Source of the DNA: an uncultured Clostridia bacterium
Lineage (GTDB): Bacteria > Bacillota > Clostridia > Oscillospirales > Ruminococcaceae
Direction of reading: 5' to 3'
DNA: 64,000 bases
NCBI GenBank assembly: GCA_947627875.1
Contig: CANQXS010000009.1
Span: forward strand, 29,208-93,207
Positions 1-64,000 of this stretch are shown here, one piece after another. The position numbers and the translations under genes are program-made. The notes below the pieces were generated by a model. That model was given only the letters and a program-made list of their open reading frames with translations. It was not told the origin of the DNA and did no database searches. The first letter of the stretch is position 1; every line of letters starts with the position of its first letter.

Positions 1-804
<804 letters not shown>

Positions 805-963
805 GCAATTTTTTACCGCTTTTGGCAGAAAATACCAAAAATTGCCGAATTACGGATGATTTTACTTTAATAAGCAAAATTAGTAACGCAGCGTTGTGCA
901 TTTTGCAAAAAAAGCCAATCAAAAGTTTATTGAAATTATTTTCTGATTTTTTCTTTTGAATTA

Positions 964-992
964 TTGAATTTACCTCAAGTGTATGATATAAT
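964..992 (+). promoter_or_regulatory. SigA-type promoter of the malto-oligosaccharide operon
   Basis: TTGAAT (964-969), 17-bp spacer, TATAAT (987-992). Confidence 0.75.
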
Positions 993-1097
993 AAACAATG
1001 GCAAAGCGAGCAGGGATATCCCTGCTCTTCATTCCTACTTTGTAGGAATGAAACAACTTTGTCAACACACACGCAAAATTTTAAGGAGGCATTAACA

Positions 1098-2618
1098 ATG
1101 AAAAAACTCTTAGCACTTATCATGGCGCTTGCGATGGTTCTGTCGCTCGCTGCCTGCGGCGACGGAAGCACCCCTTCCGAAGGTGAAGGCGACGGCGGCG
1201 GTTCGGCCGATATTTCCGGCACCTATGACGTTGTCATCTGGGCGCCCGAAGCGGCTGTAGACCTCACCAAGAGTCAGGTCGAAGATTTCAACAAATCCAA
1301 TGAATACGGAATCACCATCAACGCGACCGTTGAGCCCGTTTCCGAGGCCGACGCCGCAACAAATATGATCACCGATGTTCAGGCGGGCGGAGATCTCTAT
1401 TTCTTCGCTCAGGACCAGCTCAGCCGTCTTATTCAGGCGGGCGCCCTTTCCAAGCTCGGAACCTCTGCGGCTCAGTTTGCAAAGGACAACAACAACGCCG
1501 CTTCTATCCTTGCCGCTCAGTCCGGCTCCGACCTCTACGCTTATCCTCTCACTGCCGATAACGGATACTTTATGTATTACGACAAGAGCGTAGTTCCGGA
1601 TTCCGACGTCGACAGCCTCGAAGCCATAATTGCCGACTGCGAGAACGCCGGCAAGAACATCTCTTACGAACTCGAGAACGCCTGGTATACCGCCGGCTTC
1701 TTCTTCGGTGTCGGCTGCCATTCCGATTGGGTAACTGATGACGACGGCAACTTTATCTCTATCGACGACGACTTCAACTCCGATAAGGGTCTTATCGCCG
1801 CCAAGGGAATCCAGAAGGTCGTCACCTCCAAGAGCTATGTCAACTCCTCCACTGCCGATTTCGCCAGCGGTTCCGCCGTTGTAGTTACCGGTACCTGGAA
1901 CTATGCGACCATAAAGGATCAGCTCGGCGACAACTTCGGAGTTACCGATCTTCCTTCCTTCGAGGTTGACGGACAGAGCTACCACATCGGCTCCTACAGC
2001 GGCTGCAAGCTCCTCGGCGTAAAGCCTCAGACCGACGCCACCAAGGGCGCCGCTATAGCAAGACTTGCCCAGTATCTCACCGGCAAGGACTGCCAGCTCG
2101 CCCGCTTCAACTCCTTCGGTTGGGGACCTTCCAACAAGGACGCCCTTGCCGATCCCGCCGTTACTGCCGATCCTACCCTCGCCGCTCTTAACGAGCAGGG
2201 CAACTACGCCGTTCCTCAGCCCAACATTCACGGCTCTTGGTGGGATATAGCCAAGGTCATCACCACCGACATCAAGGATTCCGACGGCTCCGAGGCAGCC
2301 CTCAAGGCTGCTCTTGAGAAGTATGAGCAGAGCATCGAAGCTGTGTTCACCATGTCCGACGATGTTAAGAACGCCTTTACCGTTATCGGTTCGATCAACG
2401 GCGACGGCTGGACCCTTGACCTGCCTATGACCGCCGACGGCGATATCTGGACCTCTAACGAGGCTTACACTATGGACGCCGGAGTAGAGTTCAAGTGCCG
2501 CCAGGGCAAGAGCTGGGATGTCGCTTATCCTGCCGACAACTATGTAGTTGAGACCGCAGGAACCTATTACATCCAGCTCAACGCCGCCACCGGCGAGGTA
2601 ACCCTTATTCCCGCGTAA
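1098..2618 (+). CDS. Sugar (maltose/maltodextrin-type) ABC transporter substrate-binding lipoprotein with C-terminal carbohydrate-binding-like domain
   Basis: Lipobox LSLAACG; MalE-like central region; RBS AAGGAGG upstream; last about 75 aa resemble a SusE/SusF-like beta-sandwich. Confidence 0.85.
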   Translation: MKKLLALIMALAMVLSLAACGDGSTPSEGEGDGGGSADISGTYDVVIWAPEAAVDLTKSQVEDFNKSNEYGITINATVEPVSEADAATNMITDVQAGGDLYFFAQDQLSRLIQAGALSKLGTSAAQFAKDNNNAASILAAQSGSDLYAYPLTADNGYFMYYDKSVVPDSDVDSLEAIIADCENAGKNISYELENAWYTAGFFFGVGCHSDWVTDDDGNFISIDDDFNSDKGLIAAKGIQKVVTSKSYVNSSTADFASGSAVVVTGTWNYATIKDQLGDNFGVTDLPSFEVDGQSYHIGSYSGCKLLGVKPQTDATKGAAIARLAQYLTGKDCQLARFNSFGWGPSNKDALADPAVTADPTLAALNEQGNYAVPQPNIHGSWWDIAKVITTDIKDSDGSEAALKAALEKYEQSIEAVFTMSDDVKNAFTVIGSINGDGWTLDLPMTADGDIWTSNEAYTMDAGVEFKCRQGKSWDVAYPADNYVVETAGTYYIQLNAATGEVTLIPA

Positions 2619-2732
2619 TTCAGCCTCTAACCAGAGCATATAAAATTCAGCGGCTTTGGCATTGACTGATAAAGCAATAATTAGTCGGGGCCGGCAAAAC
2701 GGTCCCGACATTTTTTGTCAAGGGGTGATAAA

Positions 2733-4322
2733 ATGAGTAAAAACAGGGGCAGCAATACCGGCGGAAGTCGGATAGGCTCGCTGCTTAAGGAATACAGCGA
2801 CGCGGGCTACCTCCGCCTTTCAAAGCTCCAAAAGTTTATCTATAAGATACTGCGTTTCTTCTGCTCGATACCTCGCGCGGTAGGCGGATTCTTCGTCAAG
2901 CTCGGGCGCATCGTCAAAAAAGCTGCAATATCCTTAGCAGACAACATCAAGGACATCGGCGCCACCTTTGTCCACGGCGACTGGAAGACCAAAACCTCGT
3001 TCTTCATTATGGGCTTCGGAAATATAGCCCGCGGGCAGGTGCTCAGGGGAATACTCTTCCTTTTGTTTGAGATCGTCTTTATCGTATATATGATAACAGC
3101 GGGCGGCTACTGGCTCTCGATGCTTCCCTCTTTGGGAAAGCAGGGACCCGAGCAGGGCTACGACCCTGTTCTCGACACATATACCACGCTTTATCATGAC
3201 AACTCCTTCAAGATACTCCTCTACGGCGTTCTTACAATATTCTTCATCATCGCGCTCATCTATACCTGGCGCCTGAACGTTGAGCAGAACAAGCTCGCCG
3301 AAAAGTATCTCAAGGACGGCAAAAAGCTCAAATCCGACAAGGAAGACCTTCGCTCGATGGTCGATGAAAACTTCTATAAAACCCTTCTGGCGCTTCCTTT
3401 GACCGGTATTCTGGTGTTTACGGTAATGCCGATAGTATTTATGATACTCGTCGCGTTCACCAATTACGACGGCGCCCATAACGGTTTTTCCAACAACCTC
3501 TTTACCTGGGTCGGGCTCGACAACTTCAACACCCTGCTCTCTTGGCAGAGCGCGGGCGGCGGGCAGTCTTATTCCGCGACCTTCGGCGAAATTCTCGCCT
3601 GGACGCTTATCTGGGCGTTCCTCGCAACCTTTACCAACTACTTCCTCGGAATGTTCGTCGCGATGATGATAAACAAGAGGGGAATAAAACTCAAGAAGAT
3701 GTGGCGCACTATTTTGGTAATGACCGTCGCCATTCCCCAGTTCATCTCGCTGCTCTACGTTTCAAAGATGTTTGCCAAGAACGGGCTTATCAACCTCACC
3801 TTAAAGGATACCCTCGGCTGGATATCTCAGCCGCTGCCTTTCTGGGACGACCCGACGTGGGCGAGGGTGACGGTAATTCTTATAAACGTTTGGATAGGAA
3901 TTCCCTACCTTATGCTCATAACAACGGGCATTTTAATGAACATTCCCGCCGACCTTTATGAATCGGCGAGGATCGACGGCGCCAACGCCTGGCAGCAATA
4001 CACCAAGATCACCCTGCCGTATATGCTCTTTATAACCGGACCTTATCTTTTAACGAGCTTTACCGGCAATATGAACAACTTCAACGTTATCTATCTTCTC
4101 ACCGGAGGAGCGCCTACCAACCCAAAGGCTTCGGGCGCTGCGGGCTCGGTAGGTTATACCGACCTGCTGATAACCTGGCTGTTCAAGATAACGACAGGCG
4201 CCGAGTCGCAGTATTATCTCGCTTCGGTCGTAGGTATCATGGTGTTTGTCGTGGTAGCGCTTATATCGCTTATAGTCTATAATGTGCTGCCCTCTATCAA
4301 GAATGAGGAGGATTTCCAGTGA
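2733..4322 (+). CDS. Sugar ABC transporter permease, MalF-like
   Basis: Multiple TM helices; EAA-loop ESARIDGANAWQQYTKITLPYM; follows the binding protein. Confidence 0.9.
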   Translation: MSKNRGSNTGGSRIGSLLKEYSDAGYLRLSKLQKFIYKILRFFCSIPRAVGGFFVKLGRIVKKAAISLADNIKDIGATFVHGDWKTKTSFFIMGFGNIARGQVLRGILFLLFEIVFIVYMITAGGYWLSMLPSLGKQGPEQGYDPVLDTYTTLYHDNSFKILLYGVLTIFFIIALIYTWRLNVEQNKLAEKYLKDGKKLKSDKEDLRSMVDENFYKTLLALPLTGILVFTVMPIVFMILVAFTNYDGAHNGFSNNLFTWVGLDNFNTLLSWQSAGGGQSYSATFGEILAWTLIWAFLATFTNYFLGMFVAMMINKRGIKLKKMWRTILVMTVAIPQFISLLYVSKMFAKNGLINLTLKDTLGWISQPLPFWDDPTWARVTVILINVWIGIPYLMLITTGILMNIPADLYESARIDGANAWQQYTKITLPYMLFITGPYLLTSFTGNMNNFNVIYLLTGGAPTNPKASGAAGSVGYTDLLITWLFKITTGAESQYYLASVVGIMVFVVVALISLIVYNVLPSIKNEEDFQ

Positions 4323-5188
4323 TGAGCAAGTCTAATAAACACCATATGGGTATTCGGACGCTCAACCGCGTCAGCAACGGCGCCATCTATACGCTGCTTG
4401 CCATCATAAGCATAATCTGGCTGATTCCCTTCGTATTCATCGTTTTACAGTCCTTCCGAGTTGAGAATACATATCAGGTCGGATACGTTATCCCTCAGCA
4501 GTGGGGCTTCCAGAATTACATCAACCTCTGGAATTCCGACTTCAAGCGCTGGTACCTCAACACCTTTATCATCGCGCTTGCCGCGGCGGTGCTCCAAACG
4601 GTCATAGTCCTCTGCATGAGCTACACCCTTTCGCGCTTCCGCTTTAAGCTCAGGGGTCCGCTGATGAGATTTATGCTCATTCTCGGAATGTTCCCCGGAA
4701 TGCTCACGATGATAATCCTCTACCGCGTTCTTGCCGACCTCGGTCTTACCCAGGCAAACGCAGTCCCGGGACTGATCCTCGTAAGCGTCGCCTCCTCGGG
4801 TATGGGCTATTACGTTTCGAAGGGCTTCTTCGATACCATTCCGAAGTCGCTCGACGAGGCTGCAAGAGTCGACGGCGCTACCCGCCTTCAGGTACTCACG
4901 AAGATAATCCTTCCGCTGGCAAAGCCTATAGTTATTTACACCATCCTCACCGCGTTCATGGGTCCTTGGGGCGACTATGTATTCGCAAGATACGTTGCCT
5001 TCGGCACCTCCTCGGGGTATAACGTTGCCGTCGGTATGTACAGCTGGCTGACCAACGACCAGATCGACAGAATGTATACCACCTTCTGCGCGGGCGGCGT
5101 AATAGTGGCTCTTCCCGTTACGATACTCTTCCTCTGCCTCCAGAAGTATTACGTCGAGGGCGTTACCGGCGGCGCGGTCAAGGGATAA
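4319..5188 (+). CDS. Sugar ABC transporter permease, MalG-like
   Basis: EAA-loop DEAARVDGATRLQVLTKIILPLAKP; overlaps the previous stop by 4 nt. Confidence 0.9.
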   Translation: MMSKSNKHHMGIRTLNRVSNGAIYTLLAIISIIWLIPFVFIVLQSFRVENTYQVGYVIPQQWGFQNYINLWNSDFKRWYLNTFIIALAAAVLQTVIVLCMSYTLSRFRFKLRGPLMRFMLILGMFPGMLTMIILYRVLADLGLTQANAVPGLILVSVASSGMGYYVSKGFFDTIPKSLDEAARVDGATRLQVLTKIILPLAKPIVIYTILTAFMGPWGDYVFARYVAFGTSSGYNVAVGMYSWLTNDQIDRMYTTFCAGGVIVALPVTILFLCLQKYYVEGVTGGAVKG

Positions 5189-5209
5189 AATGAAAGGAGA
5201 ATCCGTGAT

Positions 5210-6331
5210 ATGGCAAGTGTAAAACTGACTAATGTCAAAAAGGTATACGACAAAAACGTCGTGGCTGTCCACGACTTCAACCTTGAGATAAACGACAAGG
5301 AATTCGTTGTATTCGTCGGACCTTCCGGCTGCGGAAAGTCCACCACCCTGAGAATGATAGCCGGTCTCGAGGAGATAAGCGAGGGAACGGTAGAGATCGA
5401 CGGCGAGGTAGTAAACGACCTTCAGCCGAAGGACCGCGGAATAGCGATGGTATTCCAGAACTACGCCCTTTACCCCCATATGACCGTCTACGATAACATC
5501 GCCTTCTCTTTAAGGCTCAAAAAGACCCCCGAAGACGTTATCTACGATAAGGTAACAAAAGCCGCCGAGACCCTCGGCATTACCGAATATCTTATGCGCA
5601 AGCCGAGAGCTCTTTCGGGCGGACAGAGGCAGCGCGTTGCGATAGGAAGGGCTATGGTCCGCGACTCGAAGGTGTTCCTTATGGACGAGCCGCTCTCAAA
5701 CCTCGACGCAAAGCTCCGCAACCAGATGCGCGCCGAGATAATCCTGCTCCGCCAGAAGCTCGACACCACGTTCATCTACGTCACCCACGACCAGACCGAG
5801 GCAATGACCCTTGCCGACCGCATAGTGATTATGAAGGACGGCTATATAATGCAGGTCGGCTCGCCCGACGAGGTGTTCGATATGCCCGATAACCTCTTTG
5901 TCGCCGAGTTTATCGGCGCGCCTAAGATGAACATTATCAAAACCGAGCTTCTCTGCGAAGACGGCAGGTATTACGTTACTCCCTTCGGCGCGAAGATCGC
6001 CGTCGACGGCGACAAGGGCGAGATGCTTTCAAAGCGCGGCATAAAGGCGGGTCCCGTTCTTCTGGGCGTACGCCCCGAGCATATAGGTCTCTCCGAAAAG
6101 TCAGAGAACTCCATTCCCTGCACCCTTGTCGTAGACGAAATGATGGGCTCAGAGCTTCATCTTCACGTCGACACCGAGGACGGCACGCGCCTTATCGTCC
6201 GCGTCCCGACTATCGACATCGGCAAGGAGGAGCGCAAGGCTCTCGTCGCCGGCGCGAAGCTTTATATCACCTTCGGCGGCAAGGCTATGCACCTCTTCAA
6301 CCCCGAGACCGAGAAGAACCTTCTCACCTGA
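5210..6331 (+). CDS. Sugar ABC transporter ATP-binding protein (MsmK/MalK/UgpC type)
   Basis: Walker A GPSGCGKST, signature LSGGQRQRVAIGRA, Walker B VFLMDEPLSNLDAKLR, C-terminal TOBE-like region. Confidence 0.95.
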   Translation: MASVKLTNVKKVYDKNVVAVHDFNLEINDKEFVVFVGPSGCGKSTTLRMIAGLEEISEGTVEIDGEVVNDLQPKDRGIAMVFQNYALYPHMTVYDNIAFSLRLKKTPEDVIYDKVTKAAETLGITEYLMRKPRALSGGQRQRVAIGRAMVRDSKVFLMDEPLSNLDAKLRNQMRAEIILLRQKLDTTFIYVTHDQTEAMTLADRIVIMKDGYIMQVGSPDEVFDMPDNLFVAEFIGAPKMNIIKTELLCEDGRYYVTPFGAKIAVDGDKGEMLSKRGIKAGPVLLGVRPEHIGLSEKSENSIPCTLVVDEMMGSELHLHVDTEDGTRLIVRVPTIDIGKEERKALVAGAKLYITFGGKAMHLFNPETEKNLLT

Positions 6332-6420
6332 CAACAACTTATTTCCGATATCTCTGCGCTTTTGTGGGCTGTGACCCTTCACGGTCACGGCCCCTTAAGC
6401 TTGCAGGCAAGGAGGCTAAT

Positions 6421-8091
6421 ATGAAAAAATGTGCAATAGCGCTCGTTCTTGCCGTTCTGATGCTCGTTTCCGGCTGCACCGGAGGCGAAAATCAGGACGA
6501 CGGCGTTCCGCTCGGCGGCGACGGGCGCGACAAGACCGGAGCCTATCTTCTGGCAGCCAACGGCGAAGCCGTTATAGACGGCGGCGCGGCGAAGAACGCA
6601 GTCGAAACTACGGATAACTACAGGGTCTTTTATGAGATATTCGTAGGCTCGTTCTCAGATTCCGACGGCGACGGCACAGGCGACCTGAAGGGGATAATCA
6701 ACCGAATGGATTACCTCAACGACGGCGACGACTCCTCGGGGCTAAGCCTCGGAGTGGAGGGAATATGGCTCACCCCGATATTCAAGTCCTCGAGCTACCA
6801 TAAATACGACGTCGACGACTACTATCAGATCGACCCCGCATTCGGCACCGAGGACGACCTCAAGCAGCTTATAGATATCTGCCACGAGCGCAACGTAAAG
6901 ATCATTCTCGACCTTGTTCTGAATCACACCGGCACCAACAACCCCTGGTTCAACGCGTTCAAAGCTGCGCATATAAGCGGCGACACCTCTGACCCCTATT
7001 ACGACTTCTACACCTATTACTCCGAGGACGATGTAATACCCACTGGGCGCGCGTTTACGAAGCTTTCGGGGACTAAGGACTACTACGAGTGCAACTTCTC
7101 TGGGAGTATGCCCGAGCTGAATTACGACAACGAAGCCGTCCGCCAAGCCGTGCTCGACGTTGCTAAATACTATCTCGACCTCGGGATAGACGGCTTCAGG
7201 TTCGATGCCGCGAAGTATATCTATTACGGCGATAACCCCCGCAGCGCGGAATTCTGGCAGTGGTATATGGACGAGCTGAGAGCGATAAAGCCCGATATTT
7301 ATACCGTTGCAGAGGTCTGGGACAGCGACGGCGTGACCGATTGCTATTATCCCGCGCTCAACTGCTTTAACTTCACAACCTCGCAGACCTCGGGGCTTAT
7401 AGCTCAGACCGCTCAGGCGGGCGACGTAAACCAATACACCTCTTACGTCGAGAGCTATATCAAGCGCGTCGAGCCGATGAACGACGGCGCGATGATAGTT
7501 CCGTTCATCGCCAACCACGACACCGACAGGGCGGCGGGGTATCTCACCGAGGCGAGCGGGCAGATGCAGATGGCAGCGAACCTCTATATCCTGTCGGCGG
7601 GCTCGCCGTTTATCTATTACGGCGAAGAGATCGGGCTAAGGGGCTCGCGCGGAGGCGCAAATACCGACGCCAACCGCCGTCTTAAGATGGAATGGGGCGA
7701 CGGCGACAAGGTCTCGGACCCCGAAGGCACGAGCTACGGCTCGAGCCGCGTAAACGCGACGGTCTCGGAGCAGATAGGCGACGGAGGCAGTCTTTTCAGC
7801 TATTATAAGAAGCTGATAATGATAAGAAAGGCCAACCCCGCGATCGCGAGAGGGGAATATACCGCTTTAAAATTCTCAGACACCAAGGTCGGCGGATTTA
7901 AAGCCGAGCTCGACGGCAAAGCCGTTGCGGTTATCCACAACACCACCAACAGCGAAAAAACGGTAGACCTCGCCGAGGCGGGCATAAGTTCGGCTTCGCT
8001 CAACGCCTATATCGGAATGGGGAGCGCCTCGCTCGAAGGGACTGTTTTAACGCTGAGCGAAAAGACGAGCGCAGTTATTGACATCGGATAA
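6421..8091 (+). CDS. GH13 alpha-amylase family lipoprotein
   Basis: Lipobox LMLVSGC; GH13 regions DLVLNHTG, DGFRFDAAKY, AEVWD, FIANHD. Confidence 0.92.
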   Translation: MKKCAIALVLAVLMLVSGCTGGENQDDGVPLGGDGRDKTGAYLLAANGEAVIDGGAAKNAVETTDNYRVFYEIFVGSFSDSDGDGTGDLKGIINRMDYLNDGDDSSGLSLGVEGIWLTPIFKSSSYHKYDVDDYYQIDPAFGTEDDLKQLIDICHERNVKIILDLVLNHTGTNNPWFNAFKAAHISGDTSDPYYDFYTYYSEDDVIPTGRAFTKLSGTKDYYECNFSGSMPELNYDNEAVRQAVLDVAKYYLDLGIDGFRFDAAKYIYYGDNPRSAEFWQWYMDELRAIKPDIYTVAEVWDSDGVTDCYYPALNCFNFTTSQTSGLIAQTAQAGDVNQYTSYVESYIKRVEPMNDGAMIVPFIANHDTDRAAGYLTEASGQMQMAANLYILSAGSPFIYYGEEIGLRGSRGGANTDANRRLKMEWGDGDKVSDPEGTSYGSSRVNATVSEQIGDGGSLFSYYKKLIMIRKANPAIARGEYTALKFSDTKVGGFKAELDGKAVAVIHNTTNSEKTVDLAEAGISSASLNAYIGMGSASLEGTVLTLSEKTSAVIDIG

Positions 8092-8115
8092 ATATTAAAT
8101 CGAAAGGGGATCAAT

Positions 8116-10839
8116 ATGAAAAACAGAATCGGTAAGCGCCTTCTGAGCGCGGCTTTGGCGCTCTGCGTAACGCTGGCGCTGATGTCGTCCTGCATACCGG
8201 CCGTATTCGCGGCTTCAAACGGCGTGACTATAGCGCTTCATTACCACCGCCCCGACGAAGCCTACGACGGCTGGGACGTATGGGCTTGGGCAGACGGTCA
8301 GGACGGCGCGGGCTATGAATTTACAGAGGTCGACGGCGAATTTGTGGCAACGATACCCGTAAAAGCGGGAGTAACGAGGGTGGGCTTCATCGTCCGCTCG
8401 GGCGGGAACAACTGGTCCGCAAAGGACATTAACGCAGACCAGTTCATCGAGCTGCCCGACGTTTTAAGGGGTACCGTTCATATCTACGTCGAATCGGGAG
8501 TAGAGGGCTATACCCGCGTCGACGGCGAAGACGTTGTGACCGGCGTTCTGATCTCATCGGCAAAATACGACTACGACGCCGGAATAGTTATCGTTACCGC
8601 GACGGGACCGGTCAAGGGCGAGCTCAAGGAGGTATTCACCGTCAGCGGCGCCGACGGCGAGCATATTATCTCCGACGCAGCCGAAACCGGCGCGAATACC
8701 TATTCCCTGACGGTCGAGGGCTTGGACCTCAACCAGAGCTACACTCTTATTTTTGACGGAACGGAGTATAAGATAAATATGCCGAACATCTATTCGACCG
8801 AAAGCTTCGATGAGGAATATACCTACGGCGGCAGCGACCTCGGCGCAAACTGGAGCGCCGATAAAACGGTCTTCCGCGTATGGGCTCCGACCGCCGACAG
8901 CGTATCGGTAAGGCTTTACGAGAGCGGGACCGAGGGCACCGACGACCTTATCGAGACTCTCCCGATGACCCCCGACGTAAACGGAACATGGCTCGCTGAA
9001 AAGAGCGGCGACCTCAACGGCACCTACTACACCTTTGAGGTGAACGTAGGCGGAAACGTCAACGAGGCCTGCGACCCTTACGCGAGGACCACCGGCGTAA
9101 ACGGCAAGCGGGCGATGGTGATCGACCTCGATTCCACCGACCCCGAGGGCTGGGCAGAGGATAAAAACCCCAACGCCGACCTCGGCGTGAACGACGCGAT
9201 AATCTACGAGCTCCACGTCCGCGACCTTTCGAGCGATCCGAGCTCTGGGATCAAGAACGTCGGAAAATTCCTCGGTCTGACCGAAACGGGGACCAAGACC
9301 GCAGGCGGAACGGCTACGGGCATCGACCACATAAAGGAGCTCGGCGTTACCCATGTTCACCTGCTGCCGGTATACGATTTCGGCTCTGTCGACGAGACAA
9401 GGCTCGATGAACCGCAGTTCAACTGGGGCTACGACCCCGTGAACTACAACGTCCCCGAGGGCTCTTATTCGACCGACCCTTATAACGGCGCCGTCAGGGT
9501 GAGCGAGATGAAGCAGATGATAAAGGCTATGCATGACAACGGTCTGAGCGTAGTTATGGACGTCGTATATAACCACGTCCAGAGCGCGACCGAGTTCTGC
9601 TTCAATAAGATCGTCCCCGATTACTTCTCCCGCATAAGCGAGAACGGCGTTTATTCCAACGGCTCGGGCTGCGGAAACGACACCGCCTCCGAGCGCAGTA
9701 TGGTCCGCAAATATATCGTCGATTCCGTTAAATACTGGACCGACGAATACCATATCGACGGCTTCCGCTTCGACCTTGTGGGGCTTCTTGACACTCAGAC
9801 GATAAACGAGCTCGTAGAAGCGGTTCACGCCGAGCGCCCCGACGTTATTTTCTACGGCGAGGGCTGGACTATGACGACCGCCGTGACCAAGGAGAACGTC
9901 GAGATGGCGACCCAGCAGAATTCCCGCAAGACCCCGGGCTTCGCCTATTTCAACGACACTATCCGCGACGCCCTTAAGGGCAGCGTGTTCGACAGGGGAG
10001 CGGGCTTCGTTTCGGGCGACTACAACAAGGGCGCGAGCGTGGGAATATGCTTCCTCGGCAAGCCGATTTGGTGCAAATCCCCGACTCAGAGCGTCAACTA
10101 CGCCTCCTGTCACGACAACAACACCCTTATCGACAGAATAGCGCTTTCGCGCGTCGACGCCTCCCGCGAGGACCTAATAAAGATGAACAACCTTGCCGCC
10201 GCGATTTATATGACGAGCCAGGGAATACCCTTTATGCAGGCGGGCGAAGAGATGCTCAGAACAAAGGTAAACGAAGACGGCAGCTTCAACGAGAACAGCT
10301 ATAACGCCTCCGACGCGGTCAATTCGCTTAAGTGGTCGACCCTCGACGAAAAGGAATATTCCGACGTGTTCGAGTATTACAAAGGGCTCATCGCTTTCAG
10401 AAAGGCTCACCCCGCTCTCAGGCAGAGCGACGCCGACTCCGTAAGAGACACCGTTACCCAGGTGAACGGACTTCCGAAGGGAGTTCTGGCGTTTGAGATA
10501 GCCGCCGGAGCCAACGGCGATTCGGCAGAGGGAATGTATCTTATATTCAACGCCTCCGAAGAGACTCAGAGCATTTCGCTTCCCGAGGGCAGCTGGAACG
10601 TTTACATCAACGGCGAAAAGGCCGGCACCGACGCTATAGAAAACGTGAGCGGAACGGCGACCGTCGACCCGATATCGGCGCTCGTGCTGATACGCGGCGA
10701 AGCCGGAGAGGTCAAAGCGGATTCCGCCGGAAGCACCCACGGAATAGGAACAGCAGCGGCGATTTGCGCGGCGGCAGTAGTGGTCTGCGCGGCAGTCGCA
10801 GCGGCAGTAGTTATCAAAAAGCGTGGGAAAAAGAGCTGA
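8116..10839 (+). CDS. pulA: Type I pullulanase (CBM41 + GH13_14) with C-terminal membrane anchor
   Basis: Signal peptide; CBM41-like N-terminus; FNWGYDPVNYNVPEGSYST, DVVYNHV, DGFRFDLVG, YGEGW; C-terminal TM plus KKRGKKS. Confidence 0.92.
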   Translation: MKNRIGKRLLSAALALCVTLALMSSCIPAVFAASNGVTIALHYHRPDEAYDGWDVWAWADGQDGAGYEFTEVDGEFVATIPVKAGVTRVGFIVRSGGNNWSAKDINADQFIELPDVLRGTVHIYVESGVEGYTRVDGEDVVTGVLISSAKYDYDAGIVIVTATGPVKGELKEVFTVSGADGEHIISDAAETGANTYSLTVEGLDLNQSYTLIFDGTEYKINMPNIYSTESFDEEYTYGGSDLGANWSADKTVFRVWAPTADSVSVRLYESGTEGTDDLIETLPMTPDVNGTWLAEKSGDLNGTYYTFEVNVGGNVNEACDPYARTTGVNGKRAMVIDLDSTDPEGWAEDKNPNADLGVNDAIIYELHVRDLSSDPSSGIKNVGKFLGLTETGTKTAGGTATGIDHIKELGVTHVHLLPVYDFGSVDETRLDEPQFNWGYDPVNYNVPEGSYSTDPYNGAVRVSEMKQMIKAMHDNGLSVVMDVVYNHVQSATEFCFNKIVPDYFSRISENGVYSNGSGCGNDTASERSMVRKYIVDSVKYWTDEYHIDGFRFDLVGLLDTQTINELVEAVHAERPDVIFYGEGWTMTTAVTKENVEMATQQNSRKTPGFAYFNDTIRDALKGSVFDRGAGFVSGDYNKGASVGICFLGKPIWCKSPTQSVNYASCHDNNTLIDRIALSRVDASREDLIKMNNLAAAIYMTSQGIPFMQAGEEMLRTKVNEDGSFNENSYNASDAVNSLKWSTLDEKEYSDVFEYYKGLIAFRKAHPALRQSDADSVRDTVTQVNGLPKGVLAFEIAAGANGDSAEGMYLIFNASEETQSISLPEGSWNVYINGEKAGTDAIENVSGTATVDPISALVLIRGEAGEVKADSAGSTHGIGTAAAICAAAVVVCAAVAAAVVIKKRGKKS

Positions 10840-10883
10840 TAAACAGCGAATGCGACCCTTTCGCGCGTGCTTAACGGAACTAA

Positions 10884-10916
10884 AACGCCCCTTCCCGCAG
10901 CGGGGAGGGGTGTTTC
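10884..10916 (+). terminator. Terminator-like hairpin after the pullulanase gene
   Basis: GCCCCTTCCCGC-AGC-GGGGAGGGGTGTTT. Confidence 0.5.
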
Positions 10917-10997
10917 GGCTCCTCCTTTAATTCCTCCCCAAATTGTTGCAGATTGCTTATAATTCCCCGCTTCGGACTCCTAAATTATCGAATCTCC

Positions 10998-11026
10998 TTG
11001 AAATTCCGTTTTTTATGTGATATAAT
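10998..11026 (+). promoter_or_regulatory. SigA-type promoter for cls
   Basis: TTGAAA (10998), 17-bp spacer, TATAAT (11021). Confidence 0.7.
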
Positions 11027-11065
11027 GTAAAAAAATCCCGCACGCAGGGAATTTCGGAGGAAAAT

Positions 11066-12622
11066 ATGGAAAACGAAATAATTACCCTCGCCCCGAAGAG
11101 AAAAAAGGGTCTTTTAAGAATGGTGTTCAGCAGGATAGGTCTCGTGGCGCTTCTTTTGGTGCTCGAGCTCGTCCTCGTGTTCTCGGTTTACCGCTGGTTC
11201 TTCGACTACTTCAAGTGGTTTGCCCTCGTTCAGACCGTCTTTTCGATAGGAATGGTGTTCTACCTGTTCAATATAACGATGGACGCCTCTGCAAAGCTGA
11301 CCTGGCTCTTTCTGATAATGCTTATGCCCGTCCCCGCAACGGTGATGCTCTGGTATACCCGCGAGGATATCGGACACAGGCTCACCAAAAAGCGCACCGC
11401 CGAGCTTATTGAGCAGTCGCGAGGGAAGATAACTCAGGACCCCGAAACGATTTCGAATCCCGAGCTCACCGCCTCGGGTACCGACGGATTATGCCGCTAT
11501 CTCAATCGCTCGGGCGTGTTCCCGATTTACGGAAACACCGAGGTAAAGTATTTCCCTCTCGGCGAAGATAAATTTGAGGCGATGCTCAAGGAGCTCAAAA
11601 AAGCCGAAAAATTCATCTTTATGGAATACTTCATCGTCGAAGAGGGGTATATGTGGGGGAGCATACTTAAGATACTTGCCGACAAAGCCGCGCAGGGCGT
11701 CGACGTAAGAGTTATGTACGACGGAATGTGCGAGGTCAGCCTTCTGCCCCACGATTACCCGAAGCGTATGGCTAAGCTCGGGATAAAGTGCAAGCCCTTT
11801 ACGCCTATAGCGCCCTTTATTTCGACCCAGTATAACTACCGCGACCACAGAAAGATACTCGTTATCGACGGCAAAGTAGCTTTCAACGGCGGCGTAAATC
11901 TCGCAGACGAATACATCAACAGAATAGAGCGCTTCGGTCATTGGAAGGACACCGCGGTGATGCTCAGGGGAGAAGCTGTGCAGAGCTTCGCGCTGATGTT
12001 CCTTCAGATGTGGAATATCGACGAGAAGGAGCCTCGGTGGGACGGCTTCCTCGACAGGTTCAGCGCCGAGCCCGACGGCTTCGTTATGCCCTATGGCGAC
12101 TGCCCGCTCGACAACGACAAGGTCGGCGAAACTGTTTATATGGATATCCTCAACAGAGCCGAGAAATATGTTCATATAATGACGCCCTATCTTATTCTCG
12201 ACAACGAGCTCGAGACCGCCCTAAAATACGCCGCTCAGCGCGGGGTCGACGTAAAGCTCATACTTCCCGGGATACCCGACAAAACGGCTGCTTACGCCCT
12301 CGCGAAGTCGCATTACAAATCTCTCGTTTCGGCAGGCGTGAAGATATACGAATACACCCCCGGCTTCGTTCACGCAAAGGTGTTTGTGAGCGACGATAAA
12401 AAAGCGGTAGTCGGGACAATCAACCTCGACTACAGGAGCCTTTACCACCACTTTGAATGCGCGACCTATATTTACGGCTCAAGCTGCATTTCCGACATCG
12501 AGAACGACTTTTCCGAGACTCTGAAAAAGTGCCGCGAGGTCACCGAGGAGACGATCAGGAACGAAAAGCGGTCGTATAAGATCCTCGGAGGAATAATGAA
12601 GCTTATAGCGCCGCTTATGTAA
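11066..12622 (+). CDS. cls: Cardiolipin synthase (phospholipase D family)
   Basis: HKD-type motifs DHRKILVIDGKVAFNGG and HAKVFVSDDKKAVVGTINLDYRS; N-terminal TM region. Confidence 0.95.
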   Translation: MENEIITLAPKRKKGLLRMVFSRIGLVALLLVLELVLVFSVYRWFFDYFKWFALVQTVFSIGMVFYLFNITMDASAKLTWLFLIMLMPVPATVMLWYTREDIGHRLTKKRTAELIEQSRGKITQDPETISNPELTASGTDGLCRYLNRSGVFPIYGNTEVKYFPLGEDKFEAMLKELKKAEKFIFMEYFIVEEGYMWGSILKILADKAAQGVDVRVMYDGMCEVSLLPHDYPKRMAKLGIKCKPFTPIAPFISTQYNYRDHRKILVIDGKVAFNGGVNLADEYINRIERFGHWKDTAVMLRGEAVQSFALMFLQMWNIDEKEPRWDGFLDRFSAEPDGFVMPYGDCPLDNDKVGETVYMDILNRAEKYVHIMTPYLILDNELETALKYAAQRGVDVKLILPGIPDKTAAYALAKSHYKSLVSAGVKIYEYTPGFVHAKVFVSDDKKAVVGTINLDYRSLYHHFECATYIYGSSCISDIENDFSETLKKCREVTEETIRNEKRSYKILGGIMKLIAPLM

Positions 12623-12628
12623 AACACG

Positions 12629-12655
12629 CGCCCCGTCGCAAGGCGGGGCGGTTTT
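12629..12655 (+). terminator. Rho-independent terminator after cls
   Basis: CGCCCCG-TCGCAAGG-CGGGGCG followed by GTTTT. Confidence 0.65.
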
Positions 12656-12823
12656 ATGTGCACAGGGGGCATTTATACTTCCCGACAGCAACGCTCATTG
12701 AGATAAAAATATCCTTTTCGGTATGGCTCGGTCCCATTGACAGATAATAAAAAAGTGGTATAATAAAACGGAAATGCGAAAATTCCCGAAAATTGTCGTT
12801 TTCGGCAAAGGAGTCGTAAATAT

Positions 12824-13882
12824 ATGGAATCAAGGCTGACGCTTTCCGAGCGCAGAAGCATCGCGGCGGTCATTCCCGCATATCAGCCCGCGGCTAACCT
12901 TATCGGGCTCGTTAAAACCTTATACGGCGCGGGCTACCCCGTTGTCGTAGTCGACGACGGCAGCGGCGAGGACTGTCTCGGAATATGGAACGAGATCATT
13001 TCCTGCGCGAGCGTTATTCACCACCCGAAAAATATGGGCAAGGGAGCCGCGTTAAAGACCGCTTTTGAGCATATCCGCGAAAATATGCCCGAGATTTCAT
13101 ATATTATCACTCTCGACGCCGACGGTCAGCACCTTTTCGACGACGCCGAGCGCGTTGCCGCCTGCTCTATCGCCAACCAGGGGACGCTTGTCCTCGGCTC
13201 GCGGACGTTCGGAAAAAACGTCCCCCTGCGCTCAAAATTCGGCAACACGGTTACAAGGCTCGTGTTCTCCTGCGTCGCGGGTTACGGCGTCGGCGACACC
13301 CAAACAGGTCTGAGGGCATTCGACCGAAGCCTTCTCGGCTATATGCTCGGGGTCGACGGCGAGCGCTACGAATACGAGATGAACGTTTTATTGAGATGCC
13401 GCGAAAACGGCATACCCGTCGCCGAGGTTCCGATAAGGACCGTTTACCTCGACACCGAAAACTCCTCCTCTCATTTCGACGCGATACGCGACTCCGCGAA
13501 GATTTACGGAAACATATTCCGCTTCGCTTTGCCGTCTATAATAAGCTCGCTTGCGGATTACGCCGCCTTCCTGCTCTTAAAGCGCCGTCTTTCAAAGGGA
13601 GCCGGCTCTTTGGCGGCTTCAAACCTTATTGCCCGAGCGGTAAGCGCTCCGATAGGCTATTTTCTTCGCTCAAAAAGAGGCGCGCCCGCCGAGCCGAAGA
13701 AATACGCCGCGCAAGCCCTTTTGGAAGCTTCAATCGGGAGCGCGGTCATCGCCGCTCTCACGGAATCGGGGAAAATTCCGGCTTGGGCTTCAAAGCTGAT
13801 TGCCGAAGCCGCGCTGTTTGCGCTTAAGCGCGCTGCTCAGCCCGACTCCTGCCCGAAAAGCGGCAGGAGCGAAGCAAAATGA
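12824..13882 (+). CDS. Family 2 glycosyltransferase with C-terminal GtrA-like membrane region
   Basis: VVVDDGS, GKGAALKTAF, LDADGQH motifs; hydrophobic C-terminal third. Confidence 0.85.
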   Translation: MESRLTLSERRSIAAVIPAYQPAANLIGLVKTLYGAGYPVVVVDDGSGEDCLGIWNEIISCASVIHHPKNMGKGAALKTAFEHIRENMPEISYIITLDADGQHLFDDAERVAACSIANQGTLVLGSRTFGKNVPLRSKFGNTVTRLVFSCVAGYGVGDTQTGLRAFDRSLLGYMLGVDGERYEYEMNVLLRCRENGIPVAEVPIRTVYLDTENSSSHFDAIRDSAKIYGNIFRFALPSIISSLADYAAFLLLKRRLSKGAGSLAASNLIARAVSAPIGYFLRSKRGAPAEPKKYAAQALLEASIGSAVIAALTESGKIPAWASKLIAEAALFALKRAAQPDSCPKSGRSEAK

Positions 13883-15126
13883 AACCGGGGATTGATATAA
13901 TGGAATCGGAAGAAAACAAACCTAAAAAGCTGTACCCGTGGTACGTTTTGGTTATTGCCGACGTGCTCCTGACCGCAGTGATACTTTGCACATTCAGCTA
14001 TTTTCACCATGTGAGAATGCTCTGGGGTCTCGGACCTTACAAGAATAACGACGACGCGGCGGTTTACAAAATAACCAAGCCCGTCGCCCAGACTACCGAA
14101 GCGGTCCCCGCGACCGAGCCGGTCACAACTGCGGAGGAGATAACGGAGCCCCCGATTGCCGATTCGGAGCAGCCCTCCTCGGAGGAGCCTGCCGACGGAG
14201 GCGAAGAGCTCGACGTTTCGGGTGATTTCGGCGCGCTGTTCCCCGCAATCTTCATTCAGGACGGCGAGAGGGTGACTCTTGACAGCGACGAGGAGATAAA
14301 AGCCTACGCCGCAGAAAACGGAATAATCCTCCGCGAAGACCCGAAGAGCAGCTATATCGCCCTCTACCGCAGCCACGACATCTTTCTGACCGTTCAGGAG
14401 GTCGACCACGGGCTCGAAAGCTGGGGCATCGGCTATCCGTTGCAGTATTATGTCTTCGATATCTACGTCCGCAACATCGAGAACCTCTTTGCGGGCTACT
14501 CCTCGGGGACGAGATACCCCGCTCACACGCTTATCGAAAAGACCGAGGAGGAAAACGGTGTCAGCGTTATAGCAGCGGTCAACGGCGACTATGTCACCAA
14601 CCGAAACCACTGCCTGATTTGCGAGCGCAACGGAAATATCCTCCGCGACGTTCCCAAGAGGATAGAGAGCGACATCTGCGTTCTTTATTACGACGGCACT
14701 ATGGAGACGATAACCCCCGATAACTACGATTGGAGCAGTATCGAGGCGAAGGCGCCCTATCAGATATGGGATTTCGGGCCGGCGCTTATAGACGGCAGCG
14801 GAAAGGCGATAGATAAGTTCGATTATAATGCCTATGACAACAATATTATGGATTCGACCCACCCGAGGACCTCGATTGGCTATTACGGTCCGGGGCATTA
14901 CAACTTTGTTGTCGTCGACGGGCGCTCGGACGATTCACGCGGCGTGAAAATGGCTCAGCTCGCCGAAATTCAGGAGTCGCTCGGCTGCAAGGCTGCCTAT
15001 AATATGGACGGCGGCGACAGCTCGCAGGCGTATTTCTGCGATACCGTCGTGCGCGAGTCGGTGAGGAGAAAGGACGGGCAGAGAAAGCTGCCGGATTTAG
15101 TCTGCGTCGGGGAGGTTTCGGAATGA
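13879..15126 (+). CDS. Phosphodiester glycosidase (NAGPA domain) family membrane protein
   Basis: N-terminal TM; HPRTSIGY, VVDGRSDDSRGVKM, YNMDGGDSSQ motifs; overlaps the upstream stop. Confidence 0.8.
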   Translation: MKPGIDIMESEENKPKKLYPWYVLVIADVLLTAVILCTFSYFHHVRMLWGLGPYKNNDDAAVYKITKPVAQTTEAVPATEPVTTAEEITEPPIADSEQPSSEEPADGGEELDVSGDFGALFPAIFIQDGERVTLDSDEEIKAYAAENGIILREDPKSSYIALYRSHDIFLTVQEVDHGLESWGIGYPLQYYVFDIYVRNIENLFAGYSSGTRYPAHTLIEKTEEENGVSVIAAVNGDYVTNRNHCLICERNGNILRDVPKRIESDICVLYYDGTMETITPDNYDWSSIEAKAPYQIWDFGPALIDGSGKAIDKFDYNAYDNNIMDSTHPRTSIGYYGPGHYNFVVVDGRSDDSRGVKMAQLAEIQESLGCKAAYNMDGGDSSQAYFCDTVVRESVRRKDGQRKLPDLVCVGEVSE

Positions 15127-15344
15127 AAAAATATCTCAAAAGGTTTGCGGAGCTGTTTTTAACGGTCCTGCCGCATATCAATATCGCGATGAGCATCGTT
15201 ATGCTCACCCTCTGGGTGACCGACCGCTTCAACCGCGCGATGGCGTTTTTAAACAACAACCTCACAAAGGGAATGCTGTTCGTCTGGTGCTTTCTTATAA
15301 TCATTCAGTCGGTCGAGGCGATCGTCCGCCACCGTCGGAGATGA
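15123..15344 (+). CDS. Small two-TM hypothetical protein
   Basis: ATGA overlap with upstream gene; two hydrophobic helices. Confidence 0.6.
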   Translation: MKKYLKRFAELFLTVLPHINIAMSIVMLTLWVTDRFNRAMAFLNNNLTKGMLFVWCFLIIIQSVEAIVRHRRR

Positions 15345-15357
15345 GCGGCGCCGAAAT

Positions 15358-15383
15358 CTTAAAATATTCATATAAATCTTTAT
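15358..15383. repeat. 26-bp direct repeat, copy 1
   Basis: cttaaaatattcatataaatctttat, identical to 16595-16620. Confidence 0.9.
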
Positions 15384-15517
15384 CTTTTGAGCGTGCAATC
15401 AGAGCGCAAGCCTTTAAGATTTGTCCCGTTTAACTTCGAGAAGCTCCCCGTCACCCTGCGGTTGACAAACTTCCGCGCCGGTGCGGTAGACGCCGTTAAA
15501 ATAATATGATAAAATAT

Positions 15518-15550
15518 GATCACCGCGGTAAATTATTTACGGGAGTGATC
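15518..15550. promoter_or_regulatory. Extended imperfect palindrome just upstream of the XRE regulator start codon
   Basis: GATCAC-N4-GTAAA-TTA-TTTAC-N4-GTGATC. Confidence 0.5.
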
Positions 15551-15553
15551 GAT

Positions 15554-16576
15554 ATGACATTGGGCAACAGAATACTTGAACTCAGGGCGCGTTCGGGACT
15601 GTCGCAGGAGGATTTCGGAGAGCTCTTCGGCACCACCCGCCAGACCGTCTCGCGTTGGGAGCTCGACCTCGCCGTCCCCGAGATACAGAAAATCGTGCAG
15701 ATGGCGCGCACCTTCGGCGTGACGACCGACTCGCTTATTTCCGACGGCATCTCGACCTTTGACGGCTCTTACAACCGCTTTGTCTGCGGGGTATACCGCA
15801 GAAAGGACACCCTGATCGTCGAGACGGAGAGGCTCGCCATTGTTTACCTCGACCGCGGCGATACGCTTTGCGCGGAGCTTTACGAGGGCTTGCGGGAAAA
15901 CAAGTCGCTTCGCGGCAGGGCGGAGTATGACCCCAAAAACAAAAGGGCAAAATACGCCTATTCCGACGACGGCGGGAAAATAACCGCGAATTTCGACGCA
16001 AGCGGTGTTATCGGCCGGAAATTTGACCGAAAACAGCTTGACAGCATGAAGCGCACAGATACGTTTTTGGCGGAGCGGGACAAAAAGCCGTTGCCGACCG
16101 TCCCCGAGGCGGGCTTTAAGACCTGTCTGACAAAATGGCGCACCGGCACGCGCTTTTATTGCCGCGACGGCGTGATATTCGCAAGCGTTTACATCAACGG
16201 GTTTGAATACGCGTTTCATATGGTGCCGCTGAATCAGGAAAATATTTACTGCACGGTCATCGCAAACGAGGCGTTCGAGCTCGGGAATTGCGTGGGAACG
16301 CCGTATTTCAGACTGAGGAATTTCGGCGACAACAGCGCCAAATTCGCTCAAAGCTTCTCGAACCTTAACGAGCCGTTCGAAAGGGTCAGCCTGCCGACCG
16401 GAGAAAACGGTATCAAATTTGAGCAGAATGACTGTATCAGGGGCAGCGCAGGAAAAATAAGAGCGCTCGAAAGCGTCAAGCGCTACGGAACGGATTGGAT
16501 AACCGTCACCAACTGCGGCGACGAGCTGACCTATCTGCGCGACGACAGGGATATGATAGAGAGGTTTGAAGTTTAA
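15554..16576 (+). CDS. XRE-family HTH transcriptional regulator with long C-terminal domain
   Basis: HTH MTLGNRILELRARSGLSQEDFGELFGTTRQTVSRWELDLAVPEIQKIVQMARTF. Confidence 0.85.
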   Translation: MTLGNRILELRARSGLSQEDFGELFGTTRQTVSRWELDLAVPEIQKIVQMARTFGVTTDSLISDGISTFDGSYNRFVCGVYRRKDTLIVETERLAIVYLDRGDTLCAELYEGLRENKSLRGRAEYDPKNKRAKYAYSDDGGKITANFDASGVIGRKFDRKQLDSMKRTDTFLAERDKKPLPTVPEAGFKTCLTKWRTGTRFYCRDGVIFASVYINGFEYAFHMVPLNQENIYCTVIANEAFELGNCVGTPYFRLRNFGDNSAKFAQSFSNLNEPFERVSLPTGENGIKFEQNDCIRGSAGKIRALESVKRYGTDWITVTNCGDELTYLRDDRDMIERFEV

Positions 16577-16594
16577 GGGAAAATCTGCGCGCAC

Positions 16595-16620
16595 CTTAAA
16601 ATATTCATATAAATCTTTAT
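16595..16620. repeat. 26-bp direct repeat, copy 2 (upstream of the GH2 promoter)
   Basis: Identical to 15358-15383. Confidence 0.9.
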
Positions 16621-16629
16621 ATTTTGGGA

Positions 16630-16658
16630 TTGACAAGCCGTTTACACAATGATAATAT
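16630..16658 (+). promoter_or_regulatory. SigA-type promoter of the GH2 gene
   Basis: TTGACA (16630), 17-bp spacer, TAATAT (16653). Confidence 0.65.
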
Positions 16659-16740
16659 CTTTTTGGAGCATCGTCGCGCCGCGCGGTCTTAAAGGCTTCG
16701 CGGCGCGTTTGCTTACACTGAATTTACTCGGAGGATGCTT

Positions 16741-19053
16741 ATGAACACAAAAAAACTGCTTGACAACTGGAAATTTCAACTAAACCGTCAGAGCTGGCAG
16801 AGAATGGAGGGCAAGAGCGTAACTCTTCCCCACGACTTTATGCTGATGACGCCGCGCACCCCCGATTCCCCGACTTGGGCGGACTACGGCTATTTCCAGC
16901 CCTGCAAGGGTACATACGAAAGAAAGATAACAAAGCCCGAAGCCGAGGTCGTGCTTCTTAAGTTCGACGGCGTTATGGGCATGACCGAGGTATTTATCAA
17001 CAACGACCATGTGAGCTTCCACCCCTACGGCTACACTGCGTTTGTCTGCGACATCGGCAAATACCTCAGAGAGGGCGAAAACACCCTCCGCATTGAGGTC
17101 GACGCGACCTGCCAGCCCGCTTCAAGGTGGTATACCGGCGCGGGGATCTACCGCGAGGTCGAGCTTCTTACCTCAGGCGCGGACCGCTTCAAGCCGTGGT
17201 CTACAACAGTCCGCACCCTCGCGGTTTTCGGGGGCAGCGCTCAGGTAGAATTTTCGACCGAGATAATCTCCTCCCGCCGCCAAACCGCAAAGGTGAGCTT
17301 TAGCGTTCCCGAGCTCGGATTTACCGTCGAGCGCTCGCTCCGGCTCGAAGAGGGCGAAAACCGCTTCTCGGTTAAGGCTGTTCTCAACGGCGTTTCGCTC
17401 TGGTCTCCAGATACTCCTGCGGTATATACCTGCGAAGCGTCGCTCAAAACCGACTCCTGCAAAGATTCCGAGAGCCTGAGCTTCGGCGTCAGGACGGTCT
17501 CCTGCGACGCCGAGAGGGGATTCCTCTTGAACGGCGAGCCGATAAAGCTCTACGGCACCTGCAATCACCACGACAACGGCGTCGTCGGCGCGGCTTCGTT
17601 CAGAAGCACCGAGGAGAGGCGCGTAAGGATACTCAAGGAAAACGGCTTCAACGCTATCCGCACCTCTCACAACCCGCCCTCGAGCGTTCTGCTCGACGTC
17701 TGCGACAGAATGGGTATGCTCGTCATCGACGAGATTTTCGACTGCTGGACCAACGGCAAAAAGGCCTACGATTATCACCTCTGGTTCGATAAATACGCGA
17801 AGGAGGACGTAAGGTCGATGACCGTCCGCGACCGCAACCACCCGTCGGTGGTGATGTGGTCTACCGGCAACGAGATATTCGAGCGCGCGGGAAAGTGCGA
17901 CGGCTATGCGCTGGGAAAGATGATTGCCGACACTATAAAGGAAAACGACCCGACAAGACCTCTTACCCACGCCTTCTGCGAATTCTGGGACAACTGGGAG
18001 TATAACGCCGAGGCGGGCAAGACTCTTCAGCTTCCGCCGGATCAGCCCGATTTCTGGTGCGAAAAAATCGCCCCTCAGGCGGGAAATTTAGACGTTCTGG
18101 GCTATAACTATATGAACTACAGAATCGCTAAGGACGAGAAGATACTTAAATCTCATCTCTTCGCGATAACCGAGAGCTACCCTATGGACGCGCTCGCGGT
18201 CAAGAGAAATATGGATACCCATCCGAAGCTCATCGGCGAATTCGTCTGGACGGGCTGGGACTACTTCGGTGAGACGGGTCTCGGCAGAGTTATTTACGAC
18301 AGCCCCGACGGTCCGGGCTGGGGTCTTGACCCTCACCCGAACCACATTTCGAACTGCGGCGATTTTTCGATATGCGGATTCAAAAAGCCTCAGTCGTACT
18401 ACCGCGACGTAGTTTGGGGCAGAGAGAGCGTAAAGATACTTACCGTCGACCCCGACAACACCGGCAGGGTAAAGTCCTACTCGGGCTGGGGCTTCTACGA
18501 CGCCGACAGGACCTGGACCTACCCCGGAAAAGAGGGGAGAGCCTCGGAAATCTATGTCTTTACTATAGCCGACGAATGCGAGCTTTGGCTCAACGGCGAG
18601 TCGCTGGGCAGAAAAGCTCCCAACGAAAAGGGCTTCGCGACCTTTGAAGCGCCCTACGCCGCCGGAAAGTTAGAAGCCGCGGCATATAAAGACGGCAAGG
18701 TTTGCGGTAAAGACGCGCTTTCCACCGTCGGCGAAGCCAGCGCAATAAAAATCACTGCCGACGCGACCGGAAAGACCGGCGCCGCCGATCTTGTGTTCGC
18801 TGAAATCTGCTTTACCGACAGCGACGGAAACACTGCCTGGACCGCGAACGGCGAGGTTACCGTTTCTGCCGAGGGCGGAAGGGTCATCGGCACGGGCTCG
18901 GGCAGAGTAGACGATACCCACGACTACACGACGAGCGTTTGCAGCGCCTACCGCGGCAGGCTGCTTGCGGCGATCGTCCCCGAGGGCGAAACGGTAAAAA
19001 TAACCGCCTGCTCGGGGGATATGCGCGCAGAAGCTGAGATAAAGGTGAAGTAA
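16741..19053 (+). CDS. GH2 family beta-galactosidase-like enzyme
   Basis: GH2 motifs NAIRTSHNPPS, VVMWSTGNE, GEFVWTGWDYFGE; cytoplasmic (no signal peptide). Confidence 0.92.
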   Translation: MNTKKLLDNWKFQLNRQSWQRMEGKSVTLPHDFMLMTPRTPDSPTWADYGYFQPCKGTYERKITKPEAEVVLLKFDGVMGMTEVFINNDHVSFHPYGYTAFVCDIGKYLREGENTLRIEVDATCQPASRWYTGAGIYREVELLTSGADRFKPWSTTVRTLAVFGGSAQVEFSTEIISSRRQTAKVSFSVPELGFTVERSLRLEEGENRFSVKAVLNGVSLWSPDTPAVYTCEASLKTDSCKDSESLSFGVRTVSCDAERGFLLNGEPIKLYGTCNHHDNGVVGAASFRSTEERRVRILKENGFNAIRTSHNPPSSVLLDVCDRMGMLVIDEIFDCWTNGKKAYDYHLWFDKYAKEDVRSMTVRDRNHPSVVMWSTGNEIFERAGKCDGYALGKMIADTIKENDPTRPLTHAFCEFWDNWEYNAEAGKTLQLPPDQPDFWCEKIAPQAGNLDVLGYNYMNYRIAKDEKILKSHLFAITESYPMDALAVKRNMDTHPKLIGEFVWTGWDYFGETGLGRVIYDSPDGPGWGLDPHPNHISNCGDFSICGFKKPQSYYRDVVWGRESVKILTVDPDNTGRVKSYSGWGFYDADRTWTYPGKEGRASEIYVFTIADECELWLNGESLGRKAPNEKGFATFEAPYAAGKLEAAAYKDGKVCGKDALSTVGEASAIKITADATGKTGAADLVFAEICFTDSDGNTAWTANGEVTVSAEGGRVIGTGSGRVDDTHDYTTSVCSAYRGRLLAAIVPEGETVKITACSGDMRAEAEIKVK

Positions 19054-19216
19054 AGCGCCTGCGGCAGGAAATTAAATACCGCGCCAAAGGCACCTCGGGC
19101 AGACGGCTGCAGGGCTGTCTGCCCGATTTTTGCGCCCTCTTGCATTTTCCGCAGAACGGTGTATAATAAAAATAAATTCTCAGCCCTCCAGCGAGGGCTT
19201 GATCCGGAGGTCAGAA

Positions 19217-20215
19217 ATGGAAGAAAAACAAAGGAAAGCCCTCAGATTTATCGGTCTGACGGCGGGGGCGGCGGCTGTTTCGGCGGCTTCGTCCTACCTC
19301 ACTGCAAGATATATGATGAAGGTAGCTTTAGACCGCGAGGTCCCAAAAGCCCCGAAAGGAGCCGAAAGGCTGATAGCGGGGCGCGGACCGGGGCAGGACT
19401 TTTTGGACGCTATGGAGGAGGCTTCGGAGAAGCTCGCCCAAACCGAAAACGAGACGGTTGCCCTCACCGCCCACGACGGCATAAGGATAGTTGGGCATTG
19501 GATCCCCTGCGACGAGCCGAAGAGGATACTCATAGCGATGCACGGCTGGCGCTCCTCCTGGCACCGCGATTTCGGAATGATCGCCGACTTCTGGCGCGAA
19601 AACGGCTGTTCCGTTCTCTATGCCGAACAGAGGGGACAGGGCGAGAGCGGCGGCGACAGTATGGGCTTCGGGCTCACAGAGCGCTGCGACTGCCGCGATT
19701 GGGCTAACTACGTCGCCGAGCGTTTCGGCACCGAGCTCCCGATATATCTCTGCGGAGTGTCTATGGGCGCGGCGACGGTGCTTATGGCGTCGAATCTCGA
19801 TTTGCCCGAAAACGTCTGCGGGATCTGCGCCGACTGCGGTTTTACCTCGCCCGACGCGATCTGGCGCCATGTTATGAACGACAACATGCATATCCGCTAC
19901 AGCGGGCTGATGGAAGCCGTAGCAAACGAGATCTGCCGCAGCAAGACCGATTTCGGCGCCGACGATTTCTCGACCGTCGATGCGCTGAAAGCCACCGATA
20001 TCCCCGTTTTCCTCGCGCACGGCACCGACGATACCTTCGTTCCCGTGACGATGACCTACGAAAACTACAAGGCGTGCGCCTCGCCGAAGCGCCTGCTTAT
20101 CGTCCCCGGCGCCGACCACGGAATGTCGTATTACGTCGAGAAGGAAAACTACGAGAACGCCGTAAAGAGCTTCTGGCGCGAGTTCGACGGATATGTGCGC
20201 TCGAGGAACGAATAA
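19217..20215 (+). CDS. Alpha/beta hydrolase, membrane-anchored
   Basis: HGWRSSWHRD, YAEQRGQGESGG, CGVSMGAATV nucleophile elbow; RBS GGAGG. Confidence 0.88.
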   Translation: MEEKQRKALRFIGLTAGAAAVSAASSYLTARYMMKVALDREVPKAPKGAERLIAGRGPGQDFLDAMEEASEKLAQTENETVALTAHDGIRIVGHWIPCDEPKRILIAMHGWRSSWHRDFGMIADFWRENGCSVLYAEQRGQGESGGDSMGFGLTERCDCRDWANYVAERFGTELPIYLCGVSMGAATVLMASNLDLPENVCGICADCGFTSPDAIWRHVMNDNMHIRYSGLMEAVANEICRSKTDFGADDFSTVDALKATDIPVFLAHGTDDTFVPVTMTYENYKACASPKRLLIVPGADHGMSYYVEKENYENAVKSFWREFDGYVRSRNE

Positions 20216-20303
20216 CATACGCATAGCCGCCGCACCGACCCCGTTCAAAAGGAGGCAAATATGAAATTCAGTCTTTCCGCAATTTTCTTATCATATATCG
20301 CAA

Positions 20304-20345
20304 AAAATCCGTTCCGCGGTGCTGCGGAGCGGATTTTCTGTTTTT
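20304..20345. terminator. Convergent bidirectional terminator
   Basis: AAAATCCGTTCCGC-GGTGCT-GCGGAGCGGATTTT, T-rich on the + side. Confidence 0.75.
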
Positions 20346-20351
20346 GTTCGC

Positions 20352-22163
20352 TTATTCGCCTATGCGCATCGCGACCTCTGCCGCAGTCTCCTTCGCCAGC
20401 CTTTTTAGCTCCGAGGCGCTCATCTCGCCGTTTTGCCCCAAAATTTCGTTTCGCGCGTTGAATATCGGGGAGATGTATTCAATAGGTCTGCATCGCCATT
20501 CTACATAGCAGTTTTCGTCGGGCTCGAGCTCCGGATATAAGTCGCTCTCGGGGACGACGCCCTTAATATCGCCATTGTAAACGTCGAATAAAAACTCCAA
20601 GAACTTGACCGCGTTGCCGTAGTTCGGCGACTGCGGGTTCATCAGATACACGTTCGCAGTGAGCATCGTAACGCTGTCGCCGAAGGGCATCTTCTTTCTG
20701 TTGCCGGTCGGATTGTCGTTGAAATACTTAAACAGCTTATAGAGCTCGTCGCCGCTCGGGTCGGAATACCTCGCCTCGGCGACATCTACGTTTTCCGCAA
20801 GGTAGATATTCTCCGAAACGACCAGCGAATAGCTGAAATTGCTGCCGTTCTCGGGAAAGTTTTCTTCGGAGCAGTAATTCGAAATGCTTATCGGTACGCC
20901 GAAATACTTCCCGTCGCAGCTCACTACCGCTTCGACGGTTTTGTTGCCCGAGATTCTGGAGTTCAGGCTTTCTACCGTCTTTAGGTCGACGAAGGTTCCG
21001 GCGCTCAGGTAGTTCTGAAATCCGGTCCCCGCATTGAATATATCGAAATCCGAGTCGCCCGCCATAAGCTTTACCGTGCGCTTGTCGTCATCGGTTTTTG
21101 CGATCCCGACCAAAATTCCCGACTCTTTTTCAAAGGCGTAAATAATGTCGTCCGAGGCGTGCCCGAGTATCGTTATGCTTTCGGGAGGGTTCAGATAGTC
21201 GTAGATAATGCATTCATCGCCTGCGGTCGAGACCGCCCAGACGATGTTTTCATATATGCCGACGAAAAACTCGGTCCCGTATTTTGCGGCGATATGATAT
21301 CTGTTGAGGACGATGCTGTCGGTGTCGGAAAGGGAGTATTCGGCAATCATGCAGGGGTCGTCGATAGCCGTGTCGTCTTTAAACGCCGCCCCGTAAGGCA
21401 CACCGAACATAATCGCGGTATCGGTCTTTTGGGAGTAGACGACTCCGGGATAGTATCTTGTATCAAGCTCCTGAAGCGATTTGCTCTTGCCGGTCTCGGG
21501 GTCGTACTCGCTGAGCTGCATATAGCCGAAAACGGCGTTCTCGGTTACCGAAAGCAGCTTGTCGCCCTTATACGGGAAGAAGCTTATCCCGTAGTTCGGA
21601 GCGGGTTTTGAAAGAGTCTGCTCCTTGGTCTCGCGGGAATAAATCAGTATGTTTGTCTCGATGAGCTTTTCGCCCTTAGTCACGCATTTAAAGACGGCAT
21701 AGCTGTCGGTGACCTCCATCTCCTCGACCAAATCGATGCTTTCTATCGGGAACGGTATATCGTCAGTGCTGCCCGACGAAGGGTCGTATTCCGATAGGAG
21801 AGCATCGCCGAGGAAATAGGTATAGAGCTTCCCGCCGTGGGCAGAGATTGCCGAAGCTGAGGCGTCGAACAGCTTTCCTGATTCGCCGGATTTAATGTCG
21901 AGGAAATATACCGCCCCCTCTGTCAGGAGGTACAGCGCAGTTTCGATTTGTGCAATATCCTTGATTTCTGCCGCGGGAACGGGCAGAGCGAGCCCTTCGG
22001 CAGGGGATACGGCGTAGTATTTAACGCTCCTGCCGAAAACCGAGCTTGTGTTCGAGACGGTTTTCGACGGGCTTTCGTCGGGCCTGTGCATCGACTCTGA
22101 GCTTTCGGAGCAGGCGGTTAAAATCAGCAAAACTGCCGTAACGGCGGCAAAAAATCTTTTCAT
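20352..22163 (-). CDS. Secreted lipoprotein: propeller-like N-terminus plus partial solute-binding-protein-like C-terminus
   Basis: Lipobox LLILTAC; SBP-like DIFNAGTGFQNYLSAGTFVDL and GNAVKFLEFLFD. Confidence 0.65.
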   Translation of the reverse strand: MKRFFAAVTAVLLILTACSESSESMHRPDESPSKTVSNTSSVFGRSVKYYAVSPAEGLALPVPAAEIKDIAQIETALYLLTEGAVYFLDIKSGESGKLFDASASAISAHGGKLYTYFLGDALLSEYDPSSGSTDDIPFPIESIDLVEEMEVTDSYAVFKCVTKGEKLIETNILIYSRETKEQTLSKPAPNYGISFFPYKGDKLLSVTENAVFGYMQLSEYDPETGKSKSLQELDTRYYPGVVYSQKTDTAIMFGVPYGAAFKDDTAIDDPCMIAEYSLSDTDSIVLNRYHIAAKYGTEFFVGIYENIVWAVSTAGDECIIYDYLNPPESITILGHASDDIIYAFEKESGILVGIAKTDDDKRTVKLMAGDSDFDIFNAGTGFQNYLSAGTFVDLKTVESLNSRISGNKTVEAVVSCDGKYFGVPISISNYCSEENFPENGSNFSYSLVVSENIYLAENVDVAEARYSDPSGDELYKLFKYFNDNPTGNRKKMPFGDSVTMLTANVYLMNPQSPNYGNAVKFLEFLFDVYNGDIKGVVPESDLYPELEPDENCYVEWRCRPIEYISPIFNARNEILGQNGEMSASELKRLAKETAAEVAMRIGE

Positions 22164-22239
22164 AGCGACCTCCTTGGGCGATTTTATGCTTTTATTATGC
22201 ATTCTTCCCCAAGGTAAGAGTCAATACCCGAAGCGCAAG

Positions 22240-22257
22240 TTTGTCGGTTCCGACAAA
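22240..22257. promoter_or_regulatory. Perfect inverted repeat upstream of the lipoprotein gene
   Basis: TTTGTCGG-TT-CCGACAAA. Confidence 0.5.
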
Positions 22258-22421
22258 TCGGCGCTCAAAAATTCGTCGGTTTGACATAGCATAGCGGCGC
22301 AAAAACAGGCTCTTTCACTCAGAAATCGCGATCCCTTCGGCATACATTTTGCCGACGGCGCGCCGATCATTGATACGAAATCCGAACAAATGCCTGATCG
22401 AAATTTAGTATTTTGCAAAAA

Positions 22422-22452
22422 AACGGCTCCCTTCAAGGAAGCTGTTTCTTTT
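22422..22452 (-). terminator. Terminator of the ZIP transporter gene
   Basis: Minus strand AAACAGCTTCC-TTGAA-GGGAGCCGTTTTTTT. Confidence 0.65.
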
Positions 22453-23302
22453 ATACATAAATCACTATCAGCCCTACGACCATTCCTATCAGTATCGCGA
22501 AGGCGGGCTTTTTTGAGCGCCACATCAAAAACGCCTCGGGGACGAGCTCTCCGAATACGACGTATATCATCGCGCCCGCCGCAAACGACAGCGACAGGCA
22601 GAGCGACGACGGACCGAGCCCTCCGACTGCGTAGCCCAAGAGCGCTCCGATTATAGTAGGCGCGCCGCTGAGCGCGGTAACGAGTATCGCTCTGAGGCGG
22701 GGCATTCCGCCCGAAATCAGCGGGACCGACACCGCCATACCCTCGGGTATGTTATGGAGCCCGATGACTATCGCCATCACGAGCCCGCCCCTGTCCATAA
22801 CGCCCTCTGCGCCGGTGTATGAAACGCCGATGACCATTCCCTCGGGGAGGTTGTGAAGCGCTATGGCGCACGCCATTATTATCCCCGCAACGAACATCTC
22901 GCGCCAGTTGCCGGTCTCGCGGTGATGGCTGTAGTGGTCGCTGTGGATCAGCTCGCCGAGGTCGTCGGCGGTCTCTGGGTGATTCGCGTCGATATGAACG
23001 ACTTCGCGGTTGGTGTTTTTATCTATCAGGCGGTTTAAGAGGAATACCGTGATATATCCGATAAACAGCCCCACTATCGTTAAGATCAGGAAGAAAAGGC
23101 TGTTTTCGGAATTCGGGCTGAGCGCGTCGGCAATAAGGTCGAAGCAGACTATCGAGAGCATAACTCCTCCCGCAAAGCTCAGAAACAGACTGACCGTTTT
23201 TGAGGAGTCGCGGCGTGCAAAGCCCCCGATGAGCCCTCCGAGACCCGTCCCGAGGACTCCGGATATAAACGTTACGATGATTATCCAAACAAATACCGGC
23301 AT
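22451..23302 (-). CDS. ZIP family metal (zinc/divalent cation) transporter
   Basis: HNLPEGMVIGVSYTG, GLHNIPEGMAVSVPL motifs; His-rich loop HSDHYSHHRETG. Confidence 0.92.
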   Translation of the reverse strand: MPVFVWIIIVTFISGVLGTGLGGLIGGFARRDSSKTVSLFLSFAGGVMLSIVCFDLIADALSPNSENSLFFLILTIVGLFIGYITVFLLNRLIDKNTNREVVHIDANHPETADDLGELIHSDHYSHHRETGNWREMFVAGIIMACAIALHNLPEGMVIGVSYTGAEGVMDRGGLVMAIVIGLHNIPEGMAVSVPLISGGMPRLRAILVTALSGAPTIIGALLGYAVGGLGPSSLCLSLSFAAGAMIYVVFGELVPEAFLMWRSKKPAFAILIGMVVGLIVIYV

Positions 23303-23403
23303 AAAGCATCTCCGAAATACTGGTTTTTGCCTATTATATCACCGCGCGGCGGAATATTCAATATAAAACAGTTACAACATGATTCGGCAAATTGCGCAAA
23401 ACA

Positions 23404-23433
23404 TTGACAAATAAGCTAAAAATGTGGTATAAT
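23404..23433 (+). promoter_or_regulatory. SigA-type promoter
   Basis: TTGACA (23404), 18-bp spacer, TATAAT (23428). Confidence 0.7.
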
Positions 23434-23489
23434 CCGAACGGAAGCATTTTGAAAGGCAAAATGCGAAAAAATTTACAGGAGGAATCACT

Positions 23490-23855
23490 ATGGGCAAATT
23501 TGTTGTTAAGAACACTGCGACCGGCGTTAAGTTCGACCTCAAGGCCGGCAACGGCGAAGTCATCGCGACGAGCGAGGTATATGGCGCCGAGGCTGCCTGC
23601 CTGAACGGCATAGAGAGCGTCCGCAAGTGCTGCGAGGGCGGCGTTGAGGACCAGACCGTCGAGGGCTTCGAGACCGTTAAGAATCCGAAGTTCGAGGTCT
23701 ATACCGATAAGGCGGGCGAGTTCAGGTTCAGGCTGAAAGCGCGCAACGGCGAGGTCATCGCTGTAAGCGAGGGCTATAAGACCAAGCCGAGCTGCCTCAA
23801 CGGAATCGAGAGCGTAAAGAAGAACGCCCCCGAAGCAGAGGTCGTAAAGGAATAA
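23490..23855 (+). CDS. Tandem DUF1508 (YegP-like) protein
   Basis: Two copies of the F.LKA.NGEVIA.SE.Y..K..CLNGIESV motif. Confidence 0.9.
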   Translation: MGKFVVKNTATGVKFDLKAGNGEVIATSEVYGAEAACLNGIESVRKCCEGGVEDQTVEGFETVKNPKFEVYTDKAGEFRFRLKARNGEVIAVSEGYKTKPSCLNGIESVKKNAPEAEVVKE

Positions 23856-24060
23856 TACAAAACCCGAGAAGCGGCTCCCGAAGGATGCAAGGGGGTCGCT
23901 TTTTGCATCCGGTGGGCGGATATAGTAGGAGAAATCGTTCATTTGGGGAGACAATGCAGTGCAGTCAGTACGGATTGCGCAAGACGTTAACTTTGCATTC
24001 CCCTTGCAATTTTCTTTTCCGAATGATATAATACCCTTAGTTAATATTTTGGAGGCGAGT

Positions 24061-24537
24061 ATGAAACAGCCCGAAAAAACCAACGCCATGCGCATTCTCG
24101 ACCGCCTCGGCGTGGCGTATACCGTCCACTTTTACGCCGATACCGACGCCGTCGGAGGGGTCGACGTTGCAAACGCCCTCGGAGAAAACCCCGAGCAGGT
24201 CTTTAAAACGCTCGTAACGCGGTCAGGCGGAAACATAAACTACGTTTTTATGCTGCCGGTGAACTGCGAACTCGACCTTAAAAAGGCTGCGAAAGCCGTG
24301 AGCGAGAAGAGCATCGAGATGATAAAGTCAAAAGAGCTCCTTCCGCTGACGGGGTATGTCCACGGCGGCTGTTCGCCGATAGGTATGAAAAAGCAGTTCC
24401 GCACAGTAGTCGACGAAACGGCGCAGCTCTTCGAAACGATAATGTTCAGCGCCGGAAAAATCGGCTTTCAGCTCGAGACCTCTCCCGAGGGGCTGAGCAG
24501 GGCGATACCTTTCGATTACGCAGATATCTGCGTTTAG
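24061..24537 (+). CDS. ybaK: Cys-tRNA(Pro)/Cys-tRNA(Cys) deacylase YbaK
   Basis: YbaK-type editing domain: EQVFKTLVT, LPVNCELDLKKAAKA, GYVHGGCSPIGMKKQF. Confidence 0.92.
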   Translation: MKQPEKTNAMRILDRLGVAYTVHFYADTDAVGGVDVANALGENPEQVFKTLVTRSGGNINYVFMLPVNCELDLKKAAKAVSEKSIEMIKSKELLPLTGYVHGGCSPIGMKKQFRTVVDETAQLFETIMFSAGKIGFQLETSPEGLSRAIPFDYADICV

Positions 24538-24576
24538 CGGCACTCGGTCCGCAAATAAACTTTCAAGGAGGCAAAT

Positions 24577-25956
24577 ATGCTTGCACTGATACTGTTTATA
24601 CTCATATATGCTGCGGCGCTCGCGCTCTGCGTTTATTTCGCCGTAAAGAGGAACTGGCTCAAGTCCTGCGTTTCGGCGATGGCCGCGCTTATCCCGCTGC
24701 CGCTGTCATATTCGATGGCGAAAAAATTCGTAGGAGCCTTCGGCGCGTCGCTCTCGGGCGCCCTGAAGGAGGGCTTTTTGCAGCTTTTAAACCTCAGGAA
24801 CGACATTATGCTCCGCGATGAGGCGCTTTTAAGGGTATCTTCTTACGCCGTAAACGCTATACTCGGGATAGCTGCGTTTTGGCTCTGCTTCCTTGCGCTT
24901 TGGGGGATGCTCACGCTGATAAAGCATTTCATAATCTTCGGGGTCATCATAAATAAGGACTACAAATCGTATGACCCGCCGAAGAAGCTCCCGATCCTCA
25001 GCGCGGCTTTCTCGCTTGTATCCTTCGGAGCGGTCACCTTTGCGCTTCTGTTCCCGCTCGGCGCGGCTTCGGACATAGCCGCCTCCGCGGCGAAGGTCTG
25101 CGACTACCGCCTGCCGGCTTCGGTCATAAACAACCCGATAGGCAGGGTTTACGGCATAGCCGGACGCGGATTCTTCGACAGCCTGACCGAGATCGAGGGC
25201 GTCACCGAATTTGTGAACAGCGACGAGGCTCAGCGCGGAGCCGAGATCTATATAGCTCTGAGAAAGGTCGCCGAGGGAGCCGACTCCGACGACAGCAGCA
25301 TCGACAGGATATCCGGCTCGCTGAAAAGCTCGTATCTTATGACCGACCTCACGAGCGAGATAGCGGCAAACGCTGCCAACAGCTGGAAAAACGGCAGGAG
25401 ATATATGAACATAACCCCGAAGCTTCCCGACGGCAGAAGCGGCGAGCTTGTAAGGGACGTTCTCGAAATTATGAGCGGCTGGGAGCGCGAAAACCTCATT
25501 CAGGACATCGACACCGCGATAAACGTATATAAGCTTCTCCGCGAAAAGGAAATAACCCGCCTCAGCGACGGCGAGGCGCTCTTTGCGGCGCTCTCGGAGG
25601 AGGAATTCGATAAGGAGCTTTTCGCAGTTCTTTCTAAAAGCCGCGATTTCATCGCGGTAATACCGAAGGTGCTTCGCTTCGGGATAGGCACCGCAGTCGA
25701 CGCTATGGAGATGGAGATGAACGACGATTACATAGTCGAGCTCGACGCGGCCTCTTTGAGCGAGCAGGACTGGCAAAGAGAGGCTTCGGCTTTTTCGCTG
25801 CTGATATCGAGAATGAAGACTATGAGCGAGGGGAACACCGACACACTCGGGCTCCTTGCAGACCTCTATTCCGTGAGGGACAGCAAGCTCATCGGAAACG
25901 TTCTTATAAACCTGCTGATACAGATTCTTTACAATCTTCAGCTCGCGGCGGGGTAA
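24577..25956 (+). CDS. Hypothetical multi-TM membrane protein (possibly CvpA-like N-terminus)
   Basis: Four hydrophobic segments in first 180 aa, helical soluble C-terminus; RBS AAGGAGG. Confidence 0.6.
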   Translation: MLALILFILIYAAALALCVYFAVKRNWLKSCVSAMAALIPLPLSYSMAKKFVGAFGASLSGALKEGFLQLLNLRNDIMLRDEALLRVSSYAVNAILGIAAFWLCFLALWGMLTLIKHFIIFGVIINKDYKSYDPPKKLPILSAAFSLVSFGAVTFALLFPLGAASDIAASAAKVCDYRLPASVINNPIGRVYGIAGRGFFDSLTEIEGVTEFVNSDEAQRGAEIYIALRKVAEGADSDDSSIDRISGSLKSSYLMTDLTSEIAANAANSWKNGRRYMNITPKLPDGRSGELVRDVLEIMSGWERENLIQDIDTAINVYKLLREKEITRLSDGEALFAALSEEEFDKELFAVLSKSRDFIAVIPKVLRFGIGTAVDAMEMEMNDDYIVELDAASLSEQDWQREASAFSLLISRMKTMSEGNTDTLGLLADLYSVRDSKLIGNVLINLLIQILYNLQLAAG

Positions 25957-26017
25957 CCGCAGACGAAGCCGGAACCGCTTAGAAAATGCATAGTTGTTGA
26001 AGATTAGATACAAAAAA

Positions 26018-26050
26018 CTCTCCGGCAGGAATCCCGCCGGAGAGAATTTT
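26018..26050. terminator. Convergent bidirectional terminator
   Basis: CTCTCCGGC-AGGAATCCC-GCCGGAGAG followed by AATTTTT. Confidence 0.8.
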
Positions 26051-26070
26051 TATGCTTTTTCGGCTTTCGG

Positions 26071-29000
26071 TTATCCTTCGATGAAGGATACCTCGCGCCT
26101 GCCCTCTACGGGCTGTTCGATTTCGACCTGCTCGCCTTCGTCTTCGGTCGGGACATCAACTGTTCCCGTATTGAAGTTATATCCGCAGACGGAGCAGACT
26201 CCGTTGACAAAGTAGTGCGGAGCGTAGTCGAGCGTGGTGCTGCAGAAGGCGCAGTTTCTCCAGTGATCGGCGTTGCTGTATCTCCAAGCGCCGGCTTCGT
26301 GGTAATGAGTCCAGGGGACTACCGACGGCGTTACGTCGAGATACATAAGCGCGTAGGTAGAGAACCTGTCGGTCTTGAAGGTAACGGTGTTCGGGTCGCT
26401 GTCGAGGTCGGAAAGAACGCTCGCCTTGCCCTCGTGGACTCTTACTACCGCAAATTCCCTGCCGGTGGCTCTGAGAGCCTCGGGAACGGTTATAACAAGG
26501 GTAATCGGGTTCTTGAGCTCGTGGATATCGGTTTCGGTGGCGCCGATCTTCTTTGAAAGCTCGATGTCGAGGTATTCGGCAACGGTGTAGTCGCCGGCGG
26601 CTTCCTCGGCAGCCTTAACGTCGCTCTCGGAGACGGTATCGTTCGCTCCGCTCACGGCGAGGACTATCTCGACCTCTTCGCCTTTCTCTACGGCAGCCTT
26701 ATCCTCTTCGGTAAGGACTTCCTCTTCGAGCGCCTTAGCGTCGGCGGCGGGGAGAGCCGTTGCGGGAGCTCCGCCTTCGGTCTCAACGTCGGTATTTACG
26801 TCGCCGGGTTCAACAAGCTTTGTGCCTTCGGCAGTCCTTGTATCCTTGGCACCGCAGCCGTTGTCGCAGACGGCGGTCTCGGTTCCGTCGGATTCTAACG
26901 TCGCGTCGTTGTTATAAACGTATTTAGTGAAGCTGTGACCGAGGGCGCTGTCTTTGACTTCTCTTTCTTCGGAGAGCGCACCGCAGACGTCGCATTTTGC
27001 CTGTTCAACAGCGTTTTCGGTGCAGGTGGCTTCCTTTATAATCTCATAATTCGTGAAGATATGAGTGTGGAGCTTTGTGCCTTCGGCGGGTCTTGTATCC
27101 TTGGTGCCGCAGCCGCGGTCGCAGACGGCGGTCTCGGTTCCGTCGGATTCTAATGTCGCGTCGTTGTTATAAACGTATTTAGTGAAGCTGTGACCGAGGG
27201 CGCTGCCTTCGACTTCTCTCGGCTCGGAAGGCTCTCCGCAGACGTCGCACCTTGCCTGCTCAACAGCGTTCTCGGTGCAGGTTGCTTCCTTTATAATCTC
27301 ATAATTCGTGAAGATATGAGTGTGGAGCTTTGTGCCTTCGGCGGGTCTTGTATCCTTGGCACCGCAGCCGCGGTCGCAGACGGCGGTCTCGGTTCCGTCG
27401 GATTCTAATGTCGCGTCGTTGTTATAAACGTATTTAGTGAAGCTGTGTCCGAGGGCGCTGCCTTCAACTTCTCTCGGCTCGGAAGGCTCGCCGCAAACGT
27501 CGCACCTTGCCTGCTCAACTGCGTTTTCGGTGCAGGTGGCTTCCTTAACTATCTCGTATTTGGTGAAGCTGTGACCGTGGAACTGAGTGCCGGGAGCGGG
27601 TCTTGTATCCTTGGTGCCGCAGCCGTTGTCGCAGACGGCGGTCTCGGTTCCGTCGGCGTCCATAGTCGCGTCGTTGTTATAGACGTAGTTTGTGAAGCTG
27701 TGACCTAAAGCGGTGCCTTCCTCGGTCCATTCTCTTAAGGTGATGTGGCAGCGTTCGCATTCAGCCTGCATAACCGCGTCGGCAGTGCAGGTCGCGGGAG
27801 TCTTGACGGTGGGGATACCCTCGCTGTGGTCAAGAGCGCTGCCTTCGACCTCTCTTTCTTCGGAGAGGGTTCCGCAGATGTCGCAAGCTGCCTGCTCAAC
27901 GGCGTTATCGAGGCAGGTGGCTTCCTTTATGATCTTATAATTCGTGAACGTGTGAGAATGGAGCTTTGAGTCGGGAACCTCGCGGGTCTCAGAGGTTCCG
28001 CAGCCGTAGTCGCAGTATGCGATCTCAGTGGCGTTCTTATCGATGGTAGCGCCTTCGTAGGGCTGCCAATCGGTGAAGAGGTGTTCGGTCTTCGGATGCT
28101 CGGGATCGTCAACGGTCTCTAACGCCCCGCAAACGCTGCACTCGTGGGTCATTGTGCCGTTCTTCTGGCAGGTGGCGTCGTAGTTATATGAGAAATCTCC
28201 GTAGGTATGACCGGTTGCTTCGATCTTTCTGTAATCCTCTAAGTCGCAGACCTCGCATACATAGATGTTTGCGCCGGGCTCGAGGCAGCTCGCGGGTATT
28301 ACTTCCGAAGGAAGAGCGCCGTATTTATGGTCGTTGGTCTTGGGGATCATCTTATCTTCTTTTGTGGCGTCGCACTTCGAGCAGTGGATAGACTCGCTGC
28401 CTTCCTTGGCGCAGGTGGCTTCCTCATCGACGGTATAGTGGTCTTCCCAATCGTGACCGTCGGCGGGGTCTTCCTTATATTCGCGGAACTTGCAGACCTC
28501 ACATTCGCGGTAATGTCTGCCGGCTGCTACGCAAGTCGATTCTGTCTCGACCTGCCAATCGCCGAATTTATGCCCGGCGGGAACGGTGCGCTCTACCTGC
28601 TTTGTAGCGCCGCAGCCTTCGGCGGTGCAGACGTAAACGTCGGTATAAGAGCCGTCTACGGTGCAGCTTTCCTGAACGTTGACGACGGTCCTTGCGGGCT
28701 CGGTGCCGAAGGAGTGCTCTACGGTCTCCTCAACTTTGCACCACATATTGGTGCATTTTCTTGTGTGGCTTCCGTTGAGATTATCTACCCAAGGAGTGAA
28801 GGAATGCTGCGCTATAGCGGGTCTGGCGACATTTCCGCAGAGGGTGCATTCAAGGGCAGTTGTGCAGTCGTCGTCGTTTTCGTAGACATGCATCTGAGTC
28901 AATACATAGCCGCAGTCCTTGCAGGTCCTTGTGTGATTCAGATTGTTCTCCCTTTCGTAATTGCCGTAGTTGTGGGTGCCTCTCGGAAGGGAAGCGCCGC

Positions 29001-30507
29001 ACTCGGTGCATTTGGTGGGAGTGTCGCAGGCGACGTTATCGGGGCGGACGTGAGGAGATTTTTCATCTATCCGGCTGCAGCCCGGGTTGGAGCAGACTCT
29101 CCAGTGGTTGTCGTTGTCGCTCTGATATGTCTCGAAGTGGTGCTCCAAAGCCTCGACCATAATTTCCCCGCACCTTATGCACTTTACGGGCGTGGTGCAG
29201 TCGTTATCTACGGTCGCGGGGTCCTGCTCATGACCGAGCGGGTCGAGCGGTATCTCTTTGCTGCCCGGCTTTACGGCTTTGCAGTTGACGCAGACTTCTT
29301 CCTGCTTGCCCGCTTTGTCACAGGTGGGCTCAACGGTAGTCTGAATCTGATAGTCATGCGCAAGCGCGGGGAATGTATGCCCCGTTTCGGTGGCGCCGCA
29401 CCTTGTGCACTTAACGTTGCCTTCGCCCTCGTGATCGCAGGAGGGAGCAACGGTGTAGTCGCCGTCGAGCACCCAGTTGTGTCCGAGCGGGTAGATGACG
29501 TTATAGGTGTCGGTAGCGGTGCAGCCTTCGTTGCGGCAGTGGCGCTCATAATAGCCCCAGCCAACGCAGGTGGGCTCGGTATAAGTCGTGTATTCGCCTA
29601 ATTCCAAACCCGGGAAATCGTGCTTGACCGTTGTCTCCTCTGTATCTACGGTTGAGGGGTCGATTACGCCGCAGTTTTTGCACATTTGGTATTCTATGTA
29701 ATCATGATAGCAGGTCGCTTCTTCGGTGTGCAGCTCAAATTCGTGACCCTCTTTGTTGACAGACGGGCTTCCTTCCTTGAGCTGTATATAGCCGCACCTC
29801 GAGCACTTCTCATAAATGACAGTGCCGTCTTCGTTGCAGGTGGATTCTATCTCAAATTCCTCGGTAAAGCTGTGTCCTAAAGGCTCGCCCTTGGTGTCTT
29901 GCTTCTCATAGCTGTAATACATACTGTCGCAGACCTTGCAGAAGTAATGCATTTCCTGTACCGACGGTTTGGTGCAGGTCGCGGGAATGTCAACGCTGTC
30001 GCGCCTGCCGAGCATATGACCGATATAGAAATTCTTCTGAATCGACAGTCCGCTGCCGTATGTGATTTTGATGAACACATGCTCCGCTGTGTCGGCAGGG
30101 AGCGTAGCGGTAACGGTCGTATTATTGAGCTCGGAGAGCGATGCAGGCTGAATAGCTTCGGCAGGTACGCATTTATAGCTCTTGTCGTATTCGCCGACAT
30201 TGAACTCAACGTTGCTGATATTGCCGTTAGTGGAGGTGATGACTATTTCGTCGGGGACCTCGCAGAGGAATGAGGCGCCGGAGAAATGACCGGTGCTCAG
30301 CTTAAGTACGACTTTAATGCCGCCTTCGTTTATAAATGTCTGTTCGGTCACGGGCGCTGCCGCAGCGGGGGCGGGGGCGTCGTAACTCTGAGTTGGGGCT
30401 TCTTCGGGGAGATATGCGCCGTCGGCAGCCAAAGCGGGAAGCAGCCCGGTGATAAGCAGCGACAGACACATCATCAGCGATAAAGCCGAGTGAAGCGTTT
30501 TCTTCAT
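26071..30507 (-). CDS. Giant secreted CxxC-repeat protein (about 1478 aa)
   Basis: Signal peptide MKKTLHSALSLMMCLSLLITGLLPALA; more than 20 CxxC-type repeats with GH[ST]F/ATC motifs. Confidence 0.85.
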   Translation of the reverse strand: MKKTLHSALSLMMCLSLLITGLLPALAADGAYLPEEAPTQSYDAPAPAAAAPVTEQTFINEGGIKVVLKLSTGHFSGASFLCEVPDEIVITSTNGNISNVEFNVGEYDKSYKCVPAEAIQPASLSELNNTTVTATLPADTAEHVFIKITYGSGLSIQKNFYIGHMLGRRDSVDIPATCTKPSVQEMHYFCKVCDSMYYSYEKQDTKGEPLGHSFTEEFEIESTCNEDGTVIYEKCSRCGYIQLKEGSPSVNKEGHEFELHTEEATCYHDYIEYQMCKNCGVIDPSTVDTEETTVKHDFPGLELGEYTTYTEPTCVGWGYYERHCRNEGCTATDTYNVIYPLGHNWVLDGDYTVAPSCDHEGEGNVKCTRCGATETGHTFPALAHDYQIQTTVEPTCDKAGKQEEVCVNCKAVKPGSKEIPLDPLGHEQDPATVDNDCTTPVKCIRCGEIMVEALEHHFETYQSDNDNHWRVCSNPGCSRIDEKSPHVRPDNVACDTPTKCTECGASLPRGTHNYGNYERENNLNHTRTCKDCGYVLTQMHVYENDDDCTTALECTLCGNVARPAIAQHSFTPWVDNLNGSHTRKCTNMWCKVEETVEHSFGTEPARTVVNVQESCTVDGSYTDVYVCTAEGCGATKQVERTVPAGHKFGDWQVETESTCVAAGRHYRECEVCKFREYKEDPADGHDWEDHYTVDEEATCAKEGSESIHCSKCDATKEDKMIPKTNDHKYGALPSEVIPASCLEPGANIYVCEVCDLEDYRKIEATGHTYGDFSYNYDATCQKNGTMTHECSVCGALETVDDPEHPKTEHLFTDWQPYEGATIDKNATEIAYCDYGCGTSETREVPDSKLHSHTFTNYKIIKEATCLDNAVEQAACDICGTLSEEREVEGSALDHSEGIPTVKTPATCTADAVMQAECERCHITLREWTEEGTALGHSFTNYVYNNDATMDADGTETAVCDNGCGTKDTRPAPGTQFHGHSFTKYEIVKEATCTENAVEQARCDVCGEPSEPREVEGSALGHSFTKYVYNNDATLESDGTETAVCDRGCGAKDTRPAEGTKLHTHIFTNYEIIKEATCTENAVEQARCDVCGEPSEPREVEGSALGHSFTKYVYNNDATLESDGTETAVCDRGCGTKDTRPAEGTKLHTHIFTNYEIIKEATCTENAVEQAKCDVCGALSEEREVKDSALGHSFTKYVYNNDATLESDGTETAVCDNGCGAKDTRTAEGTKLVEPGDVNTDVETEGGAPATALPAADAKALEEEVLTEEDKAAVEKGEEVEIVLAVSGANDTVSESDVKAAEEAAGDYTVAEYLDIELSKKIGATETDIHELKNPITLVITVPEALRATGREFAVVRVHEGKASVLSDLDSDPNTVTFKTDRFSTYALMYLDVTPSVVPWTHYHEAGAWRYSNADHWRNCAFCSTTLDYAPHYFVNGVCSVCGYNFNTGTVDVPTEDEGEQVEIEQPVEGRREVSFIEG
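26825..27845 (-). repeat. In-frame tandem DNA repeats, exact 255-bp (85-aa) period, about 4 copies
   Basis: Anchor cgttgttataaacgtatttagtgaagctgtg near 26910 recurs at +255 and +510, diverged copy at +765; ccttcggc anchor at 26825 and 27080. Confidence 0.9.
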
Positions 30508-30788
30508 TTGTTTTCCTCCTGTTCTTACCGTACAAAAAATCTCGTGCAAAATAATATTGCGCGGGACTTGATGAGCGGGTATAGACGATACGGATTTCTT
30601 CTTGTTATCGCACTTCCATTATACCCTCTCCGCCGGAAAAGTCAAGAGAAAAAAAGCGTTTTCGCCGTTATGCGGAGAAAACAAAATTTACTCTTCCCGA
30701 TTATTGACATAACGCATAAAAAGTTTTAGAATATATATGAAGCGCTACGCCCGAAAAGGGCTGCTTAAAGATTTAAGGAGGATACCGA

Positions 30789-31292
30789 ATGAAAACTCTT
30801 GTTGTGTACTATTCCTATTCCGAAAACGGCGACACCGCACAAATCGCCCGCAGGCTTTCCGAAGCAGTCGGAGCCGACACCGAGCGCCTCGAGCTCGTTA
30901 CCCCTTATCCCGACGACTACGATAAGGTCCTGGAGCTCAGCAAAGCCGAGGTGGAGTCGGGCGCGACCCCGGCGATAAAGGCATTGAAGCATAACCCCGC
31001 CGATTACGATATGATAGCCGTCGGGACCCCGACTTGGTGGTATTCTATGGCTCCCGCCGTTCTTACCTTCTTAAAGAGCACCGACCTCAGCGGCAAGACG
31101 GTCCTTCCCTTTACCACCCACGGCGGGCAGACTGGTCATACCGTCGACGACATAAGAAAGAACGCGACCGGCGCAAAGATCCTTTCGGGGCATAAATTCC
31201 GCCTCGACGCCTACGGCGCAGAATCCCACGCCACCCCCGACGAAGACATCGAAAAATGGCTCGACGCCGTAAAAGCCTTTGTCGGAAAGTGA
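30789..31292 (+). CDS. Flavodoxin family protein
   Basis: VVYYSYSENGDTAQIARRL FMN-binding loop; GTPTWWYSMAP; PFTTHGG. Confidence 0.92.
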   Translation: MKTLVVYYSYSENGDTAQIARRLSEAVGADTERLELVTPYPDDYDKVLELSKAEVESGATPAIKALKHNPADYDMIAVGTPTWWYSMAPAVLTFLKSTDLSGKTVLPFTTHGGQTGHTVDDIRKNATGAKILSGHKFRLDAYGAESHATPDEDIEKWLDAVKAFVGK

Positions 31293-31344
31293 CCCGCCCC
31301 TCAGCCCCGCAGTTTTCCGACGCCCGAAAGGAGACTTTCCGCCG

Positions 31345-32160
31345 ATGATAAAAATAGGTTCCATAGGCTATAATCATTCCCATGGGGACAATTTTGTCCT
31401 CGACTGCCCGAACGGTCCGGGGGCCTGGCTCTTCCTGCTTATGAAGACCCCCGCTTTTATGACGATAGGCGAAGCTACATACAGCGCGAAGCCGGGGACG
31501 GTGTTTGTCCTCGAGCCCGATGTTCCCTGCCGCTACGGCTCTTCGGGCTGCAACTACAACGACGACTGGTTTTATTTCGATATGACCGACTCCGCCGCAG
31601 ACAGAAGCTCCCTCGAAAAAATGGGAATAGAGATAAATTCGCCGATCCTTTTGGGCGGCACCGACGAGCTCTCGATGATAATCTACGAGATAACCGTGGA
31701 ATTCTACAGCTCCGACCTCTACCATGAGGACGTCGTTAGGCTTTACACCGATATTTTCTTCAAAAGGCTCTCGCGGCTGATTTTGAGCAAGTCCTCCCAC
31801 GAGGCGAGCCCGACCTCGGGCAGGCGGACGAGCCTTGCAAACCTCCGCTCCCGCATTTACATCGAGCCGGGAAGCCTCCCCTCCGTCGCGGTTTTAGCCG
31901 AAGAATACGGAGTCAGCATCTCGGGGCTCGAACATCTCTACAAAAAAGCCTTCGGGACAAGCGTTATCAACGACATAATCAACTCCCGTATCATCTACGC
32001 GAAAAGGCTTCTGCTCTCCTCGAATATGCTTATTTCCGACGTCGCCGAGAAGTGCGGCTACAGCTGCTGCTACAGCTTTATGAGGCAGTTCAAGCTCAAA
32101 ACCGGACTCACTCCGACCGAATTCCGCAAGATAGCCGTTAAAGGGGTGGACAATATCTGA
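31345..32160 (+). CDS. AraC family transcriptional regulator
   Basis: Cupin-like N-terminus; C-terminal double HTH SISGLEHLYKKAFGTSVINDIINSRIIYAKRLL...VAEKCGYSCCYSFMRQFKLKTGLTPTEFR. Confidence 0.92.
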   Translation: MIKIGSIGYNHSHGDNFVLDCPNGPGAWLFLLMKTPAFMTIGEATYSAKPGTVFVLEPDVPCRYGSSGCNYNDDWFYFDMTDSAADRSSLEKMGIEINSPILLGGTDELSMIIYEITVEFYSSDLYHEDVVRLYTDIFFKRLSRLILSKSSHEASPTSGRRTSLANLRSRIYIEPGSLPSVAVLAEEYGVSISGLEHLYKKAFGTSVINDIINSRIIYAKRLLLSSNMLISDVAEKCGYSCCYSFMRQFKLKTGLTPTEFRKIAVKGVDNI

Positions 32161-32306
32161 ATAAATTTGCAGAAAATGTTACCCGATATAAGGAAATCAA
32201 TTATTGACTTAACCGCAAGTTAGATTTATCATAATATTATCAACTTTTGGTTGAAACGCTTAGGCTTTAGGTCGAAAGCGGTTCGCCGGATTGGAGGTAA
32301 TATGAT

Positions 32307-33755
32307 ATGAAAAGATCACTTGCGGTATTTTTATCGGCAATACTCCTTGTCGCGCTCGTAGGCTGCGGCAGCAACGCAAGAAAGCCGATAGAGCTCACTC
32401 TCTCGACCGAGGATTCCGAAACTATTCTTCGCGCTGCGGGAATCGTTCTGCCCGAGGCTTCCGAGGTCGCCGCGGCTGGAACCACTATTCAGTGGATAAA
32501 CTTCCATGACCCCTTCCACAACTATAAGGAGACCGAAAAGGTCAACACCGGCTACTGGACCTTCAAGACCAAATACGGCTGCGAGATTCAGTGGATAGAG
32601 ACCACTTGGGAGACCAACGCCGATACCCTTGCCCAGCTCATTATTTCGGGCGACCCGCCGGATTTCACTCAGGCAGGCGAGGGGATATTCCCGAGCGGCG
32701 CGATAAAAGGTCAGTATCAGCCTGTCGACCCCTATATCAACTACGACGACCCGCTCTATAAGGATATGAAGACCTTTGCCTACGACTACTACAGCCTCGA
32801 CGGGCATCCCTACTTTATAATCAACGATATGTCCTTCAACAAGGTCGTTATCTACAACCGCAGAGTCATCGAGGAATACGGCTACGACGACCCCGCCGAC
32901 CTCTATGCCAACGACGAGTGGACCTGGGACAACTTCTATGAAATGTGCGTCGATTTCTCCGACGCCGATTCCGACCGCTATGCACTCGACGGCTGGTTCT
33001 TCCCCGCCGGAATAATGCATTCCTCCGGCACCACCATCGTTACCTATGACCCCGAGGAAAACAAATTCGTTTCTAACGTAGACGACCCGAGACTCGAGCG
33101 CGCCGAGACCCTTCTCTACGATCTCAACAAGAACGAATGCACCTACCCGATATCCGAAAACGGCTGGACTGTCCGCGACGGCGTTGAGGGAAAGGGTCTT
33201 AAAGACGGCAATATGCTCTTCTACATCGCCGGCACCTACGCTTTTACAGGTCCCGTCGAAGACGTTTCGGCGTTGATCGGCGATATGGAGAAGCAGGAGG
33301 TTATGCTCGTTCCGCTCCCGCGCGACGATAACGGCGACGGCAGATATTACATCGAGAGCGAGCCCGTCGGCTACTGCATAATCAAAGACGCGAGAAACCC
33401 CGAGGGCGTGGCTCTGTTCAGCTCCTGCGAGCGCTTCAAGGTAATTGACCCGCTCGTTGAAAGCATCGAGGTAAAGCAGCTCAGAGAGATCTACCTCTGG
33501 ACCGACGAAATGCTCGATATGTACGACGAGTGCTACAGGCTCGCGAGCGAGCTTGCAAGGTCGGGCGAGGCAATAGTTCTCTACGGCGACGGTCTCGGAA
33601 CGGCAAACAGCCCTGCGAGCCAGTTCGAGACTCAGGGCTTCGTAGCGGGAGGCGCGCAGTCGTGGGCTCAGCTCAAGGAGCAGAACGCCGACCGGCTCGA
33701 TGCGCTGCTCGCCGAGCTCAACGAAACCGTTGCAAACTTTGAATATACTCCCTGA
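32307..33755 (+). CDS. Extracellular solute-binding lipoprotein (family 1)
   Basis: Lipobox LLVALVGC; SBP-type PPDFTQAGEG and TWDNFYEMCVDF. Confidence 0.85.
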   Translation: MKRSLAVFLSAILLVALVGCGSNARKPIELTLSTEDSETILRAAGIVLPEASEVAAAGTTIQWINFHDPFHNYKETEKVNTGYWTFKTKYGCEIQWIETTWETNADTLAQLIISGDPPDFTQAGEGIFPSGAIKGQYQPVDPYINYDDPLYKDMKTFAYDYYSLDGHPYFIINDMSFNKVVIYNRRVIEEYGYDDPADLYANDEWTWDNFYEMCVDFSDADSDRYALDGWFFPAGIMHSSGTTIVTYDPEENKFVSNVDDPRLERAETLLYDLNKNECTYPISENGWTVRDGVEGKGLKDGNMLFYIAGTYAFTGPVEDVSALIGDMEKQEVMLVPLPRDDNGDGRYYIESEPVGYCIIKDARNPEGVALFSSCERFKVIDPLVESIEVKQLREIYLWTDEMLDMYDECYRLASELARSGEAIVLYGDGLGTANSPASQFETQGFVAGGAQSWAQLKEQNADRLDALLAELNETVANFEYTP

Positions 33756-33783
33756 TTCTTTTCAGTGACTTCTTTACCAAACG

Positions 33784-33817
33784 GCAGAGAGCTCCGTCTT
33801 CGGGCGGGGCTCTCTGC
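33784..33817 (+). terminator. Terminator-like hairpin after solute-binding protein gene
   Basis: GCAGAGAGCTCCG-TCTTCG-GGCGGGGCTCTCTGC. Confidence 0.55.
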
Positions 33818-33849
33818 CTGCATTTTGCAAAAATATTTTCAAAAAGCAC

Positions 33850-33896
33850 TTGAATTTTTGGGAAAAAGTGATAAAATAAAGCTGTAAGCGCTATTG
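33850..33896 (+). promoter_or_regulatory. Promoter with overlapping cre-like site for alcohol dehydrogenase gene
   Basis: TTGAAT-16 bp-TAAAAT (33872), then TGTAAGCGCTATTG (33883-33896), 12/14 to the CcpA cre consensus TGWAANCGNTNWCA. Confidence 0.5.
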
Positions 33897-33926
33897 CTTA
33901 AAATCTATTGCAGAGGAGTTAATACT

Positions 33927-35075
33927 ATGGCAAACCGCATCGTTTTAAACACCGTTTCGTATCACGGTAAGGGCGCCGTTGAAAACGTCCTGCCCGAGCT
34001 TAAGGCGAGGGGCTTCAAAAAGGCGTTCGTCTGCACCGACCCCGACCTCATCAAATTCGGCGTTACCGCCAAAGTGACCGATCTTCTCGATAAGGGCGGC
34101 TTCCCCTATGAAGTCTACAGCGACATAAAGGCTAACCCCACCATTGAGAACGTAAAGCACGGAGTTGAAGCTTTCAAGGGCAGCGGAGCCGACTGCATCG
34201 TCGCTATAGGCGGCGGCTCGGCTATGGACACCGCCAAGGCGATAGGGATCATCGCCGAGAACCCCGAGTTTGCCGACGTTCGCTCGCTCGAGGGCGTGGC
34301 TCCCACCAAAAAGCACGCAACCTTTACGATTGCCGTCCCGACTACCGCGGGAACCGCCGCGGAGGTCACTATTAACTACGTTATAACCGACGTAGAAAAG
34401 AAGCGCAAATTCGTCTGCGTTGACGTAAACGACATTCCCGAGATAGCCGTAGTCGATCCCGATATGATGTCCACAATGCCGAAAAGCCTCACCGCCGCAA
34501 CCGGTATGGACGCCCTCACCCACGCCATAGAGGGATATATCACCGCCGGACACTGCGCAATATCGGATATGTTCCACCTCGAGGCAATCCGCCTTATTTC
34601 TGCAAACCTCAGAGGGGCCGTCGCCAACACTCCCGAGGGCAGGGAGGGAATGGCTCTCGGGCAGTATATAGCCGGAATGGGCTTCTCTAACGTAGGTCTC
34701 GGAATAGTTCATTCTATGGCGCACGGCTTAAGCGCTCTCTACGACACTCCTCACGGCGTCGCCTGCGCGATAATTCTTCCCACCGGGCTTGAATACAACG
34801 CGCCCGTCGCGGGAGCCCGCTACCGCGCCATCGGTCAGGCTATGGGAGTCAGCGGGCTCGACAGAATGAGCGATTCCGAAGCCGCGGCAGCCACGATAGC
34901 CGCAGTAAAGAAGCTCTCCGCCGACGTGGGTATCCCCGCCGACCTCAAGGGTATCCTGAAGGAGGAGGACGTCGACTTCCTCGCAGAATCGGCTTATGCC
35001 GACGCCTGCCGCCCCGGCAACCCGAGGGAGACGAGCGTTGAAGAAATTAAGGCTCTTTACCGCAGCCTTATGTGA
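33927..35075 (+). CDS. Iron-containing alcohol dehydrogenase (FucO/lactaldehyde reductase-like)
   Basis: GGGSAMDTAKAIG; METAL region HSMAHGLSALYDTPHGVACAIILP. Confidence 0.93.
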   Translation: MANRIVLNTVSYHGKGAVENVLPELKARGFKKAFVCTDPDLIKFGVTAKVTDLLDKGGFPYEVYSDIKANPTIENVKHGVEAFKGSGADCIVAIGGGSAMDTAKAIGIIAENPEFADVRSLEGVAPTKKHATFTIAVPTTAGTAAEVTINYVITDVEKKRKFVCVDVNDIPEIAVVDPDMMSTMPKSLTAATGMDALTHAIEGYITAGHCAISDMFHLEAIRLISANLRGAVANTPEGREGMALGQYIAGMGFSNVGLGIVHSMAHGLSALYDTPHGVACAIILPTGLEYNAPVAGARYRAIGQAMGVSGLDRMSDSEAAAATIAAVKKLSADVGIPADLKGILKEEDVDFLAESAYADACRPGNPRETSVEEIKALYRSLM

Positions 35076-35090
35076 CCTTAAAATAAAAAT

Positions 35091-35126
35091 CCCTCCGCAG
35101 ATTTTAGTCTGCGGAGGGTAATTTTT
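35091..35126. terminator. Convergent bidirectional terminator
   Basis: CCCTCCGCAG-ATTTTAGT-CTGCGGAGGG followed by TAATTTTTT. Confidence 0.85.
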
Positions 35127-35133
35127 TGCGCGC

Positions 35134-36408
35134 TTAATCCGTGAAGCCCTCTATTCCTTGGCTCTTTGCCTCTTCGATTCGCTTTTCGTCCATTATCTTA
35201 ACGCAGCCCTCGGCGTCGGTCCCGCCGCTAAGCAGGCTGTTGAAAGCCTCGGCGACGTCTTCGGCGCTGTAGCCGATTATTCTCGTCGCGGCGGTAGATA
35301 CGCGCTCCTTGGCTTTTATCGAGGCGGCCGCCTCGGTAACCATATCCGACTGGATATTGGTCGTCTGCCCCTTGAAGCAGCTCACCGTCGAAATGCCTTT
35401 AAAAGCGGCGTTGTAGTGTTCGGGGAAGGCGCAGAAGGCGAGGAAGTTCAGCGCCTCGTCGAGCTTTTCGCTGTTCTTGTTGACCATCATCATATTGAGG
35501 TTGCCGCCCTCGTAGGTCCCGCCGGCGCAGGTGTTCATAAAAACGGGCATAAGCGCGAAGTCGTCGACGGTGTATTTTCCGCCCTGAAAATCGGTGTAAA
35601 ACCAGGTGTCCCAGATAAAGGTCATAACCGCTTCGCCCGAGCCGAGCTGCTCGCCGATGCCGTCCCAGCCGGTCTCGGCGTATTTCTGACCGAACCAGCC
35701 CTTTTTTGCGGCTCCGGCTATCCATTCCGCCATATCCTTAACGGCGGGTATCTCGGAATAGGATACCTCGTTGGCGTTGATTTTTTCGAGAAGCTCATCG
35801 TCGTCGGCGAATATCGGGTCGAGCCCGAACTGATACATCCAGGTGCAGCCGTCGGCGGGCCAGCAGATGGGGGTGTAGCCTATTTCGGCGAGGGTCTCGC
35901 ATAAAACGTCGAACTCTGCCTGAGTCGCTGCGGGCTTCAGCCCGAGGCTGTCGAGCAGGGTCTTGTTGTAGTAGCAGCCCGAGATCGAGCTCTCCCAGAA
36001 GGGCAGCCCCAAAAGATTGCCGTCGGGGTCTTCGCAGTAGGCAGTCGCGCTGTCGGTGAGGTCCGAAGCCCAGCTCTCGCCGTTTAGATAGAGGAAGTTT
36101 TCGGCGGCGTTGAAGCGCTTGAGGTCGGCGTTGTTGAAATGCATAAATATGTCGGGGACCTCTCCCTTTGCGAACATCTCCGAGGCTTTGAGCTCGTATT
36201 CCGAATCCTCGTATTCGATTATTCTGAGCTTGTTGCCGGTCTCGCTTTCATAAAGCCTGAAGATCGCGGTCATATAGCTCTTTTCCATATCGCTCTTTCT
36301 GCCCATAACCGTGAGGGCGTCGGAGTTTTCGTTTCCCGAGCAGCCGCTCACAGTAAAAAGAGTCAGCGCGGCTAAAATAAGCGCCGCGGCGGTCTTTAAA
36401 GCTTTCAT
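35134..36408 (-). CDS. Extracellular solute-binding lipoprotein (sugar type)
   Basis: Lipobox TLFTVSGC; GEVPDIFMHF, LGLPFWESSISGCYYNKTLLDSLGLK. Confidence 0.88.
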   Translation of the reverse strand: MKALKTAAALILAALTLFTVSGCSGNENSDALTVMGRKSDMEKSYMTAIFRLYESETGNKLRIIEYEDSEYELKASEMFAKGEVPDIFMHFNNADLKRFNAAENFLYLNGESWASDLTDSATAYCEDPDGNLLGLPFWESSISGCYYNKTLLDSLGLKPAATQAEFDVLCETLAEIGYTPICWPADGCTWMYQFGLDPIFADDDELLEKINANEVSYSEIPAVKDMAEWIAGAAKKGWFGQKYAETGWDGIGEQLGSGEAVMTFIWDTWFYTDFQGGKYTVDDFALMPVFMNTCAGGTYEGGNLNMMMVNKNSEKLDEALNFLAFCAFPEHYNAAFKGISTVSCFKGQTTNIQSDMVTEAAASIKAKERVSTAATRIIGYSAEDVAEAFNSLLSGGTDAEGCVKIMDEKRIEEAKSQGIEGFTD

Positions 36409-39353
36409 TCTTTTCCGTCCTCTGTTTTCTTGGATTTTTTCCCGCCCGCGAGCTTTCCTACGAGCGCTCTTACCGCGGTCATATTTATCGGCTTCGCCAG
36501 ATGCCCGTCCATTCCCGAGTCGAGAGCGTTCCTAACGTCCTCGGCGAAGGTATTAGCGGTCATCGCGGCTATGGGTATAGTCTTTGCTTCGGGGTGAGAG
36601 CAGGCGCGTATTTCGCGGGTCGCTTCGTAGCCGTTCATCACGGGCATCTGCACGTCCATAAGTATCATATCGAAATGCCCGGGCTCTGATTTTTCAAACA
36701 TCTCGAGCGCTATTTTGCCGTTTACCGCGAGCTCGCAGGTCGCGCCCTCTATTTCGAGCATTTCGGTGAGTATCTCGGCGTTGAGCTCGTTGTCCTCCGC
36801 TACGAGGAAGTGCAGCCCCTCCATAACTCTGCCGTCGGGCTCGTCGCCCGAGGCGGCGGGGGAGACCTGCTCGAAGAAGAGCGGCTTTATTGCCTGCCAG
36901 AAGGTCGAGGCGAAGAAGGGCTTCGGCATAAAGGCGTTTATTCCCGCTTTGCGGGCTTCGTCCTCGATCTCGCTCCAGTCGTATGAAGTCAGAACGAGTA
37001 TCGGAACGCTCGCGCCTATTTCTGCGCGTATGCGGCGGGCGGCTTCTACTCCGTCAACTCCGGGCATCTTCCAGTCGAGGAGGATAACGTGGTAGTCCTC
37101 GCCGCGGTTATGGGCGTCTACAGCCTCTCTGACCGCGGATTCGCCGTCGGTGACGTACGATACGTTTACTCCGGTGTCGCTCATAAGCTCTTTAATGTCG
37201 AGGCATATCTCCTCTTCGTCGTCGGCGACGAGGAGCCTTGTTATCTTCTGCCTGAACCATTCCTCCGCTTCCTCGGGCTCGGGAAGCGCGAAGGAGAGCT
37301 CAACCGTAAAGGTGCTGCCCTTGCCTATTTCGCTTTCTACCGAGATGATCCCGCCCATAAGGTCTACGAGGTTCTTTGTTATCGCCATTCCGAGCCCCGT
37401 TCCCTGGATTTTGTTGGTGACGGAGTTTATCTCGCGGCTGAAAGGAGCGAAAACCTCCTTCTGGAATTCTTCGCTCATTCCTATTCCGTTGTCGCGGACC
37501 GTGAACCTGAGCTTGGCGTATTGCTGAGCTGGGCTTTGGAGCTCGGTAACGGTAAAGTCGATCTTTCCGCCGTCCTGAGTGTATTTTACGGCGTTCGAGA
37601 GAAGGTTTATAAGTATCTGGTTGAGCCTGAGCTTATCGCCGAGGAGCTGCTCGGGCGGCGTTCCCTGAACATGCATTAAGAATTCCTGACCCTTTGCCTT
37701 TGCCTGCGGAGCTATCATAATGCTTATATCTTCAAGGAGCTGCGGCAGGCTGAATCGGTCGACGTTGAGCGAGGTCTTTCCGCTCTCTATCTTGCTCATA
37801 TCGAGAACGTCGTTTATAAGGCTCAGAAGGTGCTGGCTCGAAGCGGTTATCTTGCGGGTGTATTCCCTTACCTTGTCGGGGCGGTCGGCGTCTTTTTCGA
37901 GAAGTACCGAGAACCCGACGATGGCGTTCATAGGCGTGCGTATGTCATGAGACATATTCGAGAGGAAGTTGCTCTTTGCCTCGTTTGCGCTCTGGGCGGC
38001 GTTGAGCGCCTCCTGGAGCTTTTGGTTCATTTGCTGCTCAAGGGTGCGGTCCGACATAACGCTGATGTATTTTCTTACGTTCTGAATGCTCATATGGTAA
38101 ACGGTCATTCTGTACCAGCGGCGCTCGCCGGTAACCTGGTGCATACATTCGCATTCGCGGTATTTGCTGCCGTTGAGAGGTATTTCCGCAAGCTCGTCCT
38201 TCGGAATGACTATACTTAAGCTGACCGCGCACTTTTCGAGGACTCTTATATCCTCTCTAATCTCGTGGACGGGTATTCCGAGAAGGCGCTCGGTGTTGGG
38301 GCTTATGTAGTCAACTCCGTAGTTGTTGGCGTCTATCATTATGAAGATATCGTCGACGCTGTTTGAAAGAACGTCGAACATCCTCTCGCGGTACATAAGC
38401 TCGGTCCTGTTCCTGCGCGAAAGCTTATAGCTCCTGAGAAGCACAAGGACCGTGACGGTTATGCCTATAAGCAGGAATATAACGAGCAGCACGGTAGTAG
38501 TCATCTTCTGGACCGAGAGGAAGCCCGCGCTTATTACGTTCTGGGGGACGGAGCTTAGAAGGACGTAATCCTGAAAACCTACCGGCTGATATAGCAGGCA
38601 GTGGGTATCTTCGCCGATTTTGCACTGCAAAACTCCGGTCTCGCCGTTTTCCCAGTGCTTCTGCATTTCGTCGAGGTCCCCGTCGCTTATGTCCGAGGCG
38701 GCTTTTAAGTAGACGAGGTAGTTTGCGAAAACGCTGCCGCCGCTCTGGGTCGAGAGGAGAACTCTGCCGTCGCTGTGAAGAACGAAGCACCTCGCTTTCC
38801 CCGAGAAGGCGTCTACGTTGAGAGAGCTCGAAAGGTCGTCGTTCGTATAGCTCACGGCGACTGCGTCGTAGCCGAAGCCCTTGTAATCCGCATGCTCTAC
38901 GGGCATAGCGAAAAGCGTTACCTCCTGACCGTCGGCGAGGGTCTGCCCCGTGAGGACCGGCATTTTCTCGGAAAACAGCCTGTAGCTCTCGCTTTCGAGG
39001 TCAATATCCTCGGGATTTCCGTCGGCGGCTATGCAGGAGCCTTCTTTTGAGATAAAGTAAAACTGAGAGAAGCCCCAGTAGTCTGTCTTGCCGTATATAT
39101 AATCCGCGATGTCGGTGTCGGATCCCGCGATGGCAATATAATCGTTCCAGCCCTTGAGCAGAGCCCAGTTGCGCTCGGAGAACGAGAAGAACGAGCGCTG
39201 TACTTGGCTGTATACCTCGGCGAGGTGGGTGGTGCTGTCTTCATATATTCGCTTCGAGGAGAAATTGACGTAAACCATACCGATAACCACCGCCGAAGCG
39301 ACGACGGCGAAGAGGCTTAAGCCCAGAAGCAGATCCTTGACCCATTTTTTCAT
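36405..39353 (-). CDS. Hybrid sensor histidine kinase (TM-extracellular sensor-TM-PAS-HisKA-HATPase-REC-REC)
   Basis: SNMSHDIRTPMNAIVGF H-box; G1/G2 boxes; DWKMPGVDG and MDVQMPVMNGYEATREIR receiver motifs. Confidence 0.93.
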   Translation of the reverse strand: MKKWVKDLLLGLSLFAVVASAVVIGMVYVNFSSKRIYEDSTTHLAEVYSQVQRSFFSFSERNWALLKGWNDYIAIAGSDTDIADYIYGKTDYWGFSQFYFISKEGSCIAADGNPEDIDLESESYRLFSEKMPVLTGQTLADGQEVTLFAMPVEHADYKGFGYDAVAVSYTNDDLSSSLNVDAFSGKARCFVLHSDGRVLLSTQSGGSVFANYLVYLKAASDISDGDLDEMQKHWENGETGVLQCKIGEDTHCLLYQPVGFQDYVLLSSVPQNVISAGFLSVQKMTTTVLLVIFLLIGITVTVLVLLRSYKLSRRNRTELMYRERMFDVLSNSVDDIFIMIDANNYGVDYISPNTERLLGIPVHEIREDIRVLEKCAVSLSIVIPKDELAEIPLNGSKYRECECMHQVTGERRWYRMTVYHMSIQNVRKYISVMSDRTLEQQMNQKLQEALNAAQSANEAKSNFLSNMSHDIRTPMNAIVGFSVLLEKDADRPDKVREYTRKITASSQHLLSLINDVLDMSKIESGKTSLNVDRFSLPQLLEDISIMIAPQAKAKGQEFLMHVQGTPPEQLLGDKLRLNQILINLLSNAVKYTQDGGKIDFTVTELQSPAQQYAKLRFTVRDNGIGMSEEFQKEVFAPFSREINSVTNKIQGTGLGMAITKNLVDLMGGIISVESEIGKGSTFTVELSFALPEPEEAEEWFRQKITRLLVADDEEEICLDIKELMSDTGVNVSYVTDGESAVREAVDAHNRGEDYHVILLDWKMPGVDGVEAARRIRAEIGASVPILVLTSYDWSEIEDEARKAGINAFMPKPFFASTFWQAIKPLFFEQVSPAASGDEPDGRVMEGLHFLVAEDNELNAEILTEMLEIEGATCELAVNGKIALEMFEKSEPGHFDMILMDVQMPVMNGYEATREIRACSHPEAKTIPIAAMTANTFAEDVRNALDSGMDGHLAKPINMTAVRALVGKLAGGKKSKKTEDGKE

Positions 39354-39523
39354 CTTTCCACACCCTGTATCTGTTTTTTGCGCAAAATACATACTAAATC
39401 AATACTATCATAATGAAGTAAAAAAGTCAATCCCGAATATTTGGAAGATGCAAAATAGCGCTGTTAGTGTACAAGATGTATTATACTCCAACAAATAGGT
39501 GAGGGAAGGGAAAAATAATTATC

Positions 39524-39552
39524 TTGACAACGCCGCGGAATAGTGATATAAT
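39524..39552 (+). promoter_or_regulatory. SigA promoter of tRNA-Arg
   Basis: TTGACA (39524), 17-bp spacer, TATAAT (39547). Confidence 0.8.
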
Positions 39553-39566
39553 ACTGCCCGTGACAC

Positions 39567-39643
39567 GTCGCTATAGCTCAGCAGGATAGAGCGGCCGCCT
39601 CCTAAGCGGCAGGCCGGAGGTTCGAATCCTCTTAGCGACGCCA
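39567..39643 (+). tRNA. tRNA-Arg(CCU), CCA encoded
   Basis: GTCGCTA/TAGCGAC acceptor; GCCGC-CTCCTAA-GCGGC anticodon arm; GGTTCGAATCC T-arm; GCCA 3' end. Confidence 0.97.
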
Positions 39644-39650
39644 CGCCGTC

Positions 39651-39690
39651 GCGGACTTCGTATCGTTCGCGGCGGCATTTTTTATGCCGC
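39651..39690. repeat. About 40-bp direct repeat, copy 1, containing a GCGGCAT/ATGCCGC hairpin
   Basis: gcggacttcgtatcgttcgcggcggcattttttatgccgc, near-identical to 40074-40112. Confidence 0.85.
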
Positions 39691-39720
39691 TGCTCATTCA
39701 CTCCGTCGCTCCGGCTTTTT

Positions 39721-39750
39721 CCCCAAAACGCCGGCGTTTTGGGGACCCCT
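39721..39750. repeat. CCCCAAAA..TTTTGGGGACCCCT element, copy 1
   Basis: Perfect palindrome CCCCAAAACGCC|GGCGTTTTGGGG then ACCCCT. Confidence 0.8.
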
Positions 39751-39839
39751 ATACGCGGCAAGCCCTCTTTGCTTGCCGCGATTCGCTTTTTTACCTATAT
39801 GCGAATCGCGGCGTTGCTTGACGGGCTGCCGCTCCTCCT

Positions 39840-39880
39840 CCCCAAAAATGCCGCTTTGCGTCATTTTCGGGGACCCCTTT
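39840..39880. repeat. CCCCAAAA..TTTTCGGGGACCCCT element, copy 2
   Basis: CCCCAAAAATGCCGCTTTGCGTCATTTTCGGGGACCCCTTTT. Confidence 0.8.
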
Positions 39881-39947
39881 TTGCAAGCTGCATATCGCTT
39901 GCGGCGCCTATTTTTTTGACTTAACGCGCACACGCCCGCGCGCATAC

Positions 39948-40019
39948 GCGTAAAAACTCTTTGAGGGCAAGCAATCAATCGTTCACGATTGCGAAGCCCG
40001 AAAAGACAGCTTTTTACGC
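39948..40019. repeat. Nested inverted repeat
   Basis: Outer GCGTAAAAA/TTTTTACGC, inner GGGC..CAATC/GATTG..GCCC. Confidence 0.6.
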
Positions 40020-40030
40020 TTATGCTGCCT

Positions 40031-40067
40031 CCCCAAAAATGCTTGCGCATTTTCGGGGACCCCTTTT
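40031..40067. repeat. CCCCAAAA..TTTTCGGGGACCCCT element, copy 3
   Basis: CCCCAAAAATGC-TTGC-GCATTTTCGGGGACCCCTTTT. Confidence 0.8.
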
Positions 40068-40073
40068 AATTTC

Positions 40074-40112
40074 GCGGACTCCGTATCGTTCGCGGCGGCA
40101 TTTTTATGCCGC
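40074..40112. repeat. About 40-bp direct repeat, copy 2
   Basis: gcggactccgtatcgttcgcggcggcatttttatgccgc: one substitution and one 1-nt indel relative to copy 1. Confidence 0.85.
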
Positions 40113-40116
40113 TTTT

Positions 40117-41247
40117 TTATCCCCCGATATACTTCAGCCCGAACATAAACGCAAGGAGGATAAAGAGAAACCCGAAGTTGAACGCCGAGAAGTATTCAAC
40201 GTAGTATTTCGCGTGGTGCGGGTGGTGCTTGGTGTATTCGCGGAAGGTTATAAGCGAGGCAAGCGAGGCTATAAGCGTGCCTATCCCGCCGATGTTCACT
40301 CCGACGAGAAGGTCGGGGTAGTTGTCCGTAAACTGAGAGAGGAGTATAGCCGAGGGGACGTTTGAAATGCACTGGCAGGAGATAACGCTGAATAAAAGCG
40401 TGCTTTGCTCCATAAGCGCCGAGAAGAAGTCCCTGACGGCGCCTATCCTCGCCATATTTCCCGCAAAGATGAAGAAAAACACAAACGTCAGCAGCAGGGG
40501 ATAGTCCACCATCTTAAGCGCCTTGCGGTCGGCAACGAGCAGTACGGCGGGGATAACTATAAGCCCTATCCAATAGGGTATCCCGCGGAAGACTATAACT
40601 ATCGCGAGCAGAAACAGCAAAAGATATAGCGCAGTCCGCTTCGGCTCGAGGGTGAGCTTTTCCTCCTCGAAGCGCATAGGCTCGTTTTTTACGAAAACGA
40701 TGCAGCAGAGCGTTATCAGCGACACCGAAAGAATAAACGGCGGCGCCATTATCGACATAAATTCCCCGACGGGTATCTGAAATTTGGTGTAAAGATAGAG
40801 GTTCTGCGGGTTGCCGAACGGCGTGAGCATTCCGCCGAGGTTCGCGGCGATGTTCTGCATTATAAACGTGAACGCCATATATTTGCGCTTGCGCGAGGCG
40901 GTCAGGACAAAATACCCGAGCGGCAAAAATGTGAGGAGCGCCATATCGTTGGCAATCAGCATCGAGCCGATGAAGGTAATATAAACGAGGGCGAGAATGC
41001 AGATACGGGCGTTCTTGAAGCGCTCTACTATCTTTTCTGCAAGGACGTAGAAGAAATTTACGTTTTTAAGCGCGCATACCACCGCGAGTACGCAGAAAAG
41101 GCAGGTGAGCGTTTTAAAGTCGAAATAGCCGACGTATTCCCTGTCGGGCGGGACCACCGCCGATGTGACAACAGCCGCGCAGAGCGCGACGAACATCACC
41201 GTGTTCTTTCGGACGAAGTCCTTTATCTTCATAAACGAAGCTTTCAT
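40117..41247 (-). CDS. ArsB/NhaD/CitM-type anion or Na+/H+ permease
   Basis: About 10 TM; IANDMALLTFLPLG and QNIAANLGGMLTPFGNPQNLYLY motifs. Confidence 0.85.
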   Translation of the reverse strand: MKASFMKIKDFVRKNTVMFVALCAAVVTSAVVPPDREYVGYFDFKTLTCLFCVLAVVCALKNVNFFYVLAEKIVERFKNARICILALVYITFIGSMLIANDMALLTFLPLGYFVLTASRKRKYMAFTFIMQNIAANLGGMLTPFGNPQNLYLYTKFQIPVGEFMSIMAPPFILSVSLITLCCIVFVKNEPMRFEEEKLTLEPKRTALYLLLFLLAIVIVFRGIPYWIGLIVIPAVLLVADRKALKMVDYPLLLTFVFFFIFAGNMARIGAVRDFFSALMEQSTLLFSVISCQCISNVPSAILLSQFTDNYPDLLVGVNIGGIGTLIASLASLITFREYTKHHPHHAKYYVEYFSAFNFGFLFILLAFMFGLKYIGG

Positions 41248-41446
41248 ATATACTCCTCTTTGCTCCCTCTTTGATCATTCGCAAACAACGGTATTCTACT
41301 ACTTTTTTCTTTGGAAAGCAATATCATTTGCCGACAAATTTTTCGCCCGCTTAGGCGGAAAAAATATTAAAATTTTACTGTTAGACTTGCGTTTGAAGCC
41401 GTAAGGGGTTATAATAGATATAATTACGCAGAGAGGCGGTGAGAAA

Positions 41447-42772
41447 ATGTCGGTATTCAGAAAGATGAGCTCGGCTCAGATAATAATTCTCGGCTTTGCG
41501 GCCTTCATTCTTTTCGGAGCCATTCTTTTAATGCTCCCGATATCTACGCGCGGCGAGGGCGGCGCGAGCTTTGCCGACGCGGTTTTCACCTCGACCTCGG
41601 CGGTATGCGTTACCGGTCTTGTCGTCCGCGACACCGCTACCTATTGGTCGGGCTTCGGTCAGGCGGTGATCCTTATGCTTATTCAGGTCGGCGGAATGGG
41701 AGTGGTCACCTTTGCTGTTGCGCTCGCCTCTTTTTCGGGCAGAAAGATAAGCCTTAAGCAGCGCAGCACTATGCAGGAGGCAATTTCGGCGCACAGCATA
41801 GGCGGGGTAGTGAACCTCACCGGCTTTATAATAAAGCTGACGGCAGTATTCGAGCTTGCGGGCGCGCTTATAATGGCGCCTTCGTTCTGCCGCGAATTCG
41901 GCGTCTTAAAGGGAATATGGTACAGCCTGTTCCATTCGGTTTCGGCGTTCTGCAACGCAGGCTTCGACCTTATGGGCGTAAAGGAGCAGTTTTCATCGCT
42001 TACATATTTCAGCGCCGACCCGCTGATAAACATAGCGGTGATAGCGCTTATAACGATAGGCGGCATCGGCTTCCTGACTTGGGACGACATAAGAAAGAAT
42101 AAATTCCGCTTCCGCAGATACAGTATGCAGAGCAAGGTTATCTTAACGACTTCGGCGCTCTTGGTGCTGTTTCCGGCGCTCTATTTCTTCTTCGGAGAGC
42201 TCTCGGGGCTCCCACTCGGCGAGAGGATAGCCCAGTCGGTGTTCCAATCGGTCACAACAAGGACCGCGGGCTTCAACACCGCCGACCTAAGCGCTTTCAG
42301 CGAAGTCGGCGTTGCCGTTATGATAATTCCGATGCTTGTGGGCGGCTCCCCGGGCTCGACCGCCGGAGGAATGAAGACCACCACCCTTGCCGTGCTTGTT
42401 TCGACTGCGGTATCGGTGTTCCGCAGAAGGGAACACACCCGTTTCTTCGGCAGAAGGACCGACGAGAATACCGTAAGGAGCGCCTCGACGATACTCACTA
42501 TGTATCTTGCGCTGTTCATCGGCGGCGGGCTGATAATAAGCCGAGTCGAGCAGCTCCCGCTTCTGACCTGCCTCTTTGAGACTGCTTCCGCAGTCGGAAC
42601 GGTAGGTCTCACCCTCGGGATAACCCCGACCCTCGGGCATCTTTCGAGGGCAATTCTCATTCTTTTGATGTATCTCGGGCGCGTGGGCGGGCTCACTCTT
42701 ATATTCGCGGCGCTCTCGGGTACAACAGGCAACACCGCCCGTCTGCCGCAGGAAAAGCTGACAATAGGTTAG
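41447..42772 (+). CDS. ktrB: TrkH/KtrB family K+ uptake channel subunit
   Basis: P-loop-type TSTSAVCVTGL, TRTAGFNT, ETASAVGTVGLT selectivity motifs. Confidence 0.95.
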   Translation: MSVFRKMSSAQIIILGFAAFILFGAILLMLPISTRGEGGASFADAVFTSTSAVCVTGLVVRDTATYWSGFGQAVILMLIQVGGMGVVTFAVALASFSGRKISLKQRSTMQEAISAHSIGGVVNLTGFIIKLTAVFELAGALIMAPSFCREFGVLKGIWYSLFHSVSAFCNAGFDLMGVKEQFSSLTYFSADPLINIAVIALITIGGIGFLTWDDIRKNKFRFRRYSMQSKVILTTSALLVLFPALYFFFGELSGLPLGERIAQSVFQSVTTRTAGFNTADLSAFSEVGVAVMIIPMLVGGSPGSTAGGMKTTTLAVLVSTAVSVFRRREHTRFFGRRTDENTVRSASTILTMYLALFIGGGLIISRVEQLPLLTCLFETASAVGTVGLTLGITPTLGHLSRAILILLMYLGRVGGLTLIFAALSGTTGNTARLPQEKLTIG

Positions 42773-42782
42773 GAGGATCGCT

Positions 42783-43430
42783 ATGAAATCAATACTGCTT
42801 ATAGGTCTCGGAAGGTTCGGAAAGCATATCGCCGAGGAGCTCAACAAATTAGGTCATGAGGTAATGGCTGTCGATTTGAGCGAGGAGAGGGTAAATTCGG
42901 TGCTGAAATTCGTCACCAACGCCCAGATAGGCGACAGCACGAACAAAAGCTTCCTCGAATCCCTCGGGATAAAGAGCTTCGACGCCTGCATCGTAACGAT
43001 AGGAGACAACTTCCAGAGCTCGCTCGAAACGGCTTCGCTGCTCAAGGAGCTCGGCGCGAAAAAGGTCATAGCGAGGGCTTCGCGCGGCGTTCAGGAAAAA
43101 TTCCTGCTCCGCAACGGCGCCGACGAGGTCGTTTACCCCGAAAAGCAGCTCGCCGCCTGGACCGCGATCCGCTGCGCCTCAGACCACATTTTGGACTACA
43201 TCGAGTTAGACGACGGCTATTCCATCTTCGAGGTCGCGATACCCGAGGAATGGTATAACAAGACCGTCGGGCAGCTCGACATCCGCAAAAAATACGGGAT
43301 AAATATTCTCGGCGTCCGCGATTTCGGTAAGCTGAATATGAACATCACCGCCGATACGCTGCTCGACACCGAAAGCTCGGTCCTCGTCCTCGGCGAGCAG
43401 AGGGCTATTCAGAAGTGCTTCAAAATTTAA
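42783..43430 (+). CDS. ktrA: TrkA/KtrA regulatory subunit (RCK_N + RCK_C)
   Basis: LLIGLGRFGKHIAEELNKLGHEVMAVD Rossmann motif; directly after ktrB. Confidence 0.95.
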   Translation: MKSILLIGLGRFGKHIAEELNKLGHEVMAVDLSEERVNSVLKFVTNAQIGDSTNKSFLESLGIKSFDACIVTIGDNFQSSLETASLLKELGAKKVIARASRGVQEKFLLRNGADEVVYPEKQLAAWTAIRCASDHILDYIELDDGYSIFEVAIPEEWYNKTVGQLDIRKKYGINILGVRDFGKLNMNITADTLLDTESSVLVLGEQRAIQKCFKI

Positions 43431-43437
43431 ATTATCA

Positions 43438-43472
43438 AGGCTCCTTTGCGCTTAACAAAGGAGCCTTTTCAT
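43438..43472 (+). terminator. Terminator of ktrBA
   Basis: AAGGCTCCTTTG-CGCTTAA-CAAAGGAGCCTT followed by TTC. Confidence 0.85.
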
Positions 43473-43519
43473 ATTTTCAAAAAAGTCTTTTTTTAAAACA
43501 CCAAAAATCGGAAATAACG

Positions 43520-43531
43520 TGATATTATAAT
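43520..43531 (+). promoter_or_regulatory. Extended -10 promoter of candidate RNA
   Basis: TGATATTATAAT. Confidence 0.5.
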
Positions 43532-43535
43532 TATA

Positions 43536-43672
43536 TCCCGATGAAAATCGGGGCTCTGTAACGCAATTATGGAGATGGAGTGAAGCAAAAAGCGGGAGTC
43601 CGCTTTTGTGCGGATACCCGAGAGAAAACGGCGTTCCCGTCTTTTAGGCAGGAGCGCCGTTCATTTTATTTT
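43536..43672 (+). ncRNA. Candidate structured intergenic RNA of unknown class
   Basis: CCCGAT-GAAA-ATCGGG hairpin (43537-43552), imperfect CGGGAGTCCGC/GCGGATACCCG hairpin, 11-bp terminator hairpin 43627-43661 plus T-rich tail; no supported ORF. Confidence 0.45.
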
Positions 43673-43685
43673 ATCAAAGCCGTTT

Positions 43686-44387
43686 TCAGTGGATCCTGTA
43701 AACGTTCACCGAAACGCCGCCGTCGACGGGTACCACTATCGCGCGGAGGCTGTAATTCTGCCAGTCTGCCAAAGCCTTGCTGTCGGTTATGACAGTCGGA
43801 ACGCAGAGGTCGAGCGCGGGACCGTTGTTCTCAATGAATATGCTGCAGGACTGACCCGTGTAGTCGGTCCCCTTGAGCATATACCTTGCCGAGAACATAA
43901 CTCCGCCGTCGTTGGGGGCGTATTTCTGGGTGTCGCAGCCGGTGCCGACAATGTCGCCCTTGAAGTAATAGCCGTCGGCGCTGCCGGTAAAGGGTATCAT
44001 ATTTACTCCGCCCGCGTCGGAGAATACCTCCGCAGCCGCCTGAGTTTTAACGTCAACGGTCATCATATATTCGAGCAGGACTATCTCCTCGTCGTCGGCA
44101 AGGGTTATGTTTTTGGCGAGCTCCTCGGCTTTTTCCTTGGTTTTAACTGGGTTCCACTGCGAGGCGTCGCCGGTCTCGTCGCTGCCGGTGTTGGGCGAGA
44201 AGAACACGTTATGGGGCTTCATCTCTTTTTCCTCCTCCTGCTTCGGCTCGGAAGCCGCGTTTTCGGGCTTACTGTCGGAAACGCCGCCGTCCGGCTTTTC
44301 GCCGCCGGTCTTTCCGACCGCGGTCCCCGCAAAGAAGCAGGCTGCCGCCGCGGCTACGGCGATTATCGCGATTATTGCTTTCTTCAT
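43686..44387 (-). CDS. Secreted/anchored hypothetical protein (DUF3237-like C-terminal region)
   Basis: Signal anchor MKKAIIAIIAVAAAAACFFAG; GDIVGTGCDTQ..GGVMFSARYMLKGTDYTGQSCSIFIENNG. Confidence 0.6.
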   Translation of the reverse strand: MKKAIIAIIAVAAAAACFFAGTAVGKTGGEKPDGGVSDSKPENAASEPKQEEEKEMKPHNVFFSPNTGSDETGDASQWNPVKTKEKAEELAKNITLADDEEIVLLEYMMTVDVKTQAAAEVFSDAGGVNMIPFTGSADGYYFKGDIVGTGCDTQKYAPNDGGVMFSARYMLKGTDYTGQSCSIFIENNGPALDLCVPTVITDSKALADWQNYSLRAIVVPVDGGVSVNVYRIH

Positions 44388-44484
44388 TTAATATGTCTCC
44401 TTTTCCTTTGGGATCATATTGCCATTCTACCACTTTTTTCGCCGTCTTTGAATGATGATTAACCGGATATTATTGACTGATAAT

Positions 44485-44552
44485 AACGAAATTTCGTTTT
44501 GGGGAAAAATCCTTTAATAAAGCTTGAAAATAAAAAAATCGGGTGTTATAAT
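44485..44552 (+). promoter_or_regulatory. Promoter and upstream palindrome of the GH30-like gene
   Basis: AACGAAATTTCGTT (44485-44498), TTGAAA (44524)-17 bp-TATAAT (44547). Confidence 0.55.
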
Positions 44553-44597
44553 TTGGGCATAAGCCAAGCGCACAGCGACCGGAAAGGCGGAATTAAA

Positions 44598-46610
44598 ATG
44601 AAAAAGATTTATCTGAAAAGAGTTGTTTCGATTATGCTCAGTCTGAGTATGGCGGCGATGCTCGCAGGGTGCGGCGGTGAAAGCGAACCCTCCCCGAGCG
44701 GAACGGAGCCTACAGTTACCGAGGAATACATCGACCCCGCGCTGATAGTCACGCCCGACAGTGTAAATATCGACGCGACGGTTACGGTCTCGCCGCTCAA
44801 CGCATTCAAGCAGAACGGCGGAGTCTTCGAGGGCTGGGGAACGAGCCTCTGCTGGTGGGCAAACCGAGTCGGATATTCCGACAGTCTCGCTCAGCAGGCT
44901 GCTGACCTCTTCTTCGGCGAAGACGGCTTGAAGATGAACGTTATGAGATATAACATCGGCGGCGGCGACGACCCCTCTCACACCCACATCACGAGGACCG
45001 ACTCTATGGTCCCCGGCTGGATGGACAAAGACGGCAACTACGACTATACCGCCGACTACAACCAGCTCAACGTATTGGATCGCTGCGTAAAAGCCGCGGG
45101 GGACAACGCTATAGTCGAGGTGTTCTCGAATTCCCCGCCGTATTTTATGACGGTAAGCGGCTGCTCGTCGGGCGGAACGGATTCCAACAAAAACAACCTC
45201 AGGGAAGATTCCTACGAGGCTTTCGCGGAATACCTTGCCCACGTCACCGATTACATTCAGAACCGCCTCGGGATAACGGTAACGAGCGTTTCCCCGATGA
45301 ACGAGCCCAACACAAACTTCTGGGGAGCCTACAGCTATAAGCAGGAGGGCTGCCATTTCGACGCCGGCGAAGCGCAGTCGAAGATAATCGAGCTCACCGC
45401 CGAGGCGCTCAAGCAGTATGACCTCGACAACGTCATCGTCGCCGCGAGCGACGAGACCTCTACCGAGCTCCAGATAATAGAGTATCAGTCCTATTCCGAC
45501 GCCGCCAAAAAGGTCATCGGAAGGATAAACACCCACACCTATAACCCCACGAGGGCAGGCGAGCTCGGTCAGCTTTCGCTCGACGAGGGCTTTAAGCTCT
45601 GGATGAGCGAGGTAGACGGCAACGGCACCGCTGGCGAAGACGCCGGCGAGATGGGCGCCGCTATCTGGTTCGGCGAAAAGATAATCTCGGATATGAATTC
45701 CCTCACCCCTGCCGCGTGGGTAATGTGGCAGGCTATCGACAAGCATATCTGCGCCGAGGGCTATCTCGGCCGCCAGGATTCGGGAATGATAGACATCAAC
45801 ACCGGCTACTGGGGACTTGCCGTCGCCGACCACGACAACGACGACATAATCCTCACCCAAAAATATTACACGATGGGGCAGTTCACCCGCTATATCCGCC
45901 CGGGATACACCCTTATCAGCACCGGCGACGACTCCATAGCCGCCTATAACGACGCCGACGGAACGCTCGTCGTCGTCGCGGTAAACCCGAAGGCTTCGGA
46001 CCGCACCTTTAACTTCGACCTCTCTCAGTTCGAGGCGTTCGGGCACAGGGTAAACGCAATCCGCACGAGCGGCAGCGTTGCCGACGGCGAGAGCTGGGCG
46101 GAGCTCGACGATATCTTTGCCTACGACGGCGGCTTTGTTGCCGAGCTCAAGGCAAATTCCGTAACGACCTTCGTTCTCCATAACGCCAAGGCGGGCAGCA
46201 CCGACCTCGAGGAGGTCTCGATAAAGAAGGCGAAGATAACCGGTTCCGCTGCTTGGAACAACGGCTCCGATACCGTCGACCACGTTATCGACGGCAGGAC
46301 CGACACCTTCTTCGACGGCGTCGCCGACGGCTGGCTCGAAATAGACCTCGGCAAGGGCGTTGAGTTCGACGCGATAGGCTTTGCCCCGAGAAGCGGGTTT
46401 GCCGGAAGAATGGTTGGCGGGAAGTTCTACGGCTCCGACAACGGCAAGGATTGGACCGAGCTCTACGAGATAACTTCGTCTCCCGCGACGGGCTGGAACT
46501 TCGCGATGCTCAAGGGAAGCAAATACCGCTATATCCGCTACGACGTTCCTTCGGGCGGCGGAGATCACCTCTGCAATATCGCCGAGATAAAGCTCTATAA
46601 GCTGAAGTAG
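44598..46610 (+). CDS. GH30 family lipoprotein (endo-beta-1,6-galactanase-like) with C-terminal F5/8 type C (CBM32) domain
   Basis: Lipobox MLAGC; FEGWGTSLCWWAN, MRYNIGGGDDPSH, SPMNEPNTNFWGA, LWMSEVDG; discoidin-like C-terminus. Confidence 0.85.
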   Translation: MKKIYLKRVVSIMLSLSMAAMLAGCGGESEPSPSGTEPTVTEEYIDPALIVTPDSVNIDATVTVSPLNAFKQNGGVFEGWGTSLCWWANRVGYSDSLAQQAADLFFGEDGLKMNVMRYNIGGGDDPSHTHITRTDSMVPGWMDKDGNYDYTADYNQLNVLDRCVKAAGDNAIVEVFSNSPPYFMTVSGCSSGGTDSNKNNLREDSYEAFAEYLAHVTDYIQNRLGITVTSVSPMNEPNTNFWGAYSYKQEGCHFDAGEAQSKIIELTAEALKQYDLDNVIVAASDETSTELQIIEYQSYSDAAKKVIGRINTHTYNPTRAGELGQLSLDEGFKLWMSEVDGNGTAGEDAGEMGAAIWFGEKIISDMNSLTPAAWVMWQAIDKHICAEGYLGRQDSGMIDINTGYWGLAVADHDNDDIILTQKYYTMGQFTRYIRPGYTLISTGDDSIAAYNDADGTLVVVAVNPKASDRTFNFDLSQFEAFGHRVNAIRTSGSVADGESWAELDDIFAYDGGFVAELKANSVTTFVLHNAKAGSTDLEEVSIKKAKITGSAAWNNGSDTVDHVIDGRTDTFFDGVADGWLEIDLGKGVEFDAIGFAPRSGFAGRMVGGKFYGSDNGKDWTELYEITSSPATGWNFAMLKGSKYRYIRYDVPSGGGDHLCNIAEIKLYKLK

Positions 46611-46621
46611 ACCAAAAAATA

Positions 46622-46650
46622 AAGGGAGCCGAGCGGCTCCCTTATTTTTA
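46622..46650. terminator. Convergent bidirectional terminator
   Basis: AAGGGAGCCG-AG-CGGCTCCCTT with A/T tracts both sides. Confidence 0.85.
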
Positions 46651-46657
46651 TGCTTTT

Positions 46658-49318
46658 TTATTTGAGAGTGAAGTTGTCGAGCAGCAGAGTTGAATTCAGG
46701 CGGCTTTCTGCCTTGAGCTCAACAGTGTTCGAGCCTTTTCTCAGCGTTACGTTATACTTCTTCGTCTCCCAGCCCGAGGTCTTCGGCAGTGTGACCGTCC
46801 CGACGTTCGCGCCGTTGATGTAGAGCGTGAGAGTGACGTCGGATTTGGCGGAATACCTTATTCCGAGGGTGTGGGTGCCGTCCTCAAGGACCGAAACGGT
46901 GTCTCTTACCGCGGTGCCCTGATTCTGCCCGAAGATGAGATATCCTTGAGCGGTGTAGCCGGCGTTTCCGGTGTTATAGCCGTTGGTGACTATCCTTTCG
47001 ACCGCCTTTGTGTCGAAGCATTCCGCTTCATACTGGCGCTCGCCGGTGTAGGCGTCGGGCTTTTTCGGCGCGGTAACCGAGGATTTCGTATAAGAGGTCT
47101 TTCTGCCCTCGGCGGTCCCCTTGCACTTTATTGTTATGTCAACGGGTCCGTTATGCTTTACGGTGAGGGTGTAAACGCCGTTTTCCCAGCTCTCCTCGGC
47201 GGAAGGCTTCGCCTGAGAAGAAGTGCGGGCGGTCATAGTGAAGCTCGGCTTTTCAGAGGCTCCGTTGAGCGTTATAACGTCGGTGCGAAGGGTATAGGCG
47301 CTGTTGTCGTCGTAGTTGTTGAGCCAGAAGTCGATATGATCCGAATACTCCCTGATTATGCCGGAGGAATACATCGAGTAGCTCAGCCCCAGCGAATCGC
47401 AGGTGTTGTATTTGAGATTGAGAGTCGCTTTCGCAAGCTTGTTCTTGAGGTAATAGCTGTAGGTGAACCAGGTGTTTTCATACCTTGCGGCATACATATC
47501 GCCCTTATATTCCTCGGGGAATAGCGAGTTGAACTCGCTTACCTTTGTGTTCACATTCCCCCAGCGGCTGTCGTATTCCGTTACCTTTACCTTTGTCGTA
47601 AAGAGCTTTTCGAGGCTGCTGCTGCGGAATTTATATATTTCGGGGATAGTCGGATATCTGCCGGTGGTCTTATAATGGTAGTAGTTGTTTCTCAGACCGC
47701 CGTCGCCGTCCAGACGGTAGAGCCCCTCGAAGAGATTTTCGGGGGTGCAGAATTTCTGGTCGTCGTTGCCCGAGGTCCTGTCCTGGATTATCGCTACCTT
47801 GGTCCTCTTGATGACCTCCTCGCGGGTGGGGATCCTGAGCGAGCCGTCGACTATCTTCTTGAACATATCAAGGGTCACGTTGTCGTAAACGTCGAAAGTG
47901 TCCCAGCGGCGGGTCTTGTAGCCGTCTTCATTGCCGTTGCTTATTTCGTGGATATCGTCAGCCCAGATGAGCTCGGGACCGTCGATAACAGTCGCGCCGT
48001 TCATAAGCATGCTTTCGAGCATTATCGAAAGTCCGGTAGACTGGGTGTATTTGCCGTCGACGTTTTCGCTCCAGGCGGTCTCGTCGTATCTTACGCCGAA
48101 GTTTCCGCAGTAGCCCGAGAGATAATATCCGAGCACCTGGCTCTGGACGTCGTGCTTATAGGAGCTCTGTGTGTATTTGTCGCAGAGAATGAAGTTGTCG
48201 GCATATTTCGAGAGCTGATCCGCGAAGTAGTTATGGGTCTTGAGCTGGGCGAGCGGGCTGCACCACTGACCCCATTGGTTTCCGCACCAGCTTACTACGA
48301 GATATCCGCCGTATTTGTTGCAGAGCTCAAGCAGGTTTCCGAAGTGCTCATAGCGCTGCGGAAGGGTGGGGGAGCGCTTAGTGCCTGCCTGGTCGTATTT
48401 GTCGTCGAAGCCCCAGAACTGCTCGCAGTAGTTGAAGCCCAGAAAGTTGGGATAGTCGCGGAAGAACTCGCCGTAGAGGGTCTCTTCGAGGTTGTCGCCT
48501 TTCTTATAGTCGGGGAAGTTGCTGAATCCGCCGCTTGCGGGCTGAACCATTACCCAGACTCTTTCCTCGGCGCAGGCGCGTATCCAGGATTTAGCGGTCT
48601 CGTAGCCGCCGTTTTCGCCCGAGCCCGAGCGCTGGAATACTCCGTTGTCGTCGTGACCTATCGAGAGGGAGATGTTGAACACAACATAGGGCAGCAGCTC
48701 GTCGGGGATAAGGTCGATGACCTTCTGAGGGTCGGGGAAGCACCAGGTGTCGATATGTACTATCAGCATCGGCATTTCGTTGGAAAGCGGGCGGCGGAAT
48801 TTAGAGGTCGAGCTTGTTTTTGATGTCGTTGATTTCGCGGTTGTTGCCGCGGTGGTCGTCGCAACGGTAGTCGGAGTCGGCGTTGTGGTAGTGGCGACGG
48901 TAGTCGGCGCGGCAGTTGTGGTAGTTGCAACGGTAGTCGGCGCAGGGGTGGTCGTTGTGGCGACTGTCGTGGGCGCAGGCGTAGTCGTTGTTGCAACGGT
49001 CGTGGGGGCGGGGGTAGTGGTAGTTGCAACCGTCGTAGGAGCGGGAGTTGTAGTCGTCGCGACTGTGGTTGTAGCTTCGGTGGTCGTTGTAGTTGCCTCG
49101 GTAGTCGTTGCCTCGGTGGTGGTGGCTTCGGTGGTGGCTGCTTCGGTCGCCGTCGTAACGGGCTCCGTCGCTTCGGGCGTGACCGTCTCGGCGTCGGCGG
49201 GGGCTTCGGTAATCGTGACTTCGGGCTCGGGAAGCTCGCCGCCGCGGTTTTCCGCCGCGCAGCCGCACATTCCGAACAGCATTACCGCTGCTATAAAGGC
49301 TGTAAATAATCGCTTCAT
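46658..49318 (-). CDS. GH98-like secreted lipoprotein with Thr/Pro linker and C-terminal CBM6/35-like domain
   Basis: Lipobox MFGMCGC; RRPLSNEMPMLIVHIDTWCFPDPQKVIDLIPDELLPYVVFNISLS resembles GH98; C-terminal YEAECFD..FTLK galactose-binding-like fold. Confidence 0.75.
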   Translation of the reverse strand: MKRLFTAFIAAVMLFGMCGCAAENRGGELPEPEVTITEAPADAETVTPEATEPVTTATEAATTEATTTEATTTEATTTTTEATTTVATTTTPAPTTVATTTTPAPTTVATTTTPAPTTVATTTTPAPTTVATTTTAAPTTVATTTTPTPTTVATTTAATTAKSTTSKTSSTSKFRRPLSNEMPMLIVHIDTWCFPDPQKVIDLIPDELLPYVVFNISLSIGHDDNGVFQRSGSGENGGYETAKSWIRACAEERVWVMVQPASGGFSNFPDYKKGDNLEETLYGEFFRDYPNFLGFNYCEQFWGFDDKYDQAGTKRSPTLPQRYEHFGNLLELCNKYGGYLVVSWCGNQWGQWCSPLAQLKTHNYFADQLSKYADNFILCDKYTQSSYKHDVQSQVLGYYLSGYCGNFGVRYDETAWSENVDGKYTQSTGLSIMLESMLMNGATVIDGPELIWADDIHEISNGNEDGYKTRRWDTFDVYDNVTLDMFKKIVDGSLRIPTREEVIKRTKVAIIQDRTSGNDDQKFCTPENLFEGLYRLDGDGGLRNNYYHYKTTGRYPTIPEIYKFRSSSLEKLFTTKVKVTEYDSRWGNVNTKVSEFNSLFPEEYKGDMYAARYENTWFTYSYYLKNKLAKATLNLKYNTCDSLGLSYSMYSSGIIREYSDHIDFWLNNYDDNSAYTLRTDVITLNGASEKPSFTMTARTSSQAKPSAEESWENGVYTLTVKHNGPVDITIKCKGTAEGRKTSYTKSSVTAPKKPDAYTGERQYEAECFDTKAVERIVTNGYNTGNAGYTAQGYLIFGQNQGTAVRDTVSVLEDGTHTLGIRYSAKSDVTLTLYINGANVGTVTLPKTSGWETKKYNVTLRKGSNTVELKAESRLNSTLLLDNFTLK
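48845..49100 (-). repeat. In-frame 33-bp (11-aa) tandem repeats encoding TTTPAPTTVAT linker
   Basis: TTTTPAPTTVA units repeated with mostly synonymous differences. Confidence 0.85.
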
Positions 49319-49569
49319 CAGATGTCCTCCAAGTAAAAATTCGGTCGGCGGATATTACCGCCGATAATGCAATAATAACCTATCCGCACGCAAAAATCCT
49401 TGCATTTTGTCTATAAAATTATTGCGAAATATCGCGGGCTTCTGTAAGAATGATAAAATTTGCTGTTTTCGCGCAAGCAGGAGGCATAACTTGCGTGAAA
49501 AAACCGTTGACATGCTCGGCGAAAGGGTGATAGGATTATAATAACTACTGTTTTGATTGGAGCATTATT

Positions 49570-51666
49570 ATGATGAAAAAGGCCGGAAGGCTGATAGCGG
49601 CGCTCGCCGTTATCCTTGCGCTTATGCTTGCGGGCTGCGCGGATGAGCCCGAAAAGAGCGACGGCTACAGCGTAAGGGTTATCCTGCGCAGGTGCGACGG
49701 AATAAGCATCTCGGGAAAGAACATCGCCGAGGTCGAGGCGGGCAGAACCGTCACGTTTAGGGTGAGCATCGACGAAGGGTATATTTATATCGGCAACACC
49801 GCCGGCGCGGAATACGACGAGGAGGACGGCAGGCTCAGACTCAAAGACGTTTTTGCGCCGACCACCGTCGATATGATAGTCCTGCCGAAGTCTGAAGTCG
49901 TATATCTCGAGGTTAAAAAGAACAGCGACTACGGCAGCGTTTCGGAGTCGGAAATGCTCCTTGCCGGACCTTCCGAGGTGACCCTCAGCGCCGAGGGGAA
50001 GTCGAGGATAGAATTCACGGGGTGGTCGGAAGGGGGCTACCTCGACGGCGGCGGAACGCTTATAAGCACCGACCCGGTCCACACCTTTTATATCGACGCC
50101 AGCAAGGTAATATATGCAAACTTTGCGGGCAGCACCGACTACAGCATAGTTTACCATCTTGACGGCGGCTATGTTTCGGAGACCGGCGAGGATACATATA
50201 TTTCTTATGCGCCGTTCAGCGACCTCTATTCGATGCAGCAGACGATGGAATCGAACGGAAAGCTCGTCAGGGACGGCTATGTCGCCGTCGGCTACAGCAC
50301 CTCTCCCGCAAACTACGAGGATTACGATTCGGCAAACGACATACCCGATTTCTCGAATATGGGCGGCGTATGCGTTGTAGACGGCGACAGCCTCGACCTC
50401 CACGTCGTTTGGGCAAAGGAATCGCCCGATTCCGACTTTATCTATGAAAAAAAGGAGATTGAGGTTATAACCGACTCGACCTTCGGATTCGGCAGGCTGA
50501 ATCAGCGCACCGAAAAGAAGACCGGTATCGAGATAACGGGCTATGTCGGCAAAGATGAGCTCGCGGTAATACCCGAAAAGATCGACGGTCAGCCGGTCCT
50601 CTCGATAGCCTCCGACGCTTTCGGCGGCGACCTCGAGCGTGTGGTCATTCCGAGGACGGTAAAAATAATCGACAAGCGGGCGTTCAGCGCCTGCGAAAAC
50701 CTCCGCGAGGTCGTGTTCTTCGATTCGGTGGTCACGGTATACGACGAGAGCTTTAACCGAAACGTATCTACGGTAGTCCTCAACGCCCAGCGCCTGCCGG
50801 TCTATTCGGGGCAGATAGAGGGCTCGTTCAACGTAAAATACGACCGCCTGAGAACCGTCGAGGGCAAAAAGATAGTAATCGTCGCGGGGTCGTCGTCGCT
50901 AAACGGAATAAATTCCGAGCTCTTCGAGGAGCTTATGCCGGGCTACTCGGTGGTTAATTACGGCACCAACGCCGCCAATCCGTCGCTCTTCTTCCTCGAC
51001 GTTATCTCGAAATACTGCGGCGAGGGGGATATAATCATTCACGCGCCGGAATACGGCGGAGGCGCGCCTATGGGGACAAACGAGTTCCACGCGAAGATGT
51101 TCCGCGGAAACGAGCAGTGCTACGACATTTTCCGCGACGTGGATATGTCCGATTACGTCGGCTTCTGGGACTGCTTCCGCGAATTTCAGGTCGGAGACAC
51201 CTCCGACAGCTCGCTGACTCCGGCGATACATCAGTCGGGCAAGGAATACCAGCTCGACGCCGAGATCAACAAATACGGCGACATCGGGACGGTCAGAAAA
51301 TCGGTAAGGGGCAACTTCGGCGGCGCGTCGGAATCCTTTGTAAGCGCGCGTCTTTACGGCGACAACCTCAACGCCGTCAACGAAAAGATAACCGCCCGCG
51401 GCGCGACCCTCGTTATGAGCTTTGCTCCTCACGACAAATCGAGGATACGCCCCTCGGAGCTAACGCAGGAGTCTTACGGCAAGGTAAACGCCTACTGCGC
51501 CGAAACGCTTGATTACCCCGTTATATCCGACGTCGGGGAATATATTATGGAGCACTCGGAATTCTACGACTCCGAGTGGCACTTAAACGACGAGGGCGCG
51601 AAAAAGCGCACTCAGCACCTTGCCGACGACCTTAAGGCATATCTTGCCGACCCGTCGTCATATTAA
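49570..51666 (+). CDS. Lipoprotein with BspA-type leucine-rich repeat followed by AlgJ-like SGNH domain
   Basis: Lipobox LMLAGC; IPEKIDGQPVLSIASDAFGGDLERVVIPRTVKIIDKRAFSACENL; then GKKIVIVAGSSSLNGINSELFEELMPGYSVVNYG and EWHLNDEGA. Confidence 0.75.
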   Translation: MMKKAGRLIAALAVILALMLAGCADEPEKSDGYSVRVILRRCDGISISGKNIAEVEAGRTVTFRVSIDEGYIYIGNTAGAEYDEEDGRLRLKDVFAPTTVDMIVLPKSEVVYLEVKKNSDYGSVSESEMLLAGPSEVTLSAEGKSRIEFTGWSEGGYLDGGGTLISTDPVHTFYIDASKVIYANFAGSTDYSIVYHLDGGYVSETGEDTYISYAPFSDLYSMQQTMESNGKLVRDGYVAVGYSTSPANYEDYDSANDIPDFSNMGGVCVVDGDSLDLHVVWAKESPDSDFIYEKKEIEVITDSTFGFGRLNQRTEKKTGIEITGYVGKDELAVIPEKIDGQPVLSIASDAFGGDLERVVIPRTVKIIDKRAFSACENLREVVFFDSVVTVYDESFNRNVSTVVLNAQRLPVYSGQIEGSFNVKYDRLRTVEGKKIVIVAGSSSLNGINSELFEELMPGYSVVNYGTNAANPSLFFLDVISKYCGEGDIIIHAPEYGGGAPMGTNEFHAKMFRGNEQCYDIFRDVDMSDYVGFWDCFREFQVGDTSDSSLTPAIHQSGKEYQLDAEINKYGDIGTVRKSVRGNFGGASESFVSARLYGDNLNAVNEKITARGATLVMSFAPHDKSRIRPSELTQESYGKVNAYCAETLDYPVISDVGEYIMEHSEFYDSEWHLNDEGAKKRTQHLADDLKAYLADPSSY

Positions 51667-51686
51667 CGCGGCGGGAGGTATATAAA

Positions 51687-51965
51687 ATGGAAAATTACGA
51701 AGCTCTCGCAAGCGTATGGTTCTGGGTGATAATGGCGGCGATAACCGTCCTTCATATCCTCGCCGTCCCTCTCGGCAGGCTCGATAAAACCGCGCAGACG
51801 GTTCTTACCGCTCTCAACGCCTTTATGCATATCCTTCTTATCGGATATATGCTCGCGGCGGGAGGCTCGCCCGAAGAGCTCTTCTTCGCGCTGCTTTTAA
51901 GCCTTACAGTCGCGCTCTTCACTACAAAATTCAGCGGGAAAGGAGCCGGTAAAGATGGTATTTAA
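51687..51965 (+). CDS. Small membrane protein of the O-acetylation cluster
   Basis: Three hydrophobic helices; lies between SGNH protein and MBOAT, overlapping the MBOAT start. Confidence 0.65.
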   Translation: MENYEALASVWFWVIMAAITVLHILAVPLGRLDKTAQTVLTALNAFMHILLIGYMLAAGGSPEELFFALLLSLTVALFTTKFSGKGAGKDGI

Positions 51966-53439
51966 CTCCTTTTCGTTCCTGATCTTCTTCCCGATTGTCT
52001 TGCTGCTCTACAGGGTGCTCCCGAAAAAAGCAAGGTGGATAATGCTCCTTGCGGCGAGCTACTACTTCTATATGAGCTGGCAGCCCAACCTTATTTACCT
52101 TATTCTTTTCACGACGGTTGTCTCTTACCTCTGCGCTCTGGGGATAGAAAAGTCGCAGAAAAAGGGGATAAAAAAGCTCCTTCTTATAACCGCCCTGACC
52201 GCAAGCCTTGCGGTGCTGTTCTTCTTCAAATACTTCAACTTCCTCTCGCGCAACATAACCGCGCTTTTAAACCTTATAAGGCTGCCGGTCGGGGAGTTTA
52301 CGCTGAACCTCATTCTGCCGGTAGGAATATCGTTCTATACATTCCAGACTCTTTCTTATGTCATCGACGTTTACAGGGGGAAGATGAAAGCCGAGCGGCA
52401 TTTCGGATATTATGCGCTCTATGTCTCCTACTTCCCTCAGCTCGTCGCCGGACCTATCGAGCGCCCAGAAAACCTTCTGCCCCAGCTTCGGGCGGATAAC
52501 CCCTTTTCGGCTGCCGATACCGCCGCAGGGCTGAAAATGATGGCGGTCGGATTCTTTAAAAAGATAGCCGTAGCGGATCAGCTCTCGAAATACGTCGACG
52601 CTGTATATAACGGCGTCGGGAGCGCTGACTCTTCGCTTCTCAACGGCTTCACCGTTTTAATTGCTACCGCGCTTTTCGCGGTACAGATCTACTGCGACTT
52701 CTCGGGCTACACCGACATAGCGATAGGCTGCGCAAGGACGATGGGGATAAAGCTTATGCAGAACTTCAACGACCCCTACAGCGCGACCGACATAAGGGGA
52801 TTCTGGCGAAGGTGGCATATCTCGCTGACCTCCTGGTTCACCGATTACATCTACATACCCCTCGGCGGCTCCCGCAGAGGTCGCGCCCGTCAATACGCCA
52901 ACATCTTCTTCGTTTTCCTTATATCCGGAATATGGCACGGCGCCGACTGGACCTTTATCCTCTGGGGAGTTATGCACGGCGTTTACCAGATAATAGGTCA
53001 TATCACCGAAAAGCCGAGGCGGGCTTTTTGGGATAAGCTCAAGGTCCCGCCCGATGCGAAATGGCTCCTTGCGTTAAAGCGCCTCGTGACGTTTATGCTC
53101 GTTCTTGTCGCTTGGGTCGCGTTCAGAGCAAACAGCCTTTCCGACTTAGGCGTGCTCTATAAGCAGCTCTTTGCGGGCTGGGGCGGAGTAAGCCTTTCCG
53201 ATTCGCTCGGCGCGCTCGGGCTCGGGCTGCTTCCCGCCGCTACCGTTCTGCTCTCGGTAATCGTCACGGGTCAGTTAGACCGGCAGATAGCCCTTAAAAA
53301 TCACTCCGAAAGCGGCTTCGGAGCCGCTGCTTCGGACCGCGCGCTTATGTACGTCGTTCTTTGCTGGACTGTCGCCGCCGCCTGGCTGATACTCCTTGCG
53401 GGCAACGGCGCAAGCTCGTTCATCTATTTCCAGTTCTGA
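51955..53439 (+). CDS. MBOAT family O-acyltransferase (AlgI/DltB-like)
   Basis: VGISFYTFQTLSYVIDVYRG, YFPQLVAGPIERPENLLPQL, FWRRWHISLTSWF, GIWHGADWTFILWG. Confidence 0.95.
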   Translation: MVFNSFSFLIFFPIVLLLYRVLPKKARWIMLLAASYYFYMSWQPNLIYLILFTTVVSYLCALGIEKSQKKGIKKLLLITALTASLAVLFFFKYFNFLSRNITALLNLIRLPVGEFTLNLILPVGISFYTFQTLSYVIDVYRGKMKAERHFGYYALYVSYFPQLVAGPIERPENLLPQLRADNPFSAADTAAGLKMMAVGFFKKIAVADQLSKYVDAVYNGVGSADSSLLNGFTVLIATALFAVQIYCDFSGYTDIAIGCARTMGIKLMQNFNDPYSATDIRGFWRRWHISLTSWFTDYIYIPLGGSRRGRARQYANIFFVFLISGIWHGADWTFILWGVMHGVYQIIGHITEKPRRAFWDKLKVPPDAKWLLALKRLVTFMLVLVAWVAFRANSLSDLGVLYKQLFAGWGGVSLSDSLGALGLGLLPAATVLLSVIVTGQLDRQIALKNHSESGFGAAASDRALMYVVLCWTVAAAWLILLAGNGASSFIYFQF

Positions 53440-53452
53440 GGAGGCGAAGACC

Positions 53453-55717
53453 GTGAATGTGAAAAATACCGAAAGAAAGCGCTTTTATAAGGTCTTCGCG
53501 CCGATGCTTTCGCTGTTTCTTGTGCCGATACTTGCCGTTATAATAATAGCCTTCGCGCTCCCGCCGGTCTACGACGGAACCTTTTTGGGCGAGCTCTCCG
53601 AAAAATACGACCGCCTCGAAAGCTCGGAAGGACCGAAGATAGTTATCGTCGCAGGGAGCTCTGCCGCCTTCGGGCTCGACAGCGGGCTGATATCCGAAGA
53701 ACTCGGGTATGACGTGGTAAACTTCGGGCTTTATGCCAACCTCGGCACAAAGCTTATGATGGACCTCTCGAAGGCAAATATCAACGAGGGGGATATAATG
53801 ATACTCGCGCCGGAGCTGAATTCTCAGACTCTCTCGCTTTATTTCAACTCCGAGACCGCAATTCAGGCTTTAGACGGGAATATGTATATGCTCAAAGACA
53901 TTGATTCCGGCGAATACGAGCGGCTCATCGGGGCATCGTGGGGCTTCGCGGGGGATAAGTTAGGATACATTTACAGCGGAACGCTCCCCGAAAACGCTGG
54001 CGCCTACCGCAAGGAAAACTTCAACGAATACGGCGACAACACCTTCGACCGCCCCTATAATATCCTCTCGGGGTACGGCAACGCCATCTCCCTCGGTTTC
54101 AGGACTGATTACACCGACGGCGTTACCACCGATTACGAGGAATATATCGACTATGTAAACGACTATGTGAAATACGTCCGCAAAAAGGGCGGAGAGGTTT
54201 ATTTCAGCTTCCCGCCGATGAATAAAGAGGCGCTTGCGGGTGTCTCGGACGAAGATATCGAAGATTTTTACCGCAATCTCGTTCTTTCGCTCGACTGCAA
54301 GGTAATAAGCAACATCTATGACTATATCCTCGACGACGGCTATTTCTACGACTCTGAGTTCCACCTCAACAACTCCGGCGTGACCGTCAGAACGGTAAAG
54401 CTTATCGACGACATCAGGCGAGAAATGTCCTCCGACGAGGTGGCGATACCGGTAAGCGAGCTTCCTCAGCCCGCGGGCAAGCGCCCCGACTGCGAAGATT
54501 TCGACCTCGTAAGGCTTTCCGAGGGCAGGGGCTGGGCGATAACCGGCGTTACCGAAACAGGCCGCGAAAAAGCGTATCTCACTATCCCCGACGAGATAAA
54601 CGGGATCCCCGTTACAACGATTTCCGAGGGAGCCCTTTCGGGCTGCGGCAGGCTCGTCCTTCTGACGCTCGGGAAGAATATCGGCGTTATCGAGGAGGGC
54701 GCCGTTGAACGTGTTGCGAGCCTTGGCGGGGTCATAATCCCCCAGGGCGCCGACCCGCGCCTCATAAGTCTGCCCGAGCTCGGCTTCGGAGAGGGCTGCG
54801 CCGAGGGCTTTAAGCTGTATGTTTCGCCCTACGATTACGATGCGTTCAAAAACACAGACGCCTTCAAGCGCTATGCGGATATCATCAGCCTCGAGGAAAG
54901 CTTTGAATATTCGACCGACCCGAGCGGGAGCTACGCGATAGTCGTTTCTCTTACCGACAACGGAAAGATGCGCTCAGAGCTCAGCATACCCGCCGAGCAC
55001 GACGGTCTGCCCGTCAGAATGATAGATATGGACGCCTTCGACGGCGCTGTTCTGCTCGAAAAGTTAGAGATAAGTAAAAATATAAGGGAGATATCGCCCT
55101 ATGCCTTTGCAGGGGCTAAAGAGGGGCTCGAGATCCACCTCGCGGCGGGAACGCCCCTCGGCGAGCTCGTTTTGCCCGAAAGCCCTTCGGCTCTTGGTCT
55201 TAAAGAAATCAGCATTTTCATCGACTGGGAGGAATACGAAGATTATATCCTCTCTGACGTCCTGCCGGAATACAGAAAGATCGTCACAAGCGACAATATG
55301 TATCTTAAGCTCGAAAGAGCCGACGACGGCTCGTTTACGGTCACGGGACTTAGCAACCTAGGAAAGCTCCGGGACGAAATAACGATACCCGATACCGTCA
55401 GCGGAACGCCTGTCAGGACTATAGCCGCCGACGCCTTCGCCGATACCCGCTTTGAAAAGCTCACCCTCGGCAGAAACGTTTCGAGGCTCGACGGCTGGGC
55501 GCTTCGGGGCTCGTCGGTGAAAGTGCTCATCATCCCCGAGGGGATAGGCGCGGGCGACGTTTCGGTGCCGAACAATATGTCGGAATCCCTCGCGACCGAC
55601 GGCTGCGACCCCGCGCTTAAGATTTACGTCGACCCCGAGTTCTACGAGGAATACGCGGGCGACTACTTCTGGGGCGACTACGGGCGATTCCTGGAAAAGG
55701 GATACCCCGAAGAATAA
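53453..55717 (+). CDS. AlgJ-like SGNH protein with C-terminal BspA-type leucine-rich repeats (GTG start)
   Basis: GPKIVIVAGSSAAFGLDSGLISEELGYDVVNFG, EFHLNNSGVTVRT; then repeated IPDEINGIPVTTISEGALSGC-type LRR_5 units. Confidence 0.78.
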   Translation: MNVKNTERKRFYKVFAPMLSLFLVPILAVIIIAFALPPVYDGTFLGELSEKYDRLESSEGPKIVIVAGSSAAFGLDSGLISEELGYDVVNFGLYANLGTKLMMDLSKANINEGDIMILAPELNSQTLSLYFNSETAIQALDGNMYMLKDIDSGEYERLIGASWGFAGDKLGYIYSGTLPENAGAYRKENFNEYGDNTFDRPYNILSGYGNAISLGFRTDYTDGVTTDYEEYIDYVNDYVKYVRKKGGEVYFSFPPMNKEALAGVSDEDIEDFYRNLVLSLDCKVISNIYDYILDDGYFYDSEFHLNNSGVTVRTVKLIDDIRREMSSDEVAIPVSELPQPAGKRPDCEDFDLVRLSEGRGWAITGVTETGREKAYLTIPDEINGIPVTTISEGALSGCGRLVLLTLGKNIGVIEEGAVERVASLGGVIIPQGADPRLISLPELGFGEGCAEGFKLYVSPYDYDAFKNTDAFKRYADIISLEESFEYSTDPSGSYAIVVSLTDNGKMRSELSIPAEHDGLPVRMIDMDAFDGAVLLEKLEISKNIREISPYAFAGAKEGLEIHLAAGTPLGELVLPESPSALGLKEISIFIDWEEYEDYILSDVLPEYRKIVTSDNMYLKLERADDGSFTVTGLSNLGKLRDEITIPDTVSGTPVRTIAADAFADTRFEKLTLGRNVSRLDGWALRGSSVKVLIIPEGIGAGDVSVPNNMSESLATDGCDPALKIYVDPEFYEEYAGDYFWGDYGRFLEKGYPEE

Positions 55718-55730
55718 AGGCATAAAAAAC

Positions 55731-55754
55731 CGCCGCAGCTTTAAAACTGCGGCG
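55731..55754. terminator. Hairpin terminator between SGNH-LRR gene and tRNA-Val
   Basis: CGCCGCAG-CTTTAAAA-CTGCGGCG. Confidence 0.65.
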
Positions 55755-55756
55755 AA

Positions 55757-55833
55757 TGGTGGAAGCTGGCGGGCTCGAACCGCCGACCTCCTGCGTGTGA
55801 AGCAGGCGCTCTGACCGGCTGAGCTAAGTTTCC
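55757..55833 (-). tRNA. tRNA-Val(CAC), CCA encoded
   Basis: Minus strand GGAAACTTAGCTCAGCCGGTCAGAGCGCCTGCTTCACACGCAGGAGGTCGGCGGTTCGAGCCCGCCAGCTTCCACCA. Confidence 0.95.
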
Positions 55834-55941
55834 TCGGACGAGCAAATACAGTATAAATCAAAAAACCGTGTTTGTCAAGGTTGACAATAAAATTTATTTA
55901 TGTATAATCATATACAGAACATTATAGAAGGGGAGAAGAAT

Positions 55942-57433
<1,492 letters not shown>

Positions 57434-57454
57434 CATCTGTTTCAAGGTGATTTT

Positions 57455-58024
57455 ATGTCGTTTGCCGAAATATTTCTTATAGGCGTCGGTCTTGCGATGG
57501 ACGCCTTTGCCGTATCGGTCACAAACGGAATGTGCCGCAGCGGAAAGCCCCTTGTCATCGCGCTTTCGGGCGGGCTGTGCTTCGGGCTTTTTCAGGGCGT
57601 TATGCCGGCTCTCGGCTACGCCCTCGGCTCGACCTTCTCTCAGTATATCGAGCGCTACGACCATATAATCGCGCTGGTGCTGCTCGGATATATCGGCGGA
57701 AAGATGATTTACGACGCGATAAAGGGCGAGGAAAGCTCCGCAGGAGGCGGAAAGCTTAAGCTTTCGGAGCTGTTATTGCAGGGCGTTGCCACGAGCATCG
57801 ACGCGCTCGCGGTCGGGGTCTCCTTTGCGGCGATGCTGAGCGTCGGGAAAATGGCGGCTTCGGCGGGAATCATCGCGGGGACTACCTTTATCATCGCCTT
57901 TGCGGGAGCTTTTATCGGCAGGCGCTTCGGCAGCATTCTCAACGACAAGGCTCAGCTTGCGGGCGGGCTTATACTCATAGGAATAGGAGTGAAGATATTT
58001 GTCGAGCACACCTTCTTCTCATAA
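57455..58024 (+). CDS. mntP: Manganese efflux pump MntP
   Basis: LIGVGLAMDAFAVSVTNG, GVATSIDALAVGVSFA; 6 TM. Confidence 0.93.
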   Translation: MSFAEIFLIGVGLAMDAFAVSVTNGMCRSGKPLVIALSGGLCFGLFQGVMPALGYALGSTFSQYIERYDHIIALVLLGYIGGKMIYDAIKGEESSAGGGKLKLSELLLQGVATSIDALAVGVSFAAMLSVGKMAASAGIIAGTTFIIAFAGAFIGRRFGSILNDKAQLAGGLILIGIGVKIFVEHTFFS

Positions 58025-58661
58025 ACTCATCATCTTCGACCTCGACGGCACACTCGTCGATACGATAAAAGACCTCACTTTCGCGGTAAACGAAGCCCTT
58101 GCCTCGTTCGGATTCGGCGGCAGAAGCTGCAAAGAGGTCACCGATTTCGTCGGCAACGGCACCTTAAAGCTGATAGAGCGCGCTCTGCCGGAGGGCAAAA
58201 AAGACCCCGAGACCGTTTCCGCGGTCCACGCGGCTTTTACCGAGAGCTATTCGCGGCATTATGCAGACAGCTCGCTGCCCTATTCGGGGATGTATGAGCT
58301 CGTAAAGGAGCTCAAAGAGCGCGGGTTTAAGCTCGCAGTCCTCTCGAACAAGCCCGACAGGTTCACAAGGGAGCTCGTCGAAAAGTTCTTCGGCGGGCTG
58401 TTCGACGTTATCCTCGGGAGCTCGGAAACCACTCCCCGCAAGCCCGACCCGAAGGGCGAGCTGAGCATAATCGCCGGTTTGGGTCTCGCGCCGGAGGAAA
58501 CGCTTCATATCGGCGATTCCGACACCGACGTTATGACCGCTCACAACGCCGGAGTAAAGTGCGTCGGCTGCACATGGGGTTTTCGTTCCCGCGAAACGCT
58601 CGAAAGGGCGGGAGCGGATTTCTTCGCTGACAAGCCCTCGGATATACTTAAAGCGGTGTGA
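57999..58661 (+). CDS. gph: HAD hydrolase, phosphoglycolate phosphatase-like
   Basis: IIFDLDGTLVDTIKDL, LAVLSNKPDR, HIGDSDTDVMTAHNAG; overlaps mntP by 26 nt. Confidence 0.9.
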   Translation: MSSTPSSHKLIIFDLDGTLVDTIKDLTFAVNEALASFGFGGRSCKEVTDFVGNGTLKLIERALPEGKKDPETVSAVHAAFTESYSRHYADSSLPYSGMYELVKELKERGFKLAVLSNKPDRFTRELVEKFFGGLFDVILGSSETTPRKPDPKGELSIIAGLGLAPEETLHIGDSDTDVMTAHNAGVKCVGCTWGFRSRETLERAGADFFADKPSDILKAV

Positions 58662-58686
58662 ATCCCGAAAAAATTTAAAAAAACAG

Positions 58687-58715
58687 TTGAAAAAATATTT
58701 TCGATGTGTTATAAT
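58687..58715 (+). promoter_or_regulatory. SigA promoter of the pheST T-box leader
   Basis: TTGAAA (58687), 17-bp spacer, TATAAT (58710). Confidence 0.75.
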
Positions 58716-58729
58716 GCTTCTTGTCACAT

Positions 58730-58966
58730 AAAACGCGACGACTGAGAGAGTAAGCCGCAGAGGTCTCAAAGAGAGGGGAGCAAACGCTGAGAGCGCCCCA
58801 TTCCGAAGCTGCCGAAGTTCACTCACGAGCGGTTCCGCTGAAGCCGTAAGGTTGTAGGCGGGGACGATCCCGCGGCGTTAACGCGGTAGGGAGTGTTGGC
58901 TCCCAAGGGTGGTTTATAAGCATAGCTTAAGGTTATGTCCCGTTTCGGCGGGGCATTTTTGTTTGA
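58730..58966 (+). promoter_or_regulatory. T-box leader (Phe-responsive) with terminator
   Basis: GAGAGAGTAAG (AGUA-type motif), GCTGAGAG, putative UUC specifier near 58818, AAGGGTGGT T-box core (58905-58913), terminator hairpin 58937-58960; upstream of pheS. Confidence 0.88.
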
Positions 58967-59118
58967 GACGAAAGAGAAGACTGTGCCTTTGACAGTATTC
59001 TCGGTCTCGGCTTTATCGGCGACATTGTCGCATGGGCGCTTTGGCTTGCCTGCGTAAAGATGAAAAATAAGGGCGCGTAAGCGTCCCTCGGAAAATATAC
59101 CGAAAGGAAGAAATACCA

Positions 59119-60138
59119 ATGAAACAAGCACTTGAAAAAATCGAGCTTGCCGCCCGCGAGGAGCTTTCAAAAATAGCCGATCCCGCCGAGCTCGAAGCCC
59201 TGAGAATCAAATTTCTGGGCAAAAAGAGCGAGCTCTCTGCCATTATGAAGCAGATGGCGGGGCTTTCCGCCGAAGAGCGCCCCGTTATCGGTCAGCTTGC
59301 CAACCGCATAAGGACCGATATCGAAGAGGCTGTCTCCGAGAGAGCTGCTCAGCTTAAAGCCGAGGCGTCGGAGAGAAAGCTTAGGGAGGAGCGCATCGAC
59401 GTAACCCTGCCCGGAAAGGCCCCGAAGCTCGGAAAGCTCCACCCGATGGACGCCGTTATGCGCGAGGTCGAAGACATATTTATCGGAATGGGCTTCGACA
59501 TCGCCGAAGGTCCCGAGGTAGAATACGATTACTACAACTTCGAGGCTTTGAATCTTCCGCCGGATCACCCCGCGCGCGATACGCAGGACACGTTTTACAT
59601 CACCGACAATATCCTGCTCAGGACCCAGACCTCTCCCGTGCAGATCCACGTTATGGAAAATCAGAAGCCTCCTATCCGCATAATCTCCCCCGGCAGAGTT
59701 TACCGCTCCGACGCCGTCGACGCTACCCACAGCCCTATCTTCCACCAGATAGAGGGGCTCGTTGTAGACAAGGGGATAACTATGGCAAACCTCGTCGGAA
59801 CGCTCGATATGCTTATGAAGCGGCTTTACGGCGAGGAGTGCAGGATAAGGCTCAGGCCGCATCACTTCCCGTTCACCGAGCCTTCGGCGGAGGTCGATGT
59901 CCTCTGCTTCAACTGCGGAGGCAAGGGCTGCTCGATGTGCAAGGGCGAGGGATACGTTGAGCTTTTGGGTGCGGGAATGGTCCACCCCAAGGTGCTCGCC
60001 AACTGCGGCATCGACCCCGAGGTTTATTCCGGATTCGCGTTCGGGCTCGGGCTTGAGAGAATAGTTATGAGAAAATACGGCATCAACGATATGAGGCTTC
60101 TTTACGAGAACGACCTCAGATTCCTTGAGCAGTTCTGA
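59119..60138 (+). CDS. pheS: Phenylalanyl-tRNA synthetase alpha subunit
   Basis: [63 protein letters not shown]. Confidence 0.97.
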
Positions 60139-60154
60139 TAAGGAGGCTGAGTTT

Positions 60155-62545
60155 ATGAATCTTTCAATGAAATGGCTTGCCGACTATGTAAAGATAGGCG
60201 CTGAGCCGAGAAAATTCTGCTACGACCTCACTATGACCGGCTCAAAGGTCGAGGGCTATGTGGTAGAGGGCAGCGATATAAAGAACGTTGTCGTCGGAAA
60301 GCTGCTTTCTGTCGTCCCGCATGAGAATTCCGACCACCTTTTGGTCTGTCAGGTAGATGTCGGAAAGACCGAACCTATCCAGATAGTCACCGGCGCAAGC
60401 AACGTAAAGGCGGGGGACCTCGTCCCCGTAGCGCTCGACGGCTCCGACCTGCCCGGAGGCGTCCACATCAAAAAGGGCAAGCTGAGGGGCGTTGAGTCGA
60501 ACGGAATGCTCTGCTCTCTCGGGGAGCTCAAGCTCACTAAGCACGACTTCCCCTACGCCATAGAGGACGGCATATTCATCATTCAGGAGGACTGCAAGCC
60601 CGGCGACGACATTCACGACGCCATAGGCTTGAACGACACCTCGGTTGAATTCGAGATAACCTCTAACCGCCCCGACTGCCTTTCGGTAATAGGGCTTGCG
60701 AGGGAAGCCGCGGCTACCTACTGTCTGCCTTTTGACCCGCCCGAGCCGAAATACAAGGGCATTTCGGGCGATATCGGCGAACTCCTCAACGTTACCGTCG
60801 AAAACGGTACTCTCTGCAAGCGCTATATCGGCGGCGTCGTTAGAAACGTAAAAATCGAGCCCTCGCCGAGATGGCTCCGCGAGAGGCTCAGAGCCTCGGG
60901 CGTAAGACCGATAAACAACCTTGTCGATATAACCAACTACGTTATGCTCGAATACGGTCAGCCGATGCACGCCTTCGACGCCCGCTATGTTTCGGGTCAC
61001 GAAATTCATGTGAGAAACGCGAAAGCCGGCGAGACTATAACCACCCTCGACGGCGCAGTCCGCGAGCTTTCGCCCGAAATGCTCGTTATCGCCGACGCCG
61101 AAAAGCCCGTCGCGGTAGCGGGGGTAATGGGCGGCGAATACAGCGGAATTATGGACGACACCGTCGACGTTATCTTCGAGTCCGCCTGCTTCGACGGAGC
61201 CTCCGTCCGCAGGACAGCTAAAAAGCTCGGAATGAGGACCGACTCTTCGGCGCGTTTTGAAAAGGGTCTCGACCCGAAGGGCTGCATGCCCGCTATACTC
61301 AGGGCGTTCGAGCTCGTCGAGCTCCTTAAATGCGGCGAGCCGCTCGACAAGGTGATCGACAAGGGCGACCGCAGCCGCGAGCGCAAGACCGTCGACTTCG
61401 ACCCGAAATGGATAAACCGCTTCCTCGGAACGGATATCTCCCGCGAGGATATGATAGGCTATCTCGAGAGGATAGGCTTTGAGGTCGTGCTGAATAAGGT
61501 CGTCGTGCCGTCGTTCAGGGTCGATATCGAGTGCAAGGCAGACGTCGCCGAGGAGGTCGCGAGGTTCTACGGCTACAACAACATCGTCGGAGCCGAGCTC
61601 ACAGGCGTAGCCAACGCGAAGCTCACCCCGAAGCAGAAGCTCCTCAGAAAAATAGAAGCCGCCTGCACCGCCCTCGGGCTCTACGAAATCGAGACCTTCA
61701 GCTTTATCTCTCCCAAATACTACGACAAGATAAACCTTCCCGCCGATTCAAAGCTCCGCTCGGGAGTTACGATAACCAACCCCCTCGGCGAGGATACCTC
61801 GGTTATGAGGACCACCGTTATGCCTTCGCTCTGCGAGGTCTTGGCGCGCAACTATAACTACCGCAACCCCTCCGCCGCGATATTCGAGCTCGGAAGCGAA
61901 TATATCCCGACCGAAGCGGGCAAGCTCCCGGTTGAGCCGGTGAGGCTCTCGATAGGTCTTTACGGGAACGGCGCGGATTTCTACACCGTAAAGGGTATAA
62001 TCGAAGGCATTTTCGGCAGCCTCGGCATCGACGGCGTTGAATACGAAGCTGCCGCCGAGGGCTGCGGCTTCGACGAGCTTTCGATGTTCCACCCGGGGCG
62101 CGTAGCCGTCGCAAAGATAAACGGCAAGCCGCTGGCTATCCTCGGCGAGATGCACCCCGCCGTCGCCGAAAACTACGGCATAGGAACAAGGACCTACTGC
62201 GCGAAGCTCAACGTCGCCGAGCTTTTAGACCTCGAGACCGCCGAGCGCACCTATAAGCCTCTGCCGAAATATCCTGCCGCAACGAGAGACATTTCCCTCG
62301 TCTGTGACGACGACGTACCCGTCGCGAGCCTCGAAAAGCTCATAAGGGGAGCGGTAGGAGACGTGCTCGAAAAGATAACCCTCTTCGACGTTTACAAGGG
62401 CGAGCAGATCGCCGGCGGAAGAAAATCCGTAGCGTTCTCAATAGTTATGCGCTCTGCCGACGGGACCCTCACCGACGAGCAGGCGGACGCCTGTATGAAG
62501 CGCGTGAGAAAGGCTTTGGACGGCGCGGGCGCGGAGGTCCGCTGA
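60155..62545 (+). CDS. pheT: Phenylalanyl-tRNA synthetase beta subunit
   Basis: tRNA-binding domain, B3/B4 domain, anticodon-binding C-terminus; follows pheS. Confidence 0.97.
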   Translation: MNLSMKWLADYVKIGAEPRKFCYDLTMTGSKVEGYVVEGSDIKNVVVGKLLSVVPHENSDHLLVCQVDVGKTEPIQIVTGASNVKAGDLVPVALDGSDLPGGVHIKKGKLRGVESNGMLCSLGELKLTKHDFPYAIEDGIFIIQEDCKPGDDIHDAIGLNDTSVEFEITSNRPDCLSVIGLAREAAATYCLPFDPPEPKYKGISGDIGELLNVTVENGTLCKRYIGGVVRNVKIEPSPRWLRERLRASGVRPINNLVDITNYVMLEYGQPMHAFDARYVSGHEIHVRNAKAGETITTLDGAVRELSPEMLVIADAEKPVAVAGVMGGEYSGIMDDTVDVIFESACFDGASVRRTAKKLGMRTDSSARFEKGLDPKGCMPAILRAFELVELLKCGEPLDKVIDKGDRSRERKTVDFDPKWINRFLGTDISREDMIGYLERIGFEVVLNKVVVPSFRVDIECKADVAEEVARFYGYNNIVGAELTGVANAKLTPKQKLLRKIEAACTALGLYEIETFSFISPKYYDKINLPADSKLRSGVTITNPLGEDTSVMRTTVMPSLCEVLARNYNYRNPSAAIFELGSEYIPTEAGKLPVEPVRLSIGLYGNGADFYTVKGIIEGIFGSLGIDGVEYEAAAEGCGFDELSMFHPGRVAVAKINGKPLAILGEMHPAVAENYGIGTRTYCAKLNVAELLDLETAERTYKPLPKYPAATRDISLVCDDDVPVASLEKLIRGAVGDVLEKITLFDVYKGEQIAGGRKSVAFSIVMRSADGTLTDEQADACMKRVRKALDGAGAEVR

Positions 62546-62764
62546 GCGGTTACAGTCTCACAAAACAGGCAAAGGAAATTTATTCAATTTTTACAAATCT
62601 CTTCGGTGGGTCTTGTTATTTGAAAGCAAATGCGTTATAATAAACATATGTGTAATCCGCTGTTCGGATCGATTCTGAAAAACCGGACCGTGAGCATATA
62701 ATAACCTGCGGCGGAATGATTTTCCGAATTATCGCCGCGTCGCCGATAAGGAGGCTTGACTGTT

Positions 62765-63016
62765 ATGCGCAACGACCAGACTATGACTTTCTCGGTTAAG
62801 CAGGATCACAAAGACGAGATAAAAAAGACCCTGACCGCCGTCTATGAGGCGCTTTACGAGAAGGGCTACAACCCCGTGAACCAGATAGTCGGTTATATCC
62901 TTTCAGAGGACCCGACCTATATCACCACCTATAACAACGCACGCAGTCTGATACGCCATATTGACCGCGATGAGCTGCTTCAGGAAATGGTGAAAACCTA
63001 TCTCGGCGCAAAATAA
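62765..63016 (+). CDS. ireB: IreB family regulatory phosphoprotein (UPF0297)
   Basis: MRNDQTMTFSVKQDHKDEIKKTLTAVYEALYEKGYNPVNQIVGYILSEDPTYITTYNNAR. Confidence 0.95.
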   Translation: MRNDQTMTFSVKQDHKDEIKKTLTAVYEALYEKGYNPVNQIVGYILSEDPTYITTYNNARSLIRHIDRDELLQEMVKTYLGAK

Positions 63017-63025
63017 AAAGAAAGT

Positions 63026-63060
63026 CCTCCCGCTCCGAAAAGGAACGGGAGGATTTTTAT
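63026..63060 (+). terminator. Terminator of ireB
   Basis: GTCCTCCCGCTCC-GAAAA-GGAACGGGAGGATTTTT. Confidence 0.8.
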
Positions 63061-63095
63061 GCTTTTTGAAAAAGGCTTGACCGAAAACTTTTAAG

Positions 63096-63725
63096 TTACG
63101 GCTGCGGCGATTCGCTCGAAACAACGTCGTCGAAGCTGCGCCCCTTTAGGCTTACGAGCTTCTCGGTCAGAACCCGCGAAAAGCCCGCTATAAGCGCCTC
63201 CTGAATTACAAAGCTCGACACAAGGTTCTCGCCGGTCTTCTCGGGATTCAGAACGTCGGTCGCGCATTCGCGGACTATCGTCGTGAACAGCTTCGCGGCG
63301 GCGCGGTGCTTTATAACGTAGTCGCGGTAGAGCTCCTGGACGCTCTCCTCGGGGAGCTCGTTTGAAAGCATCTCTTTGACGATATTTATGCTCACCGCCT
63401 GCTTCAGCGTTAGAATTATTATCAGATAGGCGATATGAACGCGGTAATAGCGGCGCTTTACCGGCGCGGGCATAATTTTCAGCCTGACATAGTTGTTGAC
63501 CGACGAGGCGGAGAATATCTTTTCGTCCGAAGCCGAGCCGTCCTCGGCGTCCTCCTTTTCTTCGGCGGGCGAAATGAGCCCGAGATACTGCGATAGCAAA
63601 ACTATGACCTGGTCCATATAAAGCCCGATGTCGGGGATATTCTCCCAGCTCGGCAGGCTGAACCCGTCCATAGCGCGCTCCCAGCGCAAAAGCTTGTGGG
63701 CGATAAGCTCCTTGTCGTAATTCAT
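63096..63725 (-). CDS. DUF1836 domain-containing protein
   Basis: MNYDKELIAHKLLRWERAMDGFSLPSWENIPDIGLYMDQVIVLLSQYLG; RBS GGAGG. Confidence 0.8.
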   Translation of the reverse strand: MNYDKELIAHKLLRWERAMDGFSLPSWENIPDIGLYMDQVIVLLSQYLGLISPAEEKEDAEDGSASDEKIFSASSVNNYVRLKIMPAPVKRRYYRVHIAYLIIILTLKQAVSINIVKEMLSNELPEESVQELYRDYVIKHRAAAKLFTTIVRECATDVLNPEKTGENLVSSFVIQEALIAGFSRVLTEKLVSLKGRSFDDVVSSESPQP

Positions 63726-63828
63726 ATTGCACCTCCGTTTTCGGCAAAACTCAATATAATAGTAAATTATAGCATATCTTGAACTTATTTGCAAGATATT
63801 TTAGTCGAAAATATTTGTGATTTATCTC

Positions 63829-63861
63829 TTGACAGACCGTATCTAATATGCTATATTAGAT
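63829..63861 (+). promoter_or_regulatory. SigA promoter with palindromic operator over the -10
   Basis: TTGACA (63829), 17-bp spacer, TATATT (63852); ATCTAATATGCTATATTAGAT palindrome 63841-63861. Confidence 0.75.
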
Positions 63862-64000
63862 GTAGTAATATTGATATTCACTATTTCTTGATATTTCACC
63901 AAAAATTTACACCGTCTGAGAGACCGAAAGTCTAATGGTGTGATGTCAATAGTGCGATGATAAGAAATTTTCAACAATGGACATCTAAAATCGGGCAAAG

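Follow-up and report, generated by a model that had tools for sequence, protein, structure and literature searches.

How the enzymes of surface acylation find their polymer, and why two SGNH proteins are used in some systems, is an open question even for alginate. Both points are raised by a four-gene operon at positions 49570-55717 (plus strand) of the window, a stretch of 64,000 nucleotides from an uncultured gut Clostridia bacterium. The operon encodes the protein p1, a small transmembrane (TM) protein, an MBOAT acyltransferase and the protein p4; its probable role is to carry a small acyl group, in all likelihood acetyl, across the membrane and attach it to a polymer of the cell surface. 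It is unusual in that both outside enzymes are fused to leucine-rich repeat (LRR) domains, one in front and one behind. These paired SGNH-LRR paralogues, with their LRRs on opposite sides, offer a handle on both parts of the question.

Organization of the operon

49507..49536, +, candidate operon promoter, TTGACA-18-TAGGAT with extended -10 (consensus scan, 10/12)
49570..51666, +, p1, lipoprotein of 698 aa: InlB-like N-terminus, LRR_5 and SGNH (lipobox LMLAGC)
51687..51965, +, small TM protein of 92 aa, overlapping the MBOAT start by 11 nt
51955..53439, +, MBOAT acyltransferase of 494 aa (PF03062, 6.9e-34; DltB structures, 3e-29)
53453..55717, +, p4, 754 aa from a GTG start: TM anchor, SGNH and then LRR_5 modules

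The promoter is a sequence match, which by itself is no sign of function. The GTG start of p4 at 53453 is preceded by the Shine-Dalgarno sequence AGGAGG. A sequence-only reading of this DNA had described an MBOAT flanked by two SGNH proteins, with a small TM protein overlapping the MBOAT start. Its coordinates and the overlap agreed with the ORF positions, and both SGNH assignments were confirmed using AlphaFold and Foldseek.

MBOAT acyltransferase and small TM protein

The candidate for the catalytic His of the MBOAT is His328 in a WHG motif (52936-52938). With the NCBIfam model for DltB, TIGR04091, the protein scored 159 bits, below the cut-off of 375 bits. Its C terminus carries the predicted acyl-shuttle motif:

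53419..53436, +, FIYFQF (Tyr491); all 33 MBOATs compared end in F(I/L)YFQF

This end fits the published motif FXYXXF, which in PatA was shown to carry an acyl-Tyr intermediate (PMC12148441). The small TM protein was considered as a DltX and rejected, as it lacks FXYXXF and the MBOAT carries its own motif. In most of the homologous loci a similar small hydrophobic ORF comes before the MBOAT gene, and the protein may be a dedicated accessory subunit.

SGNH domains and catalytic residues

49666..50514, +, InlB-like/List_Bact repeats of p1, aa 33-315 (modelled by AF2 as all-beta)
50515..50844, +, p1 LRR_5 block, aa 316-425
50845..51663, +, p1 SGNH domain, aa 426-698 (AF2 and Foldseek; conservation over 75 domains)
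50890-50892, 51049-51051, 51568-51570 and 51580-51582, +, p1 Ser441, Glu494, Asp667 and His671
53486..53560, +, N-terminal TM anchor of p4, aa about 12-36 (hydrophobic; modelled by AF2 as a helix, 2-35)
53570..54433, +, p4 SGNH domain, aa 40-327 (Foldseek to DltD; conservation)
53657-53659, 53813-53815, 54350-54352 and 54362-54364, +, p4 Ser69, Glu121, Asp300 and His304
54500..54892, +, p4 LRR_5 module 1, aa 350-480 (PF13306, AF2 model, module self-comparison)
54899..55288, +, p4 LRR_5 module 2, aa 483-612 (PF13306, AF2 model, module self-comparison)
55301..55702, +, p4 LRR_5 module 3, aa 617-750, its C-terminal cap DYFWGDYG being conserved (module self-comparison)

The SGNH regions of p1 and p4 matched no Pfam or NCBIfam model, and their fold was assigned with AlphaFold plus Foldseek. 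The p1 domain matched 2o14 and 1deo, both with probability 1.00; p4 was nearest to DltD (6o93 and 7dxm_B) and also matched 1deo, again at 1.00. The two domains are homologous to each other (hhalign 100%, E 1.4e-42), and the catalytic residues expected by the sequence-only reading were present in both (S441/D667/H671 in p1, S69/D300/H304 in p4). Among the homologous domains, Ser and His were each kept in 74 of 75. The Asp was kept in 30 of 31 p4 proteins, yet in just 21 of 35 p1 proteins; in the other 14 p1 copies the residue at -4 from His was Asn or Gly. Judged from these sequences, some p1 copies may be weak enzymes or rely on another acid. The block III position was a nearly invariant Glu in p1 and p4 over the 75 domains, and the block II Gly was retained in both, unlike in the PatB and OatA transferases (PMC12148441), a point against the acyl relay proposed below.

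The label 'AlgJ-like', which had been given to both proteins, did not hold. AlgJ and AlgX have a circularly permuted SGNH domain, with H before S, and a DxH motif (PMC4148444). The domains of p1 and p4 are not permuted, the order being Ser...Asp-x3-His; the motif is DSEWHLN or DSEFHLN instead of (R/K)TDTHW; there was no match to the ALGX and DHHW models (PF14286/PF16822), and hhalign gave no similarity with the DHHW protein encoded in the genome itself. The partners of the genome's two other MBOATs are of the AlgJ/DHHW type. Membership in DltD was rejected at the sequence level (no PF04914 match; five DltD sequences compared with hhalign gave a probability below 1%), while p4 does have a DltD-like fold and an N-terminal TM helix. 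PatB has Asn in block III and Ser or Asn in block II (PMC12148441); membership in this family was rejected as well, since p1 and p4 have Glu and Gly at these positions.

Leucine-rich repeats and anchors

The LRR segments proved to be genuine repeats. Both p1 (28.6 bits) and p4 (36.3 bits) scored above the Pfam cut-off of 27.7 bits for LRR_5 (PF13306), and the family profiles matched the BspA-type LRR structure 4gt6 with 1e-39 for p1 and 6e-30 for p4. The three LRR modules of p4 matched each other down to E 3e-14, the best of 1000 shuffles giving 1.5e-3, and the cap residues Y738 and W740 were invariant among homologues. The swapped order that had been read from the sequence, LRR-SGNH in p1 and SGNH-LRR in p4, recurred in every homologous locus examined. 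Upstream of the p1 LRR, and as an addition to the earlier description, lie InlB-like repeats; PF18998 was weak in the window (E 0.027) and above cut-off in one homologue (2.7e-8). Cys23 of the p1 lipobox LMLAGC was conserved in at least 90% of homologues.

Distribution and co-divergence

The architecture recurred in 29 loci, mostly of uncultured Clostridia from animal-gut metagenomes. The view of the locus as a membrane acyltransferase system whose SGNH enzymes carry LRRs and are exposed at the surface is supported, and the locus is conserved as a unit. The p1, p4 and MBOAT proteins each formed one clade, and their distances co-varied (r 0.81 for p1-p4, 0.79 for p1-MBOAT and 0.91 for p4-MBOAT; none of 2000 permutations was as high). 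As each clade is single and co-diverges with the others, the swapped LRR order was therefore fixed once per paralogue and then kept. The p4 gene adjoins that for the MBOAT in nearly all loci, and both are mostly single, while p1 varies in position and number (one to three copies, or a tandem fusion). Such a pattern would follow from p4 being the core partner of the MBOAT and p1 the end of the system that is specific to the acceptor.

In two relatives, genes for an AMP-ligase and for an acyl carrier protein are added, and groups other than acetyl may therefore be transferred in some lineages. In the genome of the window, the search for a Dlt pathway gave no DltD and no DltA over the cut-off, which favours an acyl-CoA donor.

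Proposed acyl relay and alternatives

The operon is best read as encoding a relay that carries acyl groups across the membrane to a surface polymer, an interpretation on which the balance of probability falls by a little. The MBOAT would load the acyl group from a cytoplasmic donor, here probably acetyl-CoA, onto its own Tyr491, and membrane-anchored p4 would receive it on Ser69; both steps are suggested by motif identity with the published mechanism. The group would then pass from p4, or directly from the Tyr motif, to p1, whose SGNH domain would sit outermost on a stalk of InlB-like repeats and LRRs and deliver it to a cell-envelope glycan, in the way AlgX acetylates alginate. The mirrored domain order would put the catalytic domain of p4 beside the membrane and that of p1 distant from it, and the LRR blocks would keep both enzymes in position by holding to the polymer or to one another. 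The place of p1 in the relay and the LRR roles are inferred, and the hand-over from p4 to p1 is drawn by analogy with the AlgJ/AlgX model, which is not fully proven there either (PMC4148444). A more specific version is put forward only tentatively: the LRR solenoids in opposite order may build a docking scaffold, by pairing with each other or by both binding one polymer, for a two-stage transfer from the membrane-proximal to the distal SGNH domain, with the acyl group varying by lineage (acetyl-CoA or carrier-protein-bound).

In a rather unlikely alternative, acyl transfer is the work of p4 and the MBOAT, and p1 acts as an esterase that takes the group off again, comparable to Ape1 next to PatAB or to DltE in the Dlt system. 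Such combinations exist: the PatA/PatB/Ape1 operon joins a transferase to an SGNH esterase (PMC12148441), and Lactiplantibacillus DltE is reported to be a D-Ala esterase of the dlt operon (PMC10241514). The hydrolase-typical block II Gly in p1 and its more variable acid residue also agree with this role. However, the p1 domain is homologous to that of p4, the Asn that hydrolases usually have in block III is almost always Glu in both, and it is p1 whose copies multiply. Lower still is the probability that p1 and p4 each draw directly on the Tyr motif to serve two different acceptors, with no hand-over between them. Several SGNH partners could be supplied from a single shuttle motif, and the varying p1 copy number and fusions suggest several acceptors, but direct contact with a membrane-embedded MBOAT is less natural for a domain carried on the tip of a long, lipid-anchored stalk.

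The LRRs could also be adhesin modules binding host or mucin, the catalytic domains modifying the cell's own glycan only within an adhesion system. BspA-type LRRs and InlB-like repeats are found in adhesins, and the animal-gut origin of the relatives points the same way. This explanation is nevertheless improbable, as the LRR position is fixed relative to the SGNH domain in every locus, p1 and p4 co-diverge with the MBOAT, and only one other clear LRR_5 protein was found elsewhere in the genome.

Comparison with known systems

An MBOAT with a conserved His and an FXYXXF end was found together with SGNH partners having Ser and His, and by these features the operon can be placed in the MBOAT-SGNH kind. 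This LRR-bearing variant is apparently undescribed, having no counterpart in the open-licence PMC literature searched. Like AlgI/AlgJ/AlgX, it has a single MBOAT and a pair of SGNH proteins outside the cytoplasm, one membrane-anchored and the second with a binding module; it differs in that Ser precedes Asp-x3-His, LRRs on both proteins replace the CBM, a small TM protein is present and no alginate genes were recognised beside it. With PatA/PatB(/Ape1) and PatA1/PatB1 it shares the C-terminal FXYXXF of the MBOAT and a separate SGNH protein, but PatA/PatB lacks its two homologous SGNH-LRR proteins, block III Glu and block II Gly. DltB/DltX/DltD is similar in that the MBOAT is closest to DltB among solved structures, the p4 SGNH fold is closest to that of DltD, p4 has an N-terminal TM anchor, and the two relatives mentioned above have a ligase and a carrier protein. 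Unlike in Dlt, the shuttle motif is on the MBOAT itself and not on DltX, and neither DltA nor DltC lies beside the window operon. Cellulose acetylation by WssHIFG and CcsHI, the latter from a Gram-positive (PMC12148441), likewise uses an MBOAT and SGNH proteins, but no cellulose synthase was present among the window genes scanned. The BspA-type LRR proteins 4gt6, 4fs7 and 6mlx share the LRR_5 fold and repeat with p1 and p4 but have no SGNH acyltransferase domains.

No polymer-synthesis genes were recognised beside the operon, a point against the proposed relay. The conserved operon with its two SGNH-LRR paralogues suggests that uncultured Clostridia of animal guts have an acylated surface polymer yet to be characterised. 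A functional link to the GH98 and GH30 genes, which are divergent, was rejected, these genes being common to the two nearest species only. In one locus (L045), a GH98 gene also lies upstream of a different MBOAT.

Organization of the operon

Gene calling in the window yielded the four genes at the positions proposed by the sequence-only reading. The genes and their surroundings were as follows.

49570-51666, + strand: p1, a lipoprotein beginning with the lipobox LMLAGC, with an InlB-like N-terminus, LRR_5 repeats and an SGNH domain
51687-51965, + strand: small transmembrane (TM) protein
51955-53439, + strand: MBOAT, a membrane acyltransferase
53453-55717, + strand: p4, a TM-anchored SGNH domain followed by three LRR_5 modules
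44499-46610, + strand: GH30-family protein carrying an F5/8 type C domain, adjoining the operon
46658-49318, - strand: GH98 protein with CBM35-like match and threonine-rich linker, adjoining the operon
55730-55755: terminator-like hairpin on the strand of the tRNA
55757-55833, - strand: tRNA-Val (CAC), immediately downstream of p4
26074-30549 and 20355-22202, - strand: ORFs of 1492 aa and 616 aa, no Pfam match at 1e-5

Neighbouring operon genes overlapped or were separated by at most 21 bases, and a promoter-like site (TTGACA-18-TAGGAT) was present about 33 bases upstream of p1, so that the sequence predicts that the four genes are likely one operon. Cys23 of the p1 lipobox was almost unchanged across homologues. 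The start of p4 is most likely GTG 53453, with AGGAGG ahead of the codon. The GH98 and GH30 neighbours were common to the two nearest species only.

Domains of p1 and p4

The SGNH regions of p1 and p4 had no Pfam or NCBIfam match, and their earlier assignment had therefore been based solely on motifs. AlphaFold2 models (mean pLDDT 86 for p1 and 85 for p4) were searched against the PDB. The p1 model matched the SGNH enzymes 2o14 and 1deo, and the p4 model matched DltD (6o93/7dxm_B) and 1deo, all with a probability of 1.00, which bears out the SGNH identity. The E-values (1e-3 to 8e-3) were modest, as expected for a single domain within a multi-domain chain. The two SGNH domains were homologous to each other. 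Among 75 domains, the Ser of GSS, the His and the PE-motif Glu were each kept in 74, while an Asp at -4 from the His occurred in 30 of 31 p4, 21 of 35 p1 and 6 of 9 other domains (one p1, L060 1750, being placed among the others).

PF13306 scored above the Pfam cut-off in both proteins, and family profiles matched solved structures of BspA-type LRRs (p1, 1e-39; p4, 6e-30). The three p4 modules, spaced by about 133 residues, resembled each other far more than shuffled sequences did and had an identical element order in the model. Since the genome encodes just one further clear LRR_5 protein, a 443-residue ORF, the adjacent pair is not background.

The label "AlgJ-like" did not hold for p1 and p4. 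AlgJ and AlgX are permuted and carry the motif (R/K)TDTHW; in this genome, motifs of this type belong to the proteins paired with its other two MBOATs (RTDTHW in locus L096, RTDHHW in L097). DltD, although the nearest fold, was ruled out for p4 by sequence, and PatB was ruled out for both SGNH domains by block II and block III residues. The operon represents a variant form of MBOAT-SGNH system that has an SGNH family and an LRR architecture of its own. Among the open-licence papers covered by the literature search, none described such an LRR-bearing system.

Distribution and descent

Loci encoding LRR-SGNH, MBOAT and SGNH-LRR proteins were found in metagenome assemblies and in genomes from several families within the window's taxonomic order; sources named in the metagenome titles included goat, sheep and roe-deer gut and a "Lapin" series (presumably rabbit). 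In the order sample (394 genomes) p1 and p4 occurred together in 16 genomes, p4 alone in one and an LRR-less relative in one. The class sample added one genome of a different order with both, and the phylum sample contained no genome with both apart from that of the window. In total 29 loci (28 and L095) contained both genes, in one genome on separate contigs.

The swapped LRR order noted earlier proved real, as LRR-SGNH and SGNH-LRR were kept in all loci examined. In trees p1 (98/93) and p4 (99/96) each formed one clade, with the LRR-less relatives branching outside, and the MBOATs of the LRR systems formed a single clade (SH-aLRT 96). The swapped orders are therefore two ancient arrangements and not repeated independent events. 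Pairwise distances of p1, p4 and MBOAT co-varied. A small hydrophobic ORF preceded the MBOAT in most loci, which suggests a dedicated component.

The p1 copy number varied from one to three, or p1 was a tandem fusion (L060, L061, L065, L069, L078), and in L066 and L068 p1 was downstream of p4. The p4 proteins of L058 and L060 had an additional N-terminal region of about 190-220 residues, with a DUF4234 match in L058. L062, a contig of 6 kb that bears the label Candidatus Colimorpha enterica (listed under Bacteroidota), carried this Clostridia-type locus and is possibly mis-binned.

Proposed mechanism and acyl donor

The MBOAT resembled DltB (3e-29) and ended exactly in FIYFQF. An F(I/L)YFQF terminus was present in 33 of 33 MBOATs of the first comparison, a few of which represent the same species twice, and additional MBOATs terminated in FVYFQF, FAYFQF, FIYMQF or FIYSRF, all fitting FXYXXF. 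The corresponding Tyr of PatA acetylates itself with acetyl-CoA and supplies PatB (PMC12148441); this motif gives the proposed mechanism its firmest footing.

The sequence itself shows an MBOAT bearing a shuttle motif, Ser and His in both SGNH proteins, the anchors of these proteins (TM in p4, lipobox in p1) and the LRR positions. The MBOAT has p4 as its constant neighbour, and the acyl group would accordingly pass from the MBOAT Tyr to p4 Ser69. AlgX binds and acetylates alginate, while binding by AlgJ is weak or none (PMC4148444), and p1 would by analogy with AlgX be the terminal enzyme, with the LRRs as putative positioning modules. Alternatively, p1 may be an esterase like Ape1 or DltE, or p1 and p4 may use the Tyr motif in parallel.

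Acetyl-CoA is the simplest donor for the window operon, because no ligase or carrier protein genes were present nearby and its genome had no DltD or DltA over the cut-off. Two other loci contained an AMP-binding ligase and an acyl carrier protein of about 81 aa within the operon:

L068, ligase and carrier protein at 4249-6490: consecutive genes for ligase, carrier protein, small TM protein, MBOAT, p4, p1
L069, 3018-4716: ligase and carrier protein flanked on both sides by MBOAT sets

This layout resembles that of Dlt and its donor module, which implies a carrier-bound acyl donor in these loci. In a genome of the same genus (L045, 5762-11051) a GH98 gene was located immediately ahead of a different MBOAT (46% identical), and the 452-aa protein encoded next to that MBOAT on its downstream side had no Pfam family match.
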